A stretch of 64,000 nt of DNA, taken from Halorubrum tebenquichense DSM 14210 (lineage in GTDB: Archaea > Halobacteriota > Halobacteria > Halobacteriales > Haloferacaceae). Each line of letters opens with the position of its first letter. Position 1 is the stretch's first letter. The notes below the pieces were generated by a model, which did no database searches, had not been told where the DNA came from, and saw only the letters and a list, made by a program, of their open reading frames with translations. The translations under genes and the position numbers were made by a program. The stretch is from NCBI RefSeq assembly GCF_000337415.1, contig NZ_AOJD01000027.1, forward strand, positions 1-64,000, read 5' to 3'. Below are positions 1 through 64,000 of the stretch, in pieces.

Positions 1-35
1 TTGCCAGCCCGCTCAGAGATGTGTATAAGAGACAG
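1..35. other. Nextera sequencing adaptor left on contig end
   Basis: Bases 17-35 read AGATGTGTATAAGAGACAG, the 19-bp Tn5 mosaic end used in Nextera libraries. The preceding bases resemble a degraded adaptor tail. This is not genomic sequence. It shows that the window begins at a contig end and explains why the first gene has no 3' end. Translated across the junction in reverse it gives the familiar artefact ending VSYTHL. Confidence 0.95.
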
Positions 36-634
36 GCCTCGTACATCGTGTACGGGTTCGGGTCGTCTTGGACGGCGGCCTGAGGGGCGAAGCGAAGCGT
101 GGTACCGAGGAAGGGACCGGTCCGGGACTCGACGTCCTCGAAGTCGGAGTCGTCCCAGTTGACGTAGCGGCCGATGTTGTTTCGCGAGATGAGCCAGACA
201 TCGGCGTCCGCGGCGTAGAAATTCTCCTTGTCGTAGCCGGACTCGGCGTCGCTGGCGATCTTCGTGACTTGACTCTCGTCGAACCCGAGACCGAGGAGGT
301 CGTAGAACTTCAGCGGCGCGCGTTCGAGACCGGTGGTCGCCGTCGGGTGGATGCCGAGCGCTATTCCCATGTCGATGAAGGGGCTGGTGCCGACACCGTA
401 CGTCTCGGGGACCGACTCGAACGTGTACGGGTCGTTGGGTTCGATTTCGACCGTGTACGGCGTCGCCGACGCGGTGGATTCCGACTCTTCCGTCTCGTTT
501 CCGGCGTCCGCGTTCGCCCCGCTGTCCGGCGACCGATCCGTACTCTCCGTCTCATCGGCGTTTCCAGCGCAGCCGGCGAGACCGGCGGCGACGAGACTGG
601 CGCTACCCGCGATCAACTGGCGTCTGCGTGCCAT
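36..634 (-). CDS. ABC transporter substrate-binding lipoprotein, iron/siderophore type (3'-truncated)
   Basis: The reading frame is open from the ATG at 634 down to the adaptor and lacks a stop, so only about 200 N-terminal residues are present. The protein starts MARRRQLIAG and then has a lipobox LAGC, as expected for a Tat-exported lipoprotein anchored outside the membrane. A disordered acidic linker (about residues 23-55) follows, typical of haloarchaeal binding proteins. The mature part has the look of a periplasmic-binding-protein lobe of the Fe3+-siderophore class (inference; no ligand residues can be named). A TTTAGG-N4-CCTAAA palindrome four bases upstream of the start, of the type bound by DtxR-family iron regulators, supports a role in iron uptake. 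The permease and ATPase genes would lie beyond the contig end. Confidence 0.7.
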
Positions 635-637
635 ATT

Positions 638-653
638 TTTAGGTACACCTAAA
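638..653. promoter_or_regulatory. DtxR/IdeR-like iron operator
   Basis: TTTAGGTACACCTAAA is a 16-bp palindrome with only the two central bases unpaired. It lies 4 bp upstream of the lipoprotein start codon, so it would cover the transcription start of a leaderless message. A second copy of the same architecture lies at 1621-1636. Binding by an iron-dependent DtxR-family repressor is inferred from the motif. Confidence 0.6.
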
Positions 654-740
654 GTAACTTAGTGATTCTCGCTGTTCGAGCCGGCACGGTACGAACGGTG
701 TTCACGGAGTGTTACGACGACACGCCGCGTTCGCTCGCTG

Positions 741-1604
741 TCAGTCCACGTCGGTCCGCCGATCGAGCGGTACCGCACGGTCGCGGTGTTCGGCGATCAC
801 CCGGTCGGCCCACGCGACCACGTCGGGGTGAGAACACGAGATGATGTCGAAGCCGGTCTCCCGCTCCCGGTCGACGGTGAGGAACACGGTCTCGGCGTCG
901 ATGAGATCGACCGTACACGGGGCCCGTTCGTCGAGGCTGTAGTACACCGTCGAGTCGGTCCGACTCTCGATCTCCCGCCACTTCGCGCGCAGAGACGAAT
1001 CCGACAGCATCGTGTCGCTGACGTTCGAATCGAAGACGACGCGCACCTCCGCGTCGGTCCCGTTCCGGATGGCCTGCTCGTATCCGTACATCGGGAGCGA
1101 GGTGAACGTCCCGACGAGCGCCTCACAGGAGGAGCCGTCCTTAATGGCGTTCGCGACGACGCGAGCCGCCGCGAGCGGGTCAGCGCTCTCCCCGCGGACG
1201 CGTTCCCCGTCGGCGAGACACTGGAGGTCGAAGTCGAACCACTCGGTCGGTAGTCGCGAGATCAGGTCAGAATAGCTCTGTCCGACCGATACCGTTCCCA
1301 AGAGTCGAGCGAAATCGCGGTGAACGAGTTCACCGAACGTGGTCAGCTCGCATCCGCCGTCCGAACTCCGCCGTCGGACCAGTCCCCGGTCTTCCAGGTC
1401 GCTGAGGATGCGACTCAGGGTCACTCGGGTCGCGTCCGTTCGCTCGCGAAGCTCGTCGCGCGAACGGGGAGCGCTCGCCAACTGATCAAGCACGTGAACC
1501 CGGTGTTCCGAACGTGCGAGGAACGCCACGCACTCGAGTTCGCTCCCGCCGGGCTGGCCGTCCGTCTCACCGATCGTCCGTCCGCTCGACTCTCCGGATC
1601 TCAT
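741..1604 (-). CDS. Winged-helix transcriptional regulator (FilR1-middle-domain-like)
   Basis: 287 residues. Residues about 25-90 form a winged helix: a helical start (SELECVAFLARSEHRVHVLD), a recognition-helix region (TDATRVTLSRILSDLEDRGL) and a wing. The remaining 190 residues resemble the sensor domain of haloarchaeal two-domain HTH regulators (FilR1_middle type): an alpha/beta domain with a run such as AEVRVVFDSNVSDTML. The gene is read toward the lipoprotein gene and carries its own TTTAGG-N4-CCTAAA operator 17 bp upstream of the ATG. It may therefore belong to the same iron regulon or control its neighbour. The effector is unknown. The family assignment is by overall pattern, not by a conserved catalytic motif. 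Confidence 0.7.
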   Translation of the reverse strand: MRSGESSGRTIGETDGQPGGSELECVAFLARSEHRVHVLDQLASAPRSRDELRERTDATRVTLSRILSDLEDRGLVRRRSSDGGCELTTFGELVHRDFARLLGTVSVGQSYSDLISRLPTEWFDFDLQCLADGERVRGESADPLAAARVVANAIKDGSSCEALVGTFTSLPMYGYEQAIRNGTDAEVRVVFDSNVSDTMLSDSSLRAKWREIESRTDSTVYYSLDERAPCTVDLIDAETVFLTVDRERETGFDIISCSHPDVVAWADRVIAEHRDRAVPLDRRTDVD

Positions 1605-1620
1605 GGGATGGACGCTTTTG

Positions 1621-1636
1621 TTTAGGGCAGCCTAAA
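1621..1636. promoter_or_regulatory. Second DtxR/IdeR-like operator
   Basis: TTTAGGGCAGCCTAAA has the same half-sites and spacing as the copy at 638-653. It sits just upstream of the HTH regulator start at 1604. Two matching sites in front of two adjacent same-strand genes suggest shared control. Confidence 0.6.
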
Positions 1637-1790
1637 TCACTCCCGATCCTGTCGCAGCTCGGACCGAGGCGCTCCGTGGGAGAGGGTCCGACCGAGACCG
1701 CCCGTGAGAGGGCGTCCGTCGGCGACGCCTGCCGACCCCGCCGATCGCTCCCACCGACACCGACTTTCCCGCGCGGCCCCGACGGACCCT

Positions 1791-2846
1791 ATGCTCTCTG
1801 ACACTCCCGGACTCCACCACGTCACGGGGATCGTCGGCGACCCCGAGACCCACGCCGCCTTCTACGGCGAGACGCTCGGGCTCCGCCTGCTCCGCCGCAC
1901 GGTGAACTACGAGGAGATCCTCCAGTACCACCTCTACTTCGGCGACGCGACCGGCTCGCCCGGCTCCGTGTTCACCGTCTTTCCGGACCCGAACGCCGAC
2001 CCCGGACGGGCCGGAAAGCCCGGCTACGAGGCCGTCGCCTTCGCGGTGCCGCCGGGCTCGCTCGACTACTGGCGCGACCGCCTCGCCGACCGCGGCGTCG
2101 AGGCGGGACCGCTCGACCCCGACGCGCGCTTCGGCGACCGCGGGCTGACGCTCGCGGACCCGTCCGGAACGCGGATAGAATTGGTCGCAGACGCGGACGG
2201 TGGGGACGAGGGTGAGACCGAAAGCGACGGCTCCGACCCGTGGACCGACGGCCCCGTCCCGGCCCGACACGCGATCCGCGGGCTCTACGGCGTGACCGCG
2301 CTCCCCGCGGACCCGTACGGGACCGCGAGCGTGCTGGAGACGCTCGGCTTCGAGTACGAGGCGGAGGCGGCCGACCGGATACGGTACCACGCGCCGGGCG
2401 ACCGCGCGACGGTCGTCGACCTGCTCGACCGCGACGCCGCGTACCTCCGGGAGGGACCGGGGACGCTCCACCACGCCGCGGTGCGCGTCGCGGACCGCGA
2501 GACGCTGCTGGAGTGGCACGACCTGTTCCGCGAGCGGGGGTACGACGTCTCCCGCGTGAAGGACCGCCACTTCTTCCACTCGCTGTACGTCCGCGGTCCC
2601 GGCGGGCTCCTCGTCGAACTCGCGACCGAGGCCCCGACCGACGACGGGCCGGCCGGGCCGGGGCTGGCAGATCCGAACGCGACCGGGCACGCGACGGACC
2701 TGTACCTCCCGCCGCGCTTCGAGGCGGACCGCGACCTGATCGAGTCGCAGCTTCCGTCGTTCGACGGACCGGGGGGCGGCGGCTCGAACCCGGTCGACGC
2801 CGACACCGACGACGCCGAAACCGACGACGCGGAGCCGACCGAATGA
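1791..2846 (+). CDS. VOC-family ring-cleaving dioxygenase
   Basis: The ATG at 1791 starts MLSDTPGLHHVTGIVGDPE. A longer in-frame extension upstream is low-complexity and rejected. Two tandem glyoxalase/VOC modules can be seen: the first with HHVTGIV and FYGETLGLRLL, the second with IRGLYGVTAL, LHHAAVRVADRET and RDFFHSLYVRGPGG-type segments, ending in an acidic tail. Fe(II) ligands in this family are His/His/Glu; LHH, the later HSLYV and LLVELATE fit these positions. Members resemble MhqO/LinE-type enzymes that open hydroquinone or catechol rings and protect against quinone stress. It overlaps the next gene by 4 bp (ATGA), so the two are co-translated. Confidence 0.85.
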   Translation: MLSDTPGLHHVTGIVGDPETHAAFYGETLGLRLLRRTVNYEEILQYHLYFGDATGSPGSVFTVFPDPNADPGRAGKPGYEAVAFAVPPGSLDYWRDRLADRGVEAGPLDPDARFGDRGLTLADPSGTRIELVADADGGDEGETESDGSDPWTDGPVPARHAIRGLYGVTALPADPYGTASVLETLGFEYEAEAADRIRYHAPGDRATVVDLLDRDAAYLREGPGTLHHAAVRVADRETLLEWHDLFRERGYDVSRVKDRHFFHSLYVRGPGGLLVELATEAPTDDGPAGPGLADPNATGHATDLYLPPRFEADRDLIESQLPSFDGPGGGGSNPVDADTDDAETDDAEPTE

Positions 2847-3538
2847 GCCGCCGGATCCGAGGCGTCTCCGGACCGCACGCCGAGGCGACGCTCGTCACCG
2901 GCGGCGCGCCGGCCGCGGCCGCGGAGGCCGCGGTCGTGCTGGTCCACGGCCGCGGCGGCACGCCGGAGGGGCTGGTCCGCCTCGCCGACGAGTTCTACCG
3001 GTCGGGCGTCGCGCTCCTCGCGCCCGGGGCGGTCCGGTCGACGTGGTATCCGGCCCCGCACGAATCGTCGTTGTCGGCCAACGAGCCGGCGTTGACCTCT
3101 GCCGTCGACTGCGTCGCGGCCGCGGTCGACGCCGCGCGCGACGCCGGCGTCCCGTCCGAGCGCGTCGTCCTCGTCGGCGTCTCGCAGGGCGGCACGGTCG
3201 TCGCCGAGTTCCTCCGGCGTCGCCCCGGGCGGTTCGGCGGCGGGTTCGTCGTCTCGGCCGCGCTGCCGGGCGACGACCTCGAATCGATCGAAGTCGAGCG
3301 ATCAGAGCGGGAAGTGGACGGAGAGGGCCCCCTCTTCGGGACGCCGGTCGCGCTCGACAGCAGCGAGGCCGACCCGTACGTGCCCGCCGAGCGCGTCCGG
3401 GCGACCGCGCGCGTCTTCGAGCGCGCCGGAGCTGCGGTCGACCTCCGGATCGACCCGGGGGACGGACACGGGCTCTCGGACGCGACGATGGACCGGATCG
3501 GGGAGCGCCTCGGGGAACTGCTCGGCGACGGTCATTGA
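2843..3538 (+). CDS. Alpha/beta hydrolase (phospholipase/carboxylesterase, MhqD-like)
   Basis: 231 residues starting MSRRIRGVSG at the ATG that overlaps the upstream stop. It has an oxyanion region VLVHGRGGTPEG, a nucleophile elbow GVSQGG (Ser), an Asp in the DSSEADPYVP segment and a C-terminal His in GDGHGLSD, giving a complete catalytic triad. This is the compact cytosolic carboxylesterase family often paired with ring-cleaving dioxygenases in quinone detoxification. The ATGA overlap makes a functional pair with the dioxygenase likely. The substrate is inferred. The stop codon lies inside the first copy of a 23-bp tandem repeat. Confidence 0.85.
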   Translation: MSRRIRGVSGPHAEATLVTGGAPAAAAEAAVVLVHGRGGTPEGLVRLADEFYRSGVALLAPGAVRSTWYPAPHESSLSANEPALTSAVDCVAAAVDAARDAGVPSERVVLVGVSQGGTVVAEFLRRRPGRFGGGFVVSAALPGDDLESIEVERSEREVDGEGPLFGTPVALDSSEADPYVPAERVRATARVFERAGAAVDLRIDPGDGHGLSDATMDRIGERLGELLGDGH

Positions 3539-3612
3539 GTCCGCTCGGCGACGGTCATTGAGTCCGCTCGGCGACGACCACTGATCCCGCTCGGCGACGA
3601 CCACTGATCCCG
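3521..3612. repeat. Four tandem copies of a 23-bp repeat
   Basis: The units are 3521-3543, 3544-3566, 3567-3589 and 3590-3612. Each begins CTCGGCGACG. Copies 1 and 2 are identical (GTCATTGAGTCCG second half), and copies 3 and 4 are identical (ACCACTGATCCCG). The stop codon of the upstream hydrolase is in copy 1, so the array appears to have grown from the last codons of that gene into the 3' untranslated region. The pattern suggests two rounds of duplication, one before and one after divergence. Confidence 0.9.
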
Positions 3613-3671
3613 CTCGGCCGAACGTGTTCGCGCCGCTCGACATGCGTCCGTAGCGTCGAGGGTGATCTGCG

Positions 3672-4214
3672 ATGACCGAACTCGACGTCCGAGAGATCCC
3701 GCCAAACGAGCGACACGACCGGATCCACGACGCGTTCGACGACTTGGAGCCGGGCGAGTCGCTCACGATAGTCAACGACCACGACCCGAAGCCACTCTAC
3801 TACGAGCTGTCGGCGGAGGTGCCCGCGTTCGACGACGAGGCGTACGCGGTCGAGCGCGAGGGGCCCGAGCGGTTCGTCGCCGAACTGCCGAAGGCGGCGT
3901 CGGCGTCCGAGCCGGAGACCGTCCGGGTCGACGACATCGACGGCGAGCCGGCCGCACAGGCGTTCCCGGGCAGCGAGCCGAAGACGGTTCGACTCTCGCT
4001 GCCGGCGGGCGAGAGCGTGGCGGAACACGACCACCCCGACAGAGACGTGCTGTTCCACGCGCTGGAGGGGAGATTCGACGTTGCCCTCGACGGCGAGGAC
4101 CACCGCGTCGAGGCCGGCGAACTGCTCCGGTTCGACGGCGAGCGCAGCGTGGAGCCGACCGCGCGCGAGGACGCCACCGCGCTGATCGTGTTGGCACCGC
4201 GGAGCGAACCGTAG
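3672..4214 (+). CDS. DUF2249 plus cupin protein
   Basis: 180 residues from the ATG at 3672. Residues 1-85 match the DUF2249 pattern (ELDVREIPPNERHDRIHDAF, then LEPGESLTIVNDHDPKPLYY), a small fold related to TusA/SirA. Residues about 100-175 form a cupin barrel with SLPAGESVAEHDHPDRDVLFHALEG, where His-x-His and a later Glu could bind metal, and VEAGELLRFDGERS. The cupin seems able to bind a metal ion; no substrate is evident. Haloarchaea often carry DUF2249 proteins near nitrogen-oxide or redox genes, and the next gene is a copper protein, which hints at redox chemistry (inference). Confidence 0.8.
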   Translation: MTELDVREIPPNERHDRIHDAFDDLEPGESLTIVNDHDPKPLYYELSAEVPAFDDEAYAVEREGPERFVAELPKAASASEPETVRVDDIDGEPAAQAFPGSEPKTVRLSLPAGESVAEHDHPDRDVLFHALEGRFDVALDGEDHRVEAGELLRFDGERSVEPTAREDATALIVLAPRSEP

Positions 4215-4346
4215 TCGGACCAAGCCCTCGATGGAATTGTGGGAACTCGGCGAGGCGTCTATGCCGAACATATTCGTCGTGTTCCCGATCGGCGGGGCGA
4301 CGCGCAGGGCGTTACAACCACACGCGACCAATCGACGACCGAACGC

Positions 4347-4892
4347 ATGACCGACGACACCACACTCGATCGACGACGGTTCGTACAGGCGACGACCGCC
4401 GCGGGCGCGACGCTCCTGCTCGCCGGCTGTTCCGGCGGCGGCGGTGATGGCGGTGACGGCTCGGACGGTTCCGACGGTGGAGACGGCGGCGACGGCGGTA
4501 GCGGTGGCGACGGCTCCGGCAGTTCCGGCGGCGACACGCAGTACCTCGGCGAGGAGCCGGACTACGGCGGCTGGCTCGACGACGCCAACAACTACGAGCA
4601 GACCGTCGACGCCACCGGACAGGACCAAGTTACGGTCGACGTCGGCGCGGGGGACGGGCTCGCGTTCGGCCCGGCCGCGGTGGCGGTGAGCTCCGGGACC
4701 ACCGTGGTCTGGGAGTGGACCGGTCAGGGCGGTAGCCACAACGTCGCCGCGGAGTCGGGCGACTTCGAGAGCGAGTCCTCCTCGGAGGAGGGATACACCT
4801 TCGAGTACACGTTCGAGGAGACGGGGACGTACGAGTACGTCTGTACGCCCCACCGCTCGGTCGGAATGAAGGGCGCTGTCGTCGTTCAGTAA
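4347..4892 (+). CDS. Halocyanin, type I blue-copper lipoprotein
   Basis: Starting from the ATG at 4347 the protein has a Tat signal (DRRRFVQATT) and lipobox LAGC. A long Gly/Ser/Asp linker (about residues 30-65) and one plastocyanin-like domain follow. The type I copper ligands are visible: His in GGSHNVAAES, then Cys, His and Met in YVCTPHRSVGMKG. It should be a lipid-anchored electron carrier on the outer face of the membrane. Upstream in-frame residues before the Tat motif look non-coding and were excluded. It appears monocistronic, followed by a long gene-poor stretch. Confidence 0.92.
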   Translation: MTDDTTLDRRRFVQATTAAGATLLLAGCSGGGGDGGDGSDGSDGGDGGDGGSGGDGSGSSGGDTQYLGEEPDYGGWLDDANNYEQTVDATGQDQVTVDVGAGDGLAFGPAAVAVSSGTTVVWEWTGQGGSHNVAAESGDFESESSSEEGYTFEYTFEETGTYEYVCTPHRSVGMKGAVVVQ

Positions 4893-5675
4893 CGCTCACC
4901 GGCGGTTGAGCCGCGCTTCGATCCTCCGATTCGACGCCATTTCCCGCTCGGCTGTCGACCTCCTACAGGCCGGTTCGCCGGTCGTCGCAGTCGCCCGCTA
5001 TTTGGGACTCACATCCAGTTACACTCGTTTGTCCCCCCGCAGGAGTAGGCTCGCAAATGGGTGAAACGTCGCGATGGGGACCAGCGATCGTGACACTAGT
5101 CACTGAAATGGCGGCGAAGGGTCGCTCTCCAGCGTCAGGTGATCGTGCCGTCGTCCCGGAGATTAGTGATGCCATGGCCCTACAGAAGCTTGGATAACAG
5201 GGATGCGCATCATCTCAGATTTCAGACACAGTACCAACGTATTAGCAGTACATCCCGTAAACACCGGGAATGTCCCGGCCGATCTGTGAGTTTGGTGATC
5301 TGAACTGTTCGTCAGTACCGCGGGCTGCTCCAGTGTAGGTGGTCCACACGGTGGGACGTGCGATCCCGCTGTTGGACGGCGATTTCATGTCCTTAGCCGC
5401 CGCCTCCGTCGTGGGGATCGTCTCGTTGTGAGAGTGGGCGTCGCTCCCGATACCGAACACGGATGTTACACCCATTCTCACGGGACCTATTACGGACGGA
5501 AGAGTGGATGACAATCGGCCGATTTCTCGGTTCTACGCGGGATTCGTCCGCGAAATCCGCATATAACGAGTGAAACGCGAGCCCCGGCAGCCGAGATCCG
5601 TATTCTCCGATGCGTGACCGGTGCGCCGAATGTCGGTGAATCCCGGAGCGTCGATCGGAATCGATTCGCGGCAGG
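4893..5675. other. Gene-poor stretch, possible decayed sequence
   Basis: No convincing gene is present. A minus-strand frame at 5242-5514 gives 90 residues (ending IGRDIPGVYGMYC), but it has no recognisable domain and no clear promoter. On the plus strand near 4937-5060 a short frame containing VDLLQAGSPVVAVARYLGL resembles the end of a helix-turn-helix or recombinase, again without support. The DNA is less GC-rich than its neighbours, which fits degraded or acquired sequence. Confidence 0.4.
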
Positions 5676-6980
5676 TCACCACGTGAGCCCTTCGTACGTA
5701 ATGCCGTCCCGGCGCTCGATGATCCGTCGCCCGTCGACGACGACCGGGTTCGCCATCGCGTCAAACGCCTCGTCGAGCGCGGCGAACTCGTCCCAGTCGG
5801 TGACGACGACCGCCCCGTCGGCGTCGGCGAGCGCCGCCGCGGCCGAGTCGGCGTACGTGACGTCGTCGAGGGACGCCTTCGCGTTCGCCGTCGCGACCGG
5901 GTCGTAGGCGGTCACGGTCGCACCGCGTTCCTGAAGCCCTTCGACGACGGGAATCGCCCGGGAGTTCCGCACGTCGTCGGTGCCAGGCTTGAACGCGAGT
6001 CCGAGGACGGTCACGCGCGCGTCCTGTAAGTCGAGATGCTCCGCGAGGAGGTCGACCAGTCGACCGGGTTGGCGGTCGTTGAGGTCGACGGCGGCGTTCA
6101 ACACCGGCGGCTCGTACCCCTGCTCTTCCGCGGCCGCGATGATCGCGGCGACGTCTTTGGGGAAACACGAACCCCCCCAGCCGACGCCGCTCCGGAGGAA
6201 CTGTTCGCCGATGCGGTCGTCTAATCCGATCGCCTCGGCGACCTCGTAGGCGTCGATGCCGAACTCCTTACAGATGTTTCCGATGTCGTTGATGAGGCTG
6301 ATCTTCGCCGCGAGAAAGCCGTTGTTGGCGTACTTGATCATCTCGGCGGTGCGCGTGTCGGTCTCGACGACCGGCGCGTCGGCTCGGTCGACAAGCGGGT
6401 CGAACACGTCGCGCATGTCCGCGAGCGCGCGGTCATCGTCGGCCCCGAGCACGACCTTGTCCGGGTTCAGGAAGTCGTCGACTGCGGTCCCCTCGCGCAG
6501 GAACTCCGGGTTCATGCCGACGCCGAACGCCTCCCCCGCGGTCGTGCCGCTCGCATCTTCGAGGATCGGCGTGATGGCGTCTTCGGTCGAGCCGGGGACG
6601 ACCGTGCTCTTGACGACGACGGTGTGCCAGTCCGACTTCTCAGCGAGCGTCTCGCCGAGCTGTGTCGCGCCCGCCTCCATGATCGAGAGGTCGATGCTGC
6701 CGTCGTCGTTCTGCGGCGTCGGCAGACAGAGGAACGTCACGTCGGTGTCGAGGATCGCGTCGTAGTCGGTGGTCGCGCGGAGGCGGCCGGTTCCCTCGGG
6801 CCCGGCGTGGGCGGCGATGAGCTCGTCGAGGCCCGCTTCGTGGATGGGCGCGTCGCCGACGTTGATCGTCTCGACGATCGACTCGTCGATGTCGACGTTG
6901 ACGACGTCGTGACCGAGGTCGGCGAAGCAGGCTGCTATGGTAGTACCGACATAACCGCTTCCGATGATAGAGAGGCGCAT
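5676..6980 (-). CDS. aglM: UDP-glucose 6-dehydrogenase (AglM type)
   Basis: 434 residues from the ATG at 6980. The longer frame upstream carries an implausible leader and is rejected. The N-terminal Rossmann fold begins MRLSIIGSGYVGTTIAACFA. The UDP-sugar dehydrogenase hallmarks follow: VKSTVVPGST, MNPEFLREGTA, the central helix EMIKYANNGFLA, and the catalytic Cys in GWGGSCFPKD. The C-terminal UDP-binding domain includes LAFKPGTDDVRNS. The reaction is NAD-dependent oxidation of UDP-glucose to UDP-glucuronate, the glycan building block made by AglM in Haloferax volcanii N-glycosylation. It is separated from the rest of the agl locus by an island of about 24 kb. The sugar specificity and the gene name are by analogy. 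Confidence 0.85.
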   Translation of the reverse strand: MRLSIIGSGYVGTTIAACFADLGHDVVNVDIDESIVETINVGDAPIHEAGLDELIAAHAGPEGTGRLRATTDYDAILDTDVTFLCLPTPQNDDGSIDLSIMEAGATQLGETLAEKSDWHTVVVKSTVVPGSTEDAITPILEDASGTTAGEAFGVGMNPEFLREGTAVDDFLNPDKVVLGADDDRALADMRDVFDPLVDRADAPVVETDTRTAEMIKYANNGFLAAKISLINDIGNICKEFGIDAYEVAEAIGLDDRIGEQFLRSGVGWGGSCFPKDVAAIIAAAEEQGYEPPVLNAAVDLNDRQPGRLVDLLAEHLDLQDARVTVLGLAFKPGTDDVRNSRAIPVVEGLQERGATVTAYDPVATANAKASLDDVTYADSAAAALADADGAVVVTDWDEFAALDEAFDAMANPVVVDGRRIIERRDGITYEGLTW

Positions 6981-7202
6981 TATGCGTGGGTGTTCGCGAG
7001 ACCGGCACAAGAAACGTCTGATCGACGTACTCCCGAGGCTCGGTTCAATCTCTCCTCTTGTTCCGTCCGGCCGAGCGTACACGTCAGAATGATCGATATA
7101 TCGCGTTCGTCCGTTCTAACTCGCCTGCCTGACCGCCGATGGTCGGTCCGAGTCGAGCGACTCAAAGCGCAGGTCTACGTTCGTGCTCGAAGACGACAAC
7201 AC

Positions 7203-7667
7203 ATGGACGACGAGTGGATCCCGGCTGACGACTGGCGAACGATCGTCGCGAACGTCCCCATCGTCTCCGTCGATTTGGTTATCAGACGCGACGACGGCGT
7301 ACTCCTCGGAAAGCGGACGAACGAGCCCGCGAAGGGGTACTGGTTCGTACCGGGCGGCCGCGTGCTGAAAGACGAAACGCGCCGCGAGGCCGTTCATCGG
7401 GTCGCAGAGACCGAACTCGGAATTGAGGTCGAGATCGTCGAATCGCTCGGCGCCTTCGAACACGTGTACGACACGTCAGACGTGGACGGCGTCGACACGA
7501 AACACTACCTCGCGAACGGGTACGTCGTCGACATGATCGACGGGGACGTGGAACCGGACGCCCAGCACAGCGCGTTCGAAACGTTCCGGTCGGCGCCGGA
7601 GCCATGCCATGAGTACGTTCGGGCGTACGTCGAGGTAGCATCGGCTGTAGAAGGGTGGAACGCGTAG
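7203..7667 (+). CDS. Nudix hydrolase, GDP-mannose mannosyl hydrolase-like
   Basis: 154 residues from the ATG at 7203, divergent from the UDP-glucose dehydrogenase. The segment AKGYWFVPGGRVLKDETRRE is typical of the GDP-mannose mannosyl hydrolase (Gmm) subfamily, whose Nudix box is shortened. Here the box ends RVAETELGI and lacks part of the usual REUXEE signature, as Gmm does. DTKHYLANGYV fits the region downstream of the box. Gmm enzymes split GDP-mannose or GDP-glucose into GDP and sugar. This matches the GDP-mannose-based sugar pathway encoded at 34-38 kb and could tune its nucleotide-sugar pool. Confidence 0.75.
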   Translation: MDDEWIPADDWRTIVANVPIVSVDLVIRRDDGVLLGKRTNEPAKGYWFVPGGRVLKDETRREAVHRVAETELGIEVEIVESLGAFEHVYDTSDVDGVDTKHYLANGYVVDMIDGDVEPDAQHSAFETFRSAPEPCHEYVRAYVEVASAVEGWNA

Positions 7668-7716
7668 TCGCTAGTGGAAATAGTTACTCGACACCGTCGG
7701 GATGCCACAGAAAGCA

Positions 7717-7724
7717 TTTATTAC
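7717..7724 (+). promoter_or_regulatory. Candidate TATA box
   Basis: TTTATTAC lies in an otherwise GC-rich stretch, about 130 bp upstream of the next start codon. If transcription starts about 25 bp downstream, the message carries a leader of roughly 100 nt, unusual for haloarchaea, where most mRNAs are leaderless. Confidence 0.4.
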
Positions 7725-7772
7725 AACCCTCTGAACGGATCGATATGGCCGATCGAGCGTTAGTCGGAAAGC

Positions 7773-7841
7773 CACACACCCGGTGAGACGGTCCGTGCGA
7801 CCGCCCTTCCGGGGCCGTAGCGGGCTGGCCTCCGGTGTGTG
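7773..7841 (+). ncRNA. Structured 5' leader element
   Basis: An outer 8-bp stem pairs CACACACC (7773-7780) with GGTGTGTG (7834-7841). Inside it lie CGGTC/GACCG with a 5-nt loop (7789-7803) and GCCC/GGGC (7803-7815). This makes a compact multi-branched fold ending 7 bp before the ATG at 7849, close enough to affect ribosome access. It could be a cis-regulatory leader. No known riboswitch consensus was recognised. Confidence 0.4.
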
Positions 7842-7848
7842 TTTGCCC

Positions 7849-8100
7849 ATGAACGATACCGAACTCCTCCGTCGAGAACTGCGTGGTGCTCGCGAAGAAC
7901 CCGTCCGGAAACGCGCCCGACAGTCTGACGACCAGCCAGCATCGGACCAGAATCTCCCGCTGATGCCGGATCGAGACGAAGTGTTCCTTCGTCTCGCCCT
8001 GATGAGCGTTGAAGACCTCGAAACGCATATCGACCGACTCGAACGTGATCTCGCCGACCTCGAAGACGGGTTCGACCGACCGGACGAGTACCCCGACTGA
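7849..8100 (+). CDS. Small protein of unknown function
   Basis: 83 residues from the ATG at 7849, chosen over an upstream start because the extra residues fall in the structured leader and look non-coding. The protein is highly charged. The last 35 residues (VFLRLALMSVEDLETHIDRL to the end) form a likely coiled-coil helix with an acidic tail. No family is recognised. It is followed after 13 bp by another small gene and then the RNA ligase gene, so the three are probably co-transcribed and may act with the ligase. Confidence 0.6.
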   Translation: MNDTELLRRELRGAREEPVRKRARQSDDQPASDQNLPLMPDRDEVFLRLALMSVEDLETHIDRLERDLADLEDGFDRPDEYPD

Positions 8101-8113
8101 CCACCTGACACAG

Positions 8114-8380
8114 ATGGAGCTCACAGAAGACACGATCTACCGCCACGACGAGTTCGGAGAGGTACTCGTCTGCGGCGTCCACCACGTCTTCGAAACGTAC
8201 GATACAGACGCAGCGGACGGCCGTCTCCGAACGAGAGTCGTTCGCTTTGCCGTAGCATGGGACGACTACGGGCCGATCCCCACCCGTGTCCGTACCGCTC
8301 CTGTCGACGAGTTTCGGGCGTCCGTCGGCGACGCCGTTCGAACCTGGGTTGGAATTGCGTGGACAGACGACGATACCTGA
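8114..8380 (+). CDS. Small conserved-looking protein of unknown function
   Basis: 88 residues from the ATG at 8114. The composition suggests a small beta-rich fold (TIYRHDEFGEVLVCGVHHVF, then TRVVRFAVAWDDYGP). No metal or catalytic motif is evident. It sits 13 bp after the preceding small gene and 27 bp before the RNA ligase gene, consistent with one transcript. Confidence 0.6.
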   Translation: MELTEDTIYRHDEFGEVLVCGVHHVFETYDTDAADGRLRTRVVRFAVAWDDYGPIPTRVRTAPVDEFRASVGDAVRTWVGIAWTDDDT

Positions 8381-8407
8381 ACTGATACATCACTCGACCA
8401 CAGATCG

Positions 8408-9481
8408 ATGAAAGTCTACCCCAAAATCCCACGATACGATCATCCCGTCGTGCCGGAATCGTTCTTCGACGCCGATGACTTGGTGCTCCTCGAGAAGTTC
8501 GACGGGAGTTCGTTCCGCTTCACGCTCTATGATGAGCGGTACGCGTCGTCGTATCCGGATCCTGTCGTGAACGCTGCGGAGGGAGATGGAAGTCTCGTCT
8601 TCGGAACGCGGCGCTCCATCAGAGGCTGTCATCGCGACGATCTCGAAGATGTCGACGGGGCACTCCACCGGGCCGTCCGTTGTCTTCGCGACGGGATCGA
8701 TGCGGGTGCCCTCCGTCGATGTCACGACGACCACGGGGGCCCCCTCATCGTGTACGCGGAGAACATGGTGTACTCGACGCTGGACTACGGCTATACCGAA
8801 CGCGATCTCCCCGCACTGGTCGGCTTCGACGTCCTTCCTTACGCGGCCGTCGATTTGATGACCCCACCGGGAAACCCATATGTAGAGACTTTCGAGGGAT
8901 TTCTCTCGATTGAAGCGGCGTGGGACGTCTTCGATCGGATTCGGATCGAGGATACGTTACGTGATCGGGCCTTCGTTCCCGCAACGATCATCGCCGAACC
9001 GACAGAGTTCGACCCCGAGACCTACGCCGTTCCGAGTTCGTCGCTTGCTGAAGATGTTCCCGCGGAGGGCGTCGTCGTCCGCAGTGACAGCCGGGATCGA
9101 CGCGTGAAAGTAGTTCGCGAGGCGTTCGAGGAGCTGAACCGCGAGCAGTTCGGTCGCGATCCAGACGACGCGGAGACGGGGGCCGAACGGCTCGTCGCGA
9201 CGTACTGTACGTCCGCTCGGATCCGCAAGACGGTGCGTTCACTCGTCGTCGAAGAAGACCGTGAATTCGGCGTTCACCTCGTCGAGGACCTGTACCCGCG
9301 CGTCGTCGAAGATATCTGGGCCGAACACTGGCAGGAGATCATGCGACTCAACTTCGAGTTCACGCCTGCGGACGTCTACCCGCTCGTCGCAAAGCGGTGT
9401 GTCACGGAGGTCCGCAAGATGGAGACGAACGCCGAACTGAACGACGCCGATCCGACGACGATCTGGCAGCACCTTTCGTAG
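8408..9481 (+). CDS. RNA ligase family protein (covalent nucleotidyltransferase)
   Basis: 357 residues. The nucleotidyltransferase motifs are in order: motif I EKFDGSSFRF with Lys30 as the expected AMP-accepting residue (KxDG), motif III LVFGTRR, motif IIIa IVYAENMVYSTLDYGY, motif IV EGVVVRSD and motif V RRVKVV. This arrangement fits the T4 Rnl2-like ATP-dependent RNA ligases (PF09414-type) better than DNA ligases, since no OB-fold follows. The C-terminal 100 residues are helical and unassigned. Such enzymes seal nicks in duplex RNA or RNA/DNA and suggest RNA repair. It is the third gene of a probable three-gene operon. Confidence 0.8.
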   Translation: MKVYPKIPRYDHPVVPESFFDADDLVLLEKFDGSSFRFTLYDERYASSYPDPVVNAAEGDGSLVFGTRRSIRGCHRDDLEDVDGALHRAVRCLRDGIDAGALRRCHDDHGGPLIVYAENMVYSTLDYGYTERDLPALVGFDVLPYAAVDLMTPPGNPYVETFEGFLSIEAAWDVFDRIRIEDTLRDRAFVPATIIAEPTEFDPETYAVPSSSLAEDVPAEGVVVRSDSRDRRVKVVREAFEELNREQFGRDPDDAETGAERLVATYCTSARIRKTVRSLVVEEDREFGVHLVEDLYPRVVEDIWAEHWQEIMRLNFEFTPADVYPLVAKRCVTEVRKMETNAELNDADPTTIWQHLS

Positions 9482-9615
9482 GGGAGATCATGCCTCGCCA
9501 GTGAGGTGTAGAACTGGCGGTCTACTATTTGTCACCGAATATAATGGTGAACTCTTCTTCTGAGTTCTGTACATTTCGGTGAACACCTGTTCGATCCCTC
9601 GCCGTGGGAGACTTG

Positions 9616-10437
9616 CTACTCACACGCCTCCTCTGCCAGCTTCTCGCGTAGTTCGGCCGCCGCACGCCCGAACTGGTCGGCGAGGTATGGCGTTCCAGCT
9701 GTCACCCGCTCGTCGAGGAAGCCGACGGCGTCTGTGGCTCTATCGGTCTCGCTGGTCGCGGCCGCGGCGCAGTCGACGTACCCGTCGAGCGCTTGTGCAA
9801 ACGCCTGTGAAAAGTGATCGTACGCGCCGTCGACACGCTCCATGTTGTCGTCGAGCGACTCAACGAGCGCTCGGTAGACGGTTGTCGCCGACGCGTCTCG
9901 ATCCTGATCGCGGTACTCGTCTGCGAGATCGAACCACTCCGAAAAATCGATCGGCTCGAAGACGACGTAGTACTCGGGGTTTGTCCGCTCGAACTGTCGG
10001 TCGATCTCGGCGCGAAGCTCGTCGACTGACCGCGTCGACGACTCGTCGAACCGGGCGAAAAACCGGTCGCGGAGTGTGGTGTTGGTCGCCAACGTCTCGC
10101 GGAGGAACGCTCGGAGGTCGTCGGCGTCGGCCACATTGAGTGCAGCTTCGAGGCGATTGCCCTCGTCCGACGGAGCGTCACCGACACATCGAAGCAGTAC
10201 GGCGACGACATGCTTACACGCGCCCGGTCCGTCGTACGGACAGTCGCACCACGGGTCGAACCCCTCGCCCGCGAGATCGACTCGAACGTCGTACTGACGG
10301 CTGCCACTCACGACGGCAGTCACAGTGGTGTCGACGCGGTCGATATCGCGGATACGACTCTCAGCGAGATAGGTCTCGCCGCGTTCGAAGACTGCGTCCG
10401 TACAGATATCTCGGACCGCGTCTTCGGTGATGTCCAT
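9616..10437 (-). CDS. SWIM zinc-finger protein
   Basis: 273 residues from the ATG at 10437; an upstream in-frame start would add a Cys/His-rich leader and is not favoured. Residues 64-76 give the SWIM signature CxCx7CxH (CDCPYDGPGACKH), preceded by a strand-rich segment reading VTAVVSGSRQYDVRVDL. The remaining 190 residues are predicted helical and resemble the helical region of haloarchaeal SWIM proteins. SWIM fingers bind DNA or protein, and relatives occur with helicases and transposases. It marks the last chromosomal-type gene before the accessory island. Confidence 0.8.
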   Translation of the reverse strand: MDITEDAVRDICTDAVFERGETYLAESRIRDIDRVDTTVTAVVSGSRQYDVRVDLAGEGFDPWCDCPYDGPGACKHVVAVLLRCVGDAPSDEGNRLEAALNVADADDLRAFLRETLATNTTLRDRFFARFDESSTRSVDELRAEIDRQFERTNPEYYVVFEPIDFSEWFDLADEYRDQDRDASATTVYRALVESLDDNMERVDGAYDHFSQAFAQALDGYVDCAAAATSETDRATDAVGFLDERVTAGTPYLADQFGRAAAELREKLAEEACE

Positions 10438-10721
10438 GTGTCCGTGTAGGTTTTGTCGCAAACCGCAAAAGTGCGTCTGGTCGAATTCACCACAGAGGCC
10501 GGGACCAGACCGACGTCGTGAATCCACCGTAGTACGCTCAGAGGCGATGTACCAGAACTGCCGATATTCTCTGTCCCGGAATATCGGCTCGAACAGCTAT
10601 TATGAGCAGTATACGCGCCCAAAGGTGCGTTCTCAGCTCCCATCACGAACGACAAGAGTAGTATTCTAATTATAATAGTCTAAACTATAACTTTGTAGCA
10701 CTCGAACGGGCTCGAAGAGGT

Positions 10722-10862
10722 ATGCGGAAGATCCACCACGGGAGGTCGGATACGGCATATCATGGCACATTCGAATTCCACCGGACTATCGATGGTGACT
10801 ACGTCAGTCTCGACGCGAAATTCACTGACGGTCAGCTCGACGAGATTTCACGTAACAAGTGA
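10722..10862 (+). CDS. Possible 46-residue protein
   Basis: ATG at 10722, TGA at 10860-10862. The peptide starts MRKIHHGRSDTAYHGTFEFH and ends KFTDGQLDEISRNK. An AT-rich promoter-like stretch (TATAATAGTC and TATAAC around 10670-10690) lies just upstream. The charged, strand-like composition and high third-position GC favour a real gene, but the length is too short to be certain. No family is recognised. Confidence 0.5.
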   Translation: MRKIHHGRSDTAYHGTFEFHRTIDGDYVSLDAKFTDGQLDEISRNK

Positions 10863-10954
10863 ATCGAGTGTACGCCACCTAGCAGAGGAACGAGAACGGC
10901 TGCGAATCATCGATCCGCGCTGGTTTACAATTCCCGCGAACGAGACCCACAATA

Positions 10955-11899
10955 ATGACATACAACACCCCTGAACCGGCTGAATTGCCACCGTTGAACG
11001 AGGAAACGCCCGCACCGGATGACCCTGTAGCCGTTGAGTGGTGGCACAGGTACGATGACGATGGATCTCCCGAGTTGGACACGTTCCATGGATTCCACAA
11101 TGCTACTCGGATCACAGACGGGGATCCGCCAGCCGTAGAGACAGGCGAACTCGTCACCGAGTCCGGGAAACAAGTAACAGCAGCACAGCACTCCGACATC
11201 TCGACGGAGTCACGATACCTCTATCTGACACACGAGGAGGCACTCGACCGTGATCTGTCTCCGTGTACCGAGTGCTTCCCAGCGTACGCGACGGAGATGC
11301 GCCTGACGAAAGAACGGGAAGACGGTGGGCTGTTAACCGAGTCCGGTGTCAAAGGTGCGGTGTTTCTCGTCCAGATACGCTCCGATCTGAGCGCGCCCTG
11401 GAACGTTGACTCCGTCCACGAGACGTACACATCGATGCTGTATCGGGCACGCGCGATTCGCCAACAGGTCGGGTCTGCTGCGGATCGTCTTCGGCTCTCG
11501 TATATGCCGGTACGGCGGTGTGACTATGGATCGTTTGATGACGCGATGGGTTTCGAGCCAGCGATGGACCACGTCTCGGAGCTTCGTGAAATTCAGCCCA
11601 AGGAACTACCGGCCGTAGGTGAGTCTGTTGGTGAAGAAATCCTCTCGACACCGGTAGAGATCGATAGTCAGTATACTGCGGCACAGAAGTCAGGACCGTC
11701 GATCGTCCACCGAGCCGAAAATCCTCCCTGTGGCTACGAGCGTGAGTTGGGATTCGATGTGTTCGGTGAGGCCGACGAGGATCTGCGAGACCAATTACAG
11801 CGCGAGGCCCAGACGATATCGGATGTGATTGAGGGCGGAACTGTGGTTAAATACTGCTCTGAGTGTTTTCCCGAACTCGCCAATTGGGCCGCAGAGTGA
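10955..11899 (+). CDS. Unknown protein with two CxxCF motifs
   Basis: 314 residues. Two spaced motifs, SPCTECFPAYAT near residue 107 and YCSECFPELANW near the C-terminus, look like two halves of zinc-binding or redox-active sites, each preceded by a similar acidic segment. The region between is rich in charged residues, and no enzyme motif is recognised. The acidic composition is normal for the organism. It is the first sizeable gene in the accessory island, with no operon partners. Confidence 0.65.
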   Translation: MTYNTPEPAELPPLNEETPAPDDPVAVEWWHRYDDDGSPELDTFHGFHNATRITDGDPPAVETGELVTESGKQVTAAQHSDISTESRYLYLTHEEALDRDLSPCTECFPAYATEMRLTKEREDGGLLTESGVKGAVFLVQIRSDLSAPWNVDSVHETYTSMLYRARAIRQQVGSAADRLRLSYMPVRRCDYGSFDDAMGFEPAMDHVSELREIQPKELPAVGESVGEEILSTPVEIDSQYTAAQKSGPSIVHRAENPPCGYERELGFDVFGEADEDLRDQLQREAQTISDVIEGGTVVKYCSECFPELANWAAE

Positions 11900-12685
11900 C
11901 CCTCTCTTGGCGTGATTTTCAGCATGACTGTCACGCGATACCCGATCTGTCGAGATAGTACTTCCATCATTCGACGCTTCGAGTTGCCTCGATGAGCTGT
12001 CCTGTATCACCCGCATAGTTGTGTGGTGCCTTCCAGCCTGAACGATCGTAGATTTTCAAGAGAAGAGATTCGCTGTTCCCTTACTCACAGATCATCCGTC
12101 TCTAGTTAATACTCTCAGTAATACCATCTAGGCCCAGTTTCCGCTCGAATTCTGTCGATTTACCCCTGCTACGGCAAGAAAACCTTGTTCCTAGAGTTGT
12201 TTTATTGCTTGGTTTCGGTGGGTATAGTACCTGTATCGTTTAATTAGCATTTTCTAATATTGTTAGATATAATTTCACATCTAAATATTACTATCGGGCT
12301 TAACTAAAGACGAATGACTCACAGATGGCCGGTAAAGTGTTACCCCGAGTAGTATAACCGAAGGATGAGTATAGTATGTGTTATCCGCACAGTTAGTGTG
12401 AGTAGTGGGAGTCCTAGTCCATGCTAAACCCCATGACGGGGGGCCTCCCACACTATCTGTGACCGATTGAATATAAGAATAATAAGCCCCCACCTGAACG
12501 GATCGTGATAAAAGCACTAAGCCGACGGCCACCACGGAGGGAACGCACTCATCTCCATCACACGGACAACCACCTTGGCAAGCAACTACACCACTGACGA
12601 TGTCGACGGTCGCCTGCACCGTATCGAGCGATGCCATCCCCGGGGAGCATCCACGACTCGGAGGAGAGCGAATCCAACAATCGTA
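11900..12685. other. AT-rich gene-free stretch
   Basis: No supported gene. The region contains several AT-rich runs near 12200-12300 and a hairpin-forming segment at 12404-12451. Its right end, read on the minus strand, continues in frame with sequence beyond the insertion sequence (see the interrupted ORF at 12686-13629). Confidence 0.5.
12404..12451. repeat. Two-tier hairpin
   Basis: GTGGGAG (12405-12411) pairs with CTCCCAC (12445-12451), and inside it CCCC/GGGG flank ATGAC (12429-12441). It could be a terminator, a small RNA or the relic of a transposon end. No nearby gene explains it. Confidence 0.35.
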
Positions 12686-12693
12686 TCTGAGAG

Positions 12694-13621
12694 TGCTCTG
12701 TTGAATAGACATTGAGTCACGGTTACAGCGGCTCACACCGTGGTTCTATGTTGGTGATGGCGAACATGAGGACAATTTCACGGAACTGTCGATACCAGCT
12801 CAGCGCTCGCACGGCATCGCCGAGCGAGCGCTTCGTTGTTGAGTAGGATGTTTCGGCCATCCACCGCTGAGCGTAGCCGTTTGCTCGATAAGCACGTTGT
12901 TCGCGGCTGCTTTCGCTGATGAGCCGCGGTAGTGAACGAGGTACTCAACGTCATGTGCAGCGATTTCGTACTCGGTATGCCAGTCTTGGAAGCCGTTGTC
13001 GGCGGCGACGGACTGCAGGTCGTCCGCGTTTCTGCGGACGACCTGCGGTCCGGTCTTCGTATCGTGCTTCCACCGTGCTGCGATGTGAACATCGAGAACA
13101 GCAAGCGATTCCACATCTGTCAATGTCGTCGCTTTGAGCGTCTGTATCGTCCGTCCGGCTCGCTGTCGGAAGTACGATGACGCACGTCGCCGGTCGAAAA
13201 ACGTGCTGTCGAGCGCAGCGTGCCCAGACTGCGGGTGCTGCTGCGCGGAAACGCGCAGCAGCGCCCGCCACACCCACATTTTCAGCCGATCAAACGATTT
13301 GTAGATCGTCGTGTGATCGGGAAGATCATCCGGATCTAGGTCGAGAGCGTCACGAACTTCGGCCATGTACTTCAGCCGATTTGGCGTTTCACGGTAGCTG
13401 CGCTCGTCTTCGACCCGAAAACAGTGAAGGACGACGTGAACCCAGCGGGCGAACCCGCCGCTGGCGGGCTCGCCCGCGTACTTCCCCAACGCTTGTTTAG
13501 CTAGGTGACGACACTGCTCGATGAAGTCGAGGATATCGATTTCCATGGTAGGTTCGATTTCCTCGGCTTCACCCTTCTAAACCGGTGATATCGGCTGATA
13601 AGATCGCTCTTCAACAGAGCA
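12694..13621 (-). mobile_element. IS5-family insertion sequence, ISH1 group
   Basis: Terminal inverted repeats TGCTCTGTTGAA (12694-12705) and TTCAACAGAGCA (13610-13621) enclose 928 bp. An exact 8-bp target duplication TCTGAGAG flanks the element at 12686-12693 and 13622-13629. The 8-bp duplication and the transposase type fit the ISH1 group of IS5. The exact duplication points to a recent insertion. Confidence 0.92.
12723..13546 (-). pseudogene. IS5-family transposase with internal frameshift
   Basis: The first frame starts MEIDILDFIEQCRHLAKQAL at 13546 and runs to 12800. It carries the DDE motifs ALDSTFF (first Asp) and AADNGF (second Asp). The expected C-terminus lies in another frame, from about 12893 to the TAA at 12723-12725, with AQRWMAETSYSTTKRS (the Y-R-E signature Glu) and WYRQFREIVLMFAITNIEP. 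A one-base change near 12890 breaks the gene. The two halves fit a normal single-ORF transposase, so this is more likely a mutation or sequencing error than programmed frameshifting. Confidence 0.85.
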
Positions 13622-13629
13622 TCTGAGAG

Positions 13630-14349
13630 GGCTTTCTTATTGTCGGTCCCACTGAGTGCAACCGCCGCACTTTCAGCGACTTGTCTTGCCTTCTCATAAC
13701 CGACTGGAACGACGAGACAGAGACGCAGTACGATTAGACTCGTTATCCCTATCCACCTCGAATTAATCGTAGTCTTCTCACCGTCCTGCGTTGGTTATGT
13801 TGGATAGCGATCATACCGCGGATCTACGAGATCGTCCATCCGATCTACAAGAAACTGATACTCCACCAATGGAGAAGTCGATCGCCAGATACTCAGATGT
13901 CGTACATAATAGACTGACGATTCGAATCCGCCCGGCAGGCGCAGCAAACCCACAACGCAGATCTGCTGGGACGCGTACAAGCCCCAAGTTGTGCGTGTCT
14001 CACCGTTCCTGTTTTGGTTTGTTTCTCATATCTCCGATAGATAGTGCTACGGCAGTTAGCTTCCCATAGATGTTGGTCATTATTATTCTTATATACAATC
14101 GGATACCGGTAGTATGTCCTACTTTCGTCCTGCGGTTTAGTGTTCTTTAGGATGGAGCATGGACATCCTACTATTATCTAGATTCACCCTAGTATGTCGT
14201 AGTATCTCAGTAGCATGAGTCACAACTCCTCTCAGATAACGGATCTGTAGTGGCCCCGAGTAAACTGGCTGTTGTCGCGGTCGTCTCAACAAGTTAACTA
14301 CCTAACTGGTCCTCCACAAAAGGAGTCGTAGATTATCCGAATCACAAAA
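13630..14349. other. Gene-free stretch right of the IS
   Basis: Besides the tail of the interrupted ORF (13630-13790), nothing coding is supported. The DNA is AT-richer than the flanks and has repeated short TAGTATG-like words near 14110-14210, without a clear repeat unit. Confidence 0.5.
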
Positions 14350-15138
14350 TTACTCAGAATACTGATAGCCAGCTTTCAGCTGATCGAGGATCTCCACAAG
14401 CATGGCAGCGATCCCAACCGAGAGAACCGCCCAGAGGACGCCAACAACAGGTCGTGTCAGAAAACCACTAGTACTTGCTGCGAGTCCAGTACACAGTACA
14501 GTCAGTGCGACACCAAGGACAACAAAACTCACCCCAGCGTCCCAGGGGTTCGAGAGTCGACCGCCCCGTATCTGAGCAGGGATGACAGCCGGTCGATCAG
14601 CGGTGTTCGGAAGTGGCCCCAGCATCGCCTCGGTATCATCTGTTGCGGTCGGATCGTCCATGGTGATCCGGTCACGGATGTTATATGGATGTGTGCGGTC
14701 AAACGCCGGGGCGACGTCTTGGTTTGATGCGAGCCCGTACTTTGTGGTTGACCCGTCTTTGACTCGTTCGAGTAGTCCGGCTTTGACGAGGCCATCGATC
14801 GTCTTCCAGTAGGTGTCTTTATCTGGGTTTTTTGTATGGCCGAGTTCGAACTGCTTATGTTGGTCAATGAGGTCTTTGAGCGGGAACCATCGTCGGTCTG
14901 TCGAGCCGACACGCAGTTGAACTAAACAGAACGCAGTTACCGGATAGAGACTATGGCGCCGTTGTCCGTTACCAGCGATTGATGCGTATCCACCGGTATT
15001 GCTCGCAGCTAGGCTTGGGAAGATGTCCTCAATGGTAGTTGCCTCAGACTGGTCAATCTGATCGACGACCCACTTGGGCAACAGCGGTTTCAGATTACAC
15101 ATAAGAGGACGGTCGATATTGAACTGTTCTCCAGACAT
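14350..15138 (-). CDS. Membrane protein with winged-helix-like domain
   Basis: 262 residues from the ATG at 15138 (MSGEQFNIDRP). Residues about 60-155 contain a helical DNA-binding-like region (TYWKTIDGLVKAGLLERVKD with a following wing). The C-terminal 60 residues hold two transmembrane segments (FVVLGVALTVLCTGLAAS and VVGVLWAVLSVGIAAMLVEI). A soluble N-terminal HTH fused to a membrane hairpin suggests a membrane-anchored regulator or sensor (inference). The family is not recognised. It is divergent from the tandem paralogues to its right. Confidence 0.65.
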   Translation of the reverse strand: MSGEQFNIDRPLMCNLKPLLPKWVVDQIDQSEATTIEDIFPSLAASNTGGYASIAGNGQRRHSLYPVTAFCLVQLRVGSTDRRWFPLKDLIDQHKQFELGHTKNPDKDTYWKTIDGLVKAGLLERVKDGSTTKYGLASNQDVAPAFDRTHPYNIRDRITMDDPTATDDTEAMLGPLPNTADRPAVIPAQIRGGRLSNPWDAGVSFVVLGVALTVLCTGLAASTSGFLTRPVVGVLWAVLSVGIAAMLVEILDQLKAGYQYSE

Positions 15139-15890
15139 TATTATCGCGTAGAGCAACGAGCCATATTATATCTTTTTCTGAGTGTACTGAAACATGAACT
15201 GCTATGGCATTTTCCCGAGTCTAGACAGCTCTTGCGTTGTTTTAAAGAATTTATTTAATATATATCATTTATTTTCTACGACACTCCTGTGTCGTCTCAG
15301 TTCAGTTGGGATTCGCCACCGGCTCGGTCCACTGCGAGTGGTTGTATTCAGGTAGGTAATTGGTCCACCTCAGGCGAGGCGTTTCGACAACGACGACTCA
15401 CGACTGGAATATCATCGGTACGCTACGAGTGGTATCTCGTATACGATGCCGTTACCGGAAACTCAATCACAAACGCAAATAGCGGCAAATTCATACGTAT
15501 TAACCGTTTAATGACCTGATTAACCAAATATAAGTGTACTGTACGAATATAAACATAGCGACTAATCAAGGCTCGTCGATCGGTCGGTACGGATTATCTT
15601 TTCATCCCCCCTCTTTCGAGCCACACGACACGAGAACGCACACACCGACGGGCGAATCAACATGTCGCAAAGATCTGCCTCAATAGGCGCTAACACAGTA
15701 ATACACGGATACAAATGTACACTCAACCGAATTCACAGAGACGCCACCGTCAGCTGGTTGCGGCAATGACAACCCACGTGCTGGCGTCAGGAGCACAGGT
15801 ACCAATTACACGACCACCACTGGGTGAGCAGCAACACCCCACCGATGGCGATGGTGCGCATCGTTGCCAACGGAGCTAATTTCTGGGGAG
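15139..15890. other. Gene-free, AT-rich promoter region
   Basis: Contains AT-rich tracts around 15240-15290 and 15490-15560 that could hold promoters for the divergent genes. A plus-strand frame at 15289-15519 (76 residues) has no domain and unlikely composition, so it is not called. Confidence 0.5.
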
Positions 15891-18044
15891 ATGTTCCAGT
15901 ATGTCTCAAGCAGTGCAGAGCCACCGGACGCGCAGACGCCAGCAGTAGCTCGCCATGGGGCGATCCATTGTTGTCAAAGCGGTGTCGACGATCCCTCACT
16001 GCGGATCTCGAGGTCGCTTGCGGGGCCGATCTGTCGAATTATCACCCGCTTCCATCAAGACGCGATCTGGAGATCGACTGAACTGCTCGTCTGTACCGGT
16101 GTCGACGTACCGACGATCACATTCCATAGTAGCGGGCTCGATACGCACAATACAGGGTGGATAGGAGATGCTGGCGGAAACCCACCCACCGAATCAACCG
16201 AGGAACTTGCAGCACTGTGTATCGAGGAGTTACCGGGCTGGTACGGCGTCGAAATGGGAACGCTCGTACTCGATCCAGTCGGGCTTACTGCAGTGCCGAC
16301 AAGTCGGCTCGTTGTTCGGGAGGGGTCACCAGCCGCAGCAACACTAGAATCGCTGCTGCGGACAATTTTCACCCGCAACCACAACCGTAATGTCCCGACT
16401 CTCTGTCAGCTGCTCATTCGAACGACAGCAATAGACCCGTTTGAGGTAACGCTCCGCGTGGCTGAACTCGGGTCGACGTGTCGTCCACTCGGTCGGCACG
16501 GGCTTACATCGTCGCTTACGTCGCCGGTTCGTTGTCCGATCGATGCGGAAACGCCAGCCGAGATCACCTCAAGTCGGTGCTTGGCCGACGACGACTGGGA
16601 AACGGAACCCGAATATACTCAAAGTCGGACGCCAGGACTCGCAGCTCGCGACGGGCTCACCCCGGCCTCCCAATCGGCGATGGTCTCTGCACGGCTTCGA
16701 CGCAGTACCCACGAATTCGCCGCGCTGCTGGAGGGCTCTGCAGGGACTGAGCCGTATGAATCGCTCCCGGTTACGCCGACACTGTCACTGTCACGAACGG
16801 AACTGGAAGCGCTGCTGGACGTGACGCCGCATTATGAATCGTGCTGCTGGCCGTCGAACCTGCCACGGTCTGAGCCGCGATTCATCCGTGAGACGACTCA
16901 TACGCATGCTGCTGGGACGGACCATACCTCGGTGTTAGCTGGTCCCTCCCAAACGATGTCCCAGAGTGGCGTCCAAGACGGGACCTCGATCATTGACTTT
17001 GTCGACGGGTGGCTCGCGGAACGTGGGATCTCCCCGGAGTCGGTTACCGACCGGTCGCGTGGTGACCCGCATTTTCGGGGACATCCGCACGATGAAAATG
17101 GTCCTGTCGTGGTGGTTGATCCGAATCATGACGGGGCAGCTGATGTCCTCACGACCGCCGGCGAACTCATTATGACGGCCAATCGGGCGCGTCGGCAAGA
17201 TGCGCATTTGCTCGTCGTGACACCCTCAGAACAGACGGCCGAGTGGGCCCGCGACGTGCTTACGGCCCCATTTGTCCGCCGTCGTGGCGACGACTACCAG
17301 CTATATACACTTCCGATGTGCGTCTTCAACAAGCGTGGGAAGTTCATCTTCACCCCCCGGCGGTCAGCGCCGCTGTACTGGGCTGTCTCCGATGACGGTC
17401 ACCGGGTGTTGTATCATGGCGACCACCGTCTCGCATCGGGACCGGCGACCGCACCAATCCAGTCGTACTCATTCGAGACGCCGCGAGTGAAAAAACAGGA
17501 CGGATCACTGGTCCTCACGACTCCTGACGGTGCTGTCCGATCACGGTTCGCTTCGAGAGAGGCGCTTGGAGCGGAGTATCGACCTGTTCCTAATCCTATC
17601 TTGCCGATCCGACCGCTGTTTTGTACAGACGTCACGGTCGTCTCCCAAGCTGGGAGCTCCCTCCGTGAACCACCTGCACCACTACAACAGATCGAGGAAA
17701 CGGGCCAGCGGCGATGCGAAGCACACTTACAACATGCGCTAACGGAGTTTGTTGAGCTGTACACTCAAAAGACGCATACGCGAGCTCCTGGGGACGAACA
17801 GAGCGCCCCACGATTCGCCGAGCGCTTCCGGAATTGGTATGATGGACACTCGACTCGGTCACCGCCGAGTAAGCTGGGTGTCGCTGACCTGATACCGCGG
17901 AGTTGGGGGCGAAACAGTATTACTGACGCTGGCGCGCTGACCCGCCATTCGTGGTGGACGCCTACTGAAACGCTCTCACTTCCGCTCGCACACGGCCAAG
18001 CCGGCAAGAGAGCGACCACAGCTAACCATTCGCAATCAAACTGA
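15891..18044 (+). CDS. Tandem paralogue A, large protein of unknown function
   Basis: About 717 residues from the first ATG at 15891; a TTG at 15864 would add nine residues. It shares three blocks with the next gene: near its residue 130, LVLDPVGLTAVPTSRLV (partner IDLGPVGKMPVPTSRLL); then IQSYSFETPRVKKQDGSLVL (partner VQSYEFHTPCVKKDGSEWVL); and a C-terminal helical block FAERFRNWYDGHST matching RRRFKTWYNEQTD. The central block that aligns with the partner's nuclease-like core reads GPVVVVDPNHDGAADVL here and lacks its acidic residues, so A may be a non-catalytic partner. The C-terminal block resembles the winged helix that ends D5/P4-type primases. Function unknown. Confidence 0.65.
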   Translation: MFQYVSSSAEPPDAQTPAVARHGAIHCCQSGVDDPSLRISRSLAGPICRIITRFHQDAIWRSTELLVCTGVDVPTITFHSSGLDTHNTGWIGDAGGNPPTESTEELAALCIEELPGWYGVEMGTLVLDPVGLTAVPTSRLVVREGSPAAATLESLLRTIFTRNHNRNVPTLCQLLIRTTAIDPFEVTLRVAELGSTCRPLGRHGLTSSLTSPVRCPIDAETPAEITSSRCLADDDWETEPEYTQSRTPGLAARDGLTPASQSAMVSARLRRSTHEFAALLEGSAGTEPYESLPVTPTLSLSRTELEALLDVTPHYESCCWPSNLPRSEPRFIRETTHTHAAGTDHTSVLAGPSQTMSQSGVQDGTSIIDFVDGWLAERGISPESVTDRSRGDPHFRGHPHDENGPVVVVDPNHDGAADVLTTAGELIMTANRARRQDAHLLVVTPSEQTAEWARDVLTAPFVRRRGDDYQLYTLPMCVFNKRGKFIFTPRRSAPLYWAVSDDGHRVLYHGDHRLASGPATAPIQSYSFETPRVKKQDGSLVLTTPDGAVRSRFASREALGAEYRPVPNPILPIRPLFCTDVTVVSQAGSSLREPPAPLQQIEETGQRRCEAHLQHALTEFVELYTQKTHTRAPGDEQSAPRFAERFRNWYDGHSTRSPPSKLGVADLIPRSWGRNSITDAGALTRHSWWTPTETLSLPLAHGQAGKRATTANHSQSN

Positions 18045-18251
18045 ACAATATATGATACGCATACAACATAATCAGATCGACGTACAGCGCGGCAGTCGAC
18101 AGATTCCACGGGGAATCTGTCGATTGCGTTCTCAGGCTGCTATCTCGACCCGACAAATAACCCAGCACTGGCGAGGCAGCCACCGCTCATTGCTGAGCAT
18201 GGTTGTCTGTGTCAATTCACCGACTCGCCGGCTTCGAACGGACACCAACCA

Positions 18252-20597
18252 ATGAATCAACGTTCCAATATTAGCACCTATATCGATGAAGACGGCACTC
18301 AACGGGTATGTCGGCTTGGTGCTGTCAGACTGATGTTTCCCGGACTTGCCGACGACGCCGACGACCGCCAACTCGAACGGTTGCTGACGTTTGATGATGT
18401 CGCTGAAGACATCCTCGACGAGTACGGGATCGACCTGCTCGAGTTGCTGACGTGGCCGGGGGAACTCCAACAGGAGTATTTTCTTATCGGTCACAGTGAC
18501 CAACAGACGGCCGATTCGCATATCGAGCATCCGGAGGAATCAACCTCGGATACCGCCGATGACGCTGCGAGTACTGCCGATAACCAGACGACACTGCCAG
18601 CGGTAACTGACGGTGGTGACGACGATGACGACGGCCCGGGATCGTCGGACGGAGAGCCATCGCAGCCGGTTTCAGACGGGAGAGATGGCGACCGAGACAC
18701 GCGAGCTGAACGCATCAAAGCGATCATCGACGACCACTACGGCGATCGCATCGGGACACAGATCTGTGCCATTGATCTCGGGCCGGTCGGAAAGATGCCG
18801 GTCCCGACAAGCCGACTCCTCCAGCCGAAGAACTTCTCTTTCGACCGGCCAGACACCGCCAAAACGTACGCCTCGGCTGAACTCGTTCACGAACTCAACA
18901 AGGACCGTGTTTCGTATCTACACCAGAGCTTGTTGGAGCCGGCCGGCTCCTCAAAACCACAGGACTATCTCGTTTCCTCGCGGCTTGCGCCGTTTGGAAC
19001 GAGCCATGGAATTGTCACCGAAGATGACCTCACGCGGCATCTCGAGGCAGATAACGAGTACCGGATCTCGAACTACGTACCCGGTCCGTCCAAAGACAAT
19101 TGGTCGCTACCGATAGACGCGCATAAACGCTACGCGAATAGACAAACCACGCATCCATCGCAACTCGAACAGCTTGATGAGATGAGTCTTCGTGATGGAC
19201 CGATCGAAGCAGTTGCTGCGGGCTTTCCTGAGTATCGAGCACTGCTTGCAGGTCGAATCCACAACGACGATCGGTATGAAGAACTCTTCGGAGTCTTCGG
19301 ACGGATCCCAATCACGAAATCGATGCTCGGCCATTTCTTCACCATCTTGCCCGCGTACTTTGAGGTGAGTTCGTTCGGTCGGCTCACTACTGTCGACGAA
19401 CCGGAGATCTCGACGGAACGACTCGGCAGTGATGCCCCCGGAACCCGACAGTCGTATGGAACGGATCGTGCAGAAGATTCGACGACAATGGCCGCTGGCT
19501 CTGATGAAGAGTCAGACAAGCATAAAGAGTTGGTCATTGAACGGATCAAGTTTCTGCTCCGGCATGGCCACAAAATTCTCGCTGTTGATCAAGACGTCAT
19601 CACAGTCGATCTCGCGGATCCTGATCCAACAGAGACTCAATATCTGGACGGCGAGTCTCGACCTGATATTGTGAGTAAAAAGGACGGGACGATCCACTTC
19701 CATGAGATCGAAGTCGAAAACGACTCGAAGCCGGCAGCGCTGCTCACGAATCTCGCGCGGGCCGACTATCACGATCACCCTGTCCATGTCATCACCGAAT
19801 CACAGTCTGAAGCACAGGGCAAACTGTGGTCGGATCCGCCCGAAGCCAAAGATGGGCCCGTGAGTATGACGTTCAAACGCACCGATGAAGAGGGGACTAT
19901 TACCTATAACCAACGGAACGATGTCTCGACTGGAGACTGTTGGTATCTACTGCCTCGAGACCTCACCGAGTCGACGTGGCGAGTGTTGCCGACGGATACC
20001 GCCCAATTGGTTGGCCCAGGTGGATCTATCCTCGCAGAGGGCGATATCGAAGAACCGGTTCAGTCGTATGAATTTCACACCCCCTGTGTCAAAAAAGATG
20101 GCAGCGAATGGGTGCTTGAGTCAGCCTCTGGTGAGGAACTTCGTCGACGACGAACAAAGGATGCTGCCGCAAGCGGCTACACGTATATTCGGAAGCCACT
20201 CATTCCAACGCGATTCGAGTATCTTGAGAACACGACCGTCGAGTTCCAGTCTGAAGATGGGTTCACCATCTTTCGGAAGCCACCCCTGTGGGAACAGCCA
20301 CAGCAAAGTGCCTCAATTCGGTATGAGGAGGCTGCGAAAGCGTTCGTTGAGCTAGTCACGATTGAACAGGCAGATGCTGAGATTCCAATTCCCATGCTCC
20401 GACGACGGTTCAAAACATGGTACAACGAACAGACAGACTTGAAAGAGCCGAATGAAACGTGGTTTGGGCGCGCTCTGCGTGCCTACTTCGAGGTTGACGA
20501 CGAGGACGACCACAACAAAACCTTGGTTAATCGGACCTTCCGGTTCACAGAGGGACTCGTCTCACCGGATCTATCTTTCATCAAGGACGACGAGTAG
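18252..20597 (+). CDS. Tandem paralogue B with PD-(D/E)xK-like core
   Basis: 781 residues from the ATG at 18252. Domains: N-terminal region (1-80), a disordered acidic linker (85-150, DDDDD run), a conserved block with PVGKMPVPTSRLLQ (about 175), then a nuclease-like core. The core has RPD at 470-472 followed by HEIEVE at 484-489, the layout of a PD-(D/E)xK site but with Glu where the Lys is expected. It ends with a winged-helix-like block LRRRFKTWYNEQTD...TWFGRALRAYFEV, similar to the tail of D5/P4-type primases. It is 207 bp downstream of paralogue A and on the same strand. A role in replication or defence of a mobile element is possible; neither is shown. Confidence 0.65.
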   Translation: MNQRSNISTYIDEDGTQRVCRLGAVRLMFPGLADDADDRQLERLLTFDDVAEDILDEYGIDLLELLTWPGELQQEYFLIGHSDQQTADSHIEHPEESTSDTADDAASTADNQTTLPAVTDGGDDDDDGPGSSDGEPSQPVSDGRDGDRDTRAERIKAIIDDHYGDRIGTQICAIDLGPVGKMPVPTSRLLQPKNFSFDRPDTAKTYASAELVHELNKDRVSYLHQSLLEPAGSSKPQDYLVSSRLAPFGTSHGIVTEDDLTRHLEADNEYRISNYVPGPSKDNWSLPIDAHKRYANRQTTHPSQLEQLDEMSLRDGPIEAVAAGFPEYRALLAGRIHNDDRYEELFGVFGRIPITKSMLGHFFTILPAYFEVSSFGRLTTVDEPEISTERLGSDAPGTRQSYGTDRAEDSTTMAAGSDEESDKHKELVIERIKFLLRHGHKILAVDQDVITVDLADPDPTETQYLDGESRPDIVSKKDGTIHFHEIEVENDSKPAALLTNLARADYHDHPVHVITESQSEAQGKLWSDPPEAKDGPVSMTFKRTDEEGTITYNQRNDVSTGDCWYLLPRDLTESTWRVLPTDTAQLVGPGGSILAEGDIEEPVQSYEFHTPCVKKDGSEWVLESASGEELRRRRTKDAAASGYTYIRKPLIPTRFEYLENTTVEFQSEDGFTIFRKPPLWEQPQQSASIRYEEAAKAFVELVTIEQADAEIPIPMLRRRFKTWYNEQTDLKEPNETWFGRALRAYFEVDDEDDHNKTLVNRTFRFTEGLVSPDLSFIKDDE

Positions 20598-21326
20598 TAT
20601 CTCTAGGGACTGTAGATTCGAGCGGATAGTAATCTTTCTTTTTGTCCATCCCAGGGAATTAGTATGCCGTGGTTCGGCCGAGTTCTCCGGGTGCTCAACA
20701 CCGAGAAAAGCGGGCAGATAACTTCTGACCGTAAGTGGGGTGGATCACTGAGGGTCTGATTAGGTTAACTACCTCACCCACGGTGACGTGGGGCTTATCA
20801 GCGAACTCGATTTGAGCTGACGTCAATTGGACGAGACGAATCCACGGTTCGGTATCACCCCTTCTAGCCTCAGGGCGAGTTGGCTGTCGTCCGACGCTGA
20901 GACAGCTGTATCCCCCGACAGATGTACCGCCAGCGAACATGCTTTCTCGCGGATTCTCCAAACTAGGAGTGGGTCACTCCGAAGGTACGCCTGTGGAGAC
21001 TGTGCTCGCGACCGGAACAGCGGATGTCCCTGTGACCGCCGAGGCTGCTGACGATTGCCCGATCTGCTCAAGTTTGATCGCGACAACTCGCTCACCAGCC
21101 ACGGATGCTGTCCTCCGCGATCCGGCCAATCACGGCACGCTGTCGGCGGCAAAGGTTATCTAGACGAGATGGCGACAGCGGAACGAGCGAGCGCAATGAT
21201 TGCGCTTGCGAGCGACATCTATGCTCAGATTCTCAATCCTGTCGGGGTGTCCCACGAGTGTCTGTGTAGGTGAGTTCTGTAGAGCTGACCCGGGAAGTTT
21301 TCACAATGTACAATTAATTAGCTATT
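20598..21326. other. Mostly non-coding stretch
   Basis: Apart from one possible small gene (20939-21163), nothing coding is supported here. A minus-strand frame at 20695-20961 lacks domains or a plausible start. AT-rich sequence at 21290-21326 probably holds the promoter of the next gene. Confidence 0.45.
20939..21163 (+). CDS. Possible small CPxC protein
   Basis: 74 residues starting MLSRGFSKLGVGHSEGTP, with a single CPIC motif in AADDCPICSSLI and a hydrophilic tail. Codon use is host-like. With one CxxC only it could form a dimeric zinc site or be a fragment of a larger zinc-ribbon protein. No family is recognised, and no ribosome-binding site or clear promoter was seen. Confidence 0.35.
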   Translation: MLSRGFSKLGVGHSEGTPVETVLATGTADVPVTAEAADDCPICSSLIATTRSPATDAVLRDPANHGTLSAAKVI

Positions 21327-22007
21327 ATGAAAAGAGCAGGAGTAGTCTTGGACTTTCCGTTTCCCGAAGAGCGGGTGTTCCGCTATCAGGCAATGCAGGA
21401 TATCCTCCATCACCTCGTGAACAATCCATTCGAGGAGTTCACACAGCAAGAACTCGCATCGATCACAGGAGCGGATGTCTCGTCGGTTTCCCGTTCAGTC
21501 ACCCTCCTTGAGAAACTCGGTGTGATCGTTGTAAACGACCAACGACCTGCTCAGATCACAGTCGATGCCGATCATCTTCAGCGATCAGATCCCATTTTTT
21601 CGATACCACAGCCGAAGTTCCGGACGCCGATCCAGTCCTATCTTGATGATCTCAGGAACCGAATTCAAGCGAGTGAGGAAATTGACGAGCTCGTCGGGAC
21701 CATTCTTTTCGGGAGTGTCGCTCGTGGAACAGCAGACCGGCGAAGCGACATTGACCTACTTGTCATTGTTGATGGGGATCTCACCTACGGACGGCGCATC
21801 TGTACCTCGCTCGCGCGTGAGGTTGAAGACAAATCATTCGACGGTCATCGATACGAATTTGAAGTTCTCGTTGAAACGCCAGAAACAGCGATCTCACACG
21901 GAGCTGAACTCTCCGACCTCTTTGATGAGGGATTGGTTCTCACCTCTTCTCCCCAGCTACAGGACCTGCGGCAAGACATTTATCGTCGGTCTCAAGCGGG
22001 TGCGTGA
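21327..22007 (+). CDS. HTH-nucleotidyltransferase (MNT-domain) protein
   Basis: 226 residues. The N-terminal winged helix (residues 30-75; FTQQELASITGADVSSVSRS) is fused to a minimal nucleotidyltransferase domain with GSVARGTADRRSDIDLLV: Gly129-Ser130 and the metal-binding Asp141 and Asp143. The DxD pair and GS motif are complete, so catalysis is possible. MNT proteins usually act as antitoxins that AMPylate a HEPN toxin, but no HEPN gene is adjacent. The fused HTH suggests self-regulation. It is followed immediately by a structured RNA-like element and then an AbiE-like pair. Confidence 0.8.
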   Translation: MKRAGVVLDFPFPEERVFRYQAMQDILHHLVNNPFEEFTQQELASITGADVSSVSRSVTLLEKLGVIVVNDQRPAQITVDADHLQRSDPIFSIPQPKFRTPIQSYLDDLRNRIQASEEIDELVGTILFGSVARGTADRRSDIDLLVIVDGDLTYGRRICTSLAREVEDKSFDGHRYEFEVLVETPETAISHGAELSDLFDEGLVLTSSPQLQDLRQDIYRRSQAGA

Positions 22008-22012
22008 GCCGC

Positions 22013-22085
22013 CTCGGGGTCAAGTGGTTCGAGACGCGGAGCGTCTCGTCATCACGGAAATCAAAGATTTTCGGACGACCCCGAG
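22013..22085. ncRNA. Cloverleaf-like inverted-repeat element
   Basis: A 9-bp outer stem CTCGGGGTC (22013-22021)/GACCCCGAG (22077-22085) encloses two hairpins: CGAGACGC/GCGTCTCG with loop GGA (22030-22048), and GGAAATC/GATTTTC with loop AAA (22056-22072). The 73-nt three-way junction starts 6 bp after the stop codon of the preceding gene. It may be a 3' UTR structure, a terminator, a small RNA or a non-autonomous transposon end. Strand is unknown, as it folds on either. Confidence 0.45.
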
Positions 22086-22200
22086 ACACTCGGCCTGCTT
22101 CACTGTAAAGAATACACTCGCGAAACCCGTTACTGGGTAGCTAGTTTGTCAACCTAAATCTAGTAACCCATATATACGATTAGGCTTGTAGTATACATAT

Positions 22201-23151
22201 ATGATTTCAAATGCCGAGCTTGCTGTGATCGACGCACTGAGCACCGGCCGCGAAGCGACACCAGCCGAACTCGCGACAGAGATCGAGTATTCACAGGCAC
22301 ACATCTACGAAGTGCTCGATACGTTACACGCAGCGGGACTCCTCACCGAAGCCCGTGGCCCAAACAACTTGCGTCGCGTCTCCGTCACGGATCATCCGGT
22401 CATCGAAACATATCGTCGGCTACGGGCGAAACTCGGACATATCGAGTGGGCTGACCTCCTTACACCCGCCACCCTTCGAGTGTGCTGGTTTCTCGACGAA
22501 CCACGTCGCGTCACAGACATCGCAAAACGACTGAATATCACTCGGCAGAGCGTCCACAAAGCGCTGTCCCCACTCAAGGATCGAGCGATGCTGTCCCCGT
22601 CCGGTCCCGAGTACGCGGTGAGTGATGATCTCGCGCCACTGCTGTCGTTCACTCAGGCCGTCGTGACCTTCGAACACCGATCGCGGGCACGAGAGATCGC
22701 ACCCAGTGCGACTATCGAATGGTGCGACCCAAAACGAGCACTCATCCGTGTACAGACTTCGGAAGATACAGCGGCGCTGCTTGACGCACCTGATTGGCAG
22801 GTAACTGGACTCGGTCGGTTCGAGGAGTACGGACTACAGTTTTTCCTCGCAGGTGAACCTGCATTCTGGTATACACCCAACGAAGAACTCACGCCTGTCG
22901 ATATCGTGTGTCACACGCTCGTCCTCAATAGTGAATCTCGCCGCATCAGTTATGCGATGTTGTTGATCGACAAGTTGGATATCGACCGAGAGAAACTCAC
23001 AGACACAGCAACGTGGTATGATCTAGAGGCAACAGTCGCTACAATGTGCCAGGCAGTTCAGGGCGAGTTCGACGGTTCACAGGATCCTCCCGTCGTCTTG
23101 CCGAGTGAATCAGAATATATCGCGCTCAAAGAACAATACGGAGTAGTATGA
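22201..23151 (+). CDS. Winged-helix protein, probable AbiEi-like partner
   Basis: 316 residues starting MISNAELAVIDALSTGREAT. Two helix-turn-helix units are visible: residues about 5-60 (TPAELATEIEYSQAHIYEVL) and 95-150 (RVTDIAKRLNITRQSVHKAL). The C-terminal half is an unrecognised alpha/beta domain. Its stop overlaps the next start (ATGA), so it is translated together with the nucleotidyltransferase gene that follows. This HTH-then-nucleotidyltransferase order matches AbiEi/AbiEii-type antitoxin-toxin pairs. If so, the HTH protein would be the antitoxin and repressor, now left without its toxin because the second gene is split. Confidence 0.65.
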   Translation: MISNAELAVIDALSTGREATPAELATEIEYSQAHIYEVLDTLHAAGLLTEARGPNNLRRVSVTDHPVIETYRRLRAKLGHIEWADLLTPATLRVCWFLDEPRRVTDIAKRLNITRQSVHKALSPLKDRAMLSPSGPEYAVSDDLAPLLSFTQAVVTFEHRSRAREIAPSATIEWCDPKRALIRVQTSEDTAALLDAPDWQVTGLGRFEEYGLQFFLAGEPAFWYTPNEELTPVDIVCHTLVLNSESRRISYAMLLIDKLDIDREKLTDTATWYDLEATVATMCQAVQGEFDGSQDPPVVLPSESEYIALKEQYGVV

Positions 23152-23270
23152 CTGTATTCAGTGGCGGCCAGGCGATCAAAGAATTTCTGTCGGAGTTCGA
23201 CAATTGGCTATCGGAGTCTGTGACTGTGTATCTCCTCGGCGGGTCGGCAATGACACGGTGTGAGCGGAAG

Positions 23271-23290
23271 CCCACCCATTCACGGGTGGG
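23271..23290. repeat. Left-end hairpin of the TnpB element
   Basis: CCCACCC (23271-23277) and GGGTGGG (23284-23290) pair across a 6-nt loop, 15 bp inside the left end. Such imperfect hairpins are the TnpA recognition structures of IS200/IS605 elements. Confidence 0.7.
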
Positions 23291-23396
23291 TGTGAGCGGA
23301 CACTCCGACTCAACAATCTACTGTCCTATTGCCCGGTGGTAATTCCCACCGCATCTACAGCCTTTACAATCCAGTAATCCCACACTATTCGCGGTA

Positions 23397-24755
23397 ATGC
23401 GGCGGGTCAACATCTTCCGAGTCAGCCCCCTCTCGGAGAGAGACGAGCTGATCCTCTACGAGGTGTTGGACGCGTCCGCTGCGCTGTGGAACGAACTCAC
23501 CTACCACCGCCGCCAACACTTCTTCAACAATCGAGACGTGTGGAACGTCGACGCCGACGAATACCGTGTGAAGTACAAGGGTGTCCTCGGCTCCGCCACC
23601 GCTCAACAACTCATCCGCAAAAGCGACGAGGCGTGGCGGTCGTTCTTCGCCCTCATGGAAGACGGCGAGAATCCCTCGCCGCCCGGGTACTGGAAGGACG
23701 AGGATAGCGGAGAGCGCACGCTCCAGACGCTCATCCGCAACGATCAATACACCCTCAAGTGGGGCGAGCGATCGCGGCTGGAGATCCCGGTCGGACACGA
23801 CCTCAAGGAGAAGTACGGTCTCGGATACCACGAGCGACTTCGACTCGAAGCACGTGGGAACCCGCGGTGGGAAGGAAGTCAGGGCCGGTTGGAACTGGTG
23901 TACGACAAGGACGCCGAAGCGTTCAGGGCACGACAACCCGTCTCCGAAGCTACTCCTCGACGGGACGAACCACTGGCCGCCGCCGCGGGCGACGACGGGG
24001 TGGTGGCAGCCTTGGACATCGGCGCGAACAACCTCGTCGCCGTCACCACAACCACCGGCTACCAACGTCTCTACCACGCACGCCCCCAATTCCACCGCTT
24101 CCGTCGCACCACCAATCAGATCGCCGCCCTCCAAGAACGCCTCGAGTACGGTACGTGGTCAAGCCGGCACATCCGCCAGATGTATCGGCGGCGCACCGAA
24201 CACGTCCGTCACCTTCAGGACGCCCTCGTCCGCGATCTTGCGGAGTGGTTGGCTGAACACGGTGTTGGCGAGGTGATCGCTGGCGACCTCTCGGACGTGC
24301 TGCAGGAGCACTGGTCGGCGCGGGTGAACGAGAAGACCCACCAGTTTTGGAGTCACGGCCGCTTCCGCCGCCGCTTACAGGAGGTGTTGGAAGGCGAGTA
24401 CAGCATTAGGGTGCGAGAGGTCAGCGAAGTCGGTTCCTCCTCTACGTGTCCGGACTGCGGCAGCGAGAACATACACCGTGAGGGCGACCTGCTCACGTGC
24501 TACGACTGCGGTTTCGAGGGGCATTCGGATTTGGCGGCGTCGGAGAACTTGCTGATAGTGAACGACGGGTCGATGGCTCGGCCCGCGGTCTCCCGAGAGA
24601 ACACGACGGAGAGGGCACACCGATCGGTGGCCCGCCTCGAGTGGAACGATCACCGCTGGCGACGGCGGGATCACTCGACCAAAGCGGAACCCGAAAACCA
24701 GAGTACCCACGGCGACGCGGGGAAATTTGCCTCCGGTGGCGCAGGCATCGCCTGA
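23397..24755 (+). CDS. tnpB: TnpB, RNA-guided nuclease-like protein, possibly lacking one catalytic residue
   Basis: 452 residues. N-terminal wedge-like region, then RuvC-I ALDIGANN (Asp207), the region VGEVIAGDLSDVLQ where RuvC-II would normally supply Glu (here Gly296-Asp297), a four-Cys zinc finger (CPDCGSENI...CYDCG) and RuvC-III GHSDLAASENLL (Asp378). TnpB cuts DNA guided by an omegaRNA from the element's right end. In canonical members the RuvC-II motif reads E-D/N-L, so the Gly here could weaken or abolish cutting unless the neighbouring Asp substitutes. Some haloarchaeal TnpBs may share this GDL form. The C-terminal tail beyond the RuvC core is unusually long and acidic-basic mixed. 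Confidence 0.85.
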   Translation: MRRVNIFRVSPLSERDELILYEVLDASAALWNELTYHRRQHFFNNRDVWNVDADEYRVKYKGVLGSATAQQLIRKSDEAWRSFFALMEDGENPSPPGYWKDEDSGERTLQTLIRNDQYTLKWGERSRLEIPVGHDLKEKYGLGYHERLRLEARGNPRWEGSQGRLELVYDKDAEAFRARQPVSEATPRRDEPLAAAAGDDGVVAALDIGANNLVAVTTTTGYQRLYHARPQFHRFRRTTNQIAALQERLEYGTWSSRHIRQMYRRRTEHVRHLQDALVRDLAEWLAEHGVGEVIAGDLSDVLQEHWSARVNEKTHQFWSHGRFRRRLQEVLEGEYSIRVREVSEVGSSSTCPDCGSENIHREGDLLTCYDCGFEGHSDLAASENLLIVNDGSMARPAVSRENTTERAHRSVARLEWNDHRWRRRDHSTKAEPENQSTHGDAGKFASGGAGIA

Positions 24756-24770
24756 ATCACCCACGCGGAG

Positions 24771-24805
24771 GAATCCCACGGCTGAAGCCGTGGGAGGAAG
24801 TCAAA
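24771..24805 (+). ncRNA. 3' end of the TnpB omegaRNA (reRNA)
   Basis: CCCACGGC (24775-24782), loop TGAA, GCCGTGGG (24787-24794), then AGGAAGTCAA to the element end. By analogy with TnpB systems the RNA comes from the end of tnpB and this hairpin. Bases after 24805, within the nucleotidyltransferase gene, would be the guide. No experimental evidence is available here. Confidence 0.65.
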
Positions 24806-25657
24806 GTACAGGGACTGAGAGACCAAACTGAGGATATCGATCTTACAGTGGGGGTAATCTCTGAATTCGAGCATGTACACCAGACGCTTACGTCGCAGGG
24901 GTTCACGGTCATCGACGAACCAACGGAGTCGTTCGAGGGCGTTAGGAAAACCGTCGAACTGTATCACGAAGAGCGCGGGTTTCGGATCGATCTCTTCGAA
25001 CGGCAGATCGTTGGGAAAGTCTGGATCACCGATCGGATACACGACCGGGCCAAAGAGTTCTGGACTGGGAAGCACGTGACAGTACTCATCCTCTCAGATG
25101 AGGATATGTTCCTGCTCAAAGCGGTCTCTGGCGGTGACGTGGCGAGTGGCCGTCGACGTGATATCGAAGATATGCGGAAATACGCCCAGCGTGGGTTGAA
25201 CTACGAGGTGATTTGGAACGAGATTGATGCACAGCGACCATTTAATACCGGTACGACTGAAGCACGACAAATCCGGGATCGCTCACATCCGCTGTTTGCG
25301 ATCGAAATGGCCGTGAGTTCTCTCTCCGGACTGCCGAACACGTTCACCACCCAGATCGAAGAATTTACGACGGAGTTCGAAGTCGAATATACGATTCTTG
25401 GTGCTCTCGACGCTGATATCAACGACATCGAAGTGATTGGAGAACGAGTCCTCGCAAATGTACAAACTCTGTCGGAGGATCACGCAAGCGCCGTCGACGA
25501 AGCGGTTGACCGACTTATTACGAAACAGGTTATCAAGCGGGACAGGAATATGATTCAGCTCCGGTGAGGAAGCGCTTCAGCCCCGGTTGTTGTTTCCCGT
25601 CTCGTGAATGATTCGGTGGATAGCTTCGACGAACGATTCACGACGGCTCTAGCACCC

Positions 25658-26314
25658 CTACTCCCTAAAATCGTACTCGCTCTCGCGGGCACTGACGTAT
25701 GTCGTGTTGCCCTCTCGATCTGGGACGTAACACGGACCGTCACCGGCCCTGTAGAATACGGGTGCCTCGATGTCGAGGCTGGTTTTCCGATGGAGCAAGA
25801 GCGGTAGTCGGTCGCGCAACTCCCGAATGGGCGGTTCCCGCCGCGCGTAGAGTGTGCCGCGTGGTGGTCGGCGTTTCGTTAACGGTCGGAGACGATCTTT
25901 CCAGAGATCCGGTTCTGTGAGAATCCGGACATCGAGTTGTTGGGCCAACTTCCACGCGCCCGCGGTCACGTGCCGGGCGATAGCGAGGACAGGCATCGCT
26001 CTCGCGAGGGCGGCCCGGAGGGCGATCGCTTCGACGGCGTCACGCTGGACGGGTGTGGTGTGCCAGTCTTTACACTCGACGACGAGGAAGTCCGTGGGGT
26101 CACCGCGGAATTCGTCGCGGCGCGCGATGACATCGGTTTCGAGCCCGAAGAGCTGCTCGTTGCGGGCTGTGGTGTACCCCCACTCCTCAAGGGTGTCAGC
26201 GACTTCCTCTTCGAACCAGCGCCCGTTGGTTGGATCGTGATCTGGATCGGTCGTCTCGTCAGGCGTGCCGACGGTGTCAATCGCATCAGTCAGGTCGCGA
26301 GTGTCGTCACTCAT
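25658..26314 (-). CDS. Restriction-endonuclease-like (Mrr/PD-(D/E)xK) protein
   Basis: 218 residues from the ATG at 26314. The N-terminal 110 residues carry a PD-(D/E)xK nuclease site: helix NGRWFEEEVADTLEEWGY with Glu36, then LETDVIARR with Asp61, then DFLVVECKDWH with Glu80-x-Lys82. The helix Glu plus D/E-x-K set matches Mrr-like or Holliday-junction-resolvase-like nucleases. The C-terminal half (TLYARREPPIRELRD...) is unassigned. The start overlaps the preceding 81-residue gene by 8 bp. It is the last gene of a six-gene overlapping operon. Whether it acts as a defence nuclease or processes element DNA cannot be told. Confidence 0.75.
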   Translation of the reverse strand: MSDDTRDLTDAIDTVGTPDETTDPDHDPTNGRWFEEEVADTLEEWGYTTARNEQLFGLETDVIARRDEFRGDPTDFLVVECKDWHTTPVQRDAVEAIALRAALARAMPVLAIARHVTAGAWKLAQQLDVRILTEPDLWKDRLRPLTKRRPPRGTLYARREPPIRELRDRLPLLLHRKTSLDIEAPVFYRAGDGPCYVPDREGNTTYVSARESEYDFRE

Positions 26315-26552
26315 CGGCTTGCTCCTCCACGATGGCGGCTGCTTCGGCTTGGACGGCCGCTTCTTCGAGGGCAGTGGCGATCGTTTTGGCTTCTGCTGGG
26401 GACAGCACCGCGTAGATGACGTCACGGTCGTCACCGAAGCTGAGCGTCACCCGTGTGTCGTCATCAACCGTATCGATTTGGATGCTGCCGAGCATCTCCG
26501 GCGGGCGGTCGCGTCTGATGACCGTCTCCAGATCGAGTGCGGGCTCGTTCAT
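26307..26552 (-). CDS. Small acidic protein of unknown function
   Basis: 81 residues (MNEPALDLETVIRRDRPPEM). An alternating strand pattern (SIQIDTVDDDTRVTLSFGDD) is followed by an Ala/Glu-rich helix (AEAKTIATALEEAAVQAEAA). It overlaps the upstream 952-residue gene by 4 bp and the downstream nuclease gene by 8 bp. The coupling suggests a partner or inhibitor of the nuclease, but this is inference. Confidence 0.65.
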   Translation of the reverse strand: MNEPALDLETVIRRDRPPEMLGSIQIDTVDDDTRVTLSFGDDRDVIYAVLSPAEAKTIATALEEAAVQAEAAAIVEEQADE

Positions 26553-29407
26553 TGCTGGGTCCCTCCATTAGGGTGGGTCGGTTGCGGCGTTGCGGCTACT
26601 GTCGTTGGGGTGGTTGGTGGTGTCATTATGTCGGGTTGTGGATGCGATTGATCGTGGCTGTGCGGCTGTCGGCTGTCGGTAGGCATGAGTATCGGACACA
26701 TGGTGTCGTGAGCGGTGTCGATGGGGACGGTGGCGATTGATATTGGCGGGCGTCTGTCCCAGCCAGCGCGAGAGCGCCACCACGTGTGGGCTGGGCCCAG
26801 AATGGACGGCCTCGTGGAGGTAGGTGACTGTCGGTGCGTCGACGACGAGGTCGCGGGCTGGTCGCTATGGTACGGAAGCCACGCTGTCACCGGTGGTATC
26901 CGCTGATCCAGTGAAACTGACTCCATCGTCGTCCACCGACGGTGGCCGTCGATCTGGACGGCGTGAACGCGGTCGAGAGCTTGGACGTCTTCCAGCCGAC
27001 GGTCATAGCTGCTCGCGGAGATGTCGGCCTGCTCGATCAGCGCGGTCCGACCGAGCGAGCCGTCGGCTTGGAGTAGGGTGGCGTACAGCTTGGTCGCTGT
27101 CGGCGTGAGCTTCGGGCGGAAGCGTGTTGCCGGCAGGGTGGCTGCCGCGCGTTCAACGTCGGCCGGTGTCGGTGTTTGTGCTTCGGAGAGCGCCCACAGG
27201 AGACTCACGACGACGTCGTACGGACACGCCCGGCGGGTGGTCTCCGATGGGCCGAATGAGCGGAGACAGAGCCGGACGAGTCGCTGTTTCTCACGGGGCG
27301 ACCACTGGGTGTTGTGGGCTGTCGCGATCTCGTCGATCACCCGTCGGATGGCGGGGTAGGTGGTGCCGTCGACGACGGGGATCTCGAGGGTGGGTGCAGC
27401 TTCGGTCCCGTCGGCGACCGCGTCTCGGACGGTAGCGAGTTCCTCGCGAAGGGCCGTGGTGATCTCATCGTGGAGCGCCGTGGCCGTTGGGCCGGCAATG
27501 ACCCACGACATCGTGAGATCTAGCTGTGCGTCGGGCTCGACTTCGTAGGGGAGTCGCCGGCACAACTTTGTAGGTCGGTCTTCGAACAGCAGTCGATACC
27601 CCGAGTGGATCCCGTAGGTGGACTGTTTGGGGACCGTCTTGGCGAGAAACTTACAGAGGTTCTGGAGGCGGGTGGTGGAGCGTGCGAGAGTAGCCGTGTC
27701 CGGAACCCGCAGTGTGGTCGTGAGATCGATTCCGGCTGCGTGATACAGCTGGGTGGCCGACGCGATGAGCCCGTGGAGATCTTTGAAGAGCTCGCTGCGG
27801 GCAGCGGTGTCGTTATTCTCTGTGAGTTCAGCCACTCGGGACAGCAGGCGATCCCGAACGGTCGTGATTCGCTCGCGCCACGCCTCGTAGGTAGTCTCGG
27901 CGTCGCTACACCAGCCAACTTGGCGGCCACGACGCAGCAGGCGACCGACTGCGTACTCGTGGGTGTCTTCGTCGAGTGCCTCGAACTTGTGGCCCAGTCG
28001 TTCCGGGGTGAGGATCTGCGAGAGTGCCTTCTCGCTGAGTAAGGCTCCTGCGAGACGTCCCAGGGTAGCTACGGGCCCGCCCCACTGGAGGACGACGAGC
28101 GTCTCTGTCTCGGTGTGGCTGAGGTACGCAACGCGGCCGTCCTCGAGGGTCGCGGGCTGGTCACCGACGAGGGTGATGGCGTCGTCGTGGGCAACCGTGG
28201 CGAATCGGTCGTGGAGTCGGCTGGCCGGAGTACTGTTGGGGCCGGTGAGCCACTGAACGTAGTCGGCAGCCGTGTCCGGAGTGCCGGTCGCCGCGACCCA
28301 CTCGTCTGGCGGTGTCGCCTCCGGGCCCCCCGGCCGCCGGGGCGACACTGTACTTGTAGCGTAGTGAGGGGTTGGAGTAAGTCGCTCGTCGAGCCGGCGC
28401 TGATCCGGGTGGATGAGCTCGTAATCGTCATCGAGACACGCTCTGGTAGCCCGCTGGCCCAGATCGGTGAGCTGGACCGTGTGCTGCGTTCCGCGACGAT
28501 TAACGGTGACCAGCCCGCGCGTTTCGAGATCGAGAACGTACCGACTGACGGTTCCGGCTGCGATATCGATTGCGTCGTCGGCGCTGAGGTCGTCGTACCG
28601 GCGGGCGTGCGTTGTCGTGAGATTCCCGAGGAGTCGGCGTTTGCCCGGTTCGGTATCGAGATCGCGGACGACGTCCCAGGCGGCCTCGGGAGTCTGTTCG
28701 CGGTGGGTGGTGTGGGGAGACCGATCCCGGCTCCCAGTAAGACCGAGATGGTACTCCGTCCAGTTGGGATACCGCCTCGACAGGTGACGGTGGAGTGCGG
28801 GCGAGACGACGACGCGAACGTCGAACCCGGCGGCAAGCACGGCGATCGCCGCGAGTGCGCGGACTCCCGTCCGGCGGTCGTCTACCTCGGTCCACGCCTC
28901 GCCGTCCAATTGGAGAATGAGGACGGTGGGCTGAGCGTCGAGTTCGCGATGGAGCGCGACCGGGCCTTTTGCGAGCGCGCCGAGGCTGGCGTTCACTGGG
29001 CCGCGGCCCGTGCCGATCGCGGTAACGGTCTCGGAGAGGTTCGCGTGGCGCTGGTGATGGTACGCCGACAGGGGCTCAGTGTCCGTATCGTAGGTGAGCG
29101 CACGCGCGGTGATCGCGCGGACGTACGCGACGGCTTCGGCGACGTCGTCGGTCCACGTGTTGTCTGTGTTCGACCACTCCGGGTGGAGGCGGGTGAGAAA
29201 TTGTGAACTCGCCCGCCATCGATCCTCGGTAGTGGTGGTGTCGCGGATGGCGCGTTCGGTGTGCGGTGTGAGCTTCTCGAGGAGGTCTGGAAGCCACTCG
29301 GTTAGGCGAGGTGACACCGCGGGACAGCGAATACCGTCGGTGGGAACGCCTGTGGGGCTGACGAGCCGAACCCCTCGGCTAGGGGTCGCGGGTTGGCGTG
29401 ACTGCAT
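26549..29407 (-). CDS. 952-residue protein with winged helices, unknown function
   Basis: Large protein, the core of the overlapping operon. Residues about 160-205 form an alpha/beta segment (TVLILQLDGEAW, FDVRVVVSPAL). Residues 255-322 form a winged helix ending VTVNRRGTQHTVQLTDLGQR. A second DNA-binding-like helix cluster lies near the C-terminus (TATKLYATLLQADGSLGRTA, then SASSYDRRLEDVQ). The last 130 residues are low-complexity, rich in Thr, Pro and His, and may be disordered. No Walker A, nuclease or polymerase motif is seen. Similar large genes are common on haloarchaeal plasmids and integrated elements (from memory), so it may control or replicate such an element. Confidence 0.65.
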   Translation of the reverse strand: MQSRQPATPSRGVRLVSPTGVPTDGIRCPAVSPRLTEWLPDLLEKLTPHTERAIRDTTTTEDRWRASSQFLTRLHPEWSNTDNTWTDDVAEAVAYVRAITARALTYDTDTEPLSAYHHQRHANLSETVTAIGTGRGPVNASLGALAKGPVALHRELDAQPTVLILQLDGEAWTEVDDRRTGVRALAAIAVLAAGFDVRVVVSPALHRHLSRRYPNWTEYHLGLTGSRDRSPHTTHREQTPEAAWDVVRDLDTEPGKRRLLGNLTTTHARRYDDLSADDAIDIAAGTVSRYVLDLETRGLVTVNRRGTQHTVQLTDLGQRATRACLDDDYELIHPDQRRLDERLTPTPHYATSTVSPRRPGGPEATPPDEWVAATGTPDTAADYVQWLTGPNSTPASRLHDRFATVAHDDAITLVGDQPATLEDGRVAYLSHTETETLVVLQWGGPVATLGRLAGALLSEKALSQILTPERLGHKFEALDEDTHEYAVGRLLRRGRQVGWCSDAETTYEAWRERITTVRDRLLSRVAELTENNDTAARSELFKDLHGLIASATQLYHAAGIDLTTTLRVPDTATLARSTTRLQNLCKFLAKTVPKQSTYGIHSGYRLLFEDRPTKLCRRLPYEVEPDAQLDLTMSWVIAGPTATALHDEITTALREELATVRDAVADGTEAAPTLEIPVVDGTTYPAIRRVIDEIATAHNTQWSPREKQRLVRLCLRSFGPSETTRRACPYDVVVSLLWALSEAQTPTPADVERAAATLPATRFRPKLTPTATKLYATLLQADGSLGRTALIEQADISASSYDRRLEDVQALDRVHAVQIDGHRRWTTMESVSLDQRIPPVTAWLPYHSDQPATSSSTHRQSPTSTRPSILGPAHTWWRSRAGWDRRPPISIATVPIDTAHDTMCPILMPTDSRQPHSHDQSHPQPDIMTPPTTPTTVAATPQPTHPNGGTQQ

Positions 29408-29439
29408 TAGTGATCACCAGGAGGTGGGGGTCTGGTGGA

Positions 29440-29910
29440 TCACTGTGGTCCCTCGTGGGATGCGCCACCATCAGAGCGAGCCCGTTCGCGAACGGCGTCG
29501 AGTAGTGAGGGTGGCTCCTCCGATGGTGAGTGGATTGGATCCCGTGGGGTTGGCGCGTCCGCGTGGACGTGTGGGGTTGTACTCGTCGTCGGGCTCGTGA
29601 CGACGGCGGTCGGATCCAGCAGGACGACCGTCGTCGATTGGATCTGGGTGTTCGTACACGTCCCAACGTGACCCGTGAGGACGTACTCGCGAACACCACG
29701 GGTGAAGACGGTCGGGTGTTCGTGGGCATCCGACCCGCACATGATGTAGCCGATCGCGTACGCGGACTCGCCCGCAGCCCGGTAGGCGTAGGCGGTGATG
29801 TCGTCGCCCTCGTTGAGGGTGCGGCCACAGACTTGGCAGGCGGGGTGGGTATCCAGCGGGATGCGCGCGAGTTGCTGGCGATCTGGGAGTTCGTCGGTGG
29901 ATCGGGTCAT
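29440..29910 (-). CDS. Zinc-ribbon protein of unknown function
   Basis: 156 residues from the ATG at 29910 (MTRSTDELPDRQ). CQVCGRTLNEGDDITAYAYR is a treble-clef-like half, with later Cys in GYIMCGSDAHEH and HVGTCTNTQ giving further ligands. The C-terminal 50 residues are Pro/Thr-rich and probably disordered. It overlaps the next upstream gene by 4 bp (ATGA). A DNA- or RNA-binding accessory role is likely, but no family is recognised. Confidence 0.7.
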   Translation of the reverse strand: MTRSTDELPDRQQLARIPLDTHPACQVCGRTLNEGDDITAYAYRAAGESAYAIGYIMCGSDAHEHPTVFTRGVREYVLTGHVGTCTNTQIQSTTVVLLDPTAVVTSPTTSTTPHVHADAPTPRDPIHSPSEEPPSLLDAVRERARSDGGASHEGPQ

Positions 29911-30224
29911 TCGTTCCCTCCCTCGCTGGTGGTGATGCCAGCTTGCCACGCTTGGCGGGCGGAGAGTGCGCGTCGGGCAGATTCTGTGAGTTGGTACCCT
30001 TTTGAGTCGGCGGCGGTGACGAAGTCGCGTTCAATGAGTCCTTCGAGTGCGTCGCAGACCTGGTTGTGGTTGATACTCTCGGTGTAGTAGTCGGAGAGTG
30101 CTTGGTGGAGTTGGTTACTCTCACAGGGATCCGTCTGTGCGAGTATCCAGAGCAGGTCGCGGTGGACGGCTGAGAGATCGGCGACCGGGTGGGTTGTGTC
30201 GCTCTCGGTGTGGGAGCTACTCAT
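29907..30224 (-). CDS. Winged-helix DNA-binding protein
   Basis: 105 residues from the ATG at 30224 (MSSSHTESDTTHPVADLSAV). A helix-turn-helix is visible at about 25-80: LSAVHRDLLWILAQTD, then ESNQLHQALSDYYTESINHN, followed by a wing (KGYQLTESARRAL). The fold matches small PadR/ArsR-like regulators. It overlaps both neighbours by 4-8 bp. As part of the operon it could regulate the cassette. Confidence 0.75.
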   Translation of the reverse strand: MSSSHTESDTTHPVADLSAVHRDLLWILAQTDPCESNQLHQALSDYYTESINHNQVCDALEGLIERDFVTAADSKGYQLTESARRALSARQAWQAGITTSEGGNE

Positions 30225-30402
30225 TATGTCCCTCCGCGGTATTATTGCTACTGCTGTGTGTCCTCGCACACGTTGTACAGATCGGGGCATCTAGGGTAGC
30301 GTCATACCCGTCGGCCTCGGTAGTACAGAGAGTACAGGTGGTACTGTTCGATCCGCCAGTCGTCTCGCAGGGCTTAAGCCCCGCAGTTGCCAGCATTAGC
30401 AT
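30217..30402 (-). CDS. Small double-CxxC protein
   Basis: 61 residues from the ATG at 30402; a GTG 18 bp upstream is an alternative start. CTLCTTEADG and APICTTCART give two CxxC pairs separated by 15 residues, a small zinc ribbon. It is the first gene of the leftward operon, facing the repressor-like gene to its right, and overlaps the following gene by 8 bp. Confidence 0.7.
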   Translation of the reverse strand: MLMLATAGLKPCETTGGSNSTTCTLCTTEADGYDATLDAPICTTCARTHSSSNNTAEGHNE

Positions 30403-30429
30403 GGTTCTGTGATCGGGCACAGAACCCGT

Positions 30430-30460
30430 CCCGGCTGGGTGCTACAACACCGCAGCCGGG
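30430..30460. repeat. Hairpin upstream of the leftward operon
   Basis: CCCGGCTG (30430-30437) pairs with CAGCCGGG (30453-30460), continued inward by GGTG/CACC with one bulged base and a 6-nt loop. It lies 28-58 bp upstream of the ATG at 30402 and could be part of an mRNA leader or an operator. Confidence 0.45.
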
Positions 30461-30537
30461 GTTTCTACGCTTTCTCACGAGCCGAGGGTTCGTCGCTGGG
30501 CTCTGTGAGTCCCAATAATATCGCTTGTAACTTATAG

Positions 30538-30588
30538 GTTCGGATAGTGTCTAACATAAATGGAAGTTCTAGACTACACTATCCGAAC
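30538..30588. promoter_or_regulatory. 13-bp inverted repeat, candidate operator
   Basis: GTTCGGATAGTGT (30538-30550) and ACACTATCCGAAC (30576-30588) are perfect inverted repeats with a 25-bp AT-rich centre. They lie between the divergent operon and the repressor-like gene, ending 32 bp before its ATG. The placement fits autoregulation plus control of the leftward operon. Confidence 0.6.
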
Positions 30589-30620
30589 TCATTACACACA
30601 TCACGATAGAAGTGGTAACT

Positions 30621-30917
30621 ATGCTGCGGCACTCTGGAAATTGGATGACGTTGGTTGATGATCGAATTTTAGAATATCTTCATGAGAATGAGGCTGCATC
30701 ACCCACAGAGATGATGAAAGGTGGTCCAATCAAATTTAGTCGAGCATATATCGGTAGGCGATGTAAAAAACTGAAAGAAGAGGGTTTACTCCGCGAAATT
30801 AGCGATGCAACGTATGTGATTACAGAAGATGGTGAAGCATATCTTAAAGGCTATCTAGATACTGAGGATTGGCAGTATATTGACGAAGGAAGCCACATGG
30901 ATAGCGATCATAATTAG
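30621..30917 (+). CDS. PhiH1-repressor-like winged-helix protein
   Basis: 98 residues from the ATG at 30621 (MLRHSGNWMTLVDDRILEYL). The pattern matches haloarchaeal phiH1 repressor-like regulators: HSGNWMT, an HTH with SPTEMMKGGPIKFSRAYIGR, a helix KKLKEEGLL and a wing ATYVITEDGEAYLKG. In virus phiH1 the repressor maintains lysogeny. Here it faces a six-gene operon across a perfect 13-bp inverted repeat, which suggests a similar switch for an integrated element. The GC content is lower than in the backbone, a sign of transfer. Confidence 0.8.
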   Translation: MLRHSGNWMTLVDDRILEYLHENEAASPTEMMKGGPIKFSRAYIGRRCKKLKEEGLLREISDATYVITEDGEAYLKGYLDTEDWQYIDEGSHMDSDHN

Positions 30918-31281
30918 ACTGAAAATGCTGTTACTGACCATTGAGTGTAGCCCTTACGTCTAGATTGTGTATCTTGAGGATCAGACGACACTCGCTCTTA
31001 TGTAGAACTGTGAAAAGACTGTATAGTTACACGTTCTCCAGTCGCGATCGACTCGCCGGCACGAGATGCCCCCTGTTTCGTCTGATTTCTCCTAATTATA
31101 GGCCCACAGTCGATATCGAGCCGCTTTCCGCACGCTCTCTCGTTGCCACAAGTTGTCGACTCCACCAACGATCAGGTACCTGCGGCCAGTCACAGACGGA
31201 CGAAACGTACTCTCCTCGTACAGGAGTCATAAAGTTACTCTCACCCCGTAGACGTACGTCGGCCGGATCGACTCCACCGAA
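30918..31281. other. Intergenic stretch at the island/backbone junction
   Basis: No gene is supported. The stretch separates the accessory island from aglF. No integrase, tRNA gene or duplicated attachment core was recognised at this edge. Confidence 0.5.
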
Positions 31282-32061
31282 CTACGAGTCGACGACAGCC
31301 TCGCTCGCGTCCGCTTCCTCCGTTTCCTCCTCTTCGCTCACGGCGTCGGCGAGTTCATCGAGTCGCTCCTCGGCTCGATCTCGGTCTTCGGGGTACCCGA
31401 CATCGATGCGCCAGCCGTCCAGCCGGATCGCGTCGATCGTGCGGCCGGACTGGATGAGGAGATCGATCGCGTCGGGAAGCTCGTACTCGCCGCGGTCGGA
31501 GGGCTGGACGAGGTGACACGCGTGGAAGATGGCGGGCGTGAACGTGTAGAAGCCGGTCATTACGAGGTTGCTCGGCGGATCGTCGGGCTTCTCGACGACC
31601 TCGACGACCTCGCCGTACTCGTTGGTGTCCAAGACACCGTACCGGGAGGCCTCCTCGTAGGGGACCTCTTCGACGAGGAACGCGGCGTCGGCGCGCTCCT
31701 CCTGCTGACGGCTTGCGACGTCGCCGAGGTTCCCGCGGAACACGTTGTCGCCGAGCATCAGCATGAACGGGCCGTCGATGTGGGGTTCCGCCTGAAGGAT
31801 GGCGTGAGCGAGACCGAGCTGTTCGCGCTGGTGGGCGTAGGTGATTGGGACGCCCTCGTACTCGTCGCCGTAGCGATCGATGATCTGCTCGGCCTTGTAG
31901 CCGACGACGACGACGAGTTCGGTCGCGCCCGCGTCGATCAGGTTGTCGAAGACGTCCTGAATGAGCGGCGTGCCGTTCACTTCGACGAGGACCTTCGGTT
32001 TGTCGTCGGTGAGCGGTCGGAGTCGCGTGCCCTTGCCAGCGGCGAGTACGACTGCTTGCAT
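31282..32061 (-). CDS. aglF: Glucose-1-phosphate nucleotidyltransferase (AglF type)
   Basis: 259 residues. The N-terminal nucleotide-binding loop reads VVLAAGKGTRLRPLTDDKPK, and LGDNVF, FLVEEVP, GWRIDVGYPED and related RmlA/GalU motifs follow in order. In H. volcanii AglF makes UDP-glucose for N-glycosylation. Whether UTP or dTTP is used here cannot be read from sequence. The C-terminal 20 residues are a Glu-rich tail. The gene marks the start of the backbone agl locus and is at the left edge of a glycan cassette of lower GC. Confidence 0.8.
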   Translation of the reverse strand: MQAVVLAAGKGTRLRPLTDDKPKVLVEVNGTPLIQDVFDNLIDAGATELVVVVGYKAEQIIDRYGDEYEGVPITYAHQREQLGLAHAILQAEPHIDGPFMLMLGDNVFRGNLGDVASRQQEERADAAFLVEEVPYEEASRYGVLDTNEYGEVVEVVEKPDDPPSNLVMTGFYTFTPAIFHACHLVQPSDRGEYELPDAIDLLIQSGRTIDAIRLDGWRIDVGYPEDRDRAEERLDELADAVSEEEETEEADASEAVVDS

Positions 32062-32204
32062 GAGTAGGCGGTGTTTGCGGGGTGGGAAATACTTTGTCGT
32101 CAGCGATCCGGATCTGAGAGTCGGAGAGTATCACCAATCGCTGTGATCGCCGGTTAGGTACTCTCGGTAGTCCGGGTCTGTGAACGTGAACGTCGCGAAG
32201 AAGG

Positions 32205-33101
32205 CTAACTCGTGGGCGCGGGGATGTCGTCGCGCTCCTCGCCGAAGAGGAACTCGTAGTAGTAGCCGAGGCCTCGACAGGTGAGCATCGCGAACGAGAG
32301 GAACGCGAACGCGAGTCGCGTGGCGAGAGACAGTTCGTCGCCTTCCTCGTCGTCGTTGCCCGATCCGCTCGGTCGCGGCGGGATTCCTGGGGTGCCGTAG
32401 CGTTCCGGGTAGTACCGTTGCTTCTGGCAGAAGCCGCGACCGACGCGGAAGTTCTTCTTCGCGAGCGATTCGAACCGCGTGCGTGCGGGATGGTAGACGA
32501 CTGCGTCCTCGGCGTAGCCTTGGTCGTAGCCCGCCTCGTGGACGCGCTCCCCGAACTCGCGGTCGCCGCCGGAGATGAGTCGGGCGTCGAAGAAACCGAC
32601 CTCCTCGAAGACTTCGCGACGGACGAGGAGGGCGCAGGTAGGGGCGTAATTCTCGTTTTCGAGGTACTGTTTTACCGGGAATCCGGTATGTGCGTTGTAT
32701 CTGCCGACGAGCGTGTCTTCCGGGAGTGTAAGTTCGACGTTACAGCCGAGGTAGTCGACACCCTGTTCGTCCATTGTTGCGAGAGCGGTTTCGAGCCAGT
32801 CACTGTCAACGGTTTCGTCGGCGTCGAGGAACGCGAGTACGTCGCCGTCAGCGTGTTGGAGACCCGTGTTTCGGGCGGCGTAGGAGCCTTGTATTTGTCT
32901 CTCACAATAGGATCTGATACGAGGATTGTTCGCTGTAAACGATTGGATTATCTCTGAAGTGTCGTCAGTAGACGCGTTGTCTACTACAACTACTTCACTA
33001 ATACTATCTTGCCGGAGAATATGATCAAGTGTATTGTTTATTCCCTCTGAATCATTGTAAACGGGGATGATTATTGTAAACTTCGGTTGAATATCACTCA
33101 T
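32205..33101 (-). CDS. Family 2 glycosyltransferase with C-terminal membrane segment
   Basis: 298 residues from the ATG at 33101. GT-A fold: TIIIPVYNDSEG, VVVDNASTDDT, then GDVLAFLDADETVDSDWLET (DxD-like metal site), and an acceptor region GGDREFGERVHEAGYD. A hydrophobic segment near the end (LATRLAFAFLSFAMLTCR) anchors it to the membrane, as in AglE-like enzymes. It is similar to the other family 2 enzyme at 37.7-38.5 kb, so the two may be paralogues that add different sugars. Donor and acceptor are unknown. Confidence 0.85.
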   Translation of the reverse strand: MSDIQPKFTIIIPVYNDSEGINNTLDHILRQDSISEVVVVDNASTDDTSEIIQSFTANNPRIRSYCERQIQGSYAARNTGLQHADGDVLAFLDADETVDSDWLETALATMDEQGVDYLGCNVELTLPEDTLVGRYNAHTGFPVKQYLENENYAPTCALLVRREVFEEVGFFDARLISGGDREFGERVHEAGYDQGYAEDAVVYHPARTRFESLAKKNFRVGRGFCQKQRYYPERYGTPGIPPRPSGSGNDDEEGDELSLATRLAFAFLSFAMLTCRGLGYYYEFLFGEERDDIPAPTS

Positions 33102-33111
33102 AAAATACAAT

Positions 33112-34326
33112 TCAGGTATTGTTCTTTAATAAGCCGTAGTCAGCATATTTTTGAGTTATACTTTGACAAAAGGTCTCCCATGTAGGCACAGCAGATTTAT
33201 TCGGCTTGTGTTCTGAGTTATCCAGTAAAGATTCAAATTTCTGACTCCACTGTGAAACATCAGGGGGCACAACAGACACTCCTGGTTCTCCTTCAACAAT
33301 TTCTCGAACCATAGTATCTGTCGATATTGCCACTCTTGCGCCAGCAACGTACGCTTCTAGTGGAACAAGACCGTATGCGACCCAAGCAGGATGGGCCAGT
33401 AAATCAGCCGCTACATAATACTCTGGTAGATCTTTTTCAGGAATATACCCCGCGAAAACAACAGAGCTCTCAATACCGACTTTTGAGACGAGTGACTTCA
33501 GTTTGTCTTCCTCCTTACCAGACCCACCAATGACCAATGTAACATCTTCTCGACCAGTCCGTCTACAGAACTCGGCAAATGATTTAATTAGTAATGTGTT
33601 TCTTTTTCTTCGATCCAGTCGACCCACATTCAAAATCATATGATCCGTATTGATATTTGGGAGTTCTCTTGGTTCAATATCAACACTAATCTTGAACCAG
33701 TCTTGACTGACGCCAGGTCTGACAACCTCTGGGTCAATTTCGTAACAAAACGATAGTTCAGATGCGACTCTGTCTGTGAGGGTTGTAACGATTTCACTCT
33801 CCTGTAGAGCCTCTTGACGGAGTCGTTCACGACACTCGTAGTATAACCGTTCTATAGGGGTGCTGTGGTAGTCCTGAAACGTAGCATGACCATCAATAGA
33901 CGAGATCTGTTGCTGATACCCTTCTTTTCGGGTATGTGGTTGTAATTTTGGATTATCGTCGAACCAGAAGGGTGATCCATTCACATGGCATGCGTAATTA
34001 ATATCTGTGCCTCGAGTAGCAAGATATACCTCAATGTCTTTGTAGTGAGAAATAACGAAGTCTAAACCATCCTTCAGAATTTGCGATCGGATATCACGAA
34101 CTTGTTTTAGTCGGTCTGTCTTTGGAACGTTTAATACCCTACCGCTATTGGGTATTTCTTGTATAGCTATATTATTTACTCCGACAGATTCACGAAAGTT
34201 TGGATAGTCCTTTTCAGGGTATATACGAACGGTATGGCCCCTTTCTCTGAGATCGCGGGCCTGTTCAAGAATTAAGCGTTCTGCACCACCAGGAGAGAGT
34301 GAAAGAGTAACCAATCCAATTTTCAT
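33112..34326 (-). CDS. Family 4-type glycosyltransferase (GT-B)
   Basis: 404 residues from the ATG at 34326 (MKIGLVTLSLSPGGAERLIL). The GT-B fold is shown by the N-terminal SLSPGGAER loop, the hinge MILNVGRLDRRKRNTLLIKS, IGGSGKEEDKLKSL, VVFAGYIPEKDLPEYYVAADLLAHP and the nucleotide-binding end GLVPLEAYVAGARVAIS (the expected E-x7-E is partly replaced). GC content is clearly lower than in the flanks, a sign of acquisition. It probably adds a sugar to the dolichol-linked or surface glycan. The specificity is unknown. Confidence 0.85.
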   Translation of the reverse strand: MKIGLVTLSLSPGGAERLILEQARDLRERGHTVRIYPEKDYPNFRESVGVNNIAIQEIPNSGRVLNVPKTDRLKQVRDIRSQILKDGLDFVISHYKDIEVYLATRGTDINYACHVNGSPFWFDDNPKLQPHTRKEGYQQQISSIDGHATFQDYHSTPIERLYYECRERLRQEALQESEIVTTLTDRVASELSFCYEIDPEVVRPGVSQDWFKISVDIEPRELPNINTDHMILNVGRLDRRKRNTLLIKSFAEFCRRTGREDVTLVIGGSGKEEDKLKSLVSKVGIESSVVFAGYIPEKDLPEYYVAADLLAHPAWVAYGLVPLEAYVAGARVAISTDTMVREIVEGEPGVSVVPPDVSQWSQKFESLLDNSEHKPNKSAVPTWETFCQSITQKYADYGLLKNNT

Positions 34327-34404
34327 TAGTTGCGATAAGATGTTCACCCAATAAGTAATTTCTTGAATTACACCAGATAGTGGTAGTGAAAAATATAATA
34401 GTAC

Positions 34405-35664
34405 TTATATATTTTCTTCAATTAGTTTGTCGATTGTTTCCCAAATATACTCTAACTTTTCTTCGGTCATTCTGTGGTGATTTCCCACAAATAGTCCATT
34501 CTCATGGATATGCTCAGAGTGCTCAAGATCTCCCTCTACTCGATGCGGAATCGAGTCGAATACTGGTTGCCTCGCCATGTTACCGGCGAGTATCGGCCTA
34601 GTCTCAATGTTATGTTCCTTAAGGTGAGACTGAAGCTCATCTCTCGATATCGGAGCGTCTTCTCGAAGGAGCAACGGATAGGCGAACCACGAACATTCGC
34701 CTTTCGGATGCTCCTCAAGGAGAGAGAATATTTCCGAATACTTTAATAGCTTTTCGTTTAGGTACTCCGCGTTCGATTTCCGTTTCTCAAGGAAACCATC
34801 GATCCGATCTAGTTGGTGAATTCCAAACCCACCCTGAATCTCGGTTGGACGAAGATTGTATCCTGTGCTCGCGAAAAGGAATCGTTCATCAATTTCCGGG
34901 TTTGACTCGACAAACTCAGAGTTGTCGTCCACTTCGCGAACCCAGCCATGGGCTCTAGACATCCGAAGTTTCTCAAGATAATCATCAGAATCAGTCACAA
35001 TCATTCCTCCCTCAATAGTTGAGATGTGATGGGAGAAAAAGAAACTGAACGTACCCATATCGCCGAAGCTTCCCACGTGATCTCCATCGTATCTCGCGCC
35101 GTGAGCCTCACAACAGTCCTCTATGAGAGCGAGGTCGTGTCTCTCACATAACTCAACTAATGCGTCCATATCACAAGGATTCCCGAGAAGATGTACTGGC
35201 AGGATGGCCGCTGTGTCCTCGGTAATTGCCTCTTCAGCGGCATCAATATCGATTGTATACGTACTAGAATCGACGTCCACCAGAACCGGCGTTGCACCGA
35301 CATCTAATATCGGAAAGACACTTGTAGACCACGATACAGCAGGAACGATTACTTCATCCCCCGGTTCGATGGCAGTCCCCTCTAGTGCTTTTAGTGCCAG
35401 CAGGTTTGCTGAGGACCCCGAATTCACCATCACTCCATGGTCTGATCCAGTGTACTCACTCCATCCAGATTCGAATTGCTGGACTTTATCTCCCATAGTA
35501 ACCCAAGTAGAGAGAAGTGATTCCAGCGATTCCATCACTTCGGCAGTCCCGTACGTGGGTCTGCTGAGCCGAATCTTTGACTCTCCGGGTATGAATGTCT
35601 CTTCTTCCTCAAAATGCTGTTCAACTTTTGGCTCGATCTCTGTTAGTATCTCGTCGACGTCCAT
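34405..35664 (-). CDS. DegT/DnrJ-fold sugar 3-dehydratase, His in place of PLP lysine
   Basis: 419 residues. The aminotransferase-fold landmarks are present (VNSGSSANLLALKAL, DEVIVPAVSWSTSV, IEDCCEAHGARYDG), but the site that normally holds the PLP-binding Lys reads FSFFFSHHISTIEGGMIV, with His212-His213. A His there is the hallmark of the ColD/E1 subfamily, which removes the 3-OH of 4-keto-6-deoxyhexoses (for example GDP-4-keto-6-deoxymannose 3-dehydratase) instead of transaminating. Its neighbours are a GDP-mannose 4,6-dehydratase and an epimerase/reductase, so a 3,6-dideoxyhexose such as colitose or a relative is the expected product. Its start overlaps the stop of the epimerase gene by one base. 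Confidence 0.8.
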   Translation of the reverse strand: MDVDEILTEIEPKVEQHFEEEETFIPGESKIRLSRPTYGTAEVMESLESLLSTWVTMGDKVQQFESGWSEYTGSDHGVMVNSGSSANLLALKALEGTAIEPGDEVIVPAVSWSTSVFPILDVGATPVLVDVDSSTYTIDIDAAEEAITEDTAAILPVHLLGNPCDMDALVELCERHDLALIEDCCEAHGARYDGDHVGSFGDMGTFSFFFSHHISTIEGGMIVTDSDDYLEKLRMSRAHGWVREVDDNSEFVESNPEIDERFLFASTGYNLRPTEIQGGFGIHQLDRIDGFLEKRKSNAEYLNEKLLKYSEIFSLLEEHPKGECSWFAYPLLLREDAPISRDELQSHLKEHNIETRPILAGNMARQPVFDSIPHRVEGDLEHSEHIHENGLFVGNHHRMTEEKLEYIWETIDKLIEENI

Positions 35665-36575
35665 TATGCTCTAATTCCCCGTATTGTGTCTACAATTCCG
35701 GCTTCCAAGTCGTATTTTGGACTCCAACCGAGATCGCGAATACGACTGTTGTCCGAAACCATCCGACTGATCTCTACTTCTCGACTTCTTCCCGTTCCCT
35801 CTGAGATCACTTTCAATTCAGTCTTATCCAGTTCTTTCAAAATAGTTTCGACAACTTCCCCCACAGAGTGTTCCTGACCACTACCAACATTGTAGATCTC
35901 GTACTTTGGCTCCTCTTGAGTTGTCAGCATCTCAACAGCCCTTACTAAGTCAGAGACATGTATAAAGTCACGAGTAGGTTCCATGTTTCCAAGTTGGATT
36001 CGATCCTTCGTTTGAGCTTGTCTGATAACAGTCGGTATTAGATTCTGTTCCGTCTGTCCCGGACCGTACACTGTGAATGCGCGTATAATCGTTGTTTCAA
36101 TACCGTATGCGGCTCCGTATCCCTGTACCAAGTTTTCACCAGCAGCCTTTGTAGCAGCGTACGGATGTGTCGGCTGAATAGGGTGTTCTTCACTAATCGG
36201 TAACCTATCTGGTTCTCCATAAATAGACGCACTACTCAGATAGACGAAGTGATCCACATCGTCAATTCGGCATTGCTCTAGTACATTTTGTGTCCCTGTT
36301 GTATTCACAGAGAAGGTCTGCTGTGGATTCCTGATCGACCCGCTAACTGAGACGACACCCGCAAGATGAAATACCGCATCAAACTGTTCAAAAGATGGAA
36401 GAGTATTTCTAAATGTCACGTCCCCGAAGATAGACTGGACATCACTTGAGAAGTGTTCTGTAGCGTCACGCTCTCGCGCGAGTACAGTAACTCGGCGATT
36501 ATTGGTGTTCAACTCTCTGACCAAGTGGCTCCCGATGAAACCAGTGCCACCGGTGATCAGTACATTCTCACTCAT
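35664..36575 (-). CDS. NAD-dependent epimerase/reductase of the SDR family
   Basis: 303 residues. Rossmann loop GGTGFIGSHL, Ser in YLSSASIYGE, and catalytic Tyr-x3-Lys in HPYAATKAAGEN. Extended-SDR motifs (RDFIHVSDLV, YNVGSG) follow. It lies between the GDP-mannose 4,6-dehydratase (8-bp overlap) and the 3-dehydratase (1-bp overlap), so it most likely acts on the 4-keto sugar produced by them: reduction at C4 with or without epimerisation, like ColC, Rmd or Fcl. The sequence alone does not separate these. Confidence 0.82.
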   Translation of the reverse strand: MSENVLITGGTGFIGSHLVRELNTNNRRVTVLARERDATEHFSSDVQSIFGDVTFRNTLPSFEQFDAVFHLAGVVSVSGSIRNPQQTFSVNTTGTQNVLEQCRIDDVDHFVYLSSASIYGEPDRLPISEEHPIQPTHPYAATKAAGENLVQGYGAAYGIETTIIRAFTVYGPGQTEQNLIPTVIRQAQTKDRIQLGNMEPTRDFIHVSDLVRAVEMLTTQEEPKYEIYNVGSGQEHSVGEVVETILKELDKTELKVISEGTGRSREVEISRMVSDNSRIRDLGWSPKYDLEAGIVDTIRGIRA

Positions 36576-37557
36576 TGGGCTGAGCTGCCTGTGAATTATC
36601 CGACTGTAGTTCCGCTAAATCGGTTTCGACCATCTCTACAATGAGATCCTCAAAAGTCTTCTGGGGTTCCCAGTCCAGTTCAGATTTGGCATTTGAAATG
36701 TCCGCCTTCAGTACGTCAACTTCCGCTGGCCGGAAGAACTTTTCATTAATTTCAACGTAGTCCTCCCAGTCTAATCCAACTTCGTTGAAGGCGATTCGAG
36801 CGCAATCTCGTACAGAATGATGTTCCCCAGTTCCAATTACGAGATCTTTGGGGGTATCTTGCTGTAACATCAGGTGCATGGCCTTGACGTAGTCTTCAGC
36901 GTGTCCCCAATCACGTTTCGCATCTAAATTACCGAGCTCAAGTTTGTCCTGAAGCCCGAGAGAGATCGCTGCTGCCCCCCGCGTTATTTTACGAGTTACA
37001 AAATTCTTTCCGCGTCGAGGCGATTCGTGATTAAATAGAACTCCGTTAACCGTGAACATGTCATGGGCTTCCCGATAATTGACCGTTGACCAGTATGCGT
37101 AGAGTTTTGACGTTCCGTAAGGGCTACGCGGCTGGAATGGCGTGTCGATTGATTGTGTTTCCTCAGAGGAATTCCCGAACAGTTCGCTGGTAGATGCTTG
37201 GTAAAACTTCGCGTCTGGCTGGTGTTTTCGAACAGCCTCTAGAACTCGTGTTGCGCCCAGTCCAGTTATATTACCGGTGTGAACCGGCTGATTGAAACTC
37301 TCCGGTACGAAAGAGAGAGCCGCAAGATTATAGACTTCATCCGGTCGAGTCTCTCGAACTACTCTATCCAGAGACGACTGATCCGCAAGATCCCCTTGAA
37401 CTAGTTCTAAGTCTGTAATATGATCTATACGACGGTGTCCTTGAGTGCTTTTCCACCTTTCTAACCCATACACATCGTAGCCTTTTGATAGTAGATATTC
37501 GGCTAGGTAGCTTCCATCTTGACCAGTAACGCCCGTTATTAGTGCGGTGTTGGACAT
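36568..37557 (-). CDS. gmd: GDP-mannose 4,6-dehydratase
   Basis: 329 residues from the ATG at 37557. NADP loop GVTGQDGSYLAEYLL, a Thr-Ser-Glu stretch in YQASTSELFGNSSEETQ, catalytic Tyr-x3-Lys in SPYGTSKLYAYW, and NHESPRRGKNFVTRKI, a typical GMD signature. Its sequence closely follows the GMD family along its whole length. It converts GDP-mannose to GDP-4-keto-6-deoxymannose, the first committed step to deoxy sugars such as fucose, rhamnose, perosamine or colitose. Context (next two genes) points to the dideoxy branch. Confidence 0.92.
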   Translation of the reverse strand: MSNTALITGVTGQDGSYLAEYLLSKGYDVYGLERWKSTQGHRRIDHITDLELVQGDLADQSSLDRVVRETRPDEVYNLAALSFVPESFNQPVHTGNITGLGATRVLEAVRKHQPDAKFYQASTSELFGNSSEETQSIDTPFQPRSPYGTSKLYAYWSTVNYREAHDMFTVNGVLFNHESPRRGKNFVTRKITRGAAAISLGLQDKLELGNLDAKRDWGHAEDYVKAMHLMLQQDTPKDLVIGTGEHHSVRDCARIAFNEVGLDWEDYVEINEKFFRPAEVDVLKADISNAKSELDWEPQKTFEDLIVEMVETDLAELQSDNSQAAQPNE

Positions 37558-37666
37558 CACTTTAGTAAGACTCCGCCAATATAACAAACCTTTCCATTAG
37601 GTGTTCGCGTAACAAATTGCTTACTTTATTATCATACCGATGGGCTAGTGAGCATATAATTTCAAA

Positions 37667-38539
37667 CTAATTTCTGAGATAGCTGTCGATACTAGATGAC
37701 ATTTGAACCAGTTTTAAAAAATAGGCCACGATATAGACGAGCCAGATTCGAGAGCTATTCTTAGAGCGGTTAGCAATCCGAACTGGATTCGGAGGGATAA
37801 GCCGGAGTGGACACAAAGGATGTAGAGCGAGGTCAAATTGTTGCCAAAGCTGGTACTGGCCAGTGCCAATTCGTTTAGCTTTCAATACATGCTCTCGAAG
37901 TGTGGATCGAACTGGATGTCGAGCGATCAATTGGCCACTGTAATCCATTGCAAACCCAGCGTTGTGAACTCTTTTTCCGAACTCTTTATCCCCACCTGAT
38001 GTGAGTGATTCTTCGAATAACCCAACGTCATTTACAATGTCTCGGCGGATCACGAGCGCACATGTGGGTGCGAACTGCTTGGTTTCCAAGTAGTGTTCGA
38101 CGGGGAGACCCATTGCGACATCGTACCGCGCCCAAAATGTGTCCTCTCCCTCCGGGATGTACATCTCGACGTTACACCCCAGATAGTCCACATCGGAGTT
38201 TTGGAACCGCTCGTGAACGTCAGCGACCCACGAATCTTCGACCGTAACGTCGGCATCGATGAACGCAAGGAGGTCACCGGACGCGTGTTCAATTCCAGCG
38301 TTTCGAGCCGCGTAGGAACCCTGTATTTCCGTCTCCGAGTACCCGAATACGAGCTCCGGGTAGTTCTTCTCAAACTCCTCGATTACGGTTGGTGTTTCGT
38401 CGGTCGAGTCGTTGTCGACGACGATGATTTCGTAGTCCGGAGGATTCTGCTGGTCTGTTAGTGATAAGAGTGTGTCTCGGATCCCGCCTGGATCGTTATA
38501 CACGGGGATAATAACTGAAAGAGTTGTATTGGATCTCAT
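37667..38539 (-). CDS. Family 2 glycosyltransferase (paralogue)
   Basis: About 290 residues; the ATG is preceded by a possible TTG. GT-A motifs LSVIIPVYNDPGG, VVDNDSTDETP and GDLLAFIDADVTVEDSWV (DxD-like) parallel those of the enzyme at 32.2 kb, including DYLGCNVE and GGDKEFGKRVHNAGF. A hydrophobic tail (IWLVYIVAYFLKLVQ) is likely membrane-bound. It is not in overlapping contact with the dehydratase genes but runs on the same strand. It probably transfers one of the sugars made by the cassette. Confidence 0.85.
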   Translation of the reverse strand: MRSNTTLSVIIPVYNDPGGIRDTLLSLTDQQNPPDYEIIVVDNDSTDETPTVIEEFEKNYPELVFGYSETEIQGSYAARNAGIEHASGDLLAFIDADVTVEDSWVADVHERFQNSDVDYLGCNVEMYIPEGEDTFWARYDVAMGLPVEHYLETKQFAPTCALVIRRDIVNDVGLFEESLTSGGDKEFGKRVHNAGFAMDYSGQLIARHPVRSTLREHVLKAKRIGTGQYQLWQQFDLALHPLCPLRLIPPNPVRIANRSKNSSRIWLVYIVAYFLKLVQMSSSIDSYLRN

Positions 38540-38737
38540 CAACTCATCGTGAATTTTAGTATTTCCAAGTTGGTGCTATTGAGACAAATCAATTTGTTTA
38601 TTTTCATCATAATTTTTGATCTTTGAACCGACTTTCAATACTCGCTGAATCTACCTATTATATCCGTTTTGGCACTTCTGAGAATATACTTTTTCACTTG
38701 TACCGTTTAAAATGCCATATTGTAAGACTGCTATTCT

Positions 38738-39772
38738 TCAGCTGTCCGTTAGAAGGTCAAAGTACTGCTCGCCACCATCACAAGCAATGAGAACGACCGT
38801 CGTATCCTCATCGGTTTCCGCAATACTGTGGGCCACACTTAGTGCAGCACCGGCAGATGGTCCGATTAGAAGGCCTTGATCCCGAGCAGCCTTTTTTGTC
38901 CACGATATTGCGGTGTCGTCACCTACTGAAACAACGCAATCGATGTAATCGAACCACATAGTCGGGGTTTCACTTCCCTTGCCAAGCCCCTCTATTTTCG
39001 TGTCATAATCTACTGGTTCCTCATCATAGAACGAAGTACTAATGTTCGATCTCTCGGCGTCAACACCGATAATTTCGACTGAATCGTCTTGCTCCTTCAC
39101 GTACTTCCCGATTCCAGAAAGGGTTCCACCGGTCCCCATTGGACAGACAACATGGGTCAGGTCTTCAGTCTGATTCCAGAGTTCCGGCCCTGTCCACTTT
39201 TCATGGACTTGTGGATTCAACTGATTATGATATTGGTTGAGGAAGACACCATCCCGTTCATCAGCAATCCGTTCTGCTGTACTACGATAGTGCCCCGGTT
39301 CTGAGGAGTCGACATCGGGGCACGTAACCAGTTCCGAACCAAAGGCTTCAACATAGCCCATCTTTTGACCGCTCGTTGTCTCAGGTGTTGTGATTGTGTT
39401 GTCAAGACCGAGCCGATTTGCGACCAGTGCGACGCCACCAGCCGTATTTCCGGAGGAGGCTTCAACGACAAGATCGTCGTCAGAAAGTTCACCGGACGCT
39501 CGCATTTCCAGAATCATCCCGAGTGCAATCCTATCCTTCATCGAGCCGGTAGGGTTCTCCTTTTCTAGTTTCACCCAGAGGTCTCCGGATAACTCGTCGG
39601 GGTACTTGACCATTGAGGTATCTCCGATAAGAGAGAGTATTGGATCGTCGATATCGTACGGGGGAAGTGGTGTACAGTTTTGTTCGCTGTTCCGGTGGTC
39701 CTGCATTGCCTCTGCCGTAGCCATACAACCTCCGGCTAGATTAACCTCGTCAAGAGGGTGCTCTTCCGTCAT
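38738..39772 (-). CDS. Cysteine-synthase-like PLP enzyme
   Basis: 344 residues. Fold-type II PLP enzyme: PTGSMKDRIALGMILE with the Schiff-base Lys near residue 78, VEASSGNTAGGVA, GTGGTLSGIGKYVKE, and a C-terminal LLIGPSAGAALSVA. Members make cysteine or cystathionine, or use O-phosphoserine-type substrates. Its place in a glycan cassette, divergent from an asparagine-synthase-like gene (88 bp apart), suggests a biosynthetic step for an amino-acid-like sugar substituent (inference). It has about 35 extra N-terminal residues compared with plain CysK. Confidence 0.75.
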   Translation of the reverse strand: MTEEHPLDEVNLAGGCMATAEAMQDHRNSEQNCTPLPPYDIDDPILSLIGDTSMVKYPDELSGDLWVKLEKENPTGSMKDRIALGMILEMRASGELSDDDLVVEASSGNTAGGVALVANRLGLDNTITTPETTSGQKMGYVEAFGSELVTCPDVDSSEPGHYRSTAERIADERDGVFLNQYHNQLNPQVHEKWTGPELWNQTEDLTHVVCPMGTGGTLSGIGKYVKEQDDSVEIIGVDAERSNISTSFYDEEPVDYDTKIEGLGKGSETPTMWFDYIDCVVSVGDDTAISWTKKAARDQGLLIGPSAGAALSVAHSIAETDEDTTVVLIACDGGEQYFDLLTDS

Positions 39773-39860
39773 TATACCACCATAAGGGCAACAATTCGCT
39801 TAAAACGATTGGTTTTTATTGAGGTGCTGATAACGAGATGATGTTAGAAAATTTGCTACC

Positions 39861-41483
39861 ATGTCCTCGAATATAAACCTGAACCCAGAGATCTGGAGTA
39901 AAAATGGAGACGTACATGTTCGCGGTCACGCCTTTCATGAGGGGGAATATAAAGCTGCGAAGGATCTAGCTGCTCTCGTCAAAGATACAGAAAACGTTGA
40001 CGAGCTTTCGTTGTTACTTTCATCGTTAAATGGCTTCTTTTCAGTTGTAGTAGACGATAATAATAAGACAATCTTTGCAGCTGACCGTATGCGTACAGGG
40101 CCTATTTTTTATTCATTGGTTGACAACGAATTACAGGTGAGTGACAACTGTGGGTGGGTCATAAAACAAACACCAGACCTTACCAAGTCCGAACTTTCGG
40201 AAGTTGAGTATGAGACTACTCGATTTGTTACTGGCCCTTACACACTGTATGAAGAAGTAAAACAACTACAATCTGGAGAGGTCGTCGTCTTTGAGAAAGA
40301 TTCTGCGTCTTTTTCGACCCAGCAACATCACCTTCACACCGTAACCGAAAGTAACTACGAGCAATCAGAGCTTAATCAAGAGTTTCAGCGAGTTCTTGAC
40401 TCCGTATTCGAGCGCCTAACCGAGGTAGCAGATGGTCGACCCATTGTAGTGCCGTTAAGCGGCGGATACGATTCAAGATTAATTGCGCTGATGCTCAAAC
40501 GTGTCGGCTATGACAACGTTATAACATACACGATTGATACCGGAGGAGATACGACCTCAATTGCTAGAGAGGTAGCCGAGGATCTCGGTTTTCCTTGGGT
40601 TACAGCCGAGGAGACTCATTCCGAATGGGATGAACTCTATAATTCAGATGAGTGGAACGATTTTTTCGATATGGCAGGATATCTTGGAGGGCTTCCTAAC
40701 CCGACCGGCATTCCCACAATGAAAAAACTGAGAAGATCTGGAAAAATACCGGAAGATGCCTTAATTGTTCCAGGACACTCAGCTTTAGACTCAATGAAGG
40801 CAACTCCCAAGGATCTAGAAAATACAGACGATATTAATTTACAGCAACTAACTGACCACATCGTCAAACAACATTACAAGTACAACGAAAAGACGGATAT
40901 CCCCAAAGAGATGATTTCAGATAGAATTGTAGAATCAATCGGTATTGGGACTTCGCACGCTCCAAAATCCTCAGACGAAGCATTTGAGCGCTGGCGATTG
41001 AAGGAACGACGAACGAAGCTAATTTTTAATGGGAATCGCAATTTTGATTTCTTCGGGTGGGATTGCTGGGTACCGTTAGAAGATAATGAATTGTACGAGT
41101 TCTGGCGGAAGGTTCCAATGGAGCAAAAGCGCCACCGCTCATTCTATGAGAATCATATTGAAAATTTATACGTAGAAGTTGGTGGTGTAAGTCCAGAGAA
41201 GGCAGGGGTAGTTGAAGATGAAAGCCTGAAAATGGAACTCGCGGATAAAATCCGTGATCTACCAATATGGCCAGTGGTCCGACAAATGTACTATGCTTGG
41301 GATAACAGCCTGTTAAAATACGAATACATGAAACGATTTCAGCTGGATGAGATATATGAATCTGATTATCGATTCGGTATTATGTCTCCAGAGAAATTAC
41401 AAGAACACTATGAGGGACAGAAATACATCTTCTTCTCATTGTTAGCGCGCTCAACGACGGACAAGATCGATCTTCAAGACTGA
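39861..41483 (+). CDS. Asparagine-synthase-like protein without the glutaminase Cys
   Basis: 540 residues. The N-terminal half has the Ntn-like GATase fold (NGFFSVVVDDNNKTIFAADR), but the first residues are MSSNINLN, so the Cys2 nucleophile that releases ammonia from glutamine is missing. The synthetase half has a PP-loop PLSGGYDSRL near residue 200 and a later Asn-synthase-like segment. It may therefore use free ammonia or another amine to activate a carboxylate with ATP. It is the first gene transcribed rightward in the cassette and is followed directly by an IS1595 element. A role in amidating a glycan acid is possible, not shown. Confidence 0.75.
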   Translation: MSSNINLNPEIWSKNGDVHVRGHAFHEGEYKAAKDLAALVKDTENVDELSLLLSSLNGFFSVVVDDNNKTIFAADRMRTGPIFYSLVDNELQVSDNCGWVIKQTPDLTKSELSEVEYETTRFVTGPYTLYEEVKQLQSGEVVVFEKDSASFSTQQHHLHTVTESNYEQSELNQEFQRVLDSVFERLTEVADGRPIVVPLSGGYDSRLIALMLKRVGYDNVITYTIDTGGDTTSIAREVAEDLGFPWVTAEETHSEWDELYNSDEWNDFFDMAGYLGGLPNPTGIPTMKKLRRSGKIPEDALIVPGHSALDSMKATPKDLENTDDINLQQLTDHIVKQHYKYNEKTDIPKEMISDRIVESIGIGTSHAPKSSDEAFERWRLKERRTKLIFNGNRNFDFFGWDCWVPLEDNELYEFWRKVPMEQKRHRSFYENHIENLYVEVGGVSPEKAGVVEDESLKMELADKIRDLPIWPVVRQMYYAWDNSLLKYEYMKRFQLDEIYESDYRFGIMSPEKLQEHYEGQKYIFFSLLARSTTDKIDLQD

Positions 41484-41516
41484 TACTGATAGTTAGTGTT
41501 GTATTAATAGGTTCTA

Positions 41517-42517
41517 CGCTCTTCTGTAGGAGATTGTTGATACTGCTGAGCTGTGGCTGTCGAGTCGAAGAGGACAAGGACACCGCGTCAGCGGTGTCCG
41601 ACACGGATGATTCCGCTAGATGTGTTTGGGTCGGAATCGGTCGCAGCGGACCTGTTACAGCAGGTTCGCTGGCGTGACGGCGTTTCCTGTCCTCGCTGCC
41701 GTTCTGACCGAACGGTCAGAAACGGCAGCTACGGGCACTTTCAGCGGTATCTCTGTAAGGATTGCGACCGCACGTTCAACGATAAGACCGGCACGATCTT
41801 CGCTCACTCGAAGATCGCGCTCCGCAAATGGCTGTTCTCGATCTACGCCTTTTTGCGGTTTAACACGAGTCTCAGGCAGTTACAGTGCGAAATCGAAGTT
41901 ACCTACAAAACGATCCACAGGCGTGTCGAGCGCTTCGCCGAAGCGCTCGACGCGCCGTCACTCGATCTCCGTGGTCCGGTCGAAATTGACGAATTCTACG
42001 TCTCTGCCGGCCTAAAAGACCGCGAGCGCGACCGCTGGTCGCGCTCTCGCGGCCTCTCTCGACGCGGGCGCGGAACATTTGAACAGGACAAGCCGCCGGT
42101 GTTCGTCCTCGTGGATCGTGGCACCGAGAAGCGGTACATCGTGCCGGCGAAATCCGCAGATGAATCGACGATCCGGCTCCTGCTGGCTGGCCGCCAGCAG
42201 GAGCCTCTCACCGTCTATACCGATGGATTTCGCGCGTACGATCCGCTTGAAGAAGACGAAAACTTCGAGCGTGAATACGTCGTTCACGGCGACGGCGAAT
42301 ACGCCGACGACACGATCCACGTGAACACGTGCGAGAGCCACGCGTCGCTAGCGCGACGGTGGCTCTCGCCGCATCGAGGCATCTCAAAAGACCGTCTCAC
42401 ACAGTATTTCCGAGCGTTCCAACTCAGACGAGAACTCTACCGCAAACCCGGACGAAAAGCGCTCAAACACGCCGTCAAAGCAACTCTCTGAGATCAACAA
42501 TGTGCTACACAAGAGCG
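41517..42517 (+). mobile_element. IS1595-family insertion sequence, ISH4 group
   Basis: Ends CGCTCTTCTGTAGG at left and the inverted copy (ACACAAGAGCG) at right; the inner 20 or so bases of the repeats also match well (GATTGTTGAT at left, ATCAACAATGTG at right). TAGGTTCTA occurs on both sides (41508-41516 and 42518-42526), giving an 8-9 bp target duplication. About 1.0 kb. Flanked by a cassette gene on the left and by an AT-rich stretch on the right. Confidence 0.85.
41607..42491 (+). CDS. IS1595-family transposase
   Basis: 294 residues from the ATG at 41607 (MIPLDVFGSESVAADLLQQV); a GTG 54 bp upstream is less likely. Zinc finger CPRCRSDRTV...CKDCDRTF, helix-turn-helix ALRKWLFSIYAFLRFNTSLR, then the DDE domain with EIDEFYVSAGLK, VYTDGFRAYDPLEE and NTCESHASLARRW. 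This is the ISH4-type arrangement. It appears intact, so the element may still be active. Confidence 0.9.
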   Translation: MIPLDVFGSESVAADLLQQVRWRDGVSCPRCRSDRTVRNGSYGHFQRYLCKDCDRTFNDKTGTIFAHSKIALRKWLFSIYAFLRFNTSLRQLQCEIEVTYKTIHRRVERFAEALDAPSLDLRGPVEIDEFYVSAGLKDRERDRWSRSRGLSRRGRGTFEQDKPPVFVLVDRGTEKRYIVPAKSADESTIRLLLAGRQQEPLTVYTDGFRAYDPLEEDENFEREYVVHGDGEYADDTIHVNTCESHASLARRWLSPHRGISKDRLTQYFRAFQLRRELYRKPGRKALKHAVKATL

Positions 42518-42526
42518 TAGGTTCTA

Positions 42527-42868
42527 AGCCACGGTAAAGTGGTTTAGATATACTTTTAGGTTGCTGATAGCAAGCATCAGTACAATCATAGAACTACGAG
42601 CATAGTATTTGACCGCCTTAGCGAACAGATATTTCATCATTAAGCAGGAATTTATATCCATTCTCCGCTGGAAGTAGTATTTGCTCGATTGAGTGGGTTG
42701 TTTGCGGTTGATCACGCCAATAAGATGTCAGATACGTATATTGAAATATCTTATACACATATACACCATGAAATAAAAGAGGGAACCTAATTTTGAATAT
42801 TTTAACTTAACGGTACAGGCATATGACTTCCACTAATGATATAGTTCTTTAACATAACATCAGGATAG
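42527..42868. other. AT-rich stretch with a possible transposase relic
   Basis: A minus-strand frame at 42524-42715 gives a hydrophobic end similar to an IS transposase C-terminus (ARSSMIVLMLAISNLKVYLN), but stops break it upstream. No start codon, promoter or domain can be supported, and no terminal repeats were found. It may be an old element cut by the IS1595 insertion. Confidence 0.3.
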
Positions 42869-44296
42869 CTACTTAGATGAGAACATTGGTAGCGTAAATG
42901 GGAGATTCTCTTCTACAATAGTACGGAATTCTTTCGAGAAAGACAGTAAACTTACAAAATAGACTGTTACACCGATACAGATGAGTATAATTACGACAGG
43001 TAAGGAACTGTCGATGAGAATTTGCCCTAGCAGAACGATGAGCGCCATTATGCCTGCCGCAACCATTTGTTTGAAGATCTCCCTAACCGGGATTACGACA
43101 TCAACAATTTGGCGAGTATAGTAGTATCCAAGTAGGAGACCAAGCCCGGAGGATGCCATCGTAGCTGTGGCGGCACCATACCACCCAAATTCCAGAATTA
43201 AAACAACGTTCATAATCAAATTAACTATTACAAATACAATATTAATATAGAACGTAATTTCTGGTCGATCAAGAGCATTAATAGTCGACATAAATTGACC
43301 CATATAACCGTATAACAACCGGGCGAAGATGAGAATAAGGAATATGTAGTATCCCGCATCAAATCCTGTACCATAGATCGTCAAAACCACGTCACCAACG
43401 AGTGCCGAACCCACTAAACCTGGAATAATGAACAGACCAGAGTAGGCAAGACTTACTCGTAGTAGCCCTGAAATTTCATCCCGAGCATCACTTTCAGAGG
43501 ATATTTTACTGAGTTCTGGAAAGAGTGTTCGACGAATTGATCCTCCAAAAATCGAAAAAATCCCTGCTAAACTCCATGCGACCTCGTAAATTGCAATTTG
43601 GCTATGAGGTACGAAGGCAGCGAGAGCAATTGTATCCATTGACATAAAGGTTCGTCCTTTTATGGATCCAACCCACGAGAACTGGGCGAATGACTTCAGG
43701 CGCTGAAACTCATACCGAGATGGTAAGGAAGTCGGAACGGAAACAAAATAGGCCCCAATAATAGTAGCAACAAGTGCCCCAATAGCGTATCCGGCAAACG
43801 CGCCTCCAATTCCAAATCCTGAAACGACCAGAGACACCTGTATGATACTTCTGCTTGTCCATTCAATAGGGTCCAGAATACTTGAAATGTGGACAAGATG
43901 CTGACCATCAAGGACCGAGCGAATAATCACAACTCCTAGTCGAGTGGCTAAAATGACGATAATTATCCAAGTAGCCTCTATACCTATGAACCCGTTTAGG
44001 TATGGTCGTCCAACCCAGAGAGAGACTGCTACGACAAGATACAATCCGAATTGTGAAGCAATACCAGACAGAACAAAATTACCATCATCAGATTCACTGA
44101 CTCGTTTTCGAATTGCTGCGGGAAGCCCTAATTGTGCTGCCATCACTACCCATGCCAACACGGATAATACAACCACGTAGGTCCCGTACTGCTCTTGCCC
44201 GAGTGTCCGCGTGAGAACGATAGTAGCAAAGAACCCCGAGAACGACATCACTAGCCGTGATACGAAGTTCACAATTGATGTTTGACCGTATCTCAT
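42869..44296 (-). CDS. Polysaccharide/oligosaccharide flippase (MATE-like, AglR-type candidate)
   Basis: 475 residues, about 12-14 transmembrane segments beginning FVSRLVMSFSGFFATIVLTR. The fold is that of Wzx/RfbX-type flippases, with charged residues at helix ends and no ATPase. It should flip the dolichol-linked oligosaccharide from the cytosol to the outside before AglB acts, the role proposed for AglR in H. volcanii. Low GC compared with aglB suggests it arrived with the cassette. It is the last gene before the AglG/AglB pair, and 200 bp of gene-free AT-rich DNA lies between. Confidence 0.85.
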   Translation of the reverse strand: MRYGQTSIVNFVSRLVMSFSGFFATIVLTRTLGQEQYGTYVVVLSVLAWVVMAAQLGLPAAIRKRVSESDDGNFVLSGIASQFGLYLVVAVSLWVGRPYLNGFIGIEATWIIIVILATRLGVVIIRSVLDGQHLVHISSILDPIEWTSRSIIQVSLVVSGFGIGGAFAGYAIGALVATIIGAYFVSVPTSLPSRYEFQRLKSFAQFSWVGSIKGRTFMSMDTIALAAFVPHSQIAIYEVAWSLAGIFSIFGGSIRRTLFPELSKISSESDARDEISGLLRVSLAYSGLFIIPGLVGSALVGDVVLTIYGTGFDAGYYIFLILIFARLLYGYMGQFMSTINALDRPEITFYINIVFVIVNLIMNVVLILEFGWYGAATATMASSGLGLLLGYYYTRQIVDVVIPVREIFKQMVAAGIMALIVLLGQILIDSSLPVVIILICIGVTVYFVSLLSFSKEFRTIVEENLPFTLPMFSSK

Positions 44297-44500
44297 GAGA
44301 GGACACGCAGGGCTCGCGTTATCGACAAAATTTCACCACTGACGTATCAATACCGCGATTATCGTCCAGAGAAAAGGTCACTTTTTTTTTGCTTACTCTG
44401 TCCACTAATTCCAAATGAAGTTCTCTCACGGATGAGAGAAAATTTTAGTAGTCAAACATAATTATTTTCATGTCCTTGTTCAGGTGAGATCGATCGGTGT

Positions 44501-45472
44501 CTATTTCATTTCAGGCTCACTTTCTCCAGTCTCCTCATCAACCTCCTCACGTAACACGTCACGCCGCACGAGCCCGTACAGATATCCGAGCCCGACCGTT
44601 CCCGTGAACACCAGAATCGCAATGATCTGCTTGACCTGACTCAGCGACGGCCCGAACACCGCCTTCTTCGTCCGAGCCGGCAGATACCGTGCGAGTAGAT
44701 CCTTCAAAAAGGCACTCTCGTTCCCCTGCGCACCCGGATACAACAGTTCCATCACGCGCTTGGAGAACCCCTGCCAAAACGATCGGAACACCAGCCACCG
44801 GAACTCGCCGCGATACTCGAAGAGGGTGTGATGTACCACCGCGTCCTCGACGTACACCACGCCCTTCCCGTACTCTTCACGAATACGAATTCCAACAGGA
44901 GCCTCGTGCGCCTGAATATGCCGGTCGCCTTTCCGCCCCGTGTTCACGTCGTAGCCGCCGACCCCAAGAAATACGTCGCGCTTGTACGAGACGTTCGAGC
45001 CGTAGCCGTTCCGAATCTCCTCGCCGTCTTCCGCGAATCCGACCTCCGTACAGCCGACGAGCCAGTGGAACTCCGCCGGAAAGAAATCCGGTTTCTCGGT
45101 CTGCCAATTCGGTGCGACGTACCCCGCAACGGCGACCGCGTCCGTCTCCTCGTACGTCTCGACGTGTTTCGCGATCCAGTCCTCCTCGGCCACGCCGTCG
45201 TCGTCGATGAACGCGACGATCTCGCCCGAGGCCAGCTCCGCGCCCTTGGTCCGACTATAGGAGATTCCGCGGTTCTCGTCGTTGTCGTGGATCACGACGT
45301 TCTCGTAGTCTCCGAAATCCTCGACTGCGTGATCGTACACCTCGGGATTTCCGTCGATCACCAACACGACCTCGATCGGGTCGTACGTCTGCGCGAGCGC
45401 GCTCTCGACGGCCTCAGTGAACACGTCGTAGCGCTCCATCGTGTACGTACAGACGACGACGGAGACTGTCAT
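44501..45472 (-). CDS. aglG: Glycosyltransferase family 2, AglG-like
   Basis: 323 residues from the ATG at 45472 (MTVSVVVCTYTMERYDVFTE). GT-A motifs: VVLVIDGNPEV, GEIVAFIDDDGVAEEDW (metal-binding DDD) and GGYDVNTGRKGD. The C-terminal hydrophobic segment (QIIAILVFTGTVGLGYLYGL) anchors it to the membrane. It is divergent from aglB with about 100 bp between starts, the same relationship as AglG/AglB in H. volcanii, where AglG adds a glucuronic acid. The donor here would be UDP-glucuronate from the AglM-like enzyme. The gene name is by analogy. Confidence 0.75.
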   Translation of the reverse strand: MTVSVVVCTYTMERYDVFTEAVESALAQTYDPIEVVLVIDGNPEVYDHAVEDFGDYENVVIHDNDENRGISYSRTKGAELASGEIVAFIDDDGVAEEDWIAKHVETYEETDAVAVAGYVAPNWQTEKPDFFPAEFHWLVGCTEVGFAEDGEEIRNGYGSNVSYKRDVFLGVGGYDVNTGRKGDRHIQAHEAPVGIRIREEYGKGVVYVEDAVVHHTLFEYRGEFRWLVFRSFWQGFSKRVMELLYPGAQGNESAFLKDLLARYLPARTKKAVFGPSLSQVKQIIAILVFTGTVGLGYLYGLVRRDVLREEVDEETGESEPEMK

Positions 45473-45570
45473 TGAACCCGCGTTTTCCGCCCGGATCAAT
45501 AAGGATTCTGAACCCGTCGTCGGGCGGTATATAACAAGCCTTATGGAGGTTTTGGTGTTCACCACGTACA

Positions 45571-48500
45571 ATGAGCGCGCAAACAGACACCGACGAGGAC
45601 GGAGGGGACGCTCCCCTCAACGTCCTCAAACGGTGGTACCACGTCCCGCTCCTCCTCGGGGCCGTGGCCTTCATGCTGTGGACTCGCCTCCGGTCGTACG
45701 GCAACTTCGTCCAGAACGGCGAGGTGTACTTCCGCGGTAACGACCCGTGGTATCACCTCCGCGAGACGACGTATCTCATGGAGAACTGGCCGAACACGCT
45801 GCCGTTCGATCCATACACAGGGTTCCCGTTCGGCCGAACTGCCGGCCAGTTCGGGACGCTGTGGGACCACATCATGGCGGTCGGCGTCTGGCTCGCCCGC
45901 CCGATCATGGGCAGCACCGAGGAGGTCATGCTCGTCATGGCTCCGATCGCGGGCGCACTCGTCGCGATCCCGACGTACTTCATCGCGCGCCGGTTCGCCG
46001 GCCGCGTCGCCGCGCTCGGCGGAGCCTTGGTCCTCGCGCTTCTCCCGGGGACGTTCTTCAGCTACTCGCTCGTCGGCTTCCCCGACCACAGCGCGGCCGA
46101 GGTGCTCTTCCAGAGCATTGCCGTCCTCGCGTTCCTCGTCGCATTTGCCGTGGCCGAACGCGAAAAGCCGGTCTGGGAGCTCGTCGTCGACCGCGACGTC
46201 GAGGCCCTGAAACGGCCCGTCTCGTACGCGGCTGCCGCCGGCGTCGCGCTCGGCCTCTACATCTGGACGTGGCAGCCCGGCGTCCTCCTCGTCGGTATCA
46301 CAGGCATCTACCTCGCGGTGAAGCTCACGAGCGACGTCTACCACGGCCGGAGTCCCGAGCCGGTCGCCTTCGCCGGTGCGGTCGCGATGACGGTCACGGC
46401 CGTGATGCAACTGATCGCACTCAACGATCTGTCGTTCGGCGTGACCGCCTACTCGCTCACGCAGGTCGTCCTCCCGCTCGGCGTCGCGGTCGGCGCGGTC
46501 TTCCTCGCGTGGCTCGCCCGCGAGTGGGATACACGCGACCTCGACGTCTCGACGTACCCGCCGGCAGTCGGCGGACTCATCCTCACGTCGGCCGGCGTCG
46601 TCTGGCTCGCCATCCCGTCGCTGTGGTCGACGCTCACGAGCAACCTGCTGAACTTCGTCGGGTTCAGCGCCCGCGCGACGTTCCAGACGATCGGCGAGGG
46701 CGGCCCACCGCTCCAGGACGCAACCTTCACGAACTTCGTGCTCTCGCAGTACGGGCTCGCCTTCTTCCTCGCGCTCGCGGCGGTTCTCTACATTCTCGCA
46801 CGCCCGCTGTATCGCTCCGACGACACCAACCACACGCTGTACATCCCGGCCGCGCTCGCCGTGGTCGGCTCCGTCTACGCGGTCCCGCAGGCCTACGACG
46901 CGATCGGCGGCGTCGTCGGGGTGAGCTGGCAGGTGGTCGGACTCGTCGTCGCCGCGGCGTTCCTCGTCGGCGCGACGTTCCTCGTCGAGTACGACGCCGA
47001 GGAACTGTACTTCGTCGTGTGGGCGGCGTTCATCGGGAGCGCGGCGTTCACCCAGTCCCGGTTCAACTACTACCTCGCCGTCGTCGTCGCGGTGGGGACG
47101 GCGTACTTCCTCCAGGTCGCGCTCGACGCCTTGGAGCTCACGTCGTTCGACGCGGTCCGCGAGATCGAGGGCTGGCAGGTGCTCACCGTCGTGGCGGTGC
47201 TCGCAATCCTCCTCGTCCCGCTCGTCGGCGTCGCCACGCCGGTCTGGCAGGCGGGCAACTCCAGTCAGCCGGGCAGCGTCGTCCAGTGGGACGAGAGCCT
47301 CCAGTGGATGAGCGACGAGACGCCGCAGCCGGGCGAGCTCGAAGGCGCGGACAACGCGATGGACCCGTACGCGACCTACGAGCGGCCCGCCGACGGCGAC
47401 TTCGACTACCCGGAAGGCGCGTACGGAGTCCAGTCGTGGTGGGACTACGGCCACTGGATCACCACTCGCGGCGAACGTATCCCGAACGCCAACCCGTTCC
47501 AGCAGAACGCCGGCGAGGCGGCCGACTACCTGCTCGCGCCCAGCGAACAGCAGGCAGCCGAGGTGCTCGCGAGCCAGAGCGACGAGGGGAACCAGACCCG
47601 CTACGTGATGGTGGACTGGCAGATGGCGTCGCCGAACTCCAAGTTCAACGCGCCGGTGACGTTCTACAGCGGCAACGAGACGACCCGTGACTTCAACGAG
47701 GTGCTCTACCAGCGGGTCGAGGGGCAGAGCGGCCAGCAGGGTGGACTCCGGGCCGCGCTCCAGACGCGCACGCAGCGCTACCACGAGAGCCAGATGATCC
47801 GGCTCTACCAGCACTACGGGAGCGCGGTCGAGCCGGATCCGGTCGTGTTGGACTGGGAGCCGCAGACCGCAGAGACCCAGTCCGGCGAACAGGTCGACAT
47901 CAAGGTCCTCCCGAGCGAGGGACAGCCGGTCCAGCGGTTCGAGAACCTCTCGGCCGCCCGGTCGTACGTCGAGGAGGACGGCTCGGCGCAGGTCGGCGGC
48001 GTCATGGGCGTCCCCTCCGAGCGCGTCGATGCGCTCGAACACTATCGGCTGGTTCACGCCACGCAGTCCCCCGGTCGGTCGTCGTACAGCCAACAGGCAC
48101 AGATCCTCTCCCAGCGGTTCGGCGTCGACCTCCAAGCGACGTTCGGCGAGTCGCTGTTCGGCGCACTGAGCGACGACTTCGTCAAGACGTTCGAACGCGT
48201 GCCGGGCGCGACCGTCGAGGGGTCGGGCGCGGAGCCCGGTCAGGAAGTCGAGGCGACCGTCGAGATGCGGAAGCCGAACGGGCAGACGTTCGAGTACACG
48301 CAGTACGCGACCGCCGACGAGAACGGCGAGTTCGAACTCACGCTCCCGTACTCGACGACGGGCTACGACGAGTTCGGCCCCGAGAACGGCTACACGAACA
48401 CGAGCGTCCGCGCGACCGGCCCGTACAACGTCACCACCGAGCGGACGACGGGTGAGGACCTGTACACCACCGAGCAGTTCGGACAGGTCGAGGTGACCGA

Positions 48501-48738
48501 GGGGCAGGTCGTCGGCGAGGACGACGCGGCGGCGACGGTCGAACTCGAAGAGCGGATCGTCGACTGCCCGAGCGGCGATCCGGCGTGTCCCGTCGACGAC
48601 GGGGGCGACGAGGGCAGCGACAGCGACGGCGGCAACACGACGAACTCGACCGACTCAGCGAGCGTGCTCGGCGCGGCCGAACCGGTGACGGCGGTCGATG
48701 CTGCGAGCGCGACGGCGACCGGCGACGCCTCCGCCTGA
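45571..48738 (+). CDS. aglB: AglB oligosaccharyltransferase
   Basis: 1055 residues. The N-terminal half has about 13 transmembrane segments with an extracellular GNDPWYHLRE (the first acidic motif). The soluble C-terminal domain carries the catalytic WWDYG signature at residues 623-627 (QSWWDYGHWITT). A Thr/Ser/Asp-rich tail follows. AglB transfers the glycan from dolichyl phosphate to Asn in N-x-S/T of secreted proteins such as the S-layer. It is divergent from the AglG-like gene. High GC, unlike the cassette to its left. Confidence 0.95.
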   Translation: MSAQTDTDEDGGDAPLNVLKRWYHVPLLLGAVAFMLWTRLRSYGNFVQNGEVYFRGNDPWYHLRETTYLMENWPNTLPFDPYTGFPFGRTAGQFGTLWDHIMAVGVWLARPIMGSTEEVMLVMAPIAGALVAIPTYFIARRFAGRVAALGGALVLALLPGTFFSYSLVGFPDHSAAEVLFQSIAVLAFLVAFAVAEREKPVWELVVDRDVEALKRPVSYAAAAGVALGLYIWTWQPGVLLVGITGIYLAVKLTSDVYHGRSPEPVAFAGAVAMTVTAVMQLIALNDLSFGVTAYSLTQVVLPLGVAVGAVFLAWLAREWDTRDLDVSTYPPAVGGLILTSAGVVWLAIPSLWSTLTSNLLNFVGFSARATFQTIGEGGPPLQDATFTNFVLSQYGLAFFLALAAVLYILARPLYRSDDTNHTLYIPAALAVVGSVYAVPQAYDAIGGVVGVSWQVVGLVVAAAFLVGATFLVEYDAEELYFVVWAAFIGSAAFTQSRFNYYLAVVVAVGTAYFLQVALDALELTSFDAVREIEGWQVLTVVAVLAILLVPLVGVATPVWQAGNSSQPGSVVQWDESLQWMSDETPQPGELEGADNAMDPYATYERPADGDFDYPEGAYGVQSWWDYGHWITTRGERIPNANPFQQNAGEAADYLLAPSEQQAAEVLASQSDEGNQTRYVMVDWQMASPNSKFNAPVTFYSGNETTRDFNEVLYQRVEGQSGQQGGLRAALQTRTQRYHESQMIRLYQHYGSAVEPDPVVLDWEPQTAETQSGEQVDIKVLPSEGQPVQRFENLSAARSYVEEDGSAQVGGVMGVPSERVDALEHYRLVHATQSPGRSSYSQQAQILSQRFGVDLQATFGESLFGALSDDFVKTFERVPGATVEGSGAEPGQEVEATVEMRKPNGQTFEYTQYATADENGEFELTLPYSTTGYDEFGPENGYTNTSVRATGPYNVTTERTTGEDLYTTEQFGQVEVTEGQVVGEDDAAATVELEERIVDCPSGDPACPVDDGGDEGSDSDGGNTTNSTDSASVLGAAEPVTAVDAASATATGDASA

Positions 48739-48799
48739 CACCTGTGGACGCGAGCGCGTGATTCCGGGCCGTTAACTACCGCCGCACTGTTTTCGACGC

Positions 48800-49744
48800 A
48801 TGGACGACCCCCGCGAGTGGCTGGCGCTGTACCTGAAAGGCGTCGCCATGGGGAGCGCTGACGCGGTGCCGGGCGTCTCGGGCGGCACCATCGCGCTCAT
48901 CGTCGGCATCTACGAGCGACTGATCGCGGCGGTCACCGCGATCGATCCGAGTCGGGTGCGCCGCGTGCTGGCGGGGGTCCGGCCGGGGAACCTTCCGGAC
49001 GCGCGGGCCGCGTTCCGCGAGGTCGACGGCGCGTTCCTGCTCGTGTTGGGGGCGGGCATCGGCACCGCGGTCGTCGGGGTGTTGAGCATGGTGAACTACC
49101 TGCTCGCGACGCGGCCCGTCGCGACGTACGGCTTCTTCTTCGGACTGATCGCCGCCAGCGCCGCGGCCCTGCTCGGCGACGTCGACCTCGGCACGCCGCG
49201 GCGGAAGGCCGCCGCGCTCGGCGGGTTCGCGCTGGCGTTTCTCGCCTCCGGAGTCGCCTCGACCGCGCTCGGAAGTTCGCTGCCCGTCGTATTCGTCGCG
49301 GGCGGGGTCGCCGTCAGCGCGATGGTGCTCCCGGGGATCTCGGGCTCGCTGCTGTTAGTCGTCCTCGGCCAGTACGAGTACATGTCCGGCGTCGTGAGCC
49401 GGTTCGTCGACGGGATCGGCGCGCTCGCGGTCGGGAACGGCTCCGACGCGCTCGTGGAGACGCTTCCGCCCGTCGTGGCGTTCCTCGTCGGGGGCGTCTG
49501 CGGGCTGTTCACGGTCGCGCACGCGGTCCGCTACGCGCTCTCGCGGGCGCGGGCCGCGACGCTCGCCTTCCTCGTGAGCCTGATCGTCGGCGCGCTCCGC
49601 GCGCCGCTCGTCGAGACGTCGGTCCGGCTGGCCGAGAGCGGCGAGTCGTGGCGGGCGGCCGCGCCGCGGTTCGCGCTGGCGGCGGTCGGCGGGGCCGCGC
49701 TCGTGTTAATCTTGGACCGCTACTCCGACGCGGTCGAGTACTGA
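48800..49744 (+). CDS. DUF368 membrane protein, polyprenyl-phosphate translocase (PopT) candidate
   Basis: 314 residues starting MDDPREWLALYLKGVAMGSA, about 8 transmembrane segments. PGVSGGTIALIVGIYERLI and the internal copy VLPGISGSLLLVVLGQYEYM are the two re-entrant motifs of DUF368. DUF368 proteins (PopT) were shown in bacteria to return undecaprenyl phosphate to the cytosolic side of the membrane. Standing 61 bp after aglB on the same strand, it would suit recycling dolichyl phosphate after N-glycosylation. The archaeal function is inferred. Confidence 0.8.
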   Translation: MDDPREWLALYLKGVAMGSADAVPGVSGGTIALIVGIYERLIAAVTAIDPSRVRRVLAGVRPGNLPDARAAFREVDGAFLLVLGAGIGTAVVGVLSMVNYLLATRPVATYGFFFGLIAASAAALLGDVDLGTPRRKAAALGGFALAFLASGVASTALGSSLPVVFVAGGVAVSAMVLPGISGSLLLVVLGQYEYMSGVVSRFVDGIGALAVGNGSDALVETLPPVVAFLVGGVCGLFTVAHAVRYALSRARAATLAFLVSLIVGALRAPLVETSVRLAESGESWRAAAPRFALAAVGGAALVLILDRYSDAVEY

Positions 49745-49787
49745 CCGCGCAACGCCTTTTCGGCTCGCCGCCGTAGCTCGGATCGAC

Positions 49788-50348
49788 ATGGTCCAGACCG
49801 AATCCGAGTCCGAACTCGACCGCGGCGACGCCGCCCCCGACTTCGAGCTGCCCGGCGCGGACGGGGAGACGTACGCGCTCGACGACTTCGAGACGGACGC
49901 GCTGCTCGTCGTCTTCACCTGTAACCACTGTCCGTACGCGAAGGCGAAGGTCGACCTGCTGAACGACCTGGCGGCCGACTACGACGACCTCGCCGTCGTC
50001 GGGATCAACCCCAACGACGCCGACGAGTACCCCGATGACTCCGTCGAGGCGATGCGTGAAGCCGTCGCCGACGGCACGGTCGCGTACGACGCGTACCTCC
50101 GGGACGAGACCGCCGAGGTCGCGGCCGCCTATGACGCCGTCTGTACGCCCGACCCGTTCCTGTTCGGTCGCGAGGACGGCGCGTGGAGACTTCGCTACCA
50201 CGGCCGCCTCGACGACGCGCTCAACCCCGACGACGAGCCGACGGAGTTCTACGTCCGCGACGCGGTCGACGCGGTCCTCGCCGGGGAGGCGGTCGAAATC
50301 CCCGACCGCCCCTCTCGGGGCTGTTCGATCAAGTGGCCGGACGCGTAG
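49788..50348 (+). CDS. Thioredoxin-fold protein, AhpC/TSA-like
   Basis: 186 residues. DRGDAAPDFELPGADGETYA opens the fold; the redox motif CNHCPYAKAK (CxxC) lies in FTCNHCPYAKAKVDLLNDLA. The rest follows the thioredoxin-like peroxiredoxin pattern (GINPNDADEYPDDS, CTPDPFLFGRE). Such haloarchaeal proteins act as thiol-disulfide reductases or peroxiredoxin-like. Cytosolic, with no signal peptide. Confidence 0.85.
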   Translation: MVQTESESELDRGDAAPDFELPGADGETYALDDFETDALLVVFTCNHCPYAKAKVDLLNDLAADYDDLAVVGINPNDADEYPDDSVEAMREAVADGTVAYDAYLRDETAEVAAAYDAVCTPDPFLFGREDGAWRLRYHGRLDDALNPDDEPTEFYVRDAVDAVLAGEAVEIPDRPSRGCSIKWPDA

Positions 50349-50426
50349 GGACCGACCGCCGGGCCCGAACCGGATCCGCGTTCCGACGGAGACGGGTTAA
50401 CAAGGGACCGGCTCGAACGGCTTCGC

Positions 50427-51128
50427 ATGAGCATGAAAGGCGACGACCCGAACCTCCACGAGATCGATCGGTACGACGGCGGCGTCGGTTGGATCGCGTA
50501 CCCTGACGAGACGATGGAGCGCGCGAGCCACGCGTTTGCGGTCCACAACGAGGAGAGCGACGAGGACGACGTGTGGGTCGTCGACCCGGTCGACGCGCCC
50601 GGCGTCGACGACCTCCTCGGCGAACTGGGCACCGTCGCCGGCGTCGTGATCGGGCTCGACCGCCACGTGCGCGACAGCGACACCCTCGCCGCGCGCCACG
50701 ACGTGCCGGTGTACGTCCCCGAGTGGATGACCGGCGTCGTTGAGGACCTCGACCCGGAGGTCGAGGTCGAGCGGTTCGGCTCGCGGCTCGCGGACACCGG
50801 CTTCGAGGCGGTCCGGATCCGCGACTCGTCGGTCCCGCCGTGGCAGGAGGTCGGGCTGTTCGACGGCGAGACGCTGATCGTCCCCGAGTCGGTCGGCACC
50901 GGGTCGTACTTCCGCGGGGACCGCGAGCGCCTCGGCGTCCACCCGATGCTCCGGCTCACGCCGCCGACGAGCGCGCTCTCGGGGCTGAACCCGGAACGCG
51001 TCCTCGTCGGCCACGGCGTCGGCGTCCACGAGCGCGCCGCGGTCGCCCTCGAAGACGCGCTCTCGAACTCCCGGAGCAAGGCCCCCGGCCTGTACGCGAG
51101 TACGCTCAAGTCGGCGCTGCCGTTCTGA
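50427..51128 (+). CDS. Conserved protein, metallo-beta-lactamase-like fold, no metal motif
   Basis: 233 residues from the ATG at 50427. Its beta-rich order (WVVDPVDAPGVDDLL, VIGLDRHVRDSDTLAARHDV, LIVPESVGTGSYF, VLVGHGVGVHERA) resembles the MBL fold, but the HxHxDH metal site is absent, so it is probably a non-catalytic relative. No partner genes explain it. Its function is unknown. Confidence 0.6.
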   Translation: MSMKGDDPNLHEIDRYDGGVGWIAYPDETMERASHAFAVHNEESDEDDVWVVDPVDAPGVDDLLGELGTVAGVVIGLDRHVRDSDTLAARHDVPVYVPEWMTGVVEDLDPEVEVERFGSRLADTGFEAVRIRDSSVPPWQEVGLFDGETLIVPESVGTGSYFRGDRERLGVHPMLRLTPPTSALSGLNPERVLVGHGVGVHERAAVALEDALSNSRSKAPGLYASTLKSALPF

Positions 51129-51204
51129 CGCGACTCGGCGGCGACCGAACCGGTCGGGCCGTGCGTGCCCTTTTGGCACCCCGAGCCGTAGCGGGGGCCG
51201 ACCA

Positions 51205-51621
51205 GTGATCTACGTCACCCGCGACCTGTTGACCGTGCTGCGGGAGCGCGCCGCGAGCGAGGACCCCGACGAGGTGAACCTCCGGCTCTCGGCGACGCCC
51301 GCCGGCGAGTTCGAGACCGGCCTCGGCCTCGACCCGGAGACGCCGGTGGTGACCCACTTCACGCTGCCGTCGGTGGGGAGTTCGGTCAGCTCCGTGTTCG
51401 GCGTCGACCTCGGGACGCCGGCCGGGGAGGGGGGCGCGCGGTTCGTCTCGCACCCGGACGGCTTCCTCGGCGTGTCGCGGACCGACGACCTCGCGGGCGT
51501 GGTGTTCGTCGCCGTTCCCCCGTACGACGAGGACTCGGTCGCCGCCTTCGACCGGTCCGGGGACGGCGTCGAACTCGCCGTCGTCGACGCGGTCCCGCCG
51601 ACCGAGTCGGTCCCGGAGTGA
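51205..51621 (+). CDS. Conserved haloarchaeal-type protein, unknown function
   Basis: 138 residues from a GTG at 51205 (VIYVTRDLLTVLRERAASED). A compact alpha/beta protein with FETGLGLDPETPVVTHFTLP and HPDGFLGVSRTDDLAGVVFV. No motif points to a function. GTG is chosen because no closer ATG exists and the reading frame begins at this point. Confidence 0.65.
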   Translation: MIYVTRDLLTVLRERAASEDPDEVNLRLSATPAGEFETGLGLDPETPVVTHFTLPSVGSSVSSVFGVDLGTPAGEGGARFVSHPDGFLGVSRTDDLAGVVFVAVPPYDEDSVAAFDRSGDGVELAVVDAVPPTESVPE

Positions 51622-51664
51622 GAGAACAGGGGTTTCAAGCCGCCGGAGGAAGTAGGCCGCGGCG

Positions 51665-51991
51665 ATGGCAGCACGGCCACCCGGCGGCGGCGATACCGAC
51701 GAGCCCGAGGCGATCGAGTTCGGCATCGCGGCCCTCGACGCCCGGATCGACGAGGCGGAGGTGTCGTTTCCCGCGACGGCCGCGGAGCTCCGCGACGCGC
51801 TCGGCGACCAGTCGATCCCCTACGACGCGCACGGCCGGTCGCTCACCGTCTCGGACGCGCTTGACCGCGTGCCGCAACGGGAGTTCGAAAACGAGACGGC
51901 GTTTCTCAACGCGCTCTACCCGGTGTTCGACGAGGCGCGCCGCGAGGAGCGCGGCGTGATCGCCAGCCTGCGCGACGCGCTCCCGTTCTGA
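51665..51991 (+). CDS. Small acidic protein, DUF5789-like
   Basis: 108 residues. VSFPATAAELRDALGDQSIP and LDRVPQREFENETAFLNAL resemble the haloarchaeal DUF5789 group (a PATxxEL helix followed by LPxREY-type motif). The function of the group is unknown. The gene stands alone between divergent-strand neighbours. Confidence 0.55.
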   Translation: MAARPPGGGDTDEPEAIEFGIAALDARIDEAEVSFPATAAELRDALGDQSIPYDAHGRSLTVSDALDRVPQREFENETAFLNALYPVFDEARREERGVIASLRDALPF

Positions 51992-52030
51992 GACGGGGCG
52001 GAAGGAACGAAGCGAAGGGGACGGGCGTCC

Positions 52031-52345
52031 CTATCTGGGTTCCGAGCGGGCGACGTCCTCGGCCGCCTCCTCCTCCGGTTCGCCGGCGTCGTACCGTTCG
52101 ATCACGTCGTTGACTAGGACGATATCGCCGACGGCGCGGACCCAGCGGTACGGGACGATGACGCCGGTCGAGCCGCCCACCTCCCCGGCGAACAGCTCGT
52201 GGTTGAGCTCGGCGAGCGCGAGGCCGGTCACGGCGCGGGCGTCCAGATCCAGCTGGATGTCTTCGATCTCACCGACGAAGACGCCGTTGCTGGAGTACAC
52301 CTCGCGGCCGACGAGCGACGTGATCTCTTCGGGGGCTGCGTTCAT
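52031..52345 (-). CDS. PRC-barrel protein, possible CdpB1 cell-division factor
   Basis: 104 residues from the ATG at 52345; a GTG at 52360 is an alternative. PRC-barrel pattern: ITSLVGREVYSSNGVFVGEI, ARAVTGLALAEL, GSTGVIVPYRWVRAVGDIVL. In haloarchaea PRC-barrel proteins CdpB1/CdpB2 link SepF to CdpA in division. In H. volcanii the CdpB1 gene lies, as I recall, beside the lactate-utilisation genes, and the same adjacency is seen here (lutB-like gene on the same strand upstream). The name is a proposal. Confidence 0.7.
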   Translation of the reverse strand: MNAAPEEITSLVGREVYSSNGVFVGEIEDIQLDLDARAVTGLALAELNHELFAGEVGGSTGVIVPYRWVRAVGDIVLVNDVIERYDAGEPEEEAAEDVARSEPR

Positions 52346-52457
52346 ACTCGATACGGTCACGAGCGCGCCTAATAAGCGTTCGTTGTCGAACGACGCGCGT
52401 CGGACGCTCCGGGGTCGCGGGGGTCGGAGGGGCGTCGCCTCGCGCTCGGTCCCCGCC

Positions 52458-54728
52458 TCACTCCCGCGGGGCGATCACCTCGATGGGATGCATCGGCGTC
52501 GACTCCAGCAGGGCGTCGAGCTGTTCGGTACAGGACGTTCCGGGCGCGACGACGGTGCGCTCGGTGTCGCCGAACTGCTCGCGGAGCGGCTCGCCGACGT
52601 CCATGCTCAGCTCGTAGTAGTCGCTCTTGTAGCCGAACGAGCCGGCCATCCCGCAACACTCCGTGTCCGAGACGCGCACGTCGTAGCCGAGCCGCTCGAA
52701 CGTCGCGGTCGCGTACTCGCCGACCTCGACGGTGCGGGCCTGACAGTGCGGGTGGTACGCGAGCCGGGCCCCCGACGCCACCGGGCCGGTCCCCTCGGCG
52801 GGCGCGCGCAGCGCCGCCGGGTCCCCGCCCGCCTCCAGCAGGCCGAACACGTACTCCATCGCGTCGTAGCTCGCGTCCGCGAGCCGCTCGTGGGAGTCGG
52901 CGGGGAGGAACCGCTCGTACTCCCGGCGGAACGTCGCGAGGTCGCTCGGCTCGATCACGACCACGTCGCGCCCGGCGTCGAGGTGGGGTGCCAGCCCGGC
53001 GTACACGTCCTCGGCCGCCGACTCGGCGGTGGCGACCATCCCCTGCGAGAGCGGCGGTCGGCCGCTGCCGGGGAGGTCGGGGACCCGGACGTGGACGCCC
53101 AGCGCCTCCAGCGCGCGGACCGTCGCCTTCCCGCGGTCGACGTCGACGTAGTTCGTCGCGGTGTCGGGGTAGACGACGGCCTCGCGGTCGGCCTCGTCCG
53201 GGTCGACCGCCGAGCCGCCCCGGTCGTCGAACCACTCGACGAGCGACACGCGCGCGAACTCGGGCAGCTCGCGGCGGCTGTCGATCCCGACGACCCGCTC
53301 GGCGAGCGCGCGCGCCGGCCCGAAGTTCGCGAGCCGGTTGGCGACCGGCGCGGTCCTGTGGCCCCACTCCGCGAGCGTCGCGTAGTTGCCGACCAGCCGG
53401 GTCGACAGGTCGAGTCCGCCCGGCTCCTCGTCGGGCACCAGCTCCTCGAACGCCCAGTCGAGCTGGCTCGGGTCGGCCTCGCCGCGGTTGATCCGGTCGC
53501 GGACCGCGGTGTTGATCCACGGGATGTCGATGCCGACCGGACAGGCGGGCACGCAGCGCGAGCAGCCGGTACAGAGGTCGTTGAACTCGGCGGCGGTGTC
53601 GAGCCCTTCAATTCCCGCCTCCCAGCCCGTGGCGATGCCGCCGGAGTACGTCTCGCCGCCGAACGCGTGGCCGCCGACGCTCTGGAAGTTGCCGCAGGCG
53701 TTCGAGCAGGCCGAACACCGGATGCAGTATAACGTCTCCTTCAGCGTCTCGTCGTCGCGCATCGCCAGCCGCCCGTTGTCGATCAGGACGAGGTGGAACT
53801 CGCGGTCGTCGCCGGAGCCGTCCGCGAGCGGCTCGTCGTCGGCCTCGAAGTCCGGCACCGGCGACGCGACGGGCGGCGTGAGCGTCGAGATGTAGGAGGT
53901 CACGTCCTGTCCGGTCCCCGACCGTCCGATCAGCTCGACGAACGGCGCGAACTCCTCGACGGTCGGCACGAGCTTCTCGACGCCCGCGACCGCGACGTGG
54001 GTGTCCGTCGCGGTCACCGTCTTCCGGGCGTTTCCCTCGCTGGTGACGAGGAGCATGGTGCCCGAGTCGGCCGCGATGAAGTTCGCGCCGGTCATCCCGA
54101 GGTCGGCGTCCTCGATCAGGTCGCCGAGCCGCTCGCGGGCGAACATCGTCAGCGCCTCGGCGGTCTCGGGCGGGTCGTCGAGGTCGAACCGCTCGGCGAA
54201 CAGCTCCGAGATCCCCTCGCGGGACTTGTGGATCGCCGGCGCGACGATGTGCGACGGCTCCTCGTCGGCGAGCTGGAGCACCCACTCGCCGAGGTCGGTC
54301 TCGACGACCTCGACGCCGTCGCCCTCGAGCGCCGCGTTCACCTCGATCTCCTCGGAGGTCATCGACTTCGACTTGATCGCGCGCCCGGCCTCGCGCTCGG
54401 CGGCGACCTCGCGGATGTACCGGTTCGCGTCCGCGGCGTCGTCGGCGAGATACACGGTTCCGCCGTTGGCCTCCACCGTCTCCCGCACCTCGTCGATGAG
54501 GTCGGGCAGCCGCTCGATCGCGTCCTCTTTTATTTCCCGCGCCCGCTCTTTCAGCGCCTCGTAGTCGTCGAGGCGGCCGGTCGACTCGTAACGGCCCGCG
54601 TTGAACCCGCGGGTGTTCTCGGCCACGGCGTCGCCCTCCGTCGCCAGCAGTTCGCGAATGCGCTCGGCCTTCGTCTCCCGGTTCGGGCCGGCCGCCGCGT
54701 CGCCGGCGGCGTCGGCGTCGCTGCTCAT
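52458..54728 (-). CDS. LutB-LutA-type lactate utilisation protein (LUD plus Fe-S plus CCG fusion)
   Basis: 756 residues. An N-terminal LUD domain (ADLGMTGANFIAADSGTMLL), a 4Fe-4S ferredoxin-like pair (CIRCSACSNAC and CTGCSRCVPACPVG), and a C-terminal CCG/heterodisulfide-reductase-like part (YHPHCQARTV, TECCGMAGSFGYKSDYY) are joined in one chain. In bacteria LutA (CCG) and LutB (LUD/Fe-S) are separate; here they are fused. Together with LutC they oxidise lactate. The gene overlaps lutC by 4 bp. Confidence 0.85.
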   Translation of the reverse strand: MSSDADAAGDAAAGPNRETKAERIRELLATEGDAVAENTRGFNAGRYESTGRLDDYEALKERAREIKEDAIERLPDLIDEVRETVEANGGTVYLADDAADANRYIREVAAEREAGRAIKSKSMTSEEIEVNAALEGDGVEVVETDLGEWVLQLADEEPSHIVAPAIHKSREGISELFAERFDLDDPPETAEALTMFARERLGDLIEDADLGMTGANFIAADSGTMLLVTSEGNARKTVTATDTHVAVAGVEKLVPTVEEFAPFVELIGRSGTGQDVTSYISTLTPPVASPVPDFEADDEPLADGSGDDREFHLVLIDNGRLAMRDDETLKETLYCIRCSACSNACGNFQSVGGHAFGGETYSGGIATGWEAGIEGLDTAAEFNDLCTGCSRCVPACPVGIDIPWINTAVRDRINRGEADPSQLDWAFEELVPDEEPGGLDLSTRLVGNYATLAEWGHRTAPVANRLANFGPARALAERVVGIDSRRELPEFARVSLVEWFDDRGGSAVDPDEADREAVVYPDTATNYVDVDRGKATVRALEALGVHVRVPDLPGSGRPPLSQGMVATAESAAEDVYAGLAPHLDAGRDVVVIEPSDLATFRREYERFLPADSHERLADASYDAMEYVFGLLEAGGDPAALRAPAEGTGPVASGARLAYHPHCQARTVEVGEYATATFERLGYDVRVSDTECCGMAGSFGYKSDYYELSMDVGEPLREQFGDTERTVVAPGTSCTEQLDALLESTPMHPIEVIAPRE

Positions 54729-55336
54729 CCGTCCACCCCCGTCCCGTCGGTCGAGCCGGGCGCGTCGCCGTCCCCGTCAGCCGGCCCGGGCGCGTCGCTA
54801 TCCCCGTCGCCATCGCGCAGCAGGACGACGTGGACCTCCTTCGGGCCGTGCGCGCCGTGGACGAGTCCGCCCATGTCGGCGGTCGCGCTCGGCCCGGTGG
54901 CGAACACCACGTCGGTCGACTCGTCGCGGGCCCGCGGGCCGAGCCACGCGAACGCGTCGGGGACGTCCGGCACGAGGTCCGCCTCGCGGAGGACGACGAC
55001 GTGGCGGTCGACGAAGAGGCTCACCGGCTCCGTCCCGCGGGCGTCGGCCTCGACCGCGACGCTCCCGTAGCTCGCGATCCCGAGCGACGCCGCGGTGACC
55101 CCCGTGTGCGCGGCGCGCAGGTCGGCGGTCGTCGGGTCGGTCGCGACGCGCTCCGGCAGCGACGCCGCCGAGCCTTCGAGCGCGTCCGGCCCGGACTCCC
55201 CCAGCGGCACCCCGACCGCCGGGTCGCCCGCGGCGTCGTCGATCAGCGACGCGCACGCCGCGGGCGGCCCCTCCGAGACGGTGACGCCGAAGTCGTCGAG
55301 CCGCCCCCTGAACGTCGACGTGTCAGCAGTTGCCAT
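54725..55336 (-). CDS. LutC-like LUD-domain protein
   Basis: 203 residues from the ATG at 55336 (MATADTSTFRGRLDDFGVTV). LUD domain pattern with TGVTAASLGIASYGSVAVEA, FVDRHVVVLREADLVPDVP and GPSATADMGGLVHGAHGPKE. The last 30 residues are a low-complexity Gly/Asp tail. LutC is the third subunit of the lactate oxidation complex. Its stop overlaps the lutB start (ATGA), so the two are translated together. A divergent FAD enzyme starts 84 bp away. Confidence 0.82.
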   Translation of the reverse strand: MATADTSTFRGRLDDFGVTVSEGPPAACASLIDDAAGDPAVGVPLGESGPDALEGSAASLPERVATDPTTADLRAAHTGVTAASLGIASYGSVAVEADARGTEPVSLFVDRHVVVLREADLVPDVPDAFAWLGPRARDESTDVVFATGPSATADMGGLVHGAHGPKEVHVVLLRDGDGDSDAPGPADGDGDAPGSTDGTGVDG

Positions 55337-55420
55337 GGGAATCGGTTCGACGGCCTCCGTGTTGGGTGTTGCGGCGGGATCGGAGGTGCCTTTTTCATCG
55401 CTCGACCGTGAGAGAGTCGC

Positions 55421-58400
55421 ATGGCGACCAACCCGGAACCGGACCCGACGGACGGCGGGGACTTCGACTACGCCGGCGGTGCCGTGGAGCGGCCTGATCT
55501 CGTCTACGCGCTCGACCGCCGCGTCGACGGCGACGTGCGGTTCGACGACTACTCCAAGCGGCTGTACGCGACCGACGCCTCGGCGTACGAGGTCACGCCG
55601 ATCGGCGTCGTGATCCCGGCGTCGACCGCGGACGTCGCGGCCGTCCACGAGTACTGCTTCGAGGAGGGGATACCCGTCCTCCCCCGCGGCGGCGGCACCT
55701 CGCTGGCGGGCCAGAGCGTCAACGAGGCGGTCGTCCTCGATCTCACCGGCGAGATGGACGCGGTGATCGAGACCGACCCGGAGGCGGGGACCGCCCGCGC
55801 GCAGGCCGGCGCGTACGTCGGCGACCTCAACGCCGCGGTCGAGCCGCACGGACTGAAGTTCGCCCCCGACCCGGCGTGGCGCGACAAGTCCGCGCTCGGC
55901 GGCGCGATCGGCAACAACTCCACCGGCTCCCACTCGCTGAAGTACGGCAAGACGGACCACTACGTCGAAGAGGCGGAGGTCGTCCTCGCGGACGGCACCG
56001 TGACGACGTTCGGCGAGGTCGCGGTCGAGGATCTCCGTGCGTCCGCCGACCCCGACGCCGACGACCTCCTGCCGCGAATCCACGCCGAGGTCGTCCGGAT
56101 CCTCGACGAGGAGGCGGCCGAGATCGACGAGCGGTACCCGGAGCTGAAGCGGAACGTCTCCGGCTACAACCTCGACCGCCTGCTCGCCGAGCACCGGGGC
56201 GAGTACGGCGAGGCGGGCGTCGTCAACCTCGCTCGGCTCATGGCCGGCAGCGAGGGGACGCTCGCGACGGTGACGGAGGCGACCGTCTCGCTCGTCGAGA
56301 TTCCCGAGACGAAGTCTGTGGCGCTGTTGACGTACGACGACCTCCTCGACGCGATGGAGGACGTGGCGGCGTGTCTCGAACACGACCCCGCCGCGGTCGA
56401 GGTGATGGACGACGTCCTCCTCGGCCTCGCCGCCGACACGCCGGAGTTCGCGGACGTGGTCGGCATGCTCCCCGAGGGCACCGACTCGGTGCTGCTCGTC
56501 GAGTTCTACGCCGAGAGCGACGCGGCGGGGCGTCAGAAGGTCGCCGACCTCATCGCGGACCGCGTGGGCGTCCCGGAGACAGCTGCCGAGCCGAGCGACG
56601 GCGCGGCCGAGACGACGAGCCAGCCGCGGCGCGCGGTCGACGCCCTGGAGGCGCACGACCCCGACCAGCGCGACCGGTTCTGGAAGATGCGGAAGGCGGG
56701 GCTCCCGATCTTACTCTCTCGTACCACCGACGAGAAGCACATCTCCTTCATCGAGGACTGCGCCATCCCGCCCGAACACCTCCCCGAGTACACGCGGGAG
56801 TTCCAGCGGATCCTCGAAGACAACGACACGTTCGCCACCTTCTACGCCCACGCCGGGCCGGGCGTGTTGCACGTCCGGCCGCTGATCAACACGAAGGACG
56901 TCGACGACGTCGAGGCGATGGTCGACATCGCCGACCGCGTCACCGACGCCGTGGTCCGGCTCGGCGGCTCCGTCTCGGGCGAACACGGCGACGGCCGCGC
57001 CCGCACCGGGTGGAACCGGAAGCTGTACGGCGACGACCTCTGGGAGTCGTTCCGCGAGTTGAAGACCGCCTTCGACCCCGACTGGCTGCTCAACCCGGGG
57101 AACGTCTGCGGCGACCACGACATGGGGGAGAACCTCCGGTTCGACGCGGAGTACGACTACGACGCCGGCTTCGATCCCGCGATGGAGTGGGCGGTCGACA
57201 ACGGGATGCAGGGGATGGTAGAGCTCTGTCACGGCTGCGGCGGCTGCCGCGGGCCACAGGAGACGACCGGCGGCACCATGTGTCCGACCTACCGCGCCGC
57301 CGAGGAGGAGATCCAGTCGACCCGCGGCCGCGCGAACATGCTCCGCGGGGCCATCTCCGGCGAACTGCCGGACGACCCGACCGACGACGAGTTCGTCACC
57401 GAGGTGATGGATCTGTGTGTCGGCTGCAAGGGCTGTAAGGTGGACTGTCCGAGCGGCGTCGACATGGCGAAGCTGAAGGCGGAGGTCGAACACGCCCACC
57501 ACGAGGAACACGGGCTGGACCTGCGCACGCGGCTGCTCGGTCGCTTCGAGTCGCTCGCGCCGCTCGCCTCGAAGTTCGCCCCGCTCTCGAACCTCCCGAA
57601 CAAGGTCCCGGGCAGCGGCCTCCTCGCGGAGAAGGCGCTCGGGATCGCGCGGGAGCGGGACCTCCCGACCTTCCGCTCCGAGTCGCTCACCGACTGGTTC
57701 GAGGCCCGCGGCGGCGCGGGCGTCCCGCGCGAGGAGGCCGACCGCGACGTGCTCTTATTCCCCGACGTGTACACCACCTACACCAACCCCGGCGCGGGGA
57801 AGGCCGCGGTGCGCGTGCTGGAGGCCGCGAACTGCCACGTCGAGATTCCGGACGTGGACGGGAGCGGCCGCCCGCCCCACTCGAAGGGGATGCTCGACGT
57901 GTCGCGCGCGACGGCGAGAGACGCCGTGGAGACGCTCGCGCCGCGGGCCCGAGACGGTTGGGACGTGGTCGTCGTCGAGCCCTCGGACGCGGTCATGCTC
58001 CAGTCCGACTACCACGACCTCCTTGACGGCGACGCCAGCGACGTGCCCGACGGCGACGTGGCGGCCGTCTCAGAGAACGCCTACGGGGTCATGGAGTACG
58101 TCGACGCCTTCCGGCTCGACGAGTCGCTCGCGCTCGACGCGCCCACCGAGTCGCTCACCTACCACGGCCACTGCCACCAGAAGGCGACGAAGAAGGACCA
58201 CCACGCGGTCGGCGTGTTGCGCCGCGCCGGCTACGGCGTCGACCCGCTCGACTCCTCGTGTTGCGGGATGGCCGGCTCGTTCGGCTACGAGGCCGAACAC
58301 TACTCGATGAGCAAGGCGATCGGTGAGACCCTGTTCGAGCAGGTCTCGGCGAGCGACGGCGACGGCCTCGTCGCGCCGGGCACCTCCTGCCGGACGCAGT

Positions 58401-58471
58401 TGGAGGAGGGCCCGGGCGAGGTGCCGGAGCCGGACCACCCGGTGGAGAAGCTGGCGGCCGCGCTGGCGTAG
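55421..58471 (+). CDS. FAD-linked D-lactate/glycolate dehydrogenase fused to Fe-S/CCG domains
   Basis: 1016 residues. The N-terminal FAD-binding domain (PRGGGTSLAGQSVNEAVVLD) and oxidoreductase cap (GSVSGEHGDGRAR) are as in GlcD/Dld. A GlpC/GlcF-like half follows with two Cys clusters (CHGCGGCRGPQ and CVGCKGCKVDCPSG) and CCG motifs (CHGHCHQK, SCCGMAGSFGYEAEHY). The enzyme should oxidise D-lactate or a related 2-hydroxyacid and pass electrons through Fe-S centres to the membrane. Divergent from the lut genes, with which it shares a 84-bp promoter region. Confidence 0.88.
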   Translation: MATNPEPDPTDGGDFDYAGGAVERPDLVYALDRRVDGDVRFDDYSKRLYATDASAYEVTPIGVVIPASTADVAAVHEYCFEEGIPVLPRGGGTSLAGQSVNEAVVLDLTGEMDAVIETDPEAGTARAQAGAYVGDLNAAVEPHGLKFAPDPAWRDKSALGGAIGNNSTGSHSLKYGKTDHYVEEAEVVLADGTVTTFGEVAVEDLRASADPDADDLLPRIHAEVVRILDEEAAEIDERYPELKRNVSGYNLDRLLAEHRGEYGEAGVVNLARLMAGSEGTLATVTEATVSLVEIPETKSVALLTYDDLLDAMEDVAACLEHDPAAVEVMDDVLLGLAADTPEFADVVGMLPEGTDSVLLVEFYAESDAAGRQKVADLIADRVGVPETAAEPSDGAAETTSQPRRAVDALEAHDPDQRDRFWKMRKAGLPILLSRTTDEKHISFIEDCAIPPEHLPEYTREFQRILEDNDTFATFYAHAGPGVLHVRPLINTKDVDDVEAMVDIADRVTDAVVRLGGSVSGEHGDGRARTGWNRKLYGDDLWESFRELKTAFDPDWLLNPGNVCGDHDMGENLRFDAEYDYDAGFDPAMEWAVDNGMQGMVELCHGCGGCRGPQETTGGTMCPTYRAAEEEIQSTRGRANMLRGAISGELPDDPTDDEFVTEVMDLCVGCKGCKVDCPSGVDMAKLKAEVEHAHHEEHGLDLRTRLLGRFESLAPLASKFAPLSNLPNKVPGSGLLAEKALGIARERDLPTFRSESLTDWFEARGGAGVPREEADRDVLLFPDVYTTYTNPGAGKAAVRVLEAANCHVEIPDVDGSGRPPHSKGMLDVSRATARDAVETLAPRARDGWDVVVVEPSDAVMLQSDYHDLLDGDASDVPDGDVAAVSENAYGVMEYVDAFRLDESLALDAPTESLTYHGHCHQKATKKDHHAVGVLRRAGYGVDPLDSSCCGMAGSFGYEAEHYSMSKAIGETLFEQVSASDGDGLVAPGTSCRTQLEEGPGEVPEPDHPVEKLAAALA

Positions 58472-58525
58472 TCGGCCGCGACGGCGGCGGCGTCGCCGGA
58501 GCGTCGGCGGAACGCCGGCGGCCCG

Positions 58526-58735
58526 TCATTCCGGGATCCAGCGGACGTTCGCGGCGAGGACGGCCAGCAGGTACGAGAAGACCGGGAACGTCACCGCGAC
58601 CACGGCGAGGAACACCGGGTCGAGGCCGGCCGGGTCGTCCGAGAGCCAGCCGGTGTACTGGAGGACGGCCAGCGTGAGGACCACGACCGCCGTGTTGACC
58701 GCGTACTCGGCGGGAGACGGATCGGGGAACCGCAT
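58526..58735 (-). CDS. Small two-helix membrane protein
   Basis: 69 residues (MRFPDPSPAEYAVNTAVVVL). Two transmembrane segments, VVVLTLAVLQYTG and FLAVVAVTFPVFSYLLAVLA, with a short loop containing LSDDPAG. Located 54 bp from the FAD enzyme stop. No function is known. Confidence 0.7.
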   Translation of the reverse strand: MRFPDPSPAEYAVNTAVVVLTLAVLQYTGWLSDDPAGLDPVFLAVVAVTFPVFSYLLAVLAANVRWIPE

Positions 58736-58756
58736 ACGGCCCCCTGACGCCGCCGC

Positions 58757-59752
58757 TCACTCAACTGTTTCGCCGCGGTCTCGCTCGCGCTCCCGCCGCC
58801 GCGCCAGCAGCCGCTCGACCCCCTTTCCCGGCCCGCCCTCGATCGGCCACCCCTTCGTGCGCCACTGGGGCGGCTCCGGCGAGAACTCGTCGCAGGAGCC
58901 GGAACACTCCCGCGCGGTCGGGACCTTGTCCTTCGCCGCGCAGTGCGGGACGAGCGCCCGCCCGTCGCGGCGGAGTCCGAAGTGGCGACAGTCGGGGCGC
59001 ATCGTGTCGTGGAACGAGCGCCACCCCTTCCCGTAGGCGCGTTCGGCGATCTCCAGCCGCAGCGTCTCCGTCTCGGCGTCGCGGCGCTCGCCGTCCGCGG
59101 GCGAGAGGTCGCTCGGGTGCCACGCCACGTCGGCCGCGTCGGCGTCGACGCCCCGAGAGAAGTCCGTCGCCAGGATGCCAGCCTCGACCGGCATCTCGCG
59201 GAGGAGGGCGGGCTCGACGCGCTCGCCGGTCGTCTCGGTCGCCAGCCACGCCTCGTCGGCGAGCGCGGTCGTCACGTCGTGTTCGAGCTGCTCGGCGAGG
59301 CGGTCGGCCGCCGAGCGGTCGAGGTCCGGCTTGTTCTCGACAGCGACGATCCGCTCGACCCAGTCCGGGTACGCTCGCCGCCGGCGGATCTCGATTCGAT
59401 TCCCGTCGCGGCGCTTCTCGATCAGGTCCCGCCCCGCCGCGCGGTGGACCGCCCGCCGGACGTAGCGCCACGGGTAGCCGGGGTCGGGCAGCGCGTCGCG
59501 GTACCACGCCCACTCGGCGGGCGCGCCGCGGACGACGTGGAGGAGGTCGGAGTCGATGGTTCGATCGCCGAACGCGCGTCGGGCCGCGAACGCCTCGGGG
59601 TCGACCTCGATGACGAGCGTGTCCCAGCGGCGCTCCTTGGTGCCGAGCTGGCGGGAGACGATCGCGGGACGGGGCCCCTCGCTCGGGTGCCACGCGAGCT
59701 CGGCGTACCGACAGACGAGCAGCTCGTAGCCGAACTCGGCGTCTGGCGTCAC
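58757..59752 (-). CDS. Conserved haloarchaeal protein, DUF5787-like
   Basis: 331 residues. FGYELLVCRYAELAWHPSEG begins the protein, and Cys residues (CRHFGL, PHCAAKDK, CSGSC) may bind zinc. The helical middle contains VAVENKPDLDRSAADRLAEQ, a nuclease-like arrangement (VENKPD), so a PD-(D/E)xK-type relation is possible. The family is characteristic of Halobacteria; its role is unknown. Confidence 0.7.
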   Translation of the reverse strand: MTPDAEFGYELLVCRYAELAWHPSEGPRPAIVSRQLGTKERRWDTLVIEVDPEAFAARRAFGDRTIDSDLLHVVRGAPAEWAWYRDALPDPGYPWRYVRRAVHRAAGRDLIEKRRDGNRIEIRRRRAYPDWVERIVAVENKPDLDRSAADRLAEQLEHDVTTALADEAWLATETTGERVEPALLREMPVEAGILATDFSRGVDADAADVAWHPSDLSPADGERRDAETETLRLEIAERAYGKGWRSFHDTMRPDCRHFGLRRDGRALVPHCAAKDKVPTARECSGSCDEFSPEPPQWRTKGWPIEGGPGKGVERLLARRRERERDRGETVE

Positions 59753-59884
59753 TGCCCGAACGGTCGTCGGCGGCGGACAAAAGCGGACCGCTCGGCCGCG
59801 GCGCGACCGGCCGGTCCGGTCGTCGCGGTCGAGTGGTGCGCGCGGTCAAGCTGACACGCGCGGCCGAGACGGCGCGCGCGGCGG

Positions 59885-60331
59885 TCAGACGTACTTCCCG
59901 CTCTCGTCGTCCTTCCGCTCGTCGAGGTACTCGTGGGCCTCCTCTAAGATCTCGCGGGGGCCGTCCTGGGTGATCGTGTTGAGCGCCTGATCGTAGTCAC
60001 GCCACTGGAGGTCGCGGTGTTCCTTCGAGAGCTCGGCGCTCGCCTCGAACGAGCGAGCGATGAACAGGTGGACCGTCTTGTGGATGGTCTTCCCGTTCGC
60101 CTCGAACACGTAGTCGTACTCCTCGCGGAACCCGTCGATCAGCCGGAAATCCTCGATCCCGGCCTCCTCGCCGACTTCTCGTATCGCCGTCTGCTGGAGC
60201 TCCTCGTCCCCCTCGACCCCGCCTTTGGGGAACTCCCAGTCCCCCGGTCGGCTCTTCAGGAGCAAGTACTCCCGTTCGCCGCGGGTATCGCGGAAGAGGA
60301 TGGCTCCGGCACTGGTCGCTTCGACCGTCAT
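59885..60331 (-). CDS. Nudix hydrolase, Ap4A/diadenosine-type
   Basis: 148 residues from the ATG at 60331 (MTVEATSAGAILFRD). Full Nudix box GGVEGDEELQQTAIREVGEE (the REVGEE core at residues 51-56), with FPKGG before it. The pattern fits bis(5'-nucleosyl)-tetraphosphatases, which remove stress nucleotides such as Ap4A. Cytosolic and alone in its operon. Confidence 0.85.
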   Translation of the reverse strand: MTVEATSAGAILFRDTRGEREYLLLKSRPGDWEFPKGGVEGDEELQQTAIREVGEEAGIEDFRLIDGFREEYDYVFEANGKTIHKTVHLFIARSFEASAELSKEHRDLQWRDYDQALNTITQDGPREILEEAHEYLDERKDDESGKYV

Positions 60332-60504
60332 TGGCCGCAGGTAAGCGATCACCCCTAAAGAGCGTGTCGGACTCCCGAACAGATCCGAACGACGCGGCGG
60401 GATCGGCCGGTCTCACGGCTGGACTCGCGACCCGAGCGCGCGCGTCGACCGCGGGTAGATGCGTTTTTACCGCTCGGGCGGCCATCCACGCACGACCCCC
60501 AGCC

Positions 60505-60837
60505 ATGACCTTCGTCACGAAACTCGACTTCGCGTCCGGCGACCGCGACGTGCTCGTCGAGACCGTTCAGGAGCTCAAAGAGACGCTCGAACGCAAGGGC
60601 GCGGAGTGTAAGGGACCGCACGCGACCCCCTCCGAGACCGTCACCGCCCCGCTGTACAAGAACCTCGCGCCCGGCGACGAGTTCTCGCCGTGGCGCTACG
60701 ACGTGTACCGGCGCTCGATGGAGATCCACGGGGCCGACGACATCGCGCGCGACGTCGTCGGCCGCGACTTCCCCGACTCGATCCACGTCGAGGTCGAGGT
60801 CGACCAGAAGAAACCGCTCGGGCACCGGCGCGACTGA
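60505..60837 (+). CDS. uS10-like protein (ribosomal S10 paralogue)
   Basis: 110 residues from the ATG at 60505 (MTFVTKLDFASGDRDVLVET). The S10 fold is indicated by VQELKETLERKGAECKGPHA and the C-terminal strand IHVEVEVDQKKPLG. It is not in a ribosomal operon and is too diverged to be the main rpsJ. Haloarchaeal genomes often hold such a second uS10-type gene; its role is unknown. Confidence 0.65.
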   Translation: MTFVTKLDFASGDRDVLVETVQELKETLERKGAECKGPHATPSETVTAPLYKNLAPGDEFSPWRYDVYRRSMEIHGADDIARDVVGRDFPDSIHVEVEVDQKKPLGHRRD

Positions 60838-60931
60838 CGCGCTCGATCCGGTCACGGCTGCGGTTTTCTCGCGGTTCGCGCACCGACGCCACTCCGTCCG
60901 GCGGCGCGTCGGTCGGTCGGATTCTCGCCCG

Positions 60932-62425
60932 TCAGCCGAGCGTTCGCAGGTTCTCCGTCTCGACGCGGTCGGGGAGTCTATCGAGCGCGCGGTCGCACCA
61001 CGCGTCGTGACCGACCGTCAGGTCCGTCTCGGGGTTGGCCGACGCGAGCGCGGCGACGCCCTCCGCGGCCGCGACCTGCGCCGCGTCGTCGGTCCGCTCC
61101 GGCACCTCGGCCGTGAGCGGGTAGGTCTCGGAGAGCGCGGGCGGGTACGGCCCGAACGGAGGTTTCACGCGCCACACCGCGTCGTAGTCGTGGTCCGAGG
61201 GGGCCTTCGATTCGGTGAGCAGGAGGGCCTCGGGCGTCGTCAGGCGAGCGAGGCGGTCGCGGTGTCGGCCGACCTCCGGCCGCCGGGTCGCCTCGTGGGA
61301 GGTGTGGAAGAACGCGTCCTTCGAGCCCGGGTCGGTCCGCTCCAGTTCGTCGGCGTGGTCGAGCAGCGCCCGGTAGCCGTCGAGCATGGCCGGATGGCCG
61401 CGGGCGCGACGGTCGACCAGTTCGAGCAGGTTTCCGGAGCGGATCGCCTCCTTCACGCGGCGCAGCTCCTCGAAGGTGACGTGGAGGTTGTGTTCGGCGA
61501 GCAGCCGCTCGGCGGACGGCCCGTCGCCGTCGCCCTCACCGAGTTCCCGCAGGTCCGCGGGCGTGTGCTCGGCGCACACCGGACACGAGCAGGGGAAGTA
61601 GTCGAGATCTTCGAGGTGTTCCGTCCCCGAGACGGTGAGGTAGCGGCCGTCGCGGGCCATCAGCGCGTAGGCGGCCGAGTCGAACAGGTCGCAGCCGGCC
61701 GCCACCGCGAGCGCCAGCATCATGGGATGGCCGGCCCCGAACAGGTGGACCGGCGCGCCCGGCCCGAGCCCGCGCTTCGCCGCCCGCACGGCCTCGACGG
61801 TCTCCGCGTAGCGGTAGGAGTTGAGCAGCGGCACCATCGCGCCGACGGGGAACACGTCGAGGCCGGTCCCCGCCGCGTGCCGCCCGGCCTCCTCACGCAG
61901 GTCGGCGTACGTCGACCCCTGGACCGGCGCGTTGACGAGCATCTCGCCCGTCTCGGCCGCCTCGGCGTCCGCGAGCGCCCGCTTCGTCGTCGCCAGTTCG
62001 CGCTCTGCGCGCTCGCGGTCGGCGTCGGGCGGCGTCGGCACGTCGACCGGCGTCGCCACGTCGCTGCCGATCCGCCGCTGGAACTCGATTATCTCTTCGG
62101 TCGTCACGTCGATGTCGCCGTACTCGGCCAATTGGAAGGAGCCGGAGTCGGTCATGATCGCCCCGTCAAAGTCGAGGAAGTCGTGGAGCCCCTCGTCGAC
62201 GGCCCGGTCGCGGATGCGGTCGGTGCTGCGGATGATGTAGGAGTTCGTGATCAGCATCTCCGCGCCGAACTCCGATTCGAGCCGCGACGGCTCGATCGTG
62301 AGCACGTTCGGGTTGACCACGGGCAGAAGCGCCGGCGTCTCGACCGTGACGTCGGCGCGCGGGACCTCCAGCCGGCCGATCCGCCCGGCGGCGTCGTGGT
62401 CCCGGATCTCGAAGTGATCGCGCAT
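60932..62425 (-). CDS. tgtA: Archaeosine tRNA-guanine transglycosylase
   Basis: 497 residues from the ATG at 62425; the upstream extension is non-coding in character. TGT fold with [18 protein letters not shown] (catalytic Asp region), [36 protein letters not shown], and zinc Cys in [14 protein letters not shown]. It exchanges guanine at position 15 of tRNA for preQ0 on the way to archaeosine. The C-terminal region is the archaeal extension. Highly conserved gene, high confidence. Confidence 0.93.
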
Positions 62426-62523
62426 ACCCCGACTGCGCGGACGCGAGCGGTAAGGGTTGCGTTCGGCGGCGAGGGGCGCGCGCGGCGAGGCTCCGGGCGG
62501 TCGGGGCCGGCGGTCGGCCGAGA

Positions 62524-63300
62524 TCAGAGCCCGGTCGGGTGCGAGACGTACGTCGTCTCCAGCCCCCACTCGCACGAGAGCGACTCCAGCGCCCGGACGC
62601 CGAACGTCTCGGTGGCGTAGTGGCCGGCGAGGAAGACGGTGAGGCCCGCCTCGCGCGCCTCGTGGTACAGCTTCCCCTTCCCCTCGCCGGTGATCAGCGC
62701 GTCCGCGTCGGCCGCGACCGCCTCGTCGAACCAGTCCGCGCCGGAGCCGGTGACGACCGCGACGCGCTCGATCCGGTCCGGGCCGAAGTCGATCACGCGG
62801 GTCGGCGAGGCCTCGCCGTCCGGCTGCCCCTCGAACCCGTCGAGCGTCTCGCGGACCGCGCCCGCCGACAGCGGCTCCGCCGTCTCGCCGAGCGTCCCGA
62901 TCGTGACTGGGCCGATCTCGCCGAACGGTTCGCGGTCAACCAGTCCGACCGCCTCGGCGACGCCCGCCGCGTTGCCGAGTTCGGGATGACCGTCGAGCGG
63001 CAGGTGCGAGACGTACAGCGCGAGGTCGTTCTCGATCAGGGCCGCGATCCGGTCGTGCGCCCGCCCGGTGACGCGCTCGATGCCGCCCCACGAGAGCCCG
63101 TGGTGGACGACGAGGAGGTCGGCCCCGGCGTCCGCGGCCGCCTCGATCGTCGCCCGCGCGGCGTCGACCGCGAACGCGACGCGCTCGATTTCGCCGTCGT
63201 CCGAGCCCACCTGAAGTCCGTTCGCGCTCGCGTCGACGTCGGCGTACGCGGCCGTGTCGAGTCGGTCGTCGAGTCGGTCGACGTACTCGGAGAGTTCCAT
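62524..63300 (-). CDS. Nif3-like dinuclear metal protein
   Basis: 258 residues. NIF3 landmarks: [20 protein letters not shown], the metal-binding [32 protein letters not shown], and [13 protein letters not shown] with the second His/Glu pair. The protein forms a hexamer with a dinuclear metal centre in relatives (DUF34/Nif3). A role in metal handling or GTP cyclohydrolase-I type chemistry has been discussed; the exact reaction is uncertain. Located 99 bp after tgtA on the same strand. Confidence 0.9.
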
Positions 63301-63795
63301 ACCGATCCGTGACTCGGGCGGGGAATAAAGCGCGGCGGTCCGGCAGGACCGATTTCGCTCGGAGAAGCGATCGTACGGGGACGACCGTTTATCCCCGATT
63401 GATGAGGTGGCGCGTGCCTGCGAGCGTGCCGCCGAAGGCGGCCGCGAGGTGTACGCGAGAGGTCGCCGGCGACGAAGCCGCCGGCTGCCAGAGGGACCGA
63501 AGGTCCCTCGCTGGAGTCAGTCGCCGGAGCAACGCGGAGGCGACTGACGAGGGTGGAGAGGCGTGGGGGGCGGTGCTGTTGCTGTGGGCGGGACTCGAAG
63601 GGGCGGTCGCCGGCACCGCAGGAACGAGCGAAGCGAGTGACGAGGAGCACAGCGAGCGCACCGAGTTCTCGCGGCTGGAGCTTCGGCGTTCGCCTCGCTG
63701 TTCCGCGTTCGATCTCCCCTCGGCCGCGACGGGGTCGAAGAAGGGGCTCCGCGAATGGACGGTACAAGAACAGGCCCGGAACGCACCGAAACGGC
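63301..63795. other. Non-coding stretch with inverted repeats
   Basis: No convincing gene. Two perfect hairpins are present: GAGGGACC/GGTCCCTC (63491-63509, 3-nt loop) and GTCAGTCGCC/GGCGACTGAC (63516-63548, 13-nt loop). Both strands have open frames without domains. The style resembles repeated intergenic blocks common in Halorubrum-type genomes (recollection). Confidence 0.5.
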
Positions 63796-64000
63796 TTAGT
63801 CGTCGAGTTCCTCGGCGACGGAGTCCGGGACCGCGTCTGGACCGGCGTCCGCGATCGCGTCGACCTCCTCGGAGCCGGCCGCCTGCGACGTGAACTCGGG
63901 GTCGAACAGACGGAGCGCGGTGCGGATCGTCTCCCAGTCGTCCTCGCCGGCCGCGTCCCGCAGCGACCGGGTCGGTGCCGCGAGCAGCTGGCCGACGAGG
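63796..64000 (-). CDS. C-terminal end of an unidentified gene (5' part beyond the window)
   Basis: The stop TAA is at 63796-63798, and the frame is open to the window edge. The last 67 residues contain LLAAPTRSLRDAAGEDDWET, RTALRLFDPEFTSQ and an acidic tail ending VAEELDD. Codon use is host-like. Too little is present to name the gene. Confidence 0.6.
   Translation of the reverse strand, partial: LVGQLLAAPTRSLRDAAGEDDWETIRTALRLFDPEFTSQAAGSEEVDAIADAGPDAVPDSVAEELDD

Follow-up and report, generated by a model that had tools for sequence, protein, structure and literature searches.

What are the two large, adjacent genes of Halorubrum tebenquichense DSM 14210, one resembling a nuclease and the other an apparently degenerate copy of it, and what could they do together? 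The genes lie in a stretch of 64,000 nucleotides, which we call the window. We refer to them as A and B:

15891-18044, + strand: gene A, the pseudo-nuclease paralogue, 717 aa; the frame is also open upstream from 15828, so the start is uncertain
18252-20597, + strand: gene B, the paralogue with an intact PD..ExE pattern, 781 aa

Both open reading frames are uninterrupted at these coordinates, which come from an earlier note on this DNA, and the two proteins are paralogues from end to end. In profile-profile comparisons with hhalign, the N-terminal halves of A and B aligned over 311 columns (E 2.5e-36) and the C-terminal halves over 324 columns (E 3.4e-38). When the window's own genome was queried with B by tblastn, A was recovered at 2.5e-11. 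The earlier note had read three ordered blocks common to both proteins as the trace of a duplication. The blocks are present, and the similarity of the two halves is far beyond chance. The first block reads DPVGLTAVPTSRL in A and GPVGKMPVPTSRL in B, the second IQSYSFETPRVKK in A and VQSYEFHTPCVKK in B, and the third FRNWYD in A and FKTWYN in B. The family had been thought to lack a known name, and neither A nor B matched a family in Pfam, PHROGs, NCBIfam or PADLOC. For the two proteins, a search for relaxase families returned no Pfam family at E values up to 1, and PADLOC models matched none of the six proteins scanned (A and B of the window and four relatives). Near relatives of the window with a name include Halorubrum sp. 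Atlit-26R (L003) as well as Halorubrum ezzemoulense DSM 17463 (L004), where B is 78% identical.

The resemblance to nucleases is centered in one domain, intact in B and altered in A:

16953-17300, + strand: domain of A (residues about 355-470) that aligns with the nuclease-like domain of B, catalytic residues gone
19485-19886, + strand: nuclease-like domain of B (residues 412-545), with residues invariant in 28 of 28 B proteins

The two segments align at E 3.2e-8 (hhalign). Residues H424, G439, P471, D472, E485, E487, N500 and R503 of B are invariant in all 28 B homologues, among them the three acidic residues that the earlier note had singled out. In the A family, equivalents of E485, E487 and N500 are missing from all 26 proteins, 16 of which have D at position 487. 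The loss of acidic residues claimed for A holds throughout the family for the two glutamates; the PD, with D472, is retained by at least one A protein (L072). The whole pattern H..G..PD..ExE..N..R occurs in 28/28 B proteins, in 0/26 A proteins and in 22/25 of the coupling ATPases discussed below.

B had been assigned to the PD-(D/E)xK nucleases. Its layout fits that assignment, with the final K replaced by E. B resembles members of this group such as AHJR-like (PF18743) and Mrr_cat (PF04471) in the order of H, PD and ExE followed by a helix (N..R). It differs from them in that E stands in the place of the motif K, and the sole significant profile match is that of one relative (1 of 35 nuclease segments) to AHJR-like at 0.0012. 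An ExE centre occurs in BamHI. The residue pattern therefore stands, but no structure or strong profile match backs the fold. A search of PDB sequences with the B profile gave no match. The nuclease segment gave 11 PDB matches, the best at 0.0088 to designed proteins, which were dismissed as chance, and the best solved nuclease was 4qbn at E 1.3. Mrr_cat, including a neighbouring nuclease of this type, had no similarity to the nuclease segments of the pair in profile-profile comparison. AlphaFold models of A and B, each built on three alignment rows, were unusable (pLDDT 32.1 and 29.6).

These results leave some room for the idea that B is not a nuclease at all, in which case the PD..ExE would mark a domain that binds a ligand or metal, and A and B would form a transcriptional or structural complex. 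Such a domain could have ExE in place of the usual (D/E)xK and, the one AHJR-like match apart, would be expected to yield no significant nuclease profile or structure match. It would not so readily explain why H, PD, ExE and N are invariant and correctly ordered in B as well as most coupling ATPases, why one relative matches the AHJR-like nucleases, or why the same ExE serves as the centre of BamHI. We consider this explanation unlikely. From the invariant residues we infer a nuclease fold and a DNA-cutting activity for B.

The pair was sought in 391 haloarchaeal genomes, a sample from a larger class. B was matched in 28 and A in 23 of these, a few weak matches being chance or the coupling ATPase. 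Thirty-three loci (the window, L003, L004 and L064-L093) were scanned with profiles of A and B. They include near-duplicates (L003/L004/L064 and L067/L068), and genes in the neighbourhoods were called by a home-made heuristic that missed at least one A gene, which was then added. The earlier note had asked whether the two genes always occur together: an A-type gene adjoins every full-length B on the same strand (28/28). Both genes are present at 30 of the 33 loci, and remnants of B stand alone at three (L073, L089, L091). At the 30 two-gene loci, A comes first in 18 and B in 12, and six loci (L077, L078, L080, L084, L085, L090) have a 4-nt overlap between A and B. L082 and L083 have a shortened A partner (338-350 aa, the C-terminal part only), and in L088 the A partner is frame-broken. 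A third degenerate nuclease-like paralogue, truncated, lies directly upstream of a B-A pair at L093:8612-9427 (+).

In a midpoint-rooted tree of 55 long members, the A proteins (26 rows) and B proteins (29 rows) fall apart with full support, and the sub-branching of the two matches. The duplication therefore happened before the pair spread. The two families have co-diversified: their distance matrices at 25 loci correlate in a mirror-tree test with r 0.963 (0/10,000 permutations), and r remains 0.927 (0/10,000 permutations) with 14 distant representatives. Across five loci, with dS near saturation, dN/dS was 0.26-0.35 for A and 0.12-0.20 for B. On these values we reject A as a pseudogene. A is degenerate, as had been claimed, in that its catalytic residues are lost, but it is not decaying; purifying selection indicates that it is maintained in spite of that loss.

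Pairs were encountered only in haloarchaea and are carried on genome contigs, several of them longer than 3 Mb. A tblastn search of 72,556 plasmid records with A, B and a distant B found no match. Phages searched by tblastn with B gave no match and four single-protein scans of viral contigs gave no relative, on which grounds we reject B as a phage gene.

Where, then, does the pair come from? One match of B, L094, is a protein of 1459 aa with a HerA/TraG-type motor, and its gene adjoins a VirB4-like gene. The C-terminal 400 residues of L094 were matched by the B profile in two stretches (5.9e-24 and 3.9e-9) and by the A profile at 2.1e-10. The comparison was extended to 25 dereplicated coupling ATPases (TraG/VirD4-like) related to L094. 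With hhalign, the C-terminal half of B aligned to their C-termini at E 3.6e-27 (probability 99.7) and that of A at E 4.8e-13 (probability 97.9). What is new here is the homology, judged by profile comparison, of the A and B C-terminal halves to the haloarchaeal conjugative coupling ATPase, and for this part of the proteins we rate the kinship as strong. It is probably shared by the N-terminal part, where we rate it as moderate. When the N-terminal halves of A and B were merged and compared with those of the ATPases, the alignment had E 9.5e-5 (probability 58.6%, score 44.1), versus 0.57-0.62 and scores of 14.3 and 14.8 for reversed decoys; a second segment was collinear but non-significant, and one named coupling ATPase gave no significant N-domain match. 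Nothing in the N-terminal half of A or B corresponded to the motor segment of the 25 coupling ATPases (hhalign E 0.05-0.7), and a motor profile gave no match to any open reading frame, those of A and B among them, across the 33 fetched neighbourhoods. Since the C-terminal halves, and more weakly the N-terminal ones, align to the ATPase and nothing corresponds to its motor, A and B resemble coupling ATPases that lack this part. The earlier note had considered such a pair typical of defence or replication systems. The relative closest to A and B is the coupling ATPase of haloarchaeal conjugative plasmids, rather than a primase or a known defence protein.

The coupling ATPases match 193 plasmid records, 191 of which are typed as non-mobilizable by MOB-suite; we take this to mean that they have no recognised relaxase. 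Annotations of the matches in the plasmid records include 'conjugal transfer protein' and 'primase-like DNA-binding domain-containing protein', and several adjoin a 'VirB4 family type IV secretion system protein'. The full motif is also present in the coupling ATPase WP_255212613.1 of Halorubrum plasmid pCBA1229. A and B share with these ATPases a C-terminal module (the nuclease-like domain, a beta-rich segment and a D5-type winged helix) and probably the N-terminal domain. The coupling ATPase is a single protein of 1000-1600 aa with a motor between the halves and lies beside VirB4 on plasmids, whereas A and B lack the motor and form what looks like an active/inactive pair. Among the genomes covered by both scans, carriers of the pair with and without a close coupling ATPase both occur, with no clear trend by eye. 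Other haloarchaeal coupling ATPases (L141-L149) have a different C-terminal part with an H..D..ExE-like pattern; the nuclease segments match these ends weakly (hhalign E 2.9e-4, probability 40%), and one of them, L144, passes the Pfam coupling-protein model TrwB_AAD_bind.

The last element of the shared module is the tail:

17724-17900, + strand: D5-like winged-helix tail of A with F..WY (residues about 612-670), by homology to the tails of B and the coupling ATPase
20322-20498, + strand: D5-type winged-helix tail of B (residues about 691-749), from the match of the B profile to the L094 tail (hmmsearch E 3.9e-9)

A tail of the D5/P4 type had been proposed for both proteins, and this is borne out through the homologous ATPase: the L094 tail matches Pox_D5 (PF03288) at 1.8e-6, with 28.7 bits against a gathering score of 21.4. 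A and B themselves had no Pox_D5 match above the Pfam threshold. They share with the D5-P4 primase-helicases a winged-helix-like C-terminal tail but have no primase or SF3 helicase domain. A small extra protein, c17 (six members, about 200-230 aa), consists only of the D5-like tail region and is encoded immediately upstream of the pair, or of a B remnant, in L067, L068, L070, L071 and L073. Three of these tail paralogues are:

L067:6931-7614, + strand: c17-type D5-tail paralogue
L070:7056-7670, + strand: c17-type D5-tail paralogue
L071:12436-13044, - strand: c17-type D5-tail paralogue

Upstream of the pair in the window lie a divergent gene and a pair of inverted non-coding arms:

14350-15156, - strand: gene c8 (262-268 aa), with a winged-helix-like N-terminal part and two C-terminal transmembrane segments
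12372-12543, + strand: left arm, TAGKRTR repeats about 22 bp apart followed by ACCGATTGAATATAAGAATAA
14012-14197, - strand: right arm, inverted and facing the left arm
12800-13546, - strand: insertion-sequence transposase between the arms (DDE_Tnp_1, 3.1e-10), missing there in relatives

Gene c8 is present in eight loci of the window's subfamily, and a similarly built protein, c31, in four loci of another; homology between the two is unsupported (E 0.015). The arms, about 110 bp each, contain the TAGKRTR repeats, ACTAAAnCnCnnGACG and ACCGATTGnATATAAGAATAA, together with an AT-rich stretch and promoter-like ATATAA boxes. Paired arms stand beside c8 in all eight c8 loci and in none of the remaining 25 of the 33 loci. 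They are 668-728 bp apart in seven loci and 1621 bp apart in the window, with the insertion sequence inside. The interval holds no apparent gene, as the ORF lists of L003, L065 and L067 have no common reading frame there. A 'hypervariable' interior was considered but does not count as evidence, since loci with this much synonymous divergence would no longer align there even if the DNA were neutral. Possible readings of the arms are two regulated promoters that face each other, or a site bound by the winged-helix proteins.

Of 263 listed neighbour proteins, 128 were scanned, chosen mostly by length and by hand. Orc1/Cdc6 (9), TnpB-like and DDE transposases, and DUF7342/DUF7437 proteins were prominent, and no integrase was seen within the 25 commonest families of these 128. 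Rfam models found nothing in window positions 10000-30000. Several other genes of the window are of note. At 25658-29407 (-), a nuclease of the Mrr_cat type (258 aa) adjoins a winged-helix protein of 952 aa (c4, c13); in pair-bearing genomes, 10 of 20 near-full-length copies of the larger protein are no more than 12 kb away from an A/B pair or remnant. A winged helix fused to a nucleotidyltransferase (NTP_transf_2, 9.4e-9) is encoded at 21327-22007 (+) and has seven members in the fetched loci. Genes resembling those for sugar nucleotidyltransferases, epimerases and glycosyltransferases, recognised by sequence and clusters, fill 31282-45565, a surface-glycan type of island beside that of the pair.

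Could the pair serve the replication or maintenance of Orc1-type integrated replicons? A and B would then bind an origin-like site through their D5-type tails and process origin DNA with Orc1/Cdc6. Orc1/Cdc6 lies within 10 kb of the pair in at least 10 of 27 loci, against 1.7 expected (Poisson P 1e-5), an expectation drawn from 201 copies in 22 genomes among the matches listed, for loci that are not independent. Tails of the D5 type are otherwise known from replication helicases, and the related ATPase matches Pox_D5. The inverted arms, with their regularly spaced repeats and AT-rich stretch, could be part of an origin but are equally promoter-like. Furthermore, no helicase or polymerase partner was recognised, and among the matches listed 17 of the 27 loci, the window included, have no Orc1/Cdc6 within 10 kb. 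We think a role in replication improbable.

We propose instead that A and B are a nuclease pair, one member active and the other inactive, derived from a coupling protein of type IV secretion (T4CP). We are evenly divided on whether this molecular reading is right. The pair would be obligate and specific to haloarchaea, descended from a coupling ATPase or from an ancestor common to both. It would have kept the C-terminal module of the ATPase, and probably its N-terminal domain, with the motor absent. The winged-helix tails would anchor a heteromer of A and B at a specific site on the DNA. There the single intact PD..ExE centre of B would cut the DNA, and A would position the DNA or partners. 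With the A subunit catalytically dead, the predicted cut is a nick in one strand, not a double-strand break. Heteromer, nicking, DNA site and role are all parts of this proposal.

There are two main ways such an enzyme might be used. First, it may process DNA of the chromosomal island that encodes it, so that a resident conjugation machine can transfer this DNA; on plasmids, the intact coupling ATPase could carry out such processing in cis. This is the role we favour, if only tentatively. That these chromosomal islands have no type IV secretion genes would suit a mobilizable element. Against such an element, and in favour of the second use, defence, stand the lack of matches in plasmids and the lack of an integrase, which a mobilizable element that integrates should possess. 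Here the chromosomal pair would recognise or poison incoming conjugative elements, either by inserting its motorless N-domains into the coupling-ATPase ring of the plasmid or through the cutting of plasmid DNA by B. The contrast between the pair, found in genome contigs and in 0 of 72,556 plasmid records, and its motor-bearing relatives, which match 193 plasmids, would be expected of anti-plasmid defence. So would its patchy occurrence (28/391 genomes), flanks full of insertion sequences and small regulator or toxin-antitoxin-like genes, and a membrane-anchored winged-helix protein upstream at 12 loci. To contrast, PADLOC was blank for all six A and B proteins scanned, defence-family matches of the neighbours were mostly to TnpB-like Cas12f models, and no anti-correlation with coupling ATPases was visible by eye. 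A conserved cis element, other than a regulated promoter, would also be unexpected beside a nuclease that serves defence. Defence is accordingly possible though doubtful, and we weigh it about equally with island mobilisation, with replication lower than either.

How conjugation is initiated in archaea bears on the first of these roles. Archaeal conjugative plasmids have VirB4 and VirD4-like ATPases but no recognised relaxase, according to PMC12857230, a 2025 review, PMC9905601 and PMC3158045, and PMC9905601, PMC6563490 and PMC12857230 report none on the archaeal conjugative elements they treat. PMC3158045 suggests that archaea have relaxases of unknown kinds. The searched passages of PMC4158269, on archaeal dark-matter islands, contain nothing on the A/B pair. 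The earlier note knew of no description of the pair, and in open-licence PubMed Central papers we likewise found none of the pair or of the nuclease domain of the ATPase. Bacterial relaxases and accessory mobilisation proteins would resemble A and B only in the proposed task, the nicking of DNA at a bound site for delivery to a type IV secretion channel; A and B match no relaxase family and have another catalytic pattern. It would be a further and rather unlikely step to see in the nuclease-like domain and D5-type tail, fused in the ATPase or stand-alone in A and B, what archaea have long seemed to lack, an equivalent of the relaxase. It would be a nicking enzyme of a non-HUH kind that is either part of the transfer motor or separated from it, and in its stand-alone form, the pair, it would promote or oppose the mobilisation of chromosomal islands.

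Whichever role applies, the pair would represent a catalytic/pseudo-catalytic division of labour maintained across deep haloarchaeal divergence. Together with the coupling-ATPase domain, it offers named residues and named proteins with which to test how archaea, in which no relaxase is known, may prepare DNA for transfer.

Follow-up and report, generated by a model that had tools for sequence, protein, structure and literature searches.

A probable RepH-type replication and control core with an exchangeable repressor–operator unit in Halorubrum tebenquichense

Within a 64,000-nucleotide stretch of DNA from Halorubrum tebenquichense DSM 14210 (the window), positions 25,658 to 30,917 quite probably form the core for replication and control of a plasmid-like element of the RepH type, wherein an operon would be repressed by RepR and controlled through its leader, and wherein the repressor–operator unit would be exchangeable. 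RepH modules and phiH-type repressors are already known and, to our knowledge, the control and compatibility of haloarchaeal plasmid replication are little understood. The segment carries six co-directional leftward genes facing a divergent phiH-repressor-like gene, repR, and all of these open reading frames were recovered where the first-pass annotation of this DNA had placed them. The features are as follows, where "head" denotes repR with its operator and folded leader.

25658..26314, minus strand: nuclease with an Mrr catalytic domain (PF04471, E 2.8e-7; invariant D101, E120, and K122)
26307..26552, minus strand: 81-aa protein (alignment; accompanies repH and mrr at about 16 loci)
26549..29407, minus strand: repH, plasmid replication protein RepH, 952 residues (tblastn, phiH/phiCh1 RepH, phrog_17376)
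29440..29910, minus strand: ZR2, zinc-binding protein with invariant C38, C41, C71, and H76 (alignment)
29907..30224, minus strand: WH, winged-helix protein (phrog_4278, E 4e-12; alignment)
30217..30402, minus strand: ZR1, small CxxC-CxxC zinc-ribbon protein (open reading frame; beside repR in most heads)
30367..30508, minus strand: conserved structured leader, hairpins 1–4 (folding z-score, covariation, covariance model matches)
30531..30537, minus strand: putative operon TATA box CTATAAG, abutting the operator (sequence; kept across heads)
30538..30550, no strand assigned: probable operator half-site adjoining the operon TATA box (perfect inverted repeat; core GTTCGGATA/ATCCGAAC)
30576..30588, no strand assigned: probable operator half-site on the repR side (perfect inverted repeat; conserved core and span)
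30612..30917, plus strand: repR, phiH-type winged-helix repressor (profile match, phiH/phiCh1 RepR similarity, phrog_2440)

Three gene starts were revised from alignments of homologues. That of mrr is probably Met41 of the listed open reading frame (26314), that of ZR1 is probably the ATG at 30402 rather than the GTG at 30420, and that of repR is probably the ATG at 30621. Once the starts are corrected, the previously described arrangement of 4–8 bp overlaps with a single 32-bp gap holds: the overlaps are 8 bp for ZR1/WH (30224/30217), 4 bp for WH/ZR2 (29910/29907), 4 bp for RepH/81-aa (26552/26549), and 8 bp for 81-aa/Mrr (26314/26307), and the gap separates ZR2 from RepH (29440/29407).

On the basis of its homologues, the 952-residue protein was assigned as RepH, known as the replication protein both of haloarchaeal plasmids of the pNRC100 type and of phages phiH and phiCh1. 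In tblastn searches, its similarity to plasmid RepH proteins spans 85–94% of its length, with 47% identity over 86% of the protein for pNRC100 RepH and about 60% identity for Halorubrum plasmid RepH. It also matches the RepH proteins of phiH and phiCh1, with which it shares only ~25% identity across half its length, and belongs to the phrog_17376 replication protein family (E 3e-33). The operon had initially seemed impossible to link to a named system; because the large gene encodes RepH, the locus can be linked to a known type of replication/immunity module. A structure model of RepH was generated by AlphaFold with 31 sequences, but was of poor quality (pLDDT 59.5) and lent the replication mechanism no support at the fold level; in Foldseek searches, this model matched nothing but winged-helix proteins and the ChaoS9 plasmid replication protein.

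Because of the RepH and RepR identities and the layout seen in phiH and phiCh1, we interpret the locus as a RepH replication and control module. The phiH L-region can replicate as a plasmid of 12 kb and confers immunity (PMC6210493). In the L-region of phiH and phiCh1 (pPhiHL), repR is likewise divergent from the early operon or transcripts, and small open reading frames and then repH lie downstream in that direction. However, the window adds ZR1, ZR2, the 81-aa gene, and mrr relative to this region, no parA, imm, or pcnA was seen in the window, and blastn found no match to its leader in phage records. The pNRC100 locus has the RepH homologue in common with the window, but no tblastn match to repR, ZR1, WH, or ZR2 was found beside its repH. 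Kin of the whole module reside on the circular plasmids pHrrPV6, the Fb21 megaplasmid, and pHAR01, which all have the order repR, leader, (ZR1)-WH-ZR2-repH in common, but which lack mrr and the 81-aa gene and carry other RepR types; in pHrrPV6, RdfA comes after RepH. The pleolipovirus HHPV4 has a PhiH1-like repressor near an integrase gene, and several Halorubrum heads of the same kind as the window's face tyrosine integrases, although the gene order of HHPV4 is different and the integrase-bearing elements are without RepH.

RepR matches PDB entry 3b73 ("PhiH1 repressor-like") in a profile search (E 4e-37), falls in phrog_2440, and is similar to the RepR proteins of phiH (33%, E 1e-8) and phiCh1 (31%, E 9e-11). 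The 13-bp inverted repeat noted earlier between the operon and the repressor gene is indeed perfect, with arms at 30538–30550 and 30576–30588 that are 25 bp apart, and the exact arm has no other copy in the 3.3-Mb genome. The repeat is not due to chance, because its spacing and core are kept in two other species. The core GTTCGGATA/ATCCGAAC, with a constant 51-bp outer span, is found only beside type-1 RepR: a search of 170 genomes for the window's operator pattern gave three sites, all of them adjoining a near-identical type-1 RepR, compared with none for the reversed control. An almost identical operator, GTCCGGATAG / CATCCGAAC, accompanies a fourth type-1 repressor (G111, 82%).

Across 49 loci, the operator sequence tracks the sequence of the RepR recognition helix, and grouping the 49 heads by this helix separates their operator sequences cleanly. 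Among RepR pairs of 60–90% identity, the mean operator score is 68 for the same helix versus 21 for different helices (permutation P 0.0002), where the helix groups were taken from the same data as the test and related loci are not independent. The inverted repeat is therefore very probably RepR's operator, and the adjoining putative operon TATA box is conserved across heads. Co-resident heads tend not to be of the same RepR type (2 of 23 pairs, against an expectation of 4.9), a trend that is not significant (P 0.09).

The window is a mosaic in which the operon matches one relative and the repressor and operator match others. From ~30507 leftwards, the operon is 85–95% identical to G143, whereas repR and the operator are only ~50–57% identical to this relative over most of their length. 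Relative to Hrr. aquaticum (G109), by contrast, the repR/operator segment is 79–92% identical and the operon ~63–83%. The same segment is about 71–87% identical to that of Hrr. coriense (G112), whose operon is more distant. Similarity to the closest relative (G143:C3) extends to near the mrr stop codon at one end, and at the other it is lost across repR.

Searching haloarchaeal genomes and plasmids for syntenic cassettes, as the first-pass annotation had suggested, revealed repR with ZR1-WH-ZR2-repH in about 25 of 46 loci, mainly in Halorubrum; the 81-residue gene and mrr are also present in about 16 of the 46. Homologous genes occurring singly without the repressor had been named as evidence against such a switch, but nearly all intact cassettes keep repR. 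Repressor heads without repH, facing an integrase, do exist. Many heads are not upstream of repH, and ZR1 is conserved beside repR in most. Of 15 such loci that were examined, 12 have a related integrase-like gene ~0.8–1.5 kb downstream of the head, and Pfam backs the assignment in 8 of 10 proteins tested, the type being tyrosine integrase. The same recognition-helix groups occur in RepH elements and integrase elements. No relative was found by single-sequence and alignment scans of viral contigs (IMG/VR) or by a single-sequence scan of genome contigs. The window's own genome has a second RepR/leader head (G000:C17:5406-5899, L198), which is of another recognition-helix type and faces an integrase-like gene.

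The leader comprises ~140 nt, with hairpins 1–3 upstream of the ZR1 start and hairpin 4 within the first ZR1 codons. Its conservation begins near the expected transcription start and continues past the ZR1 start, and the folding z-score of the window's copy is −5.6. Among 37 copies, standard pairs make up 97.3% of pair cells versus at most 47% when the structure is slid, and there are 23 double-change cells versus 7.3 in shuffles. Helix 2 has undergone about 12 independent double changes, hairpin 4 varies in a paired manner wherein the sense strand keeps pairing through G.U, G-C, and A-U alternatives, and the sequence of hairpin 3 is almost invariant. Of 170 family genomes, 41 contain a match to a covariance model of the leader, almost always next to a RepR gene, and weaker matches occur in two genomes from another family of the order. 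No Rfam family matches the leader above threshold.

Note that tree-mapped single changes in helices 2 and 3 (window 30400–30508) comprise 15 A.C versus 1 G.U on the sense strand. This bias is absent from unpaired leader columns, and such A.C changes correspond to wobble pairing on the opposite strand; in helices 1 and 4, it is the sense strand that is favoured. The bias is not accounted for by a simple sense-RNA model, and may reflect an antisense RNA or a role at the DNA level. The sequence GGGCTTAAGCCC in ZR1 was considered as an antisense-RNA TATA box and dropped, since the loop sequence differs at some loci that retain the hairpin, and a sigma-70 promoter scan was set aside as not relevant to archaea. 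The A.C changes, and the near-invariance of hairpin 3, which resembles a palindromic protein site, would fit a leader that functions as DNA, with binding sites for the WH or ZR proteins, rather than as RNA. We consider this unlikely, though not negligibly so, given the double changes of helix 2, the sense-strand pairing alternatives of helix 4, and the onset of conservation at the expected transcription start.

Control of the operon would probably proceed as follows. RepR, the product of the divergent gene, would bind the inverted repeat that abuts the operon TATA box and is located upstream of repR, and would thereby shut off the ZR1-WH-ZR2-repH-81aa-mrr operon and probably its own gene. Such repression would limit initiation, and so could serve copy control, and would give the cell immunity to elements with the same operator. 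On derepression, a transcript would start about 26 bp past the TATA box, its four-hairpin leader around the ZR1 start codon would add control at the RNA level, and RepH would then initiate replication. The WH and zinc-ribbon proteins would probably assist or regulate replication initiation, and intermediates of replication or recombination may be processed by the Mrr-type nuclease; for ZR1, WH, ZR2, the 81-residue protein, and the nuclease, roles can only be guessed from their domains and position. Recombination within the conserved leader region would swap the repressor–operator unit between elements and change immunity specificity.

We more tentatively propose that RepR, its operator, and the folded leader together make up a portable head common to RepH plasmids and integrase elements of Halorubrum, that helix/operator pairs define immunity groups irrespective of element type, and that the leader is a new RNA family adding a layer of RNA control to replication. 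If so, an incoming integrative element could be repressed by a resident plasmid. The dozens of natural repressor–operator pairs may yield a recognition code, and make cross-immunity between plasmids and integrating elements directly testable. No earlier description of matched exchangeable heads common to integrase elements, or of the leader RNA, was found in the literature covered, to which most subscription journals did not belong.

The module can be placed as the core of a plasmid-like element that is integrated in a low-GC island on a Halorubrum-type chromosome. Because the contig is chromosome-like, this copy may have lost self-replication, and the segment could be a relic, namely a dead integrated plasmid core of no present function. 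Its position among GC-rich chromosomal genes beside an N-glycosylation cluster would suit a relic, as would the broken state of some relatives (internal stops, truncated RepH). However, all six open reading frames and repR are intact, Mrr retains its catalytic residues, the operator is still a perfect repeat, and repressor and operator are still matched, which makes this reading doubtful. The locus had originally been proposed to be a lysis–lysogeny or defence switch of virus or plasmid type. The phiH-type repressor facing an operon across a repeat that resembles an operator, and the plasmid or virus flavour of that proposal, stand. The gene order equals that of the phiH/phiCh1 L-region, and pleolipoviruses and BJ1 have RepR-like repressors, as would be expected if this were a provirus lysis–lysogeny region using RepH as in phiH. 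Nevertheless, that origin is improbable: Pfam searches of 20 larger open reading frames of the island detected no virion structural or packaging gene, close full-length RepH relatives are on plasmids, no IMG/VR contig was found, and the ParA and PCNA of phiH were not seen nearby. The defence part of the proposal fared worse. PADLOC models run against the core genes gave no significant system, only weak partial HTH or nuclease matches. The Mrr_cat domain and the variable, exchangeable cassettes downstream of mrr in relatives could be taken to indicate an anti-phage operon built around the nuclease, but the central gene encodes a replication protein and plasmids lacking mrr carry the operon too, and we regard such a function as slightly more improbable still.

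The Mrr protein contains the Mrr_cat PD-(D/E)XK domain with its catalytic residues, and Pfam detected no Mrr_N DNA-recognition domain in it. Several relatives (G144:C49, L158; G115:C146, L043; G107:C26, L164; G131:C12, L163; G099:C3, L160; G143:C3, L161) carry multiple same-strand truncated mrr copies downstream of the full gene, nearly all of which retain the C-terminal end; the window has no such fragment. Cassettes common to several species often start directly after the mrr stop codon. The 3′ end of mrr thus looks like a site of serial insertion or recombination.

No convincing attachment repeats were found around the island. In at least two further species (Hrr. persicum and Hrr. salipaludis), the module adjoins the same nucleotidyltransferase gene as in the window. 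Two large open reading frames of the low-GC island (726 and 781 aa; window 15864–20597) have no Pfam match. The module lies inside or beside an N-glycosylation locus (window 5676–7082 and 31282–48738) that encodes a UDP-sugar dehydrogenase, glycosyltransferases, and aglB. In window 21327–25567, an HTH–nucleotidyltransferase and HVO_2833-type gene pair is 92–95% identical to G143, and an IS605-type TnpB gene (23397–24755) overlaps a nucleotidyltransferase-like open reading frame (24497–25567).
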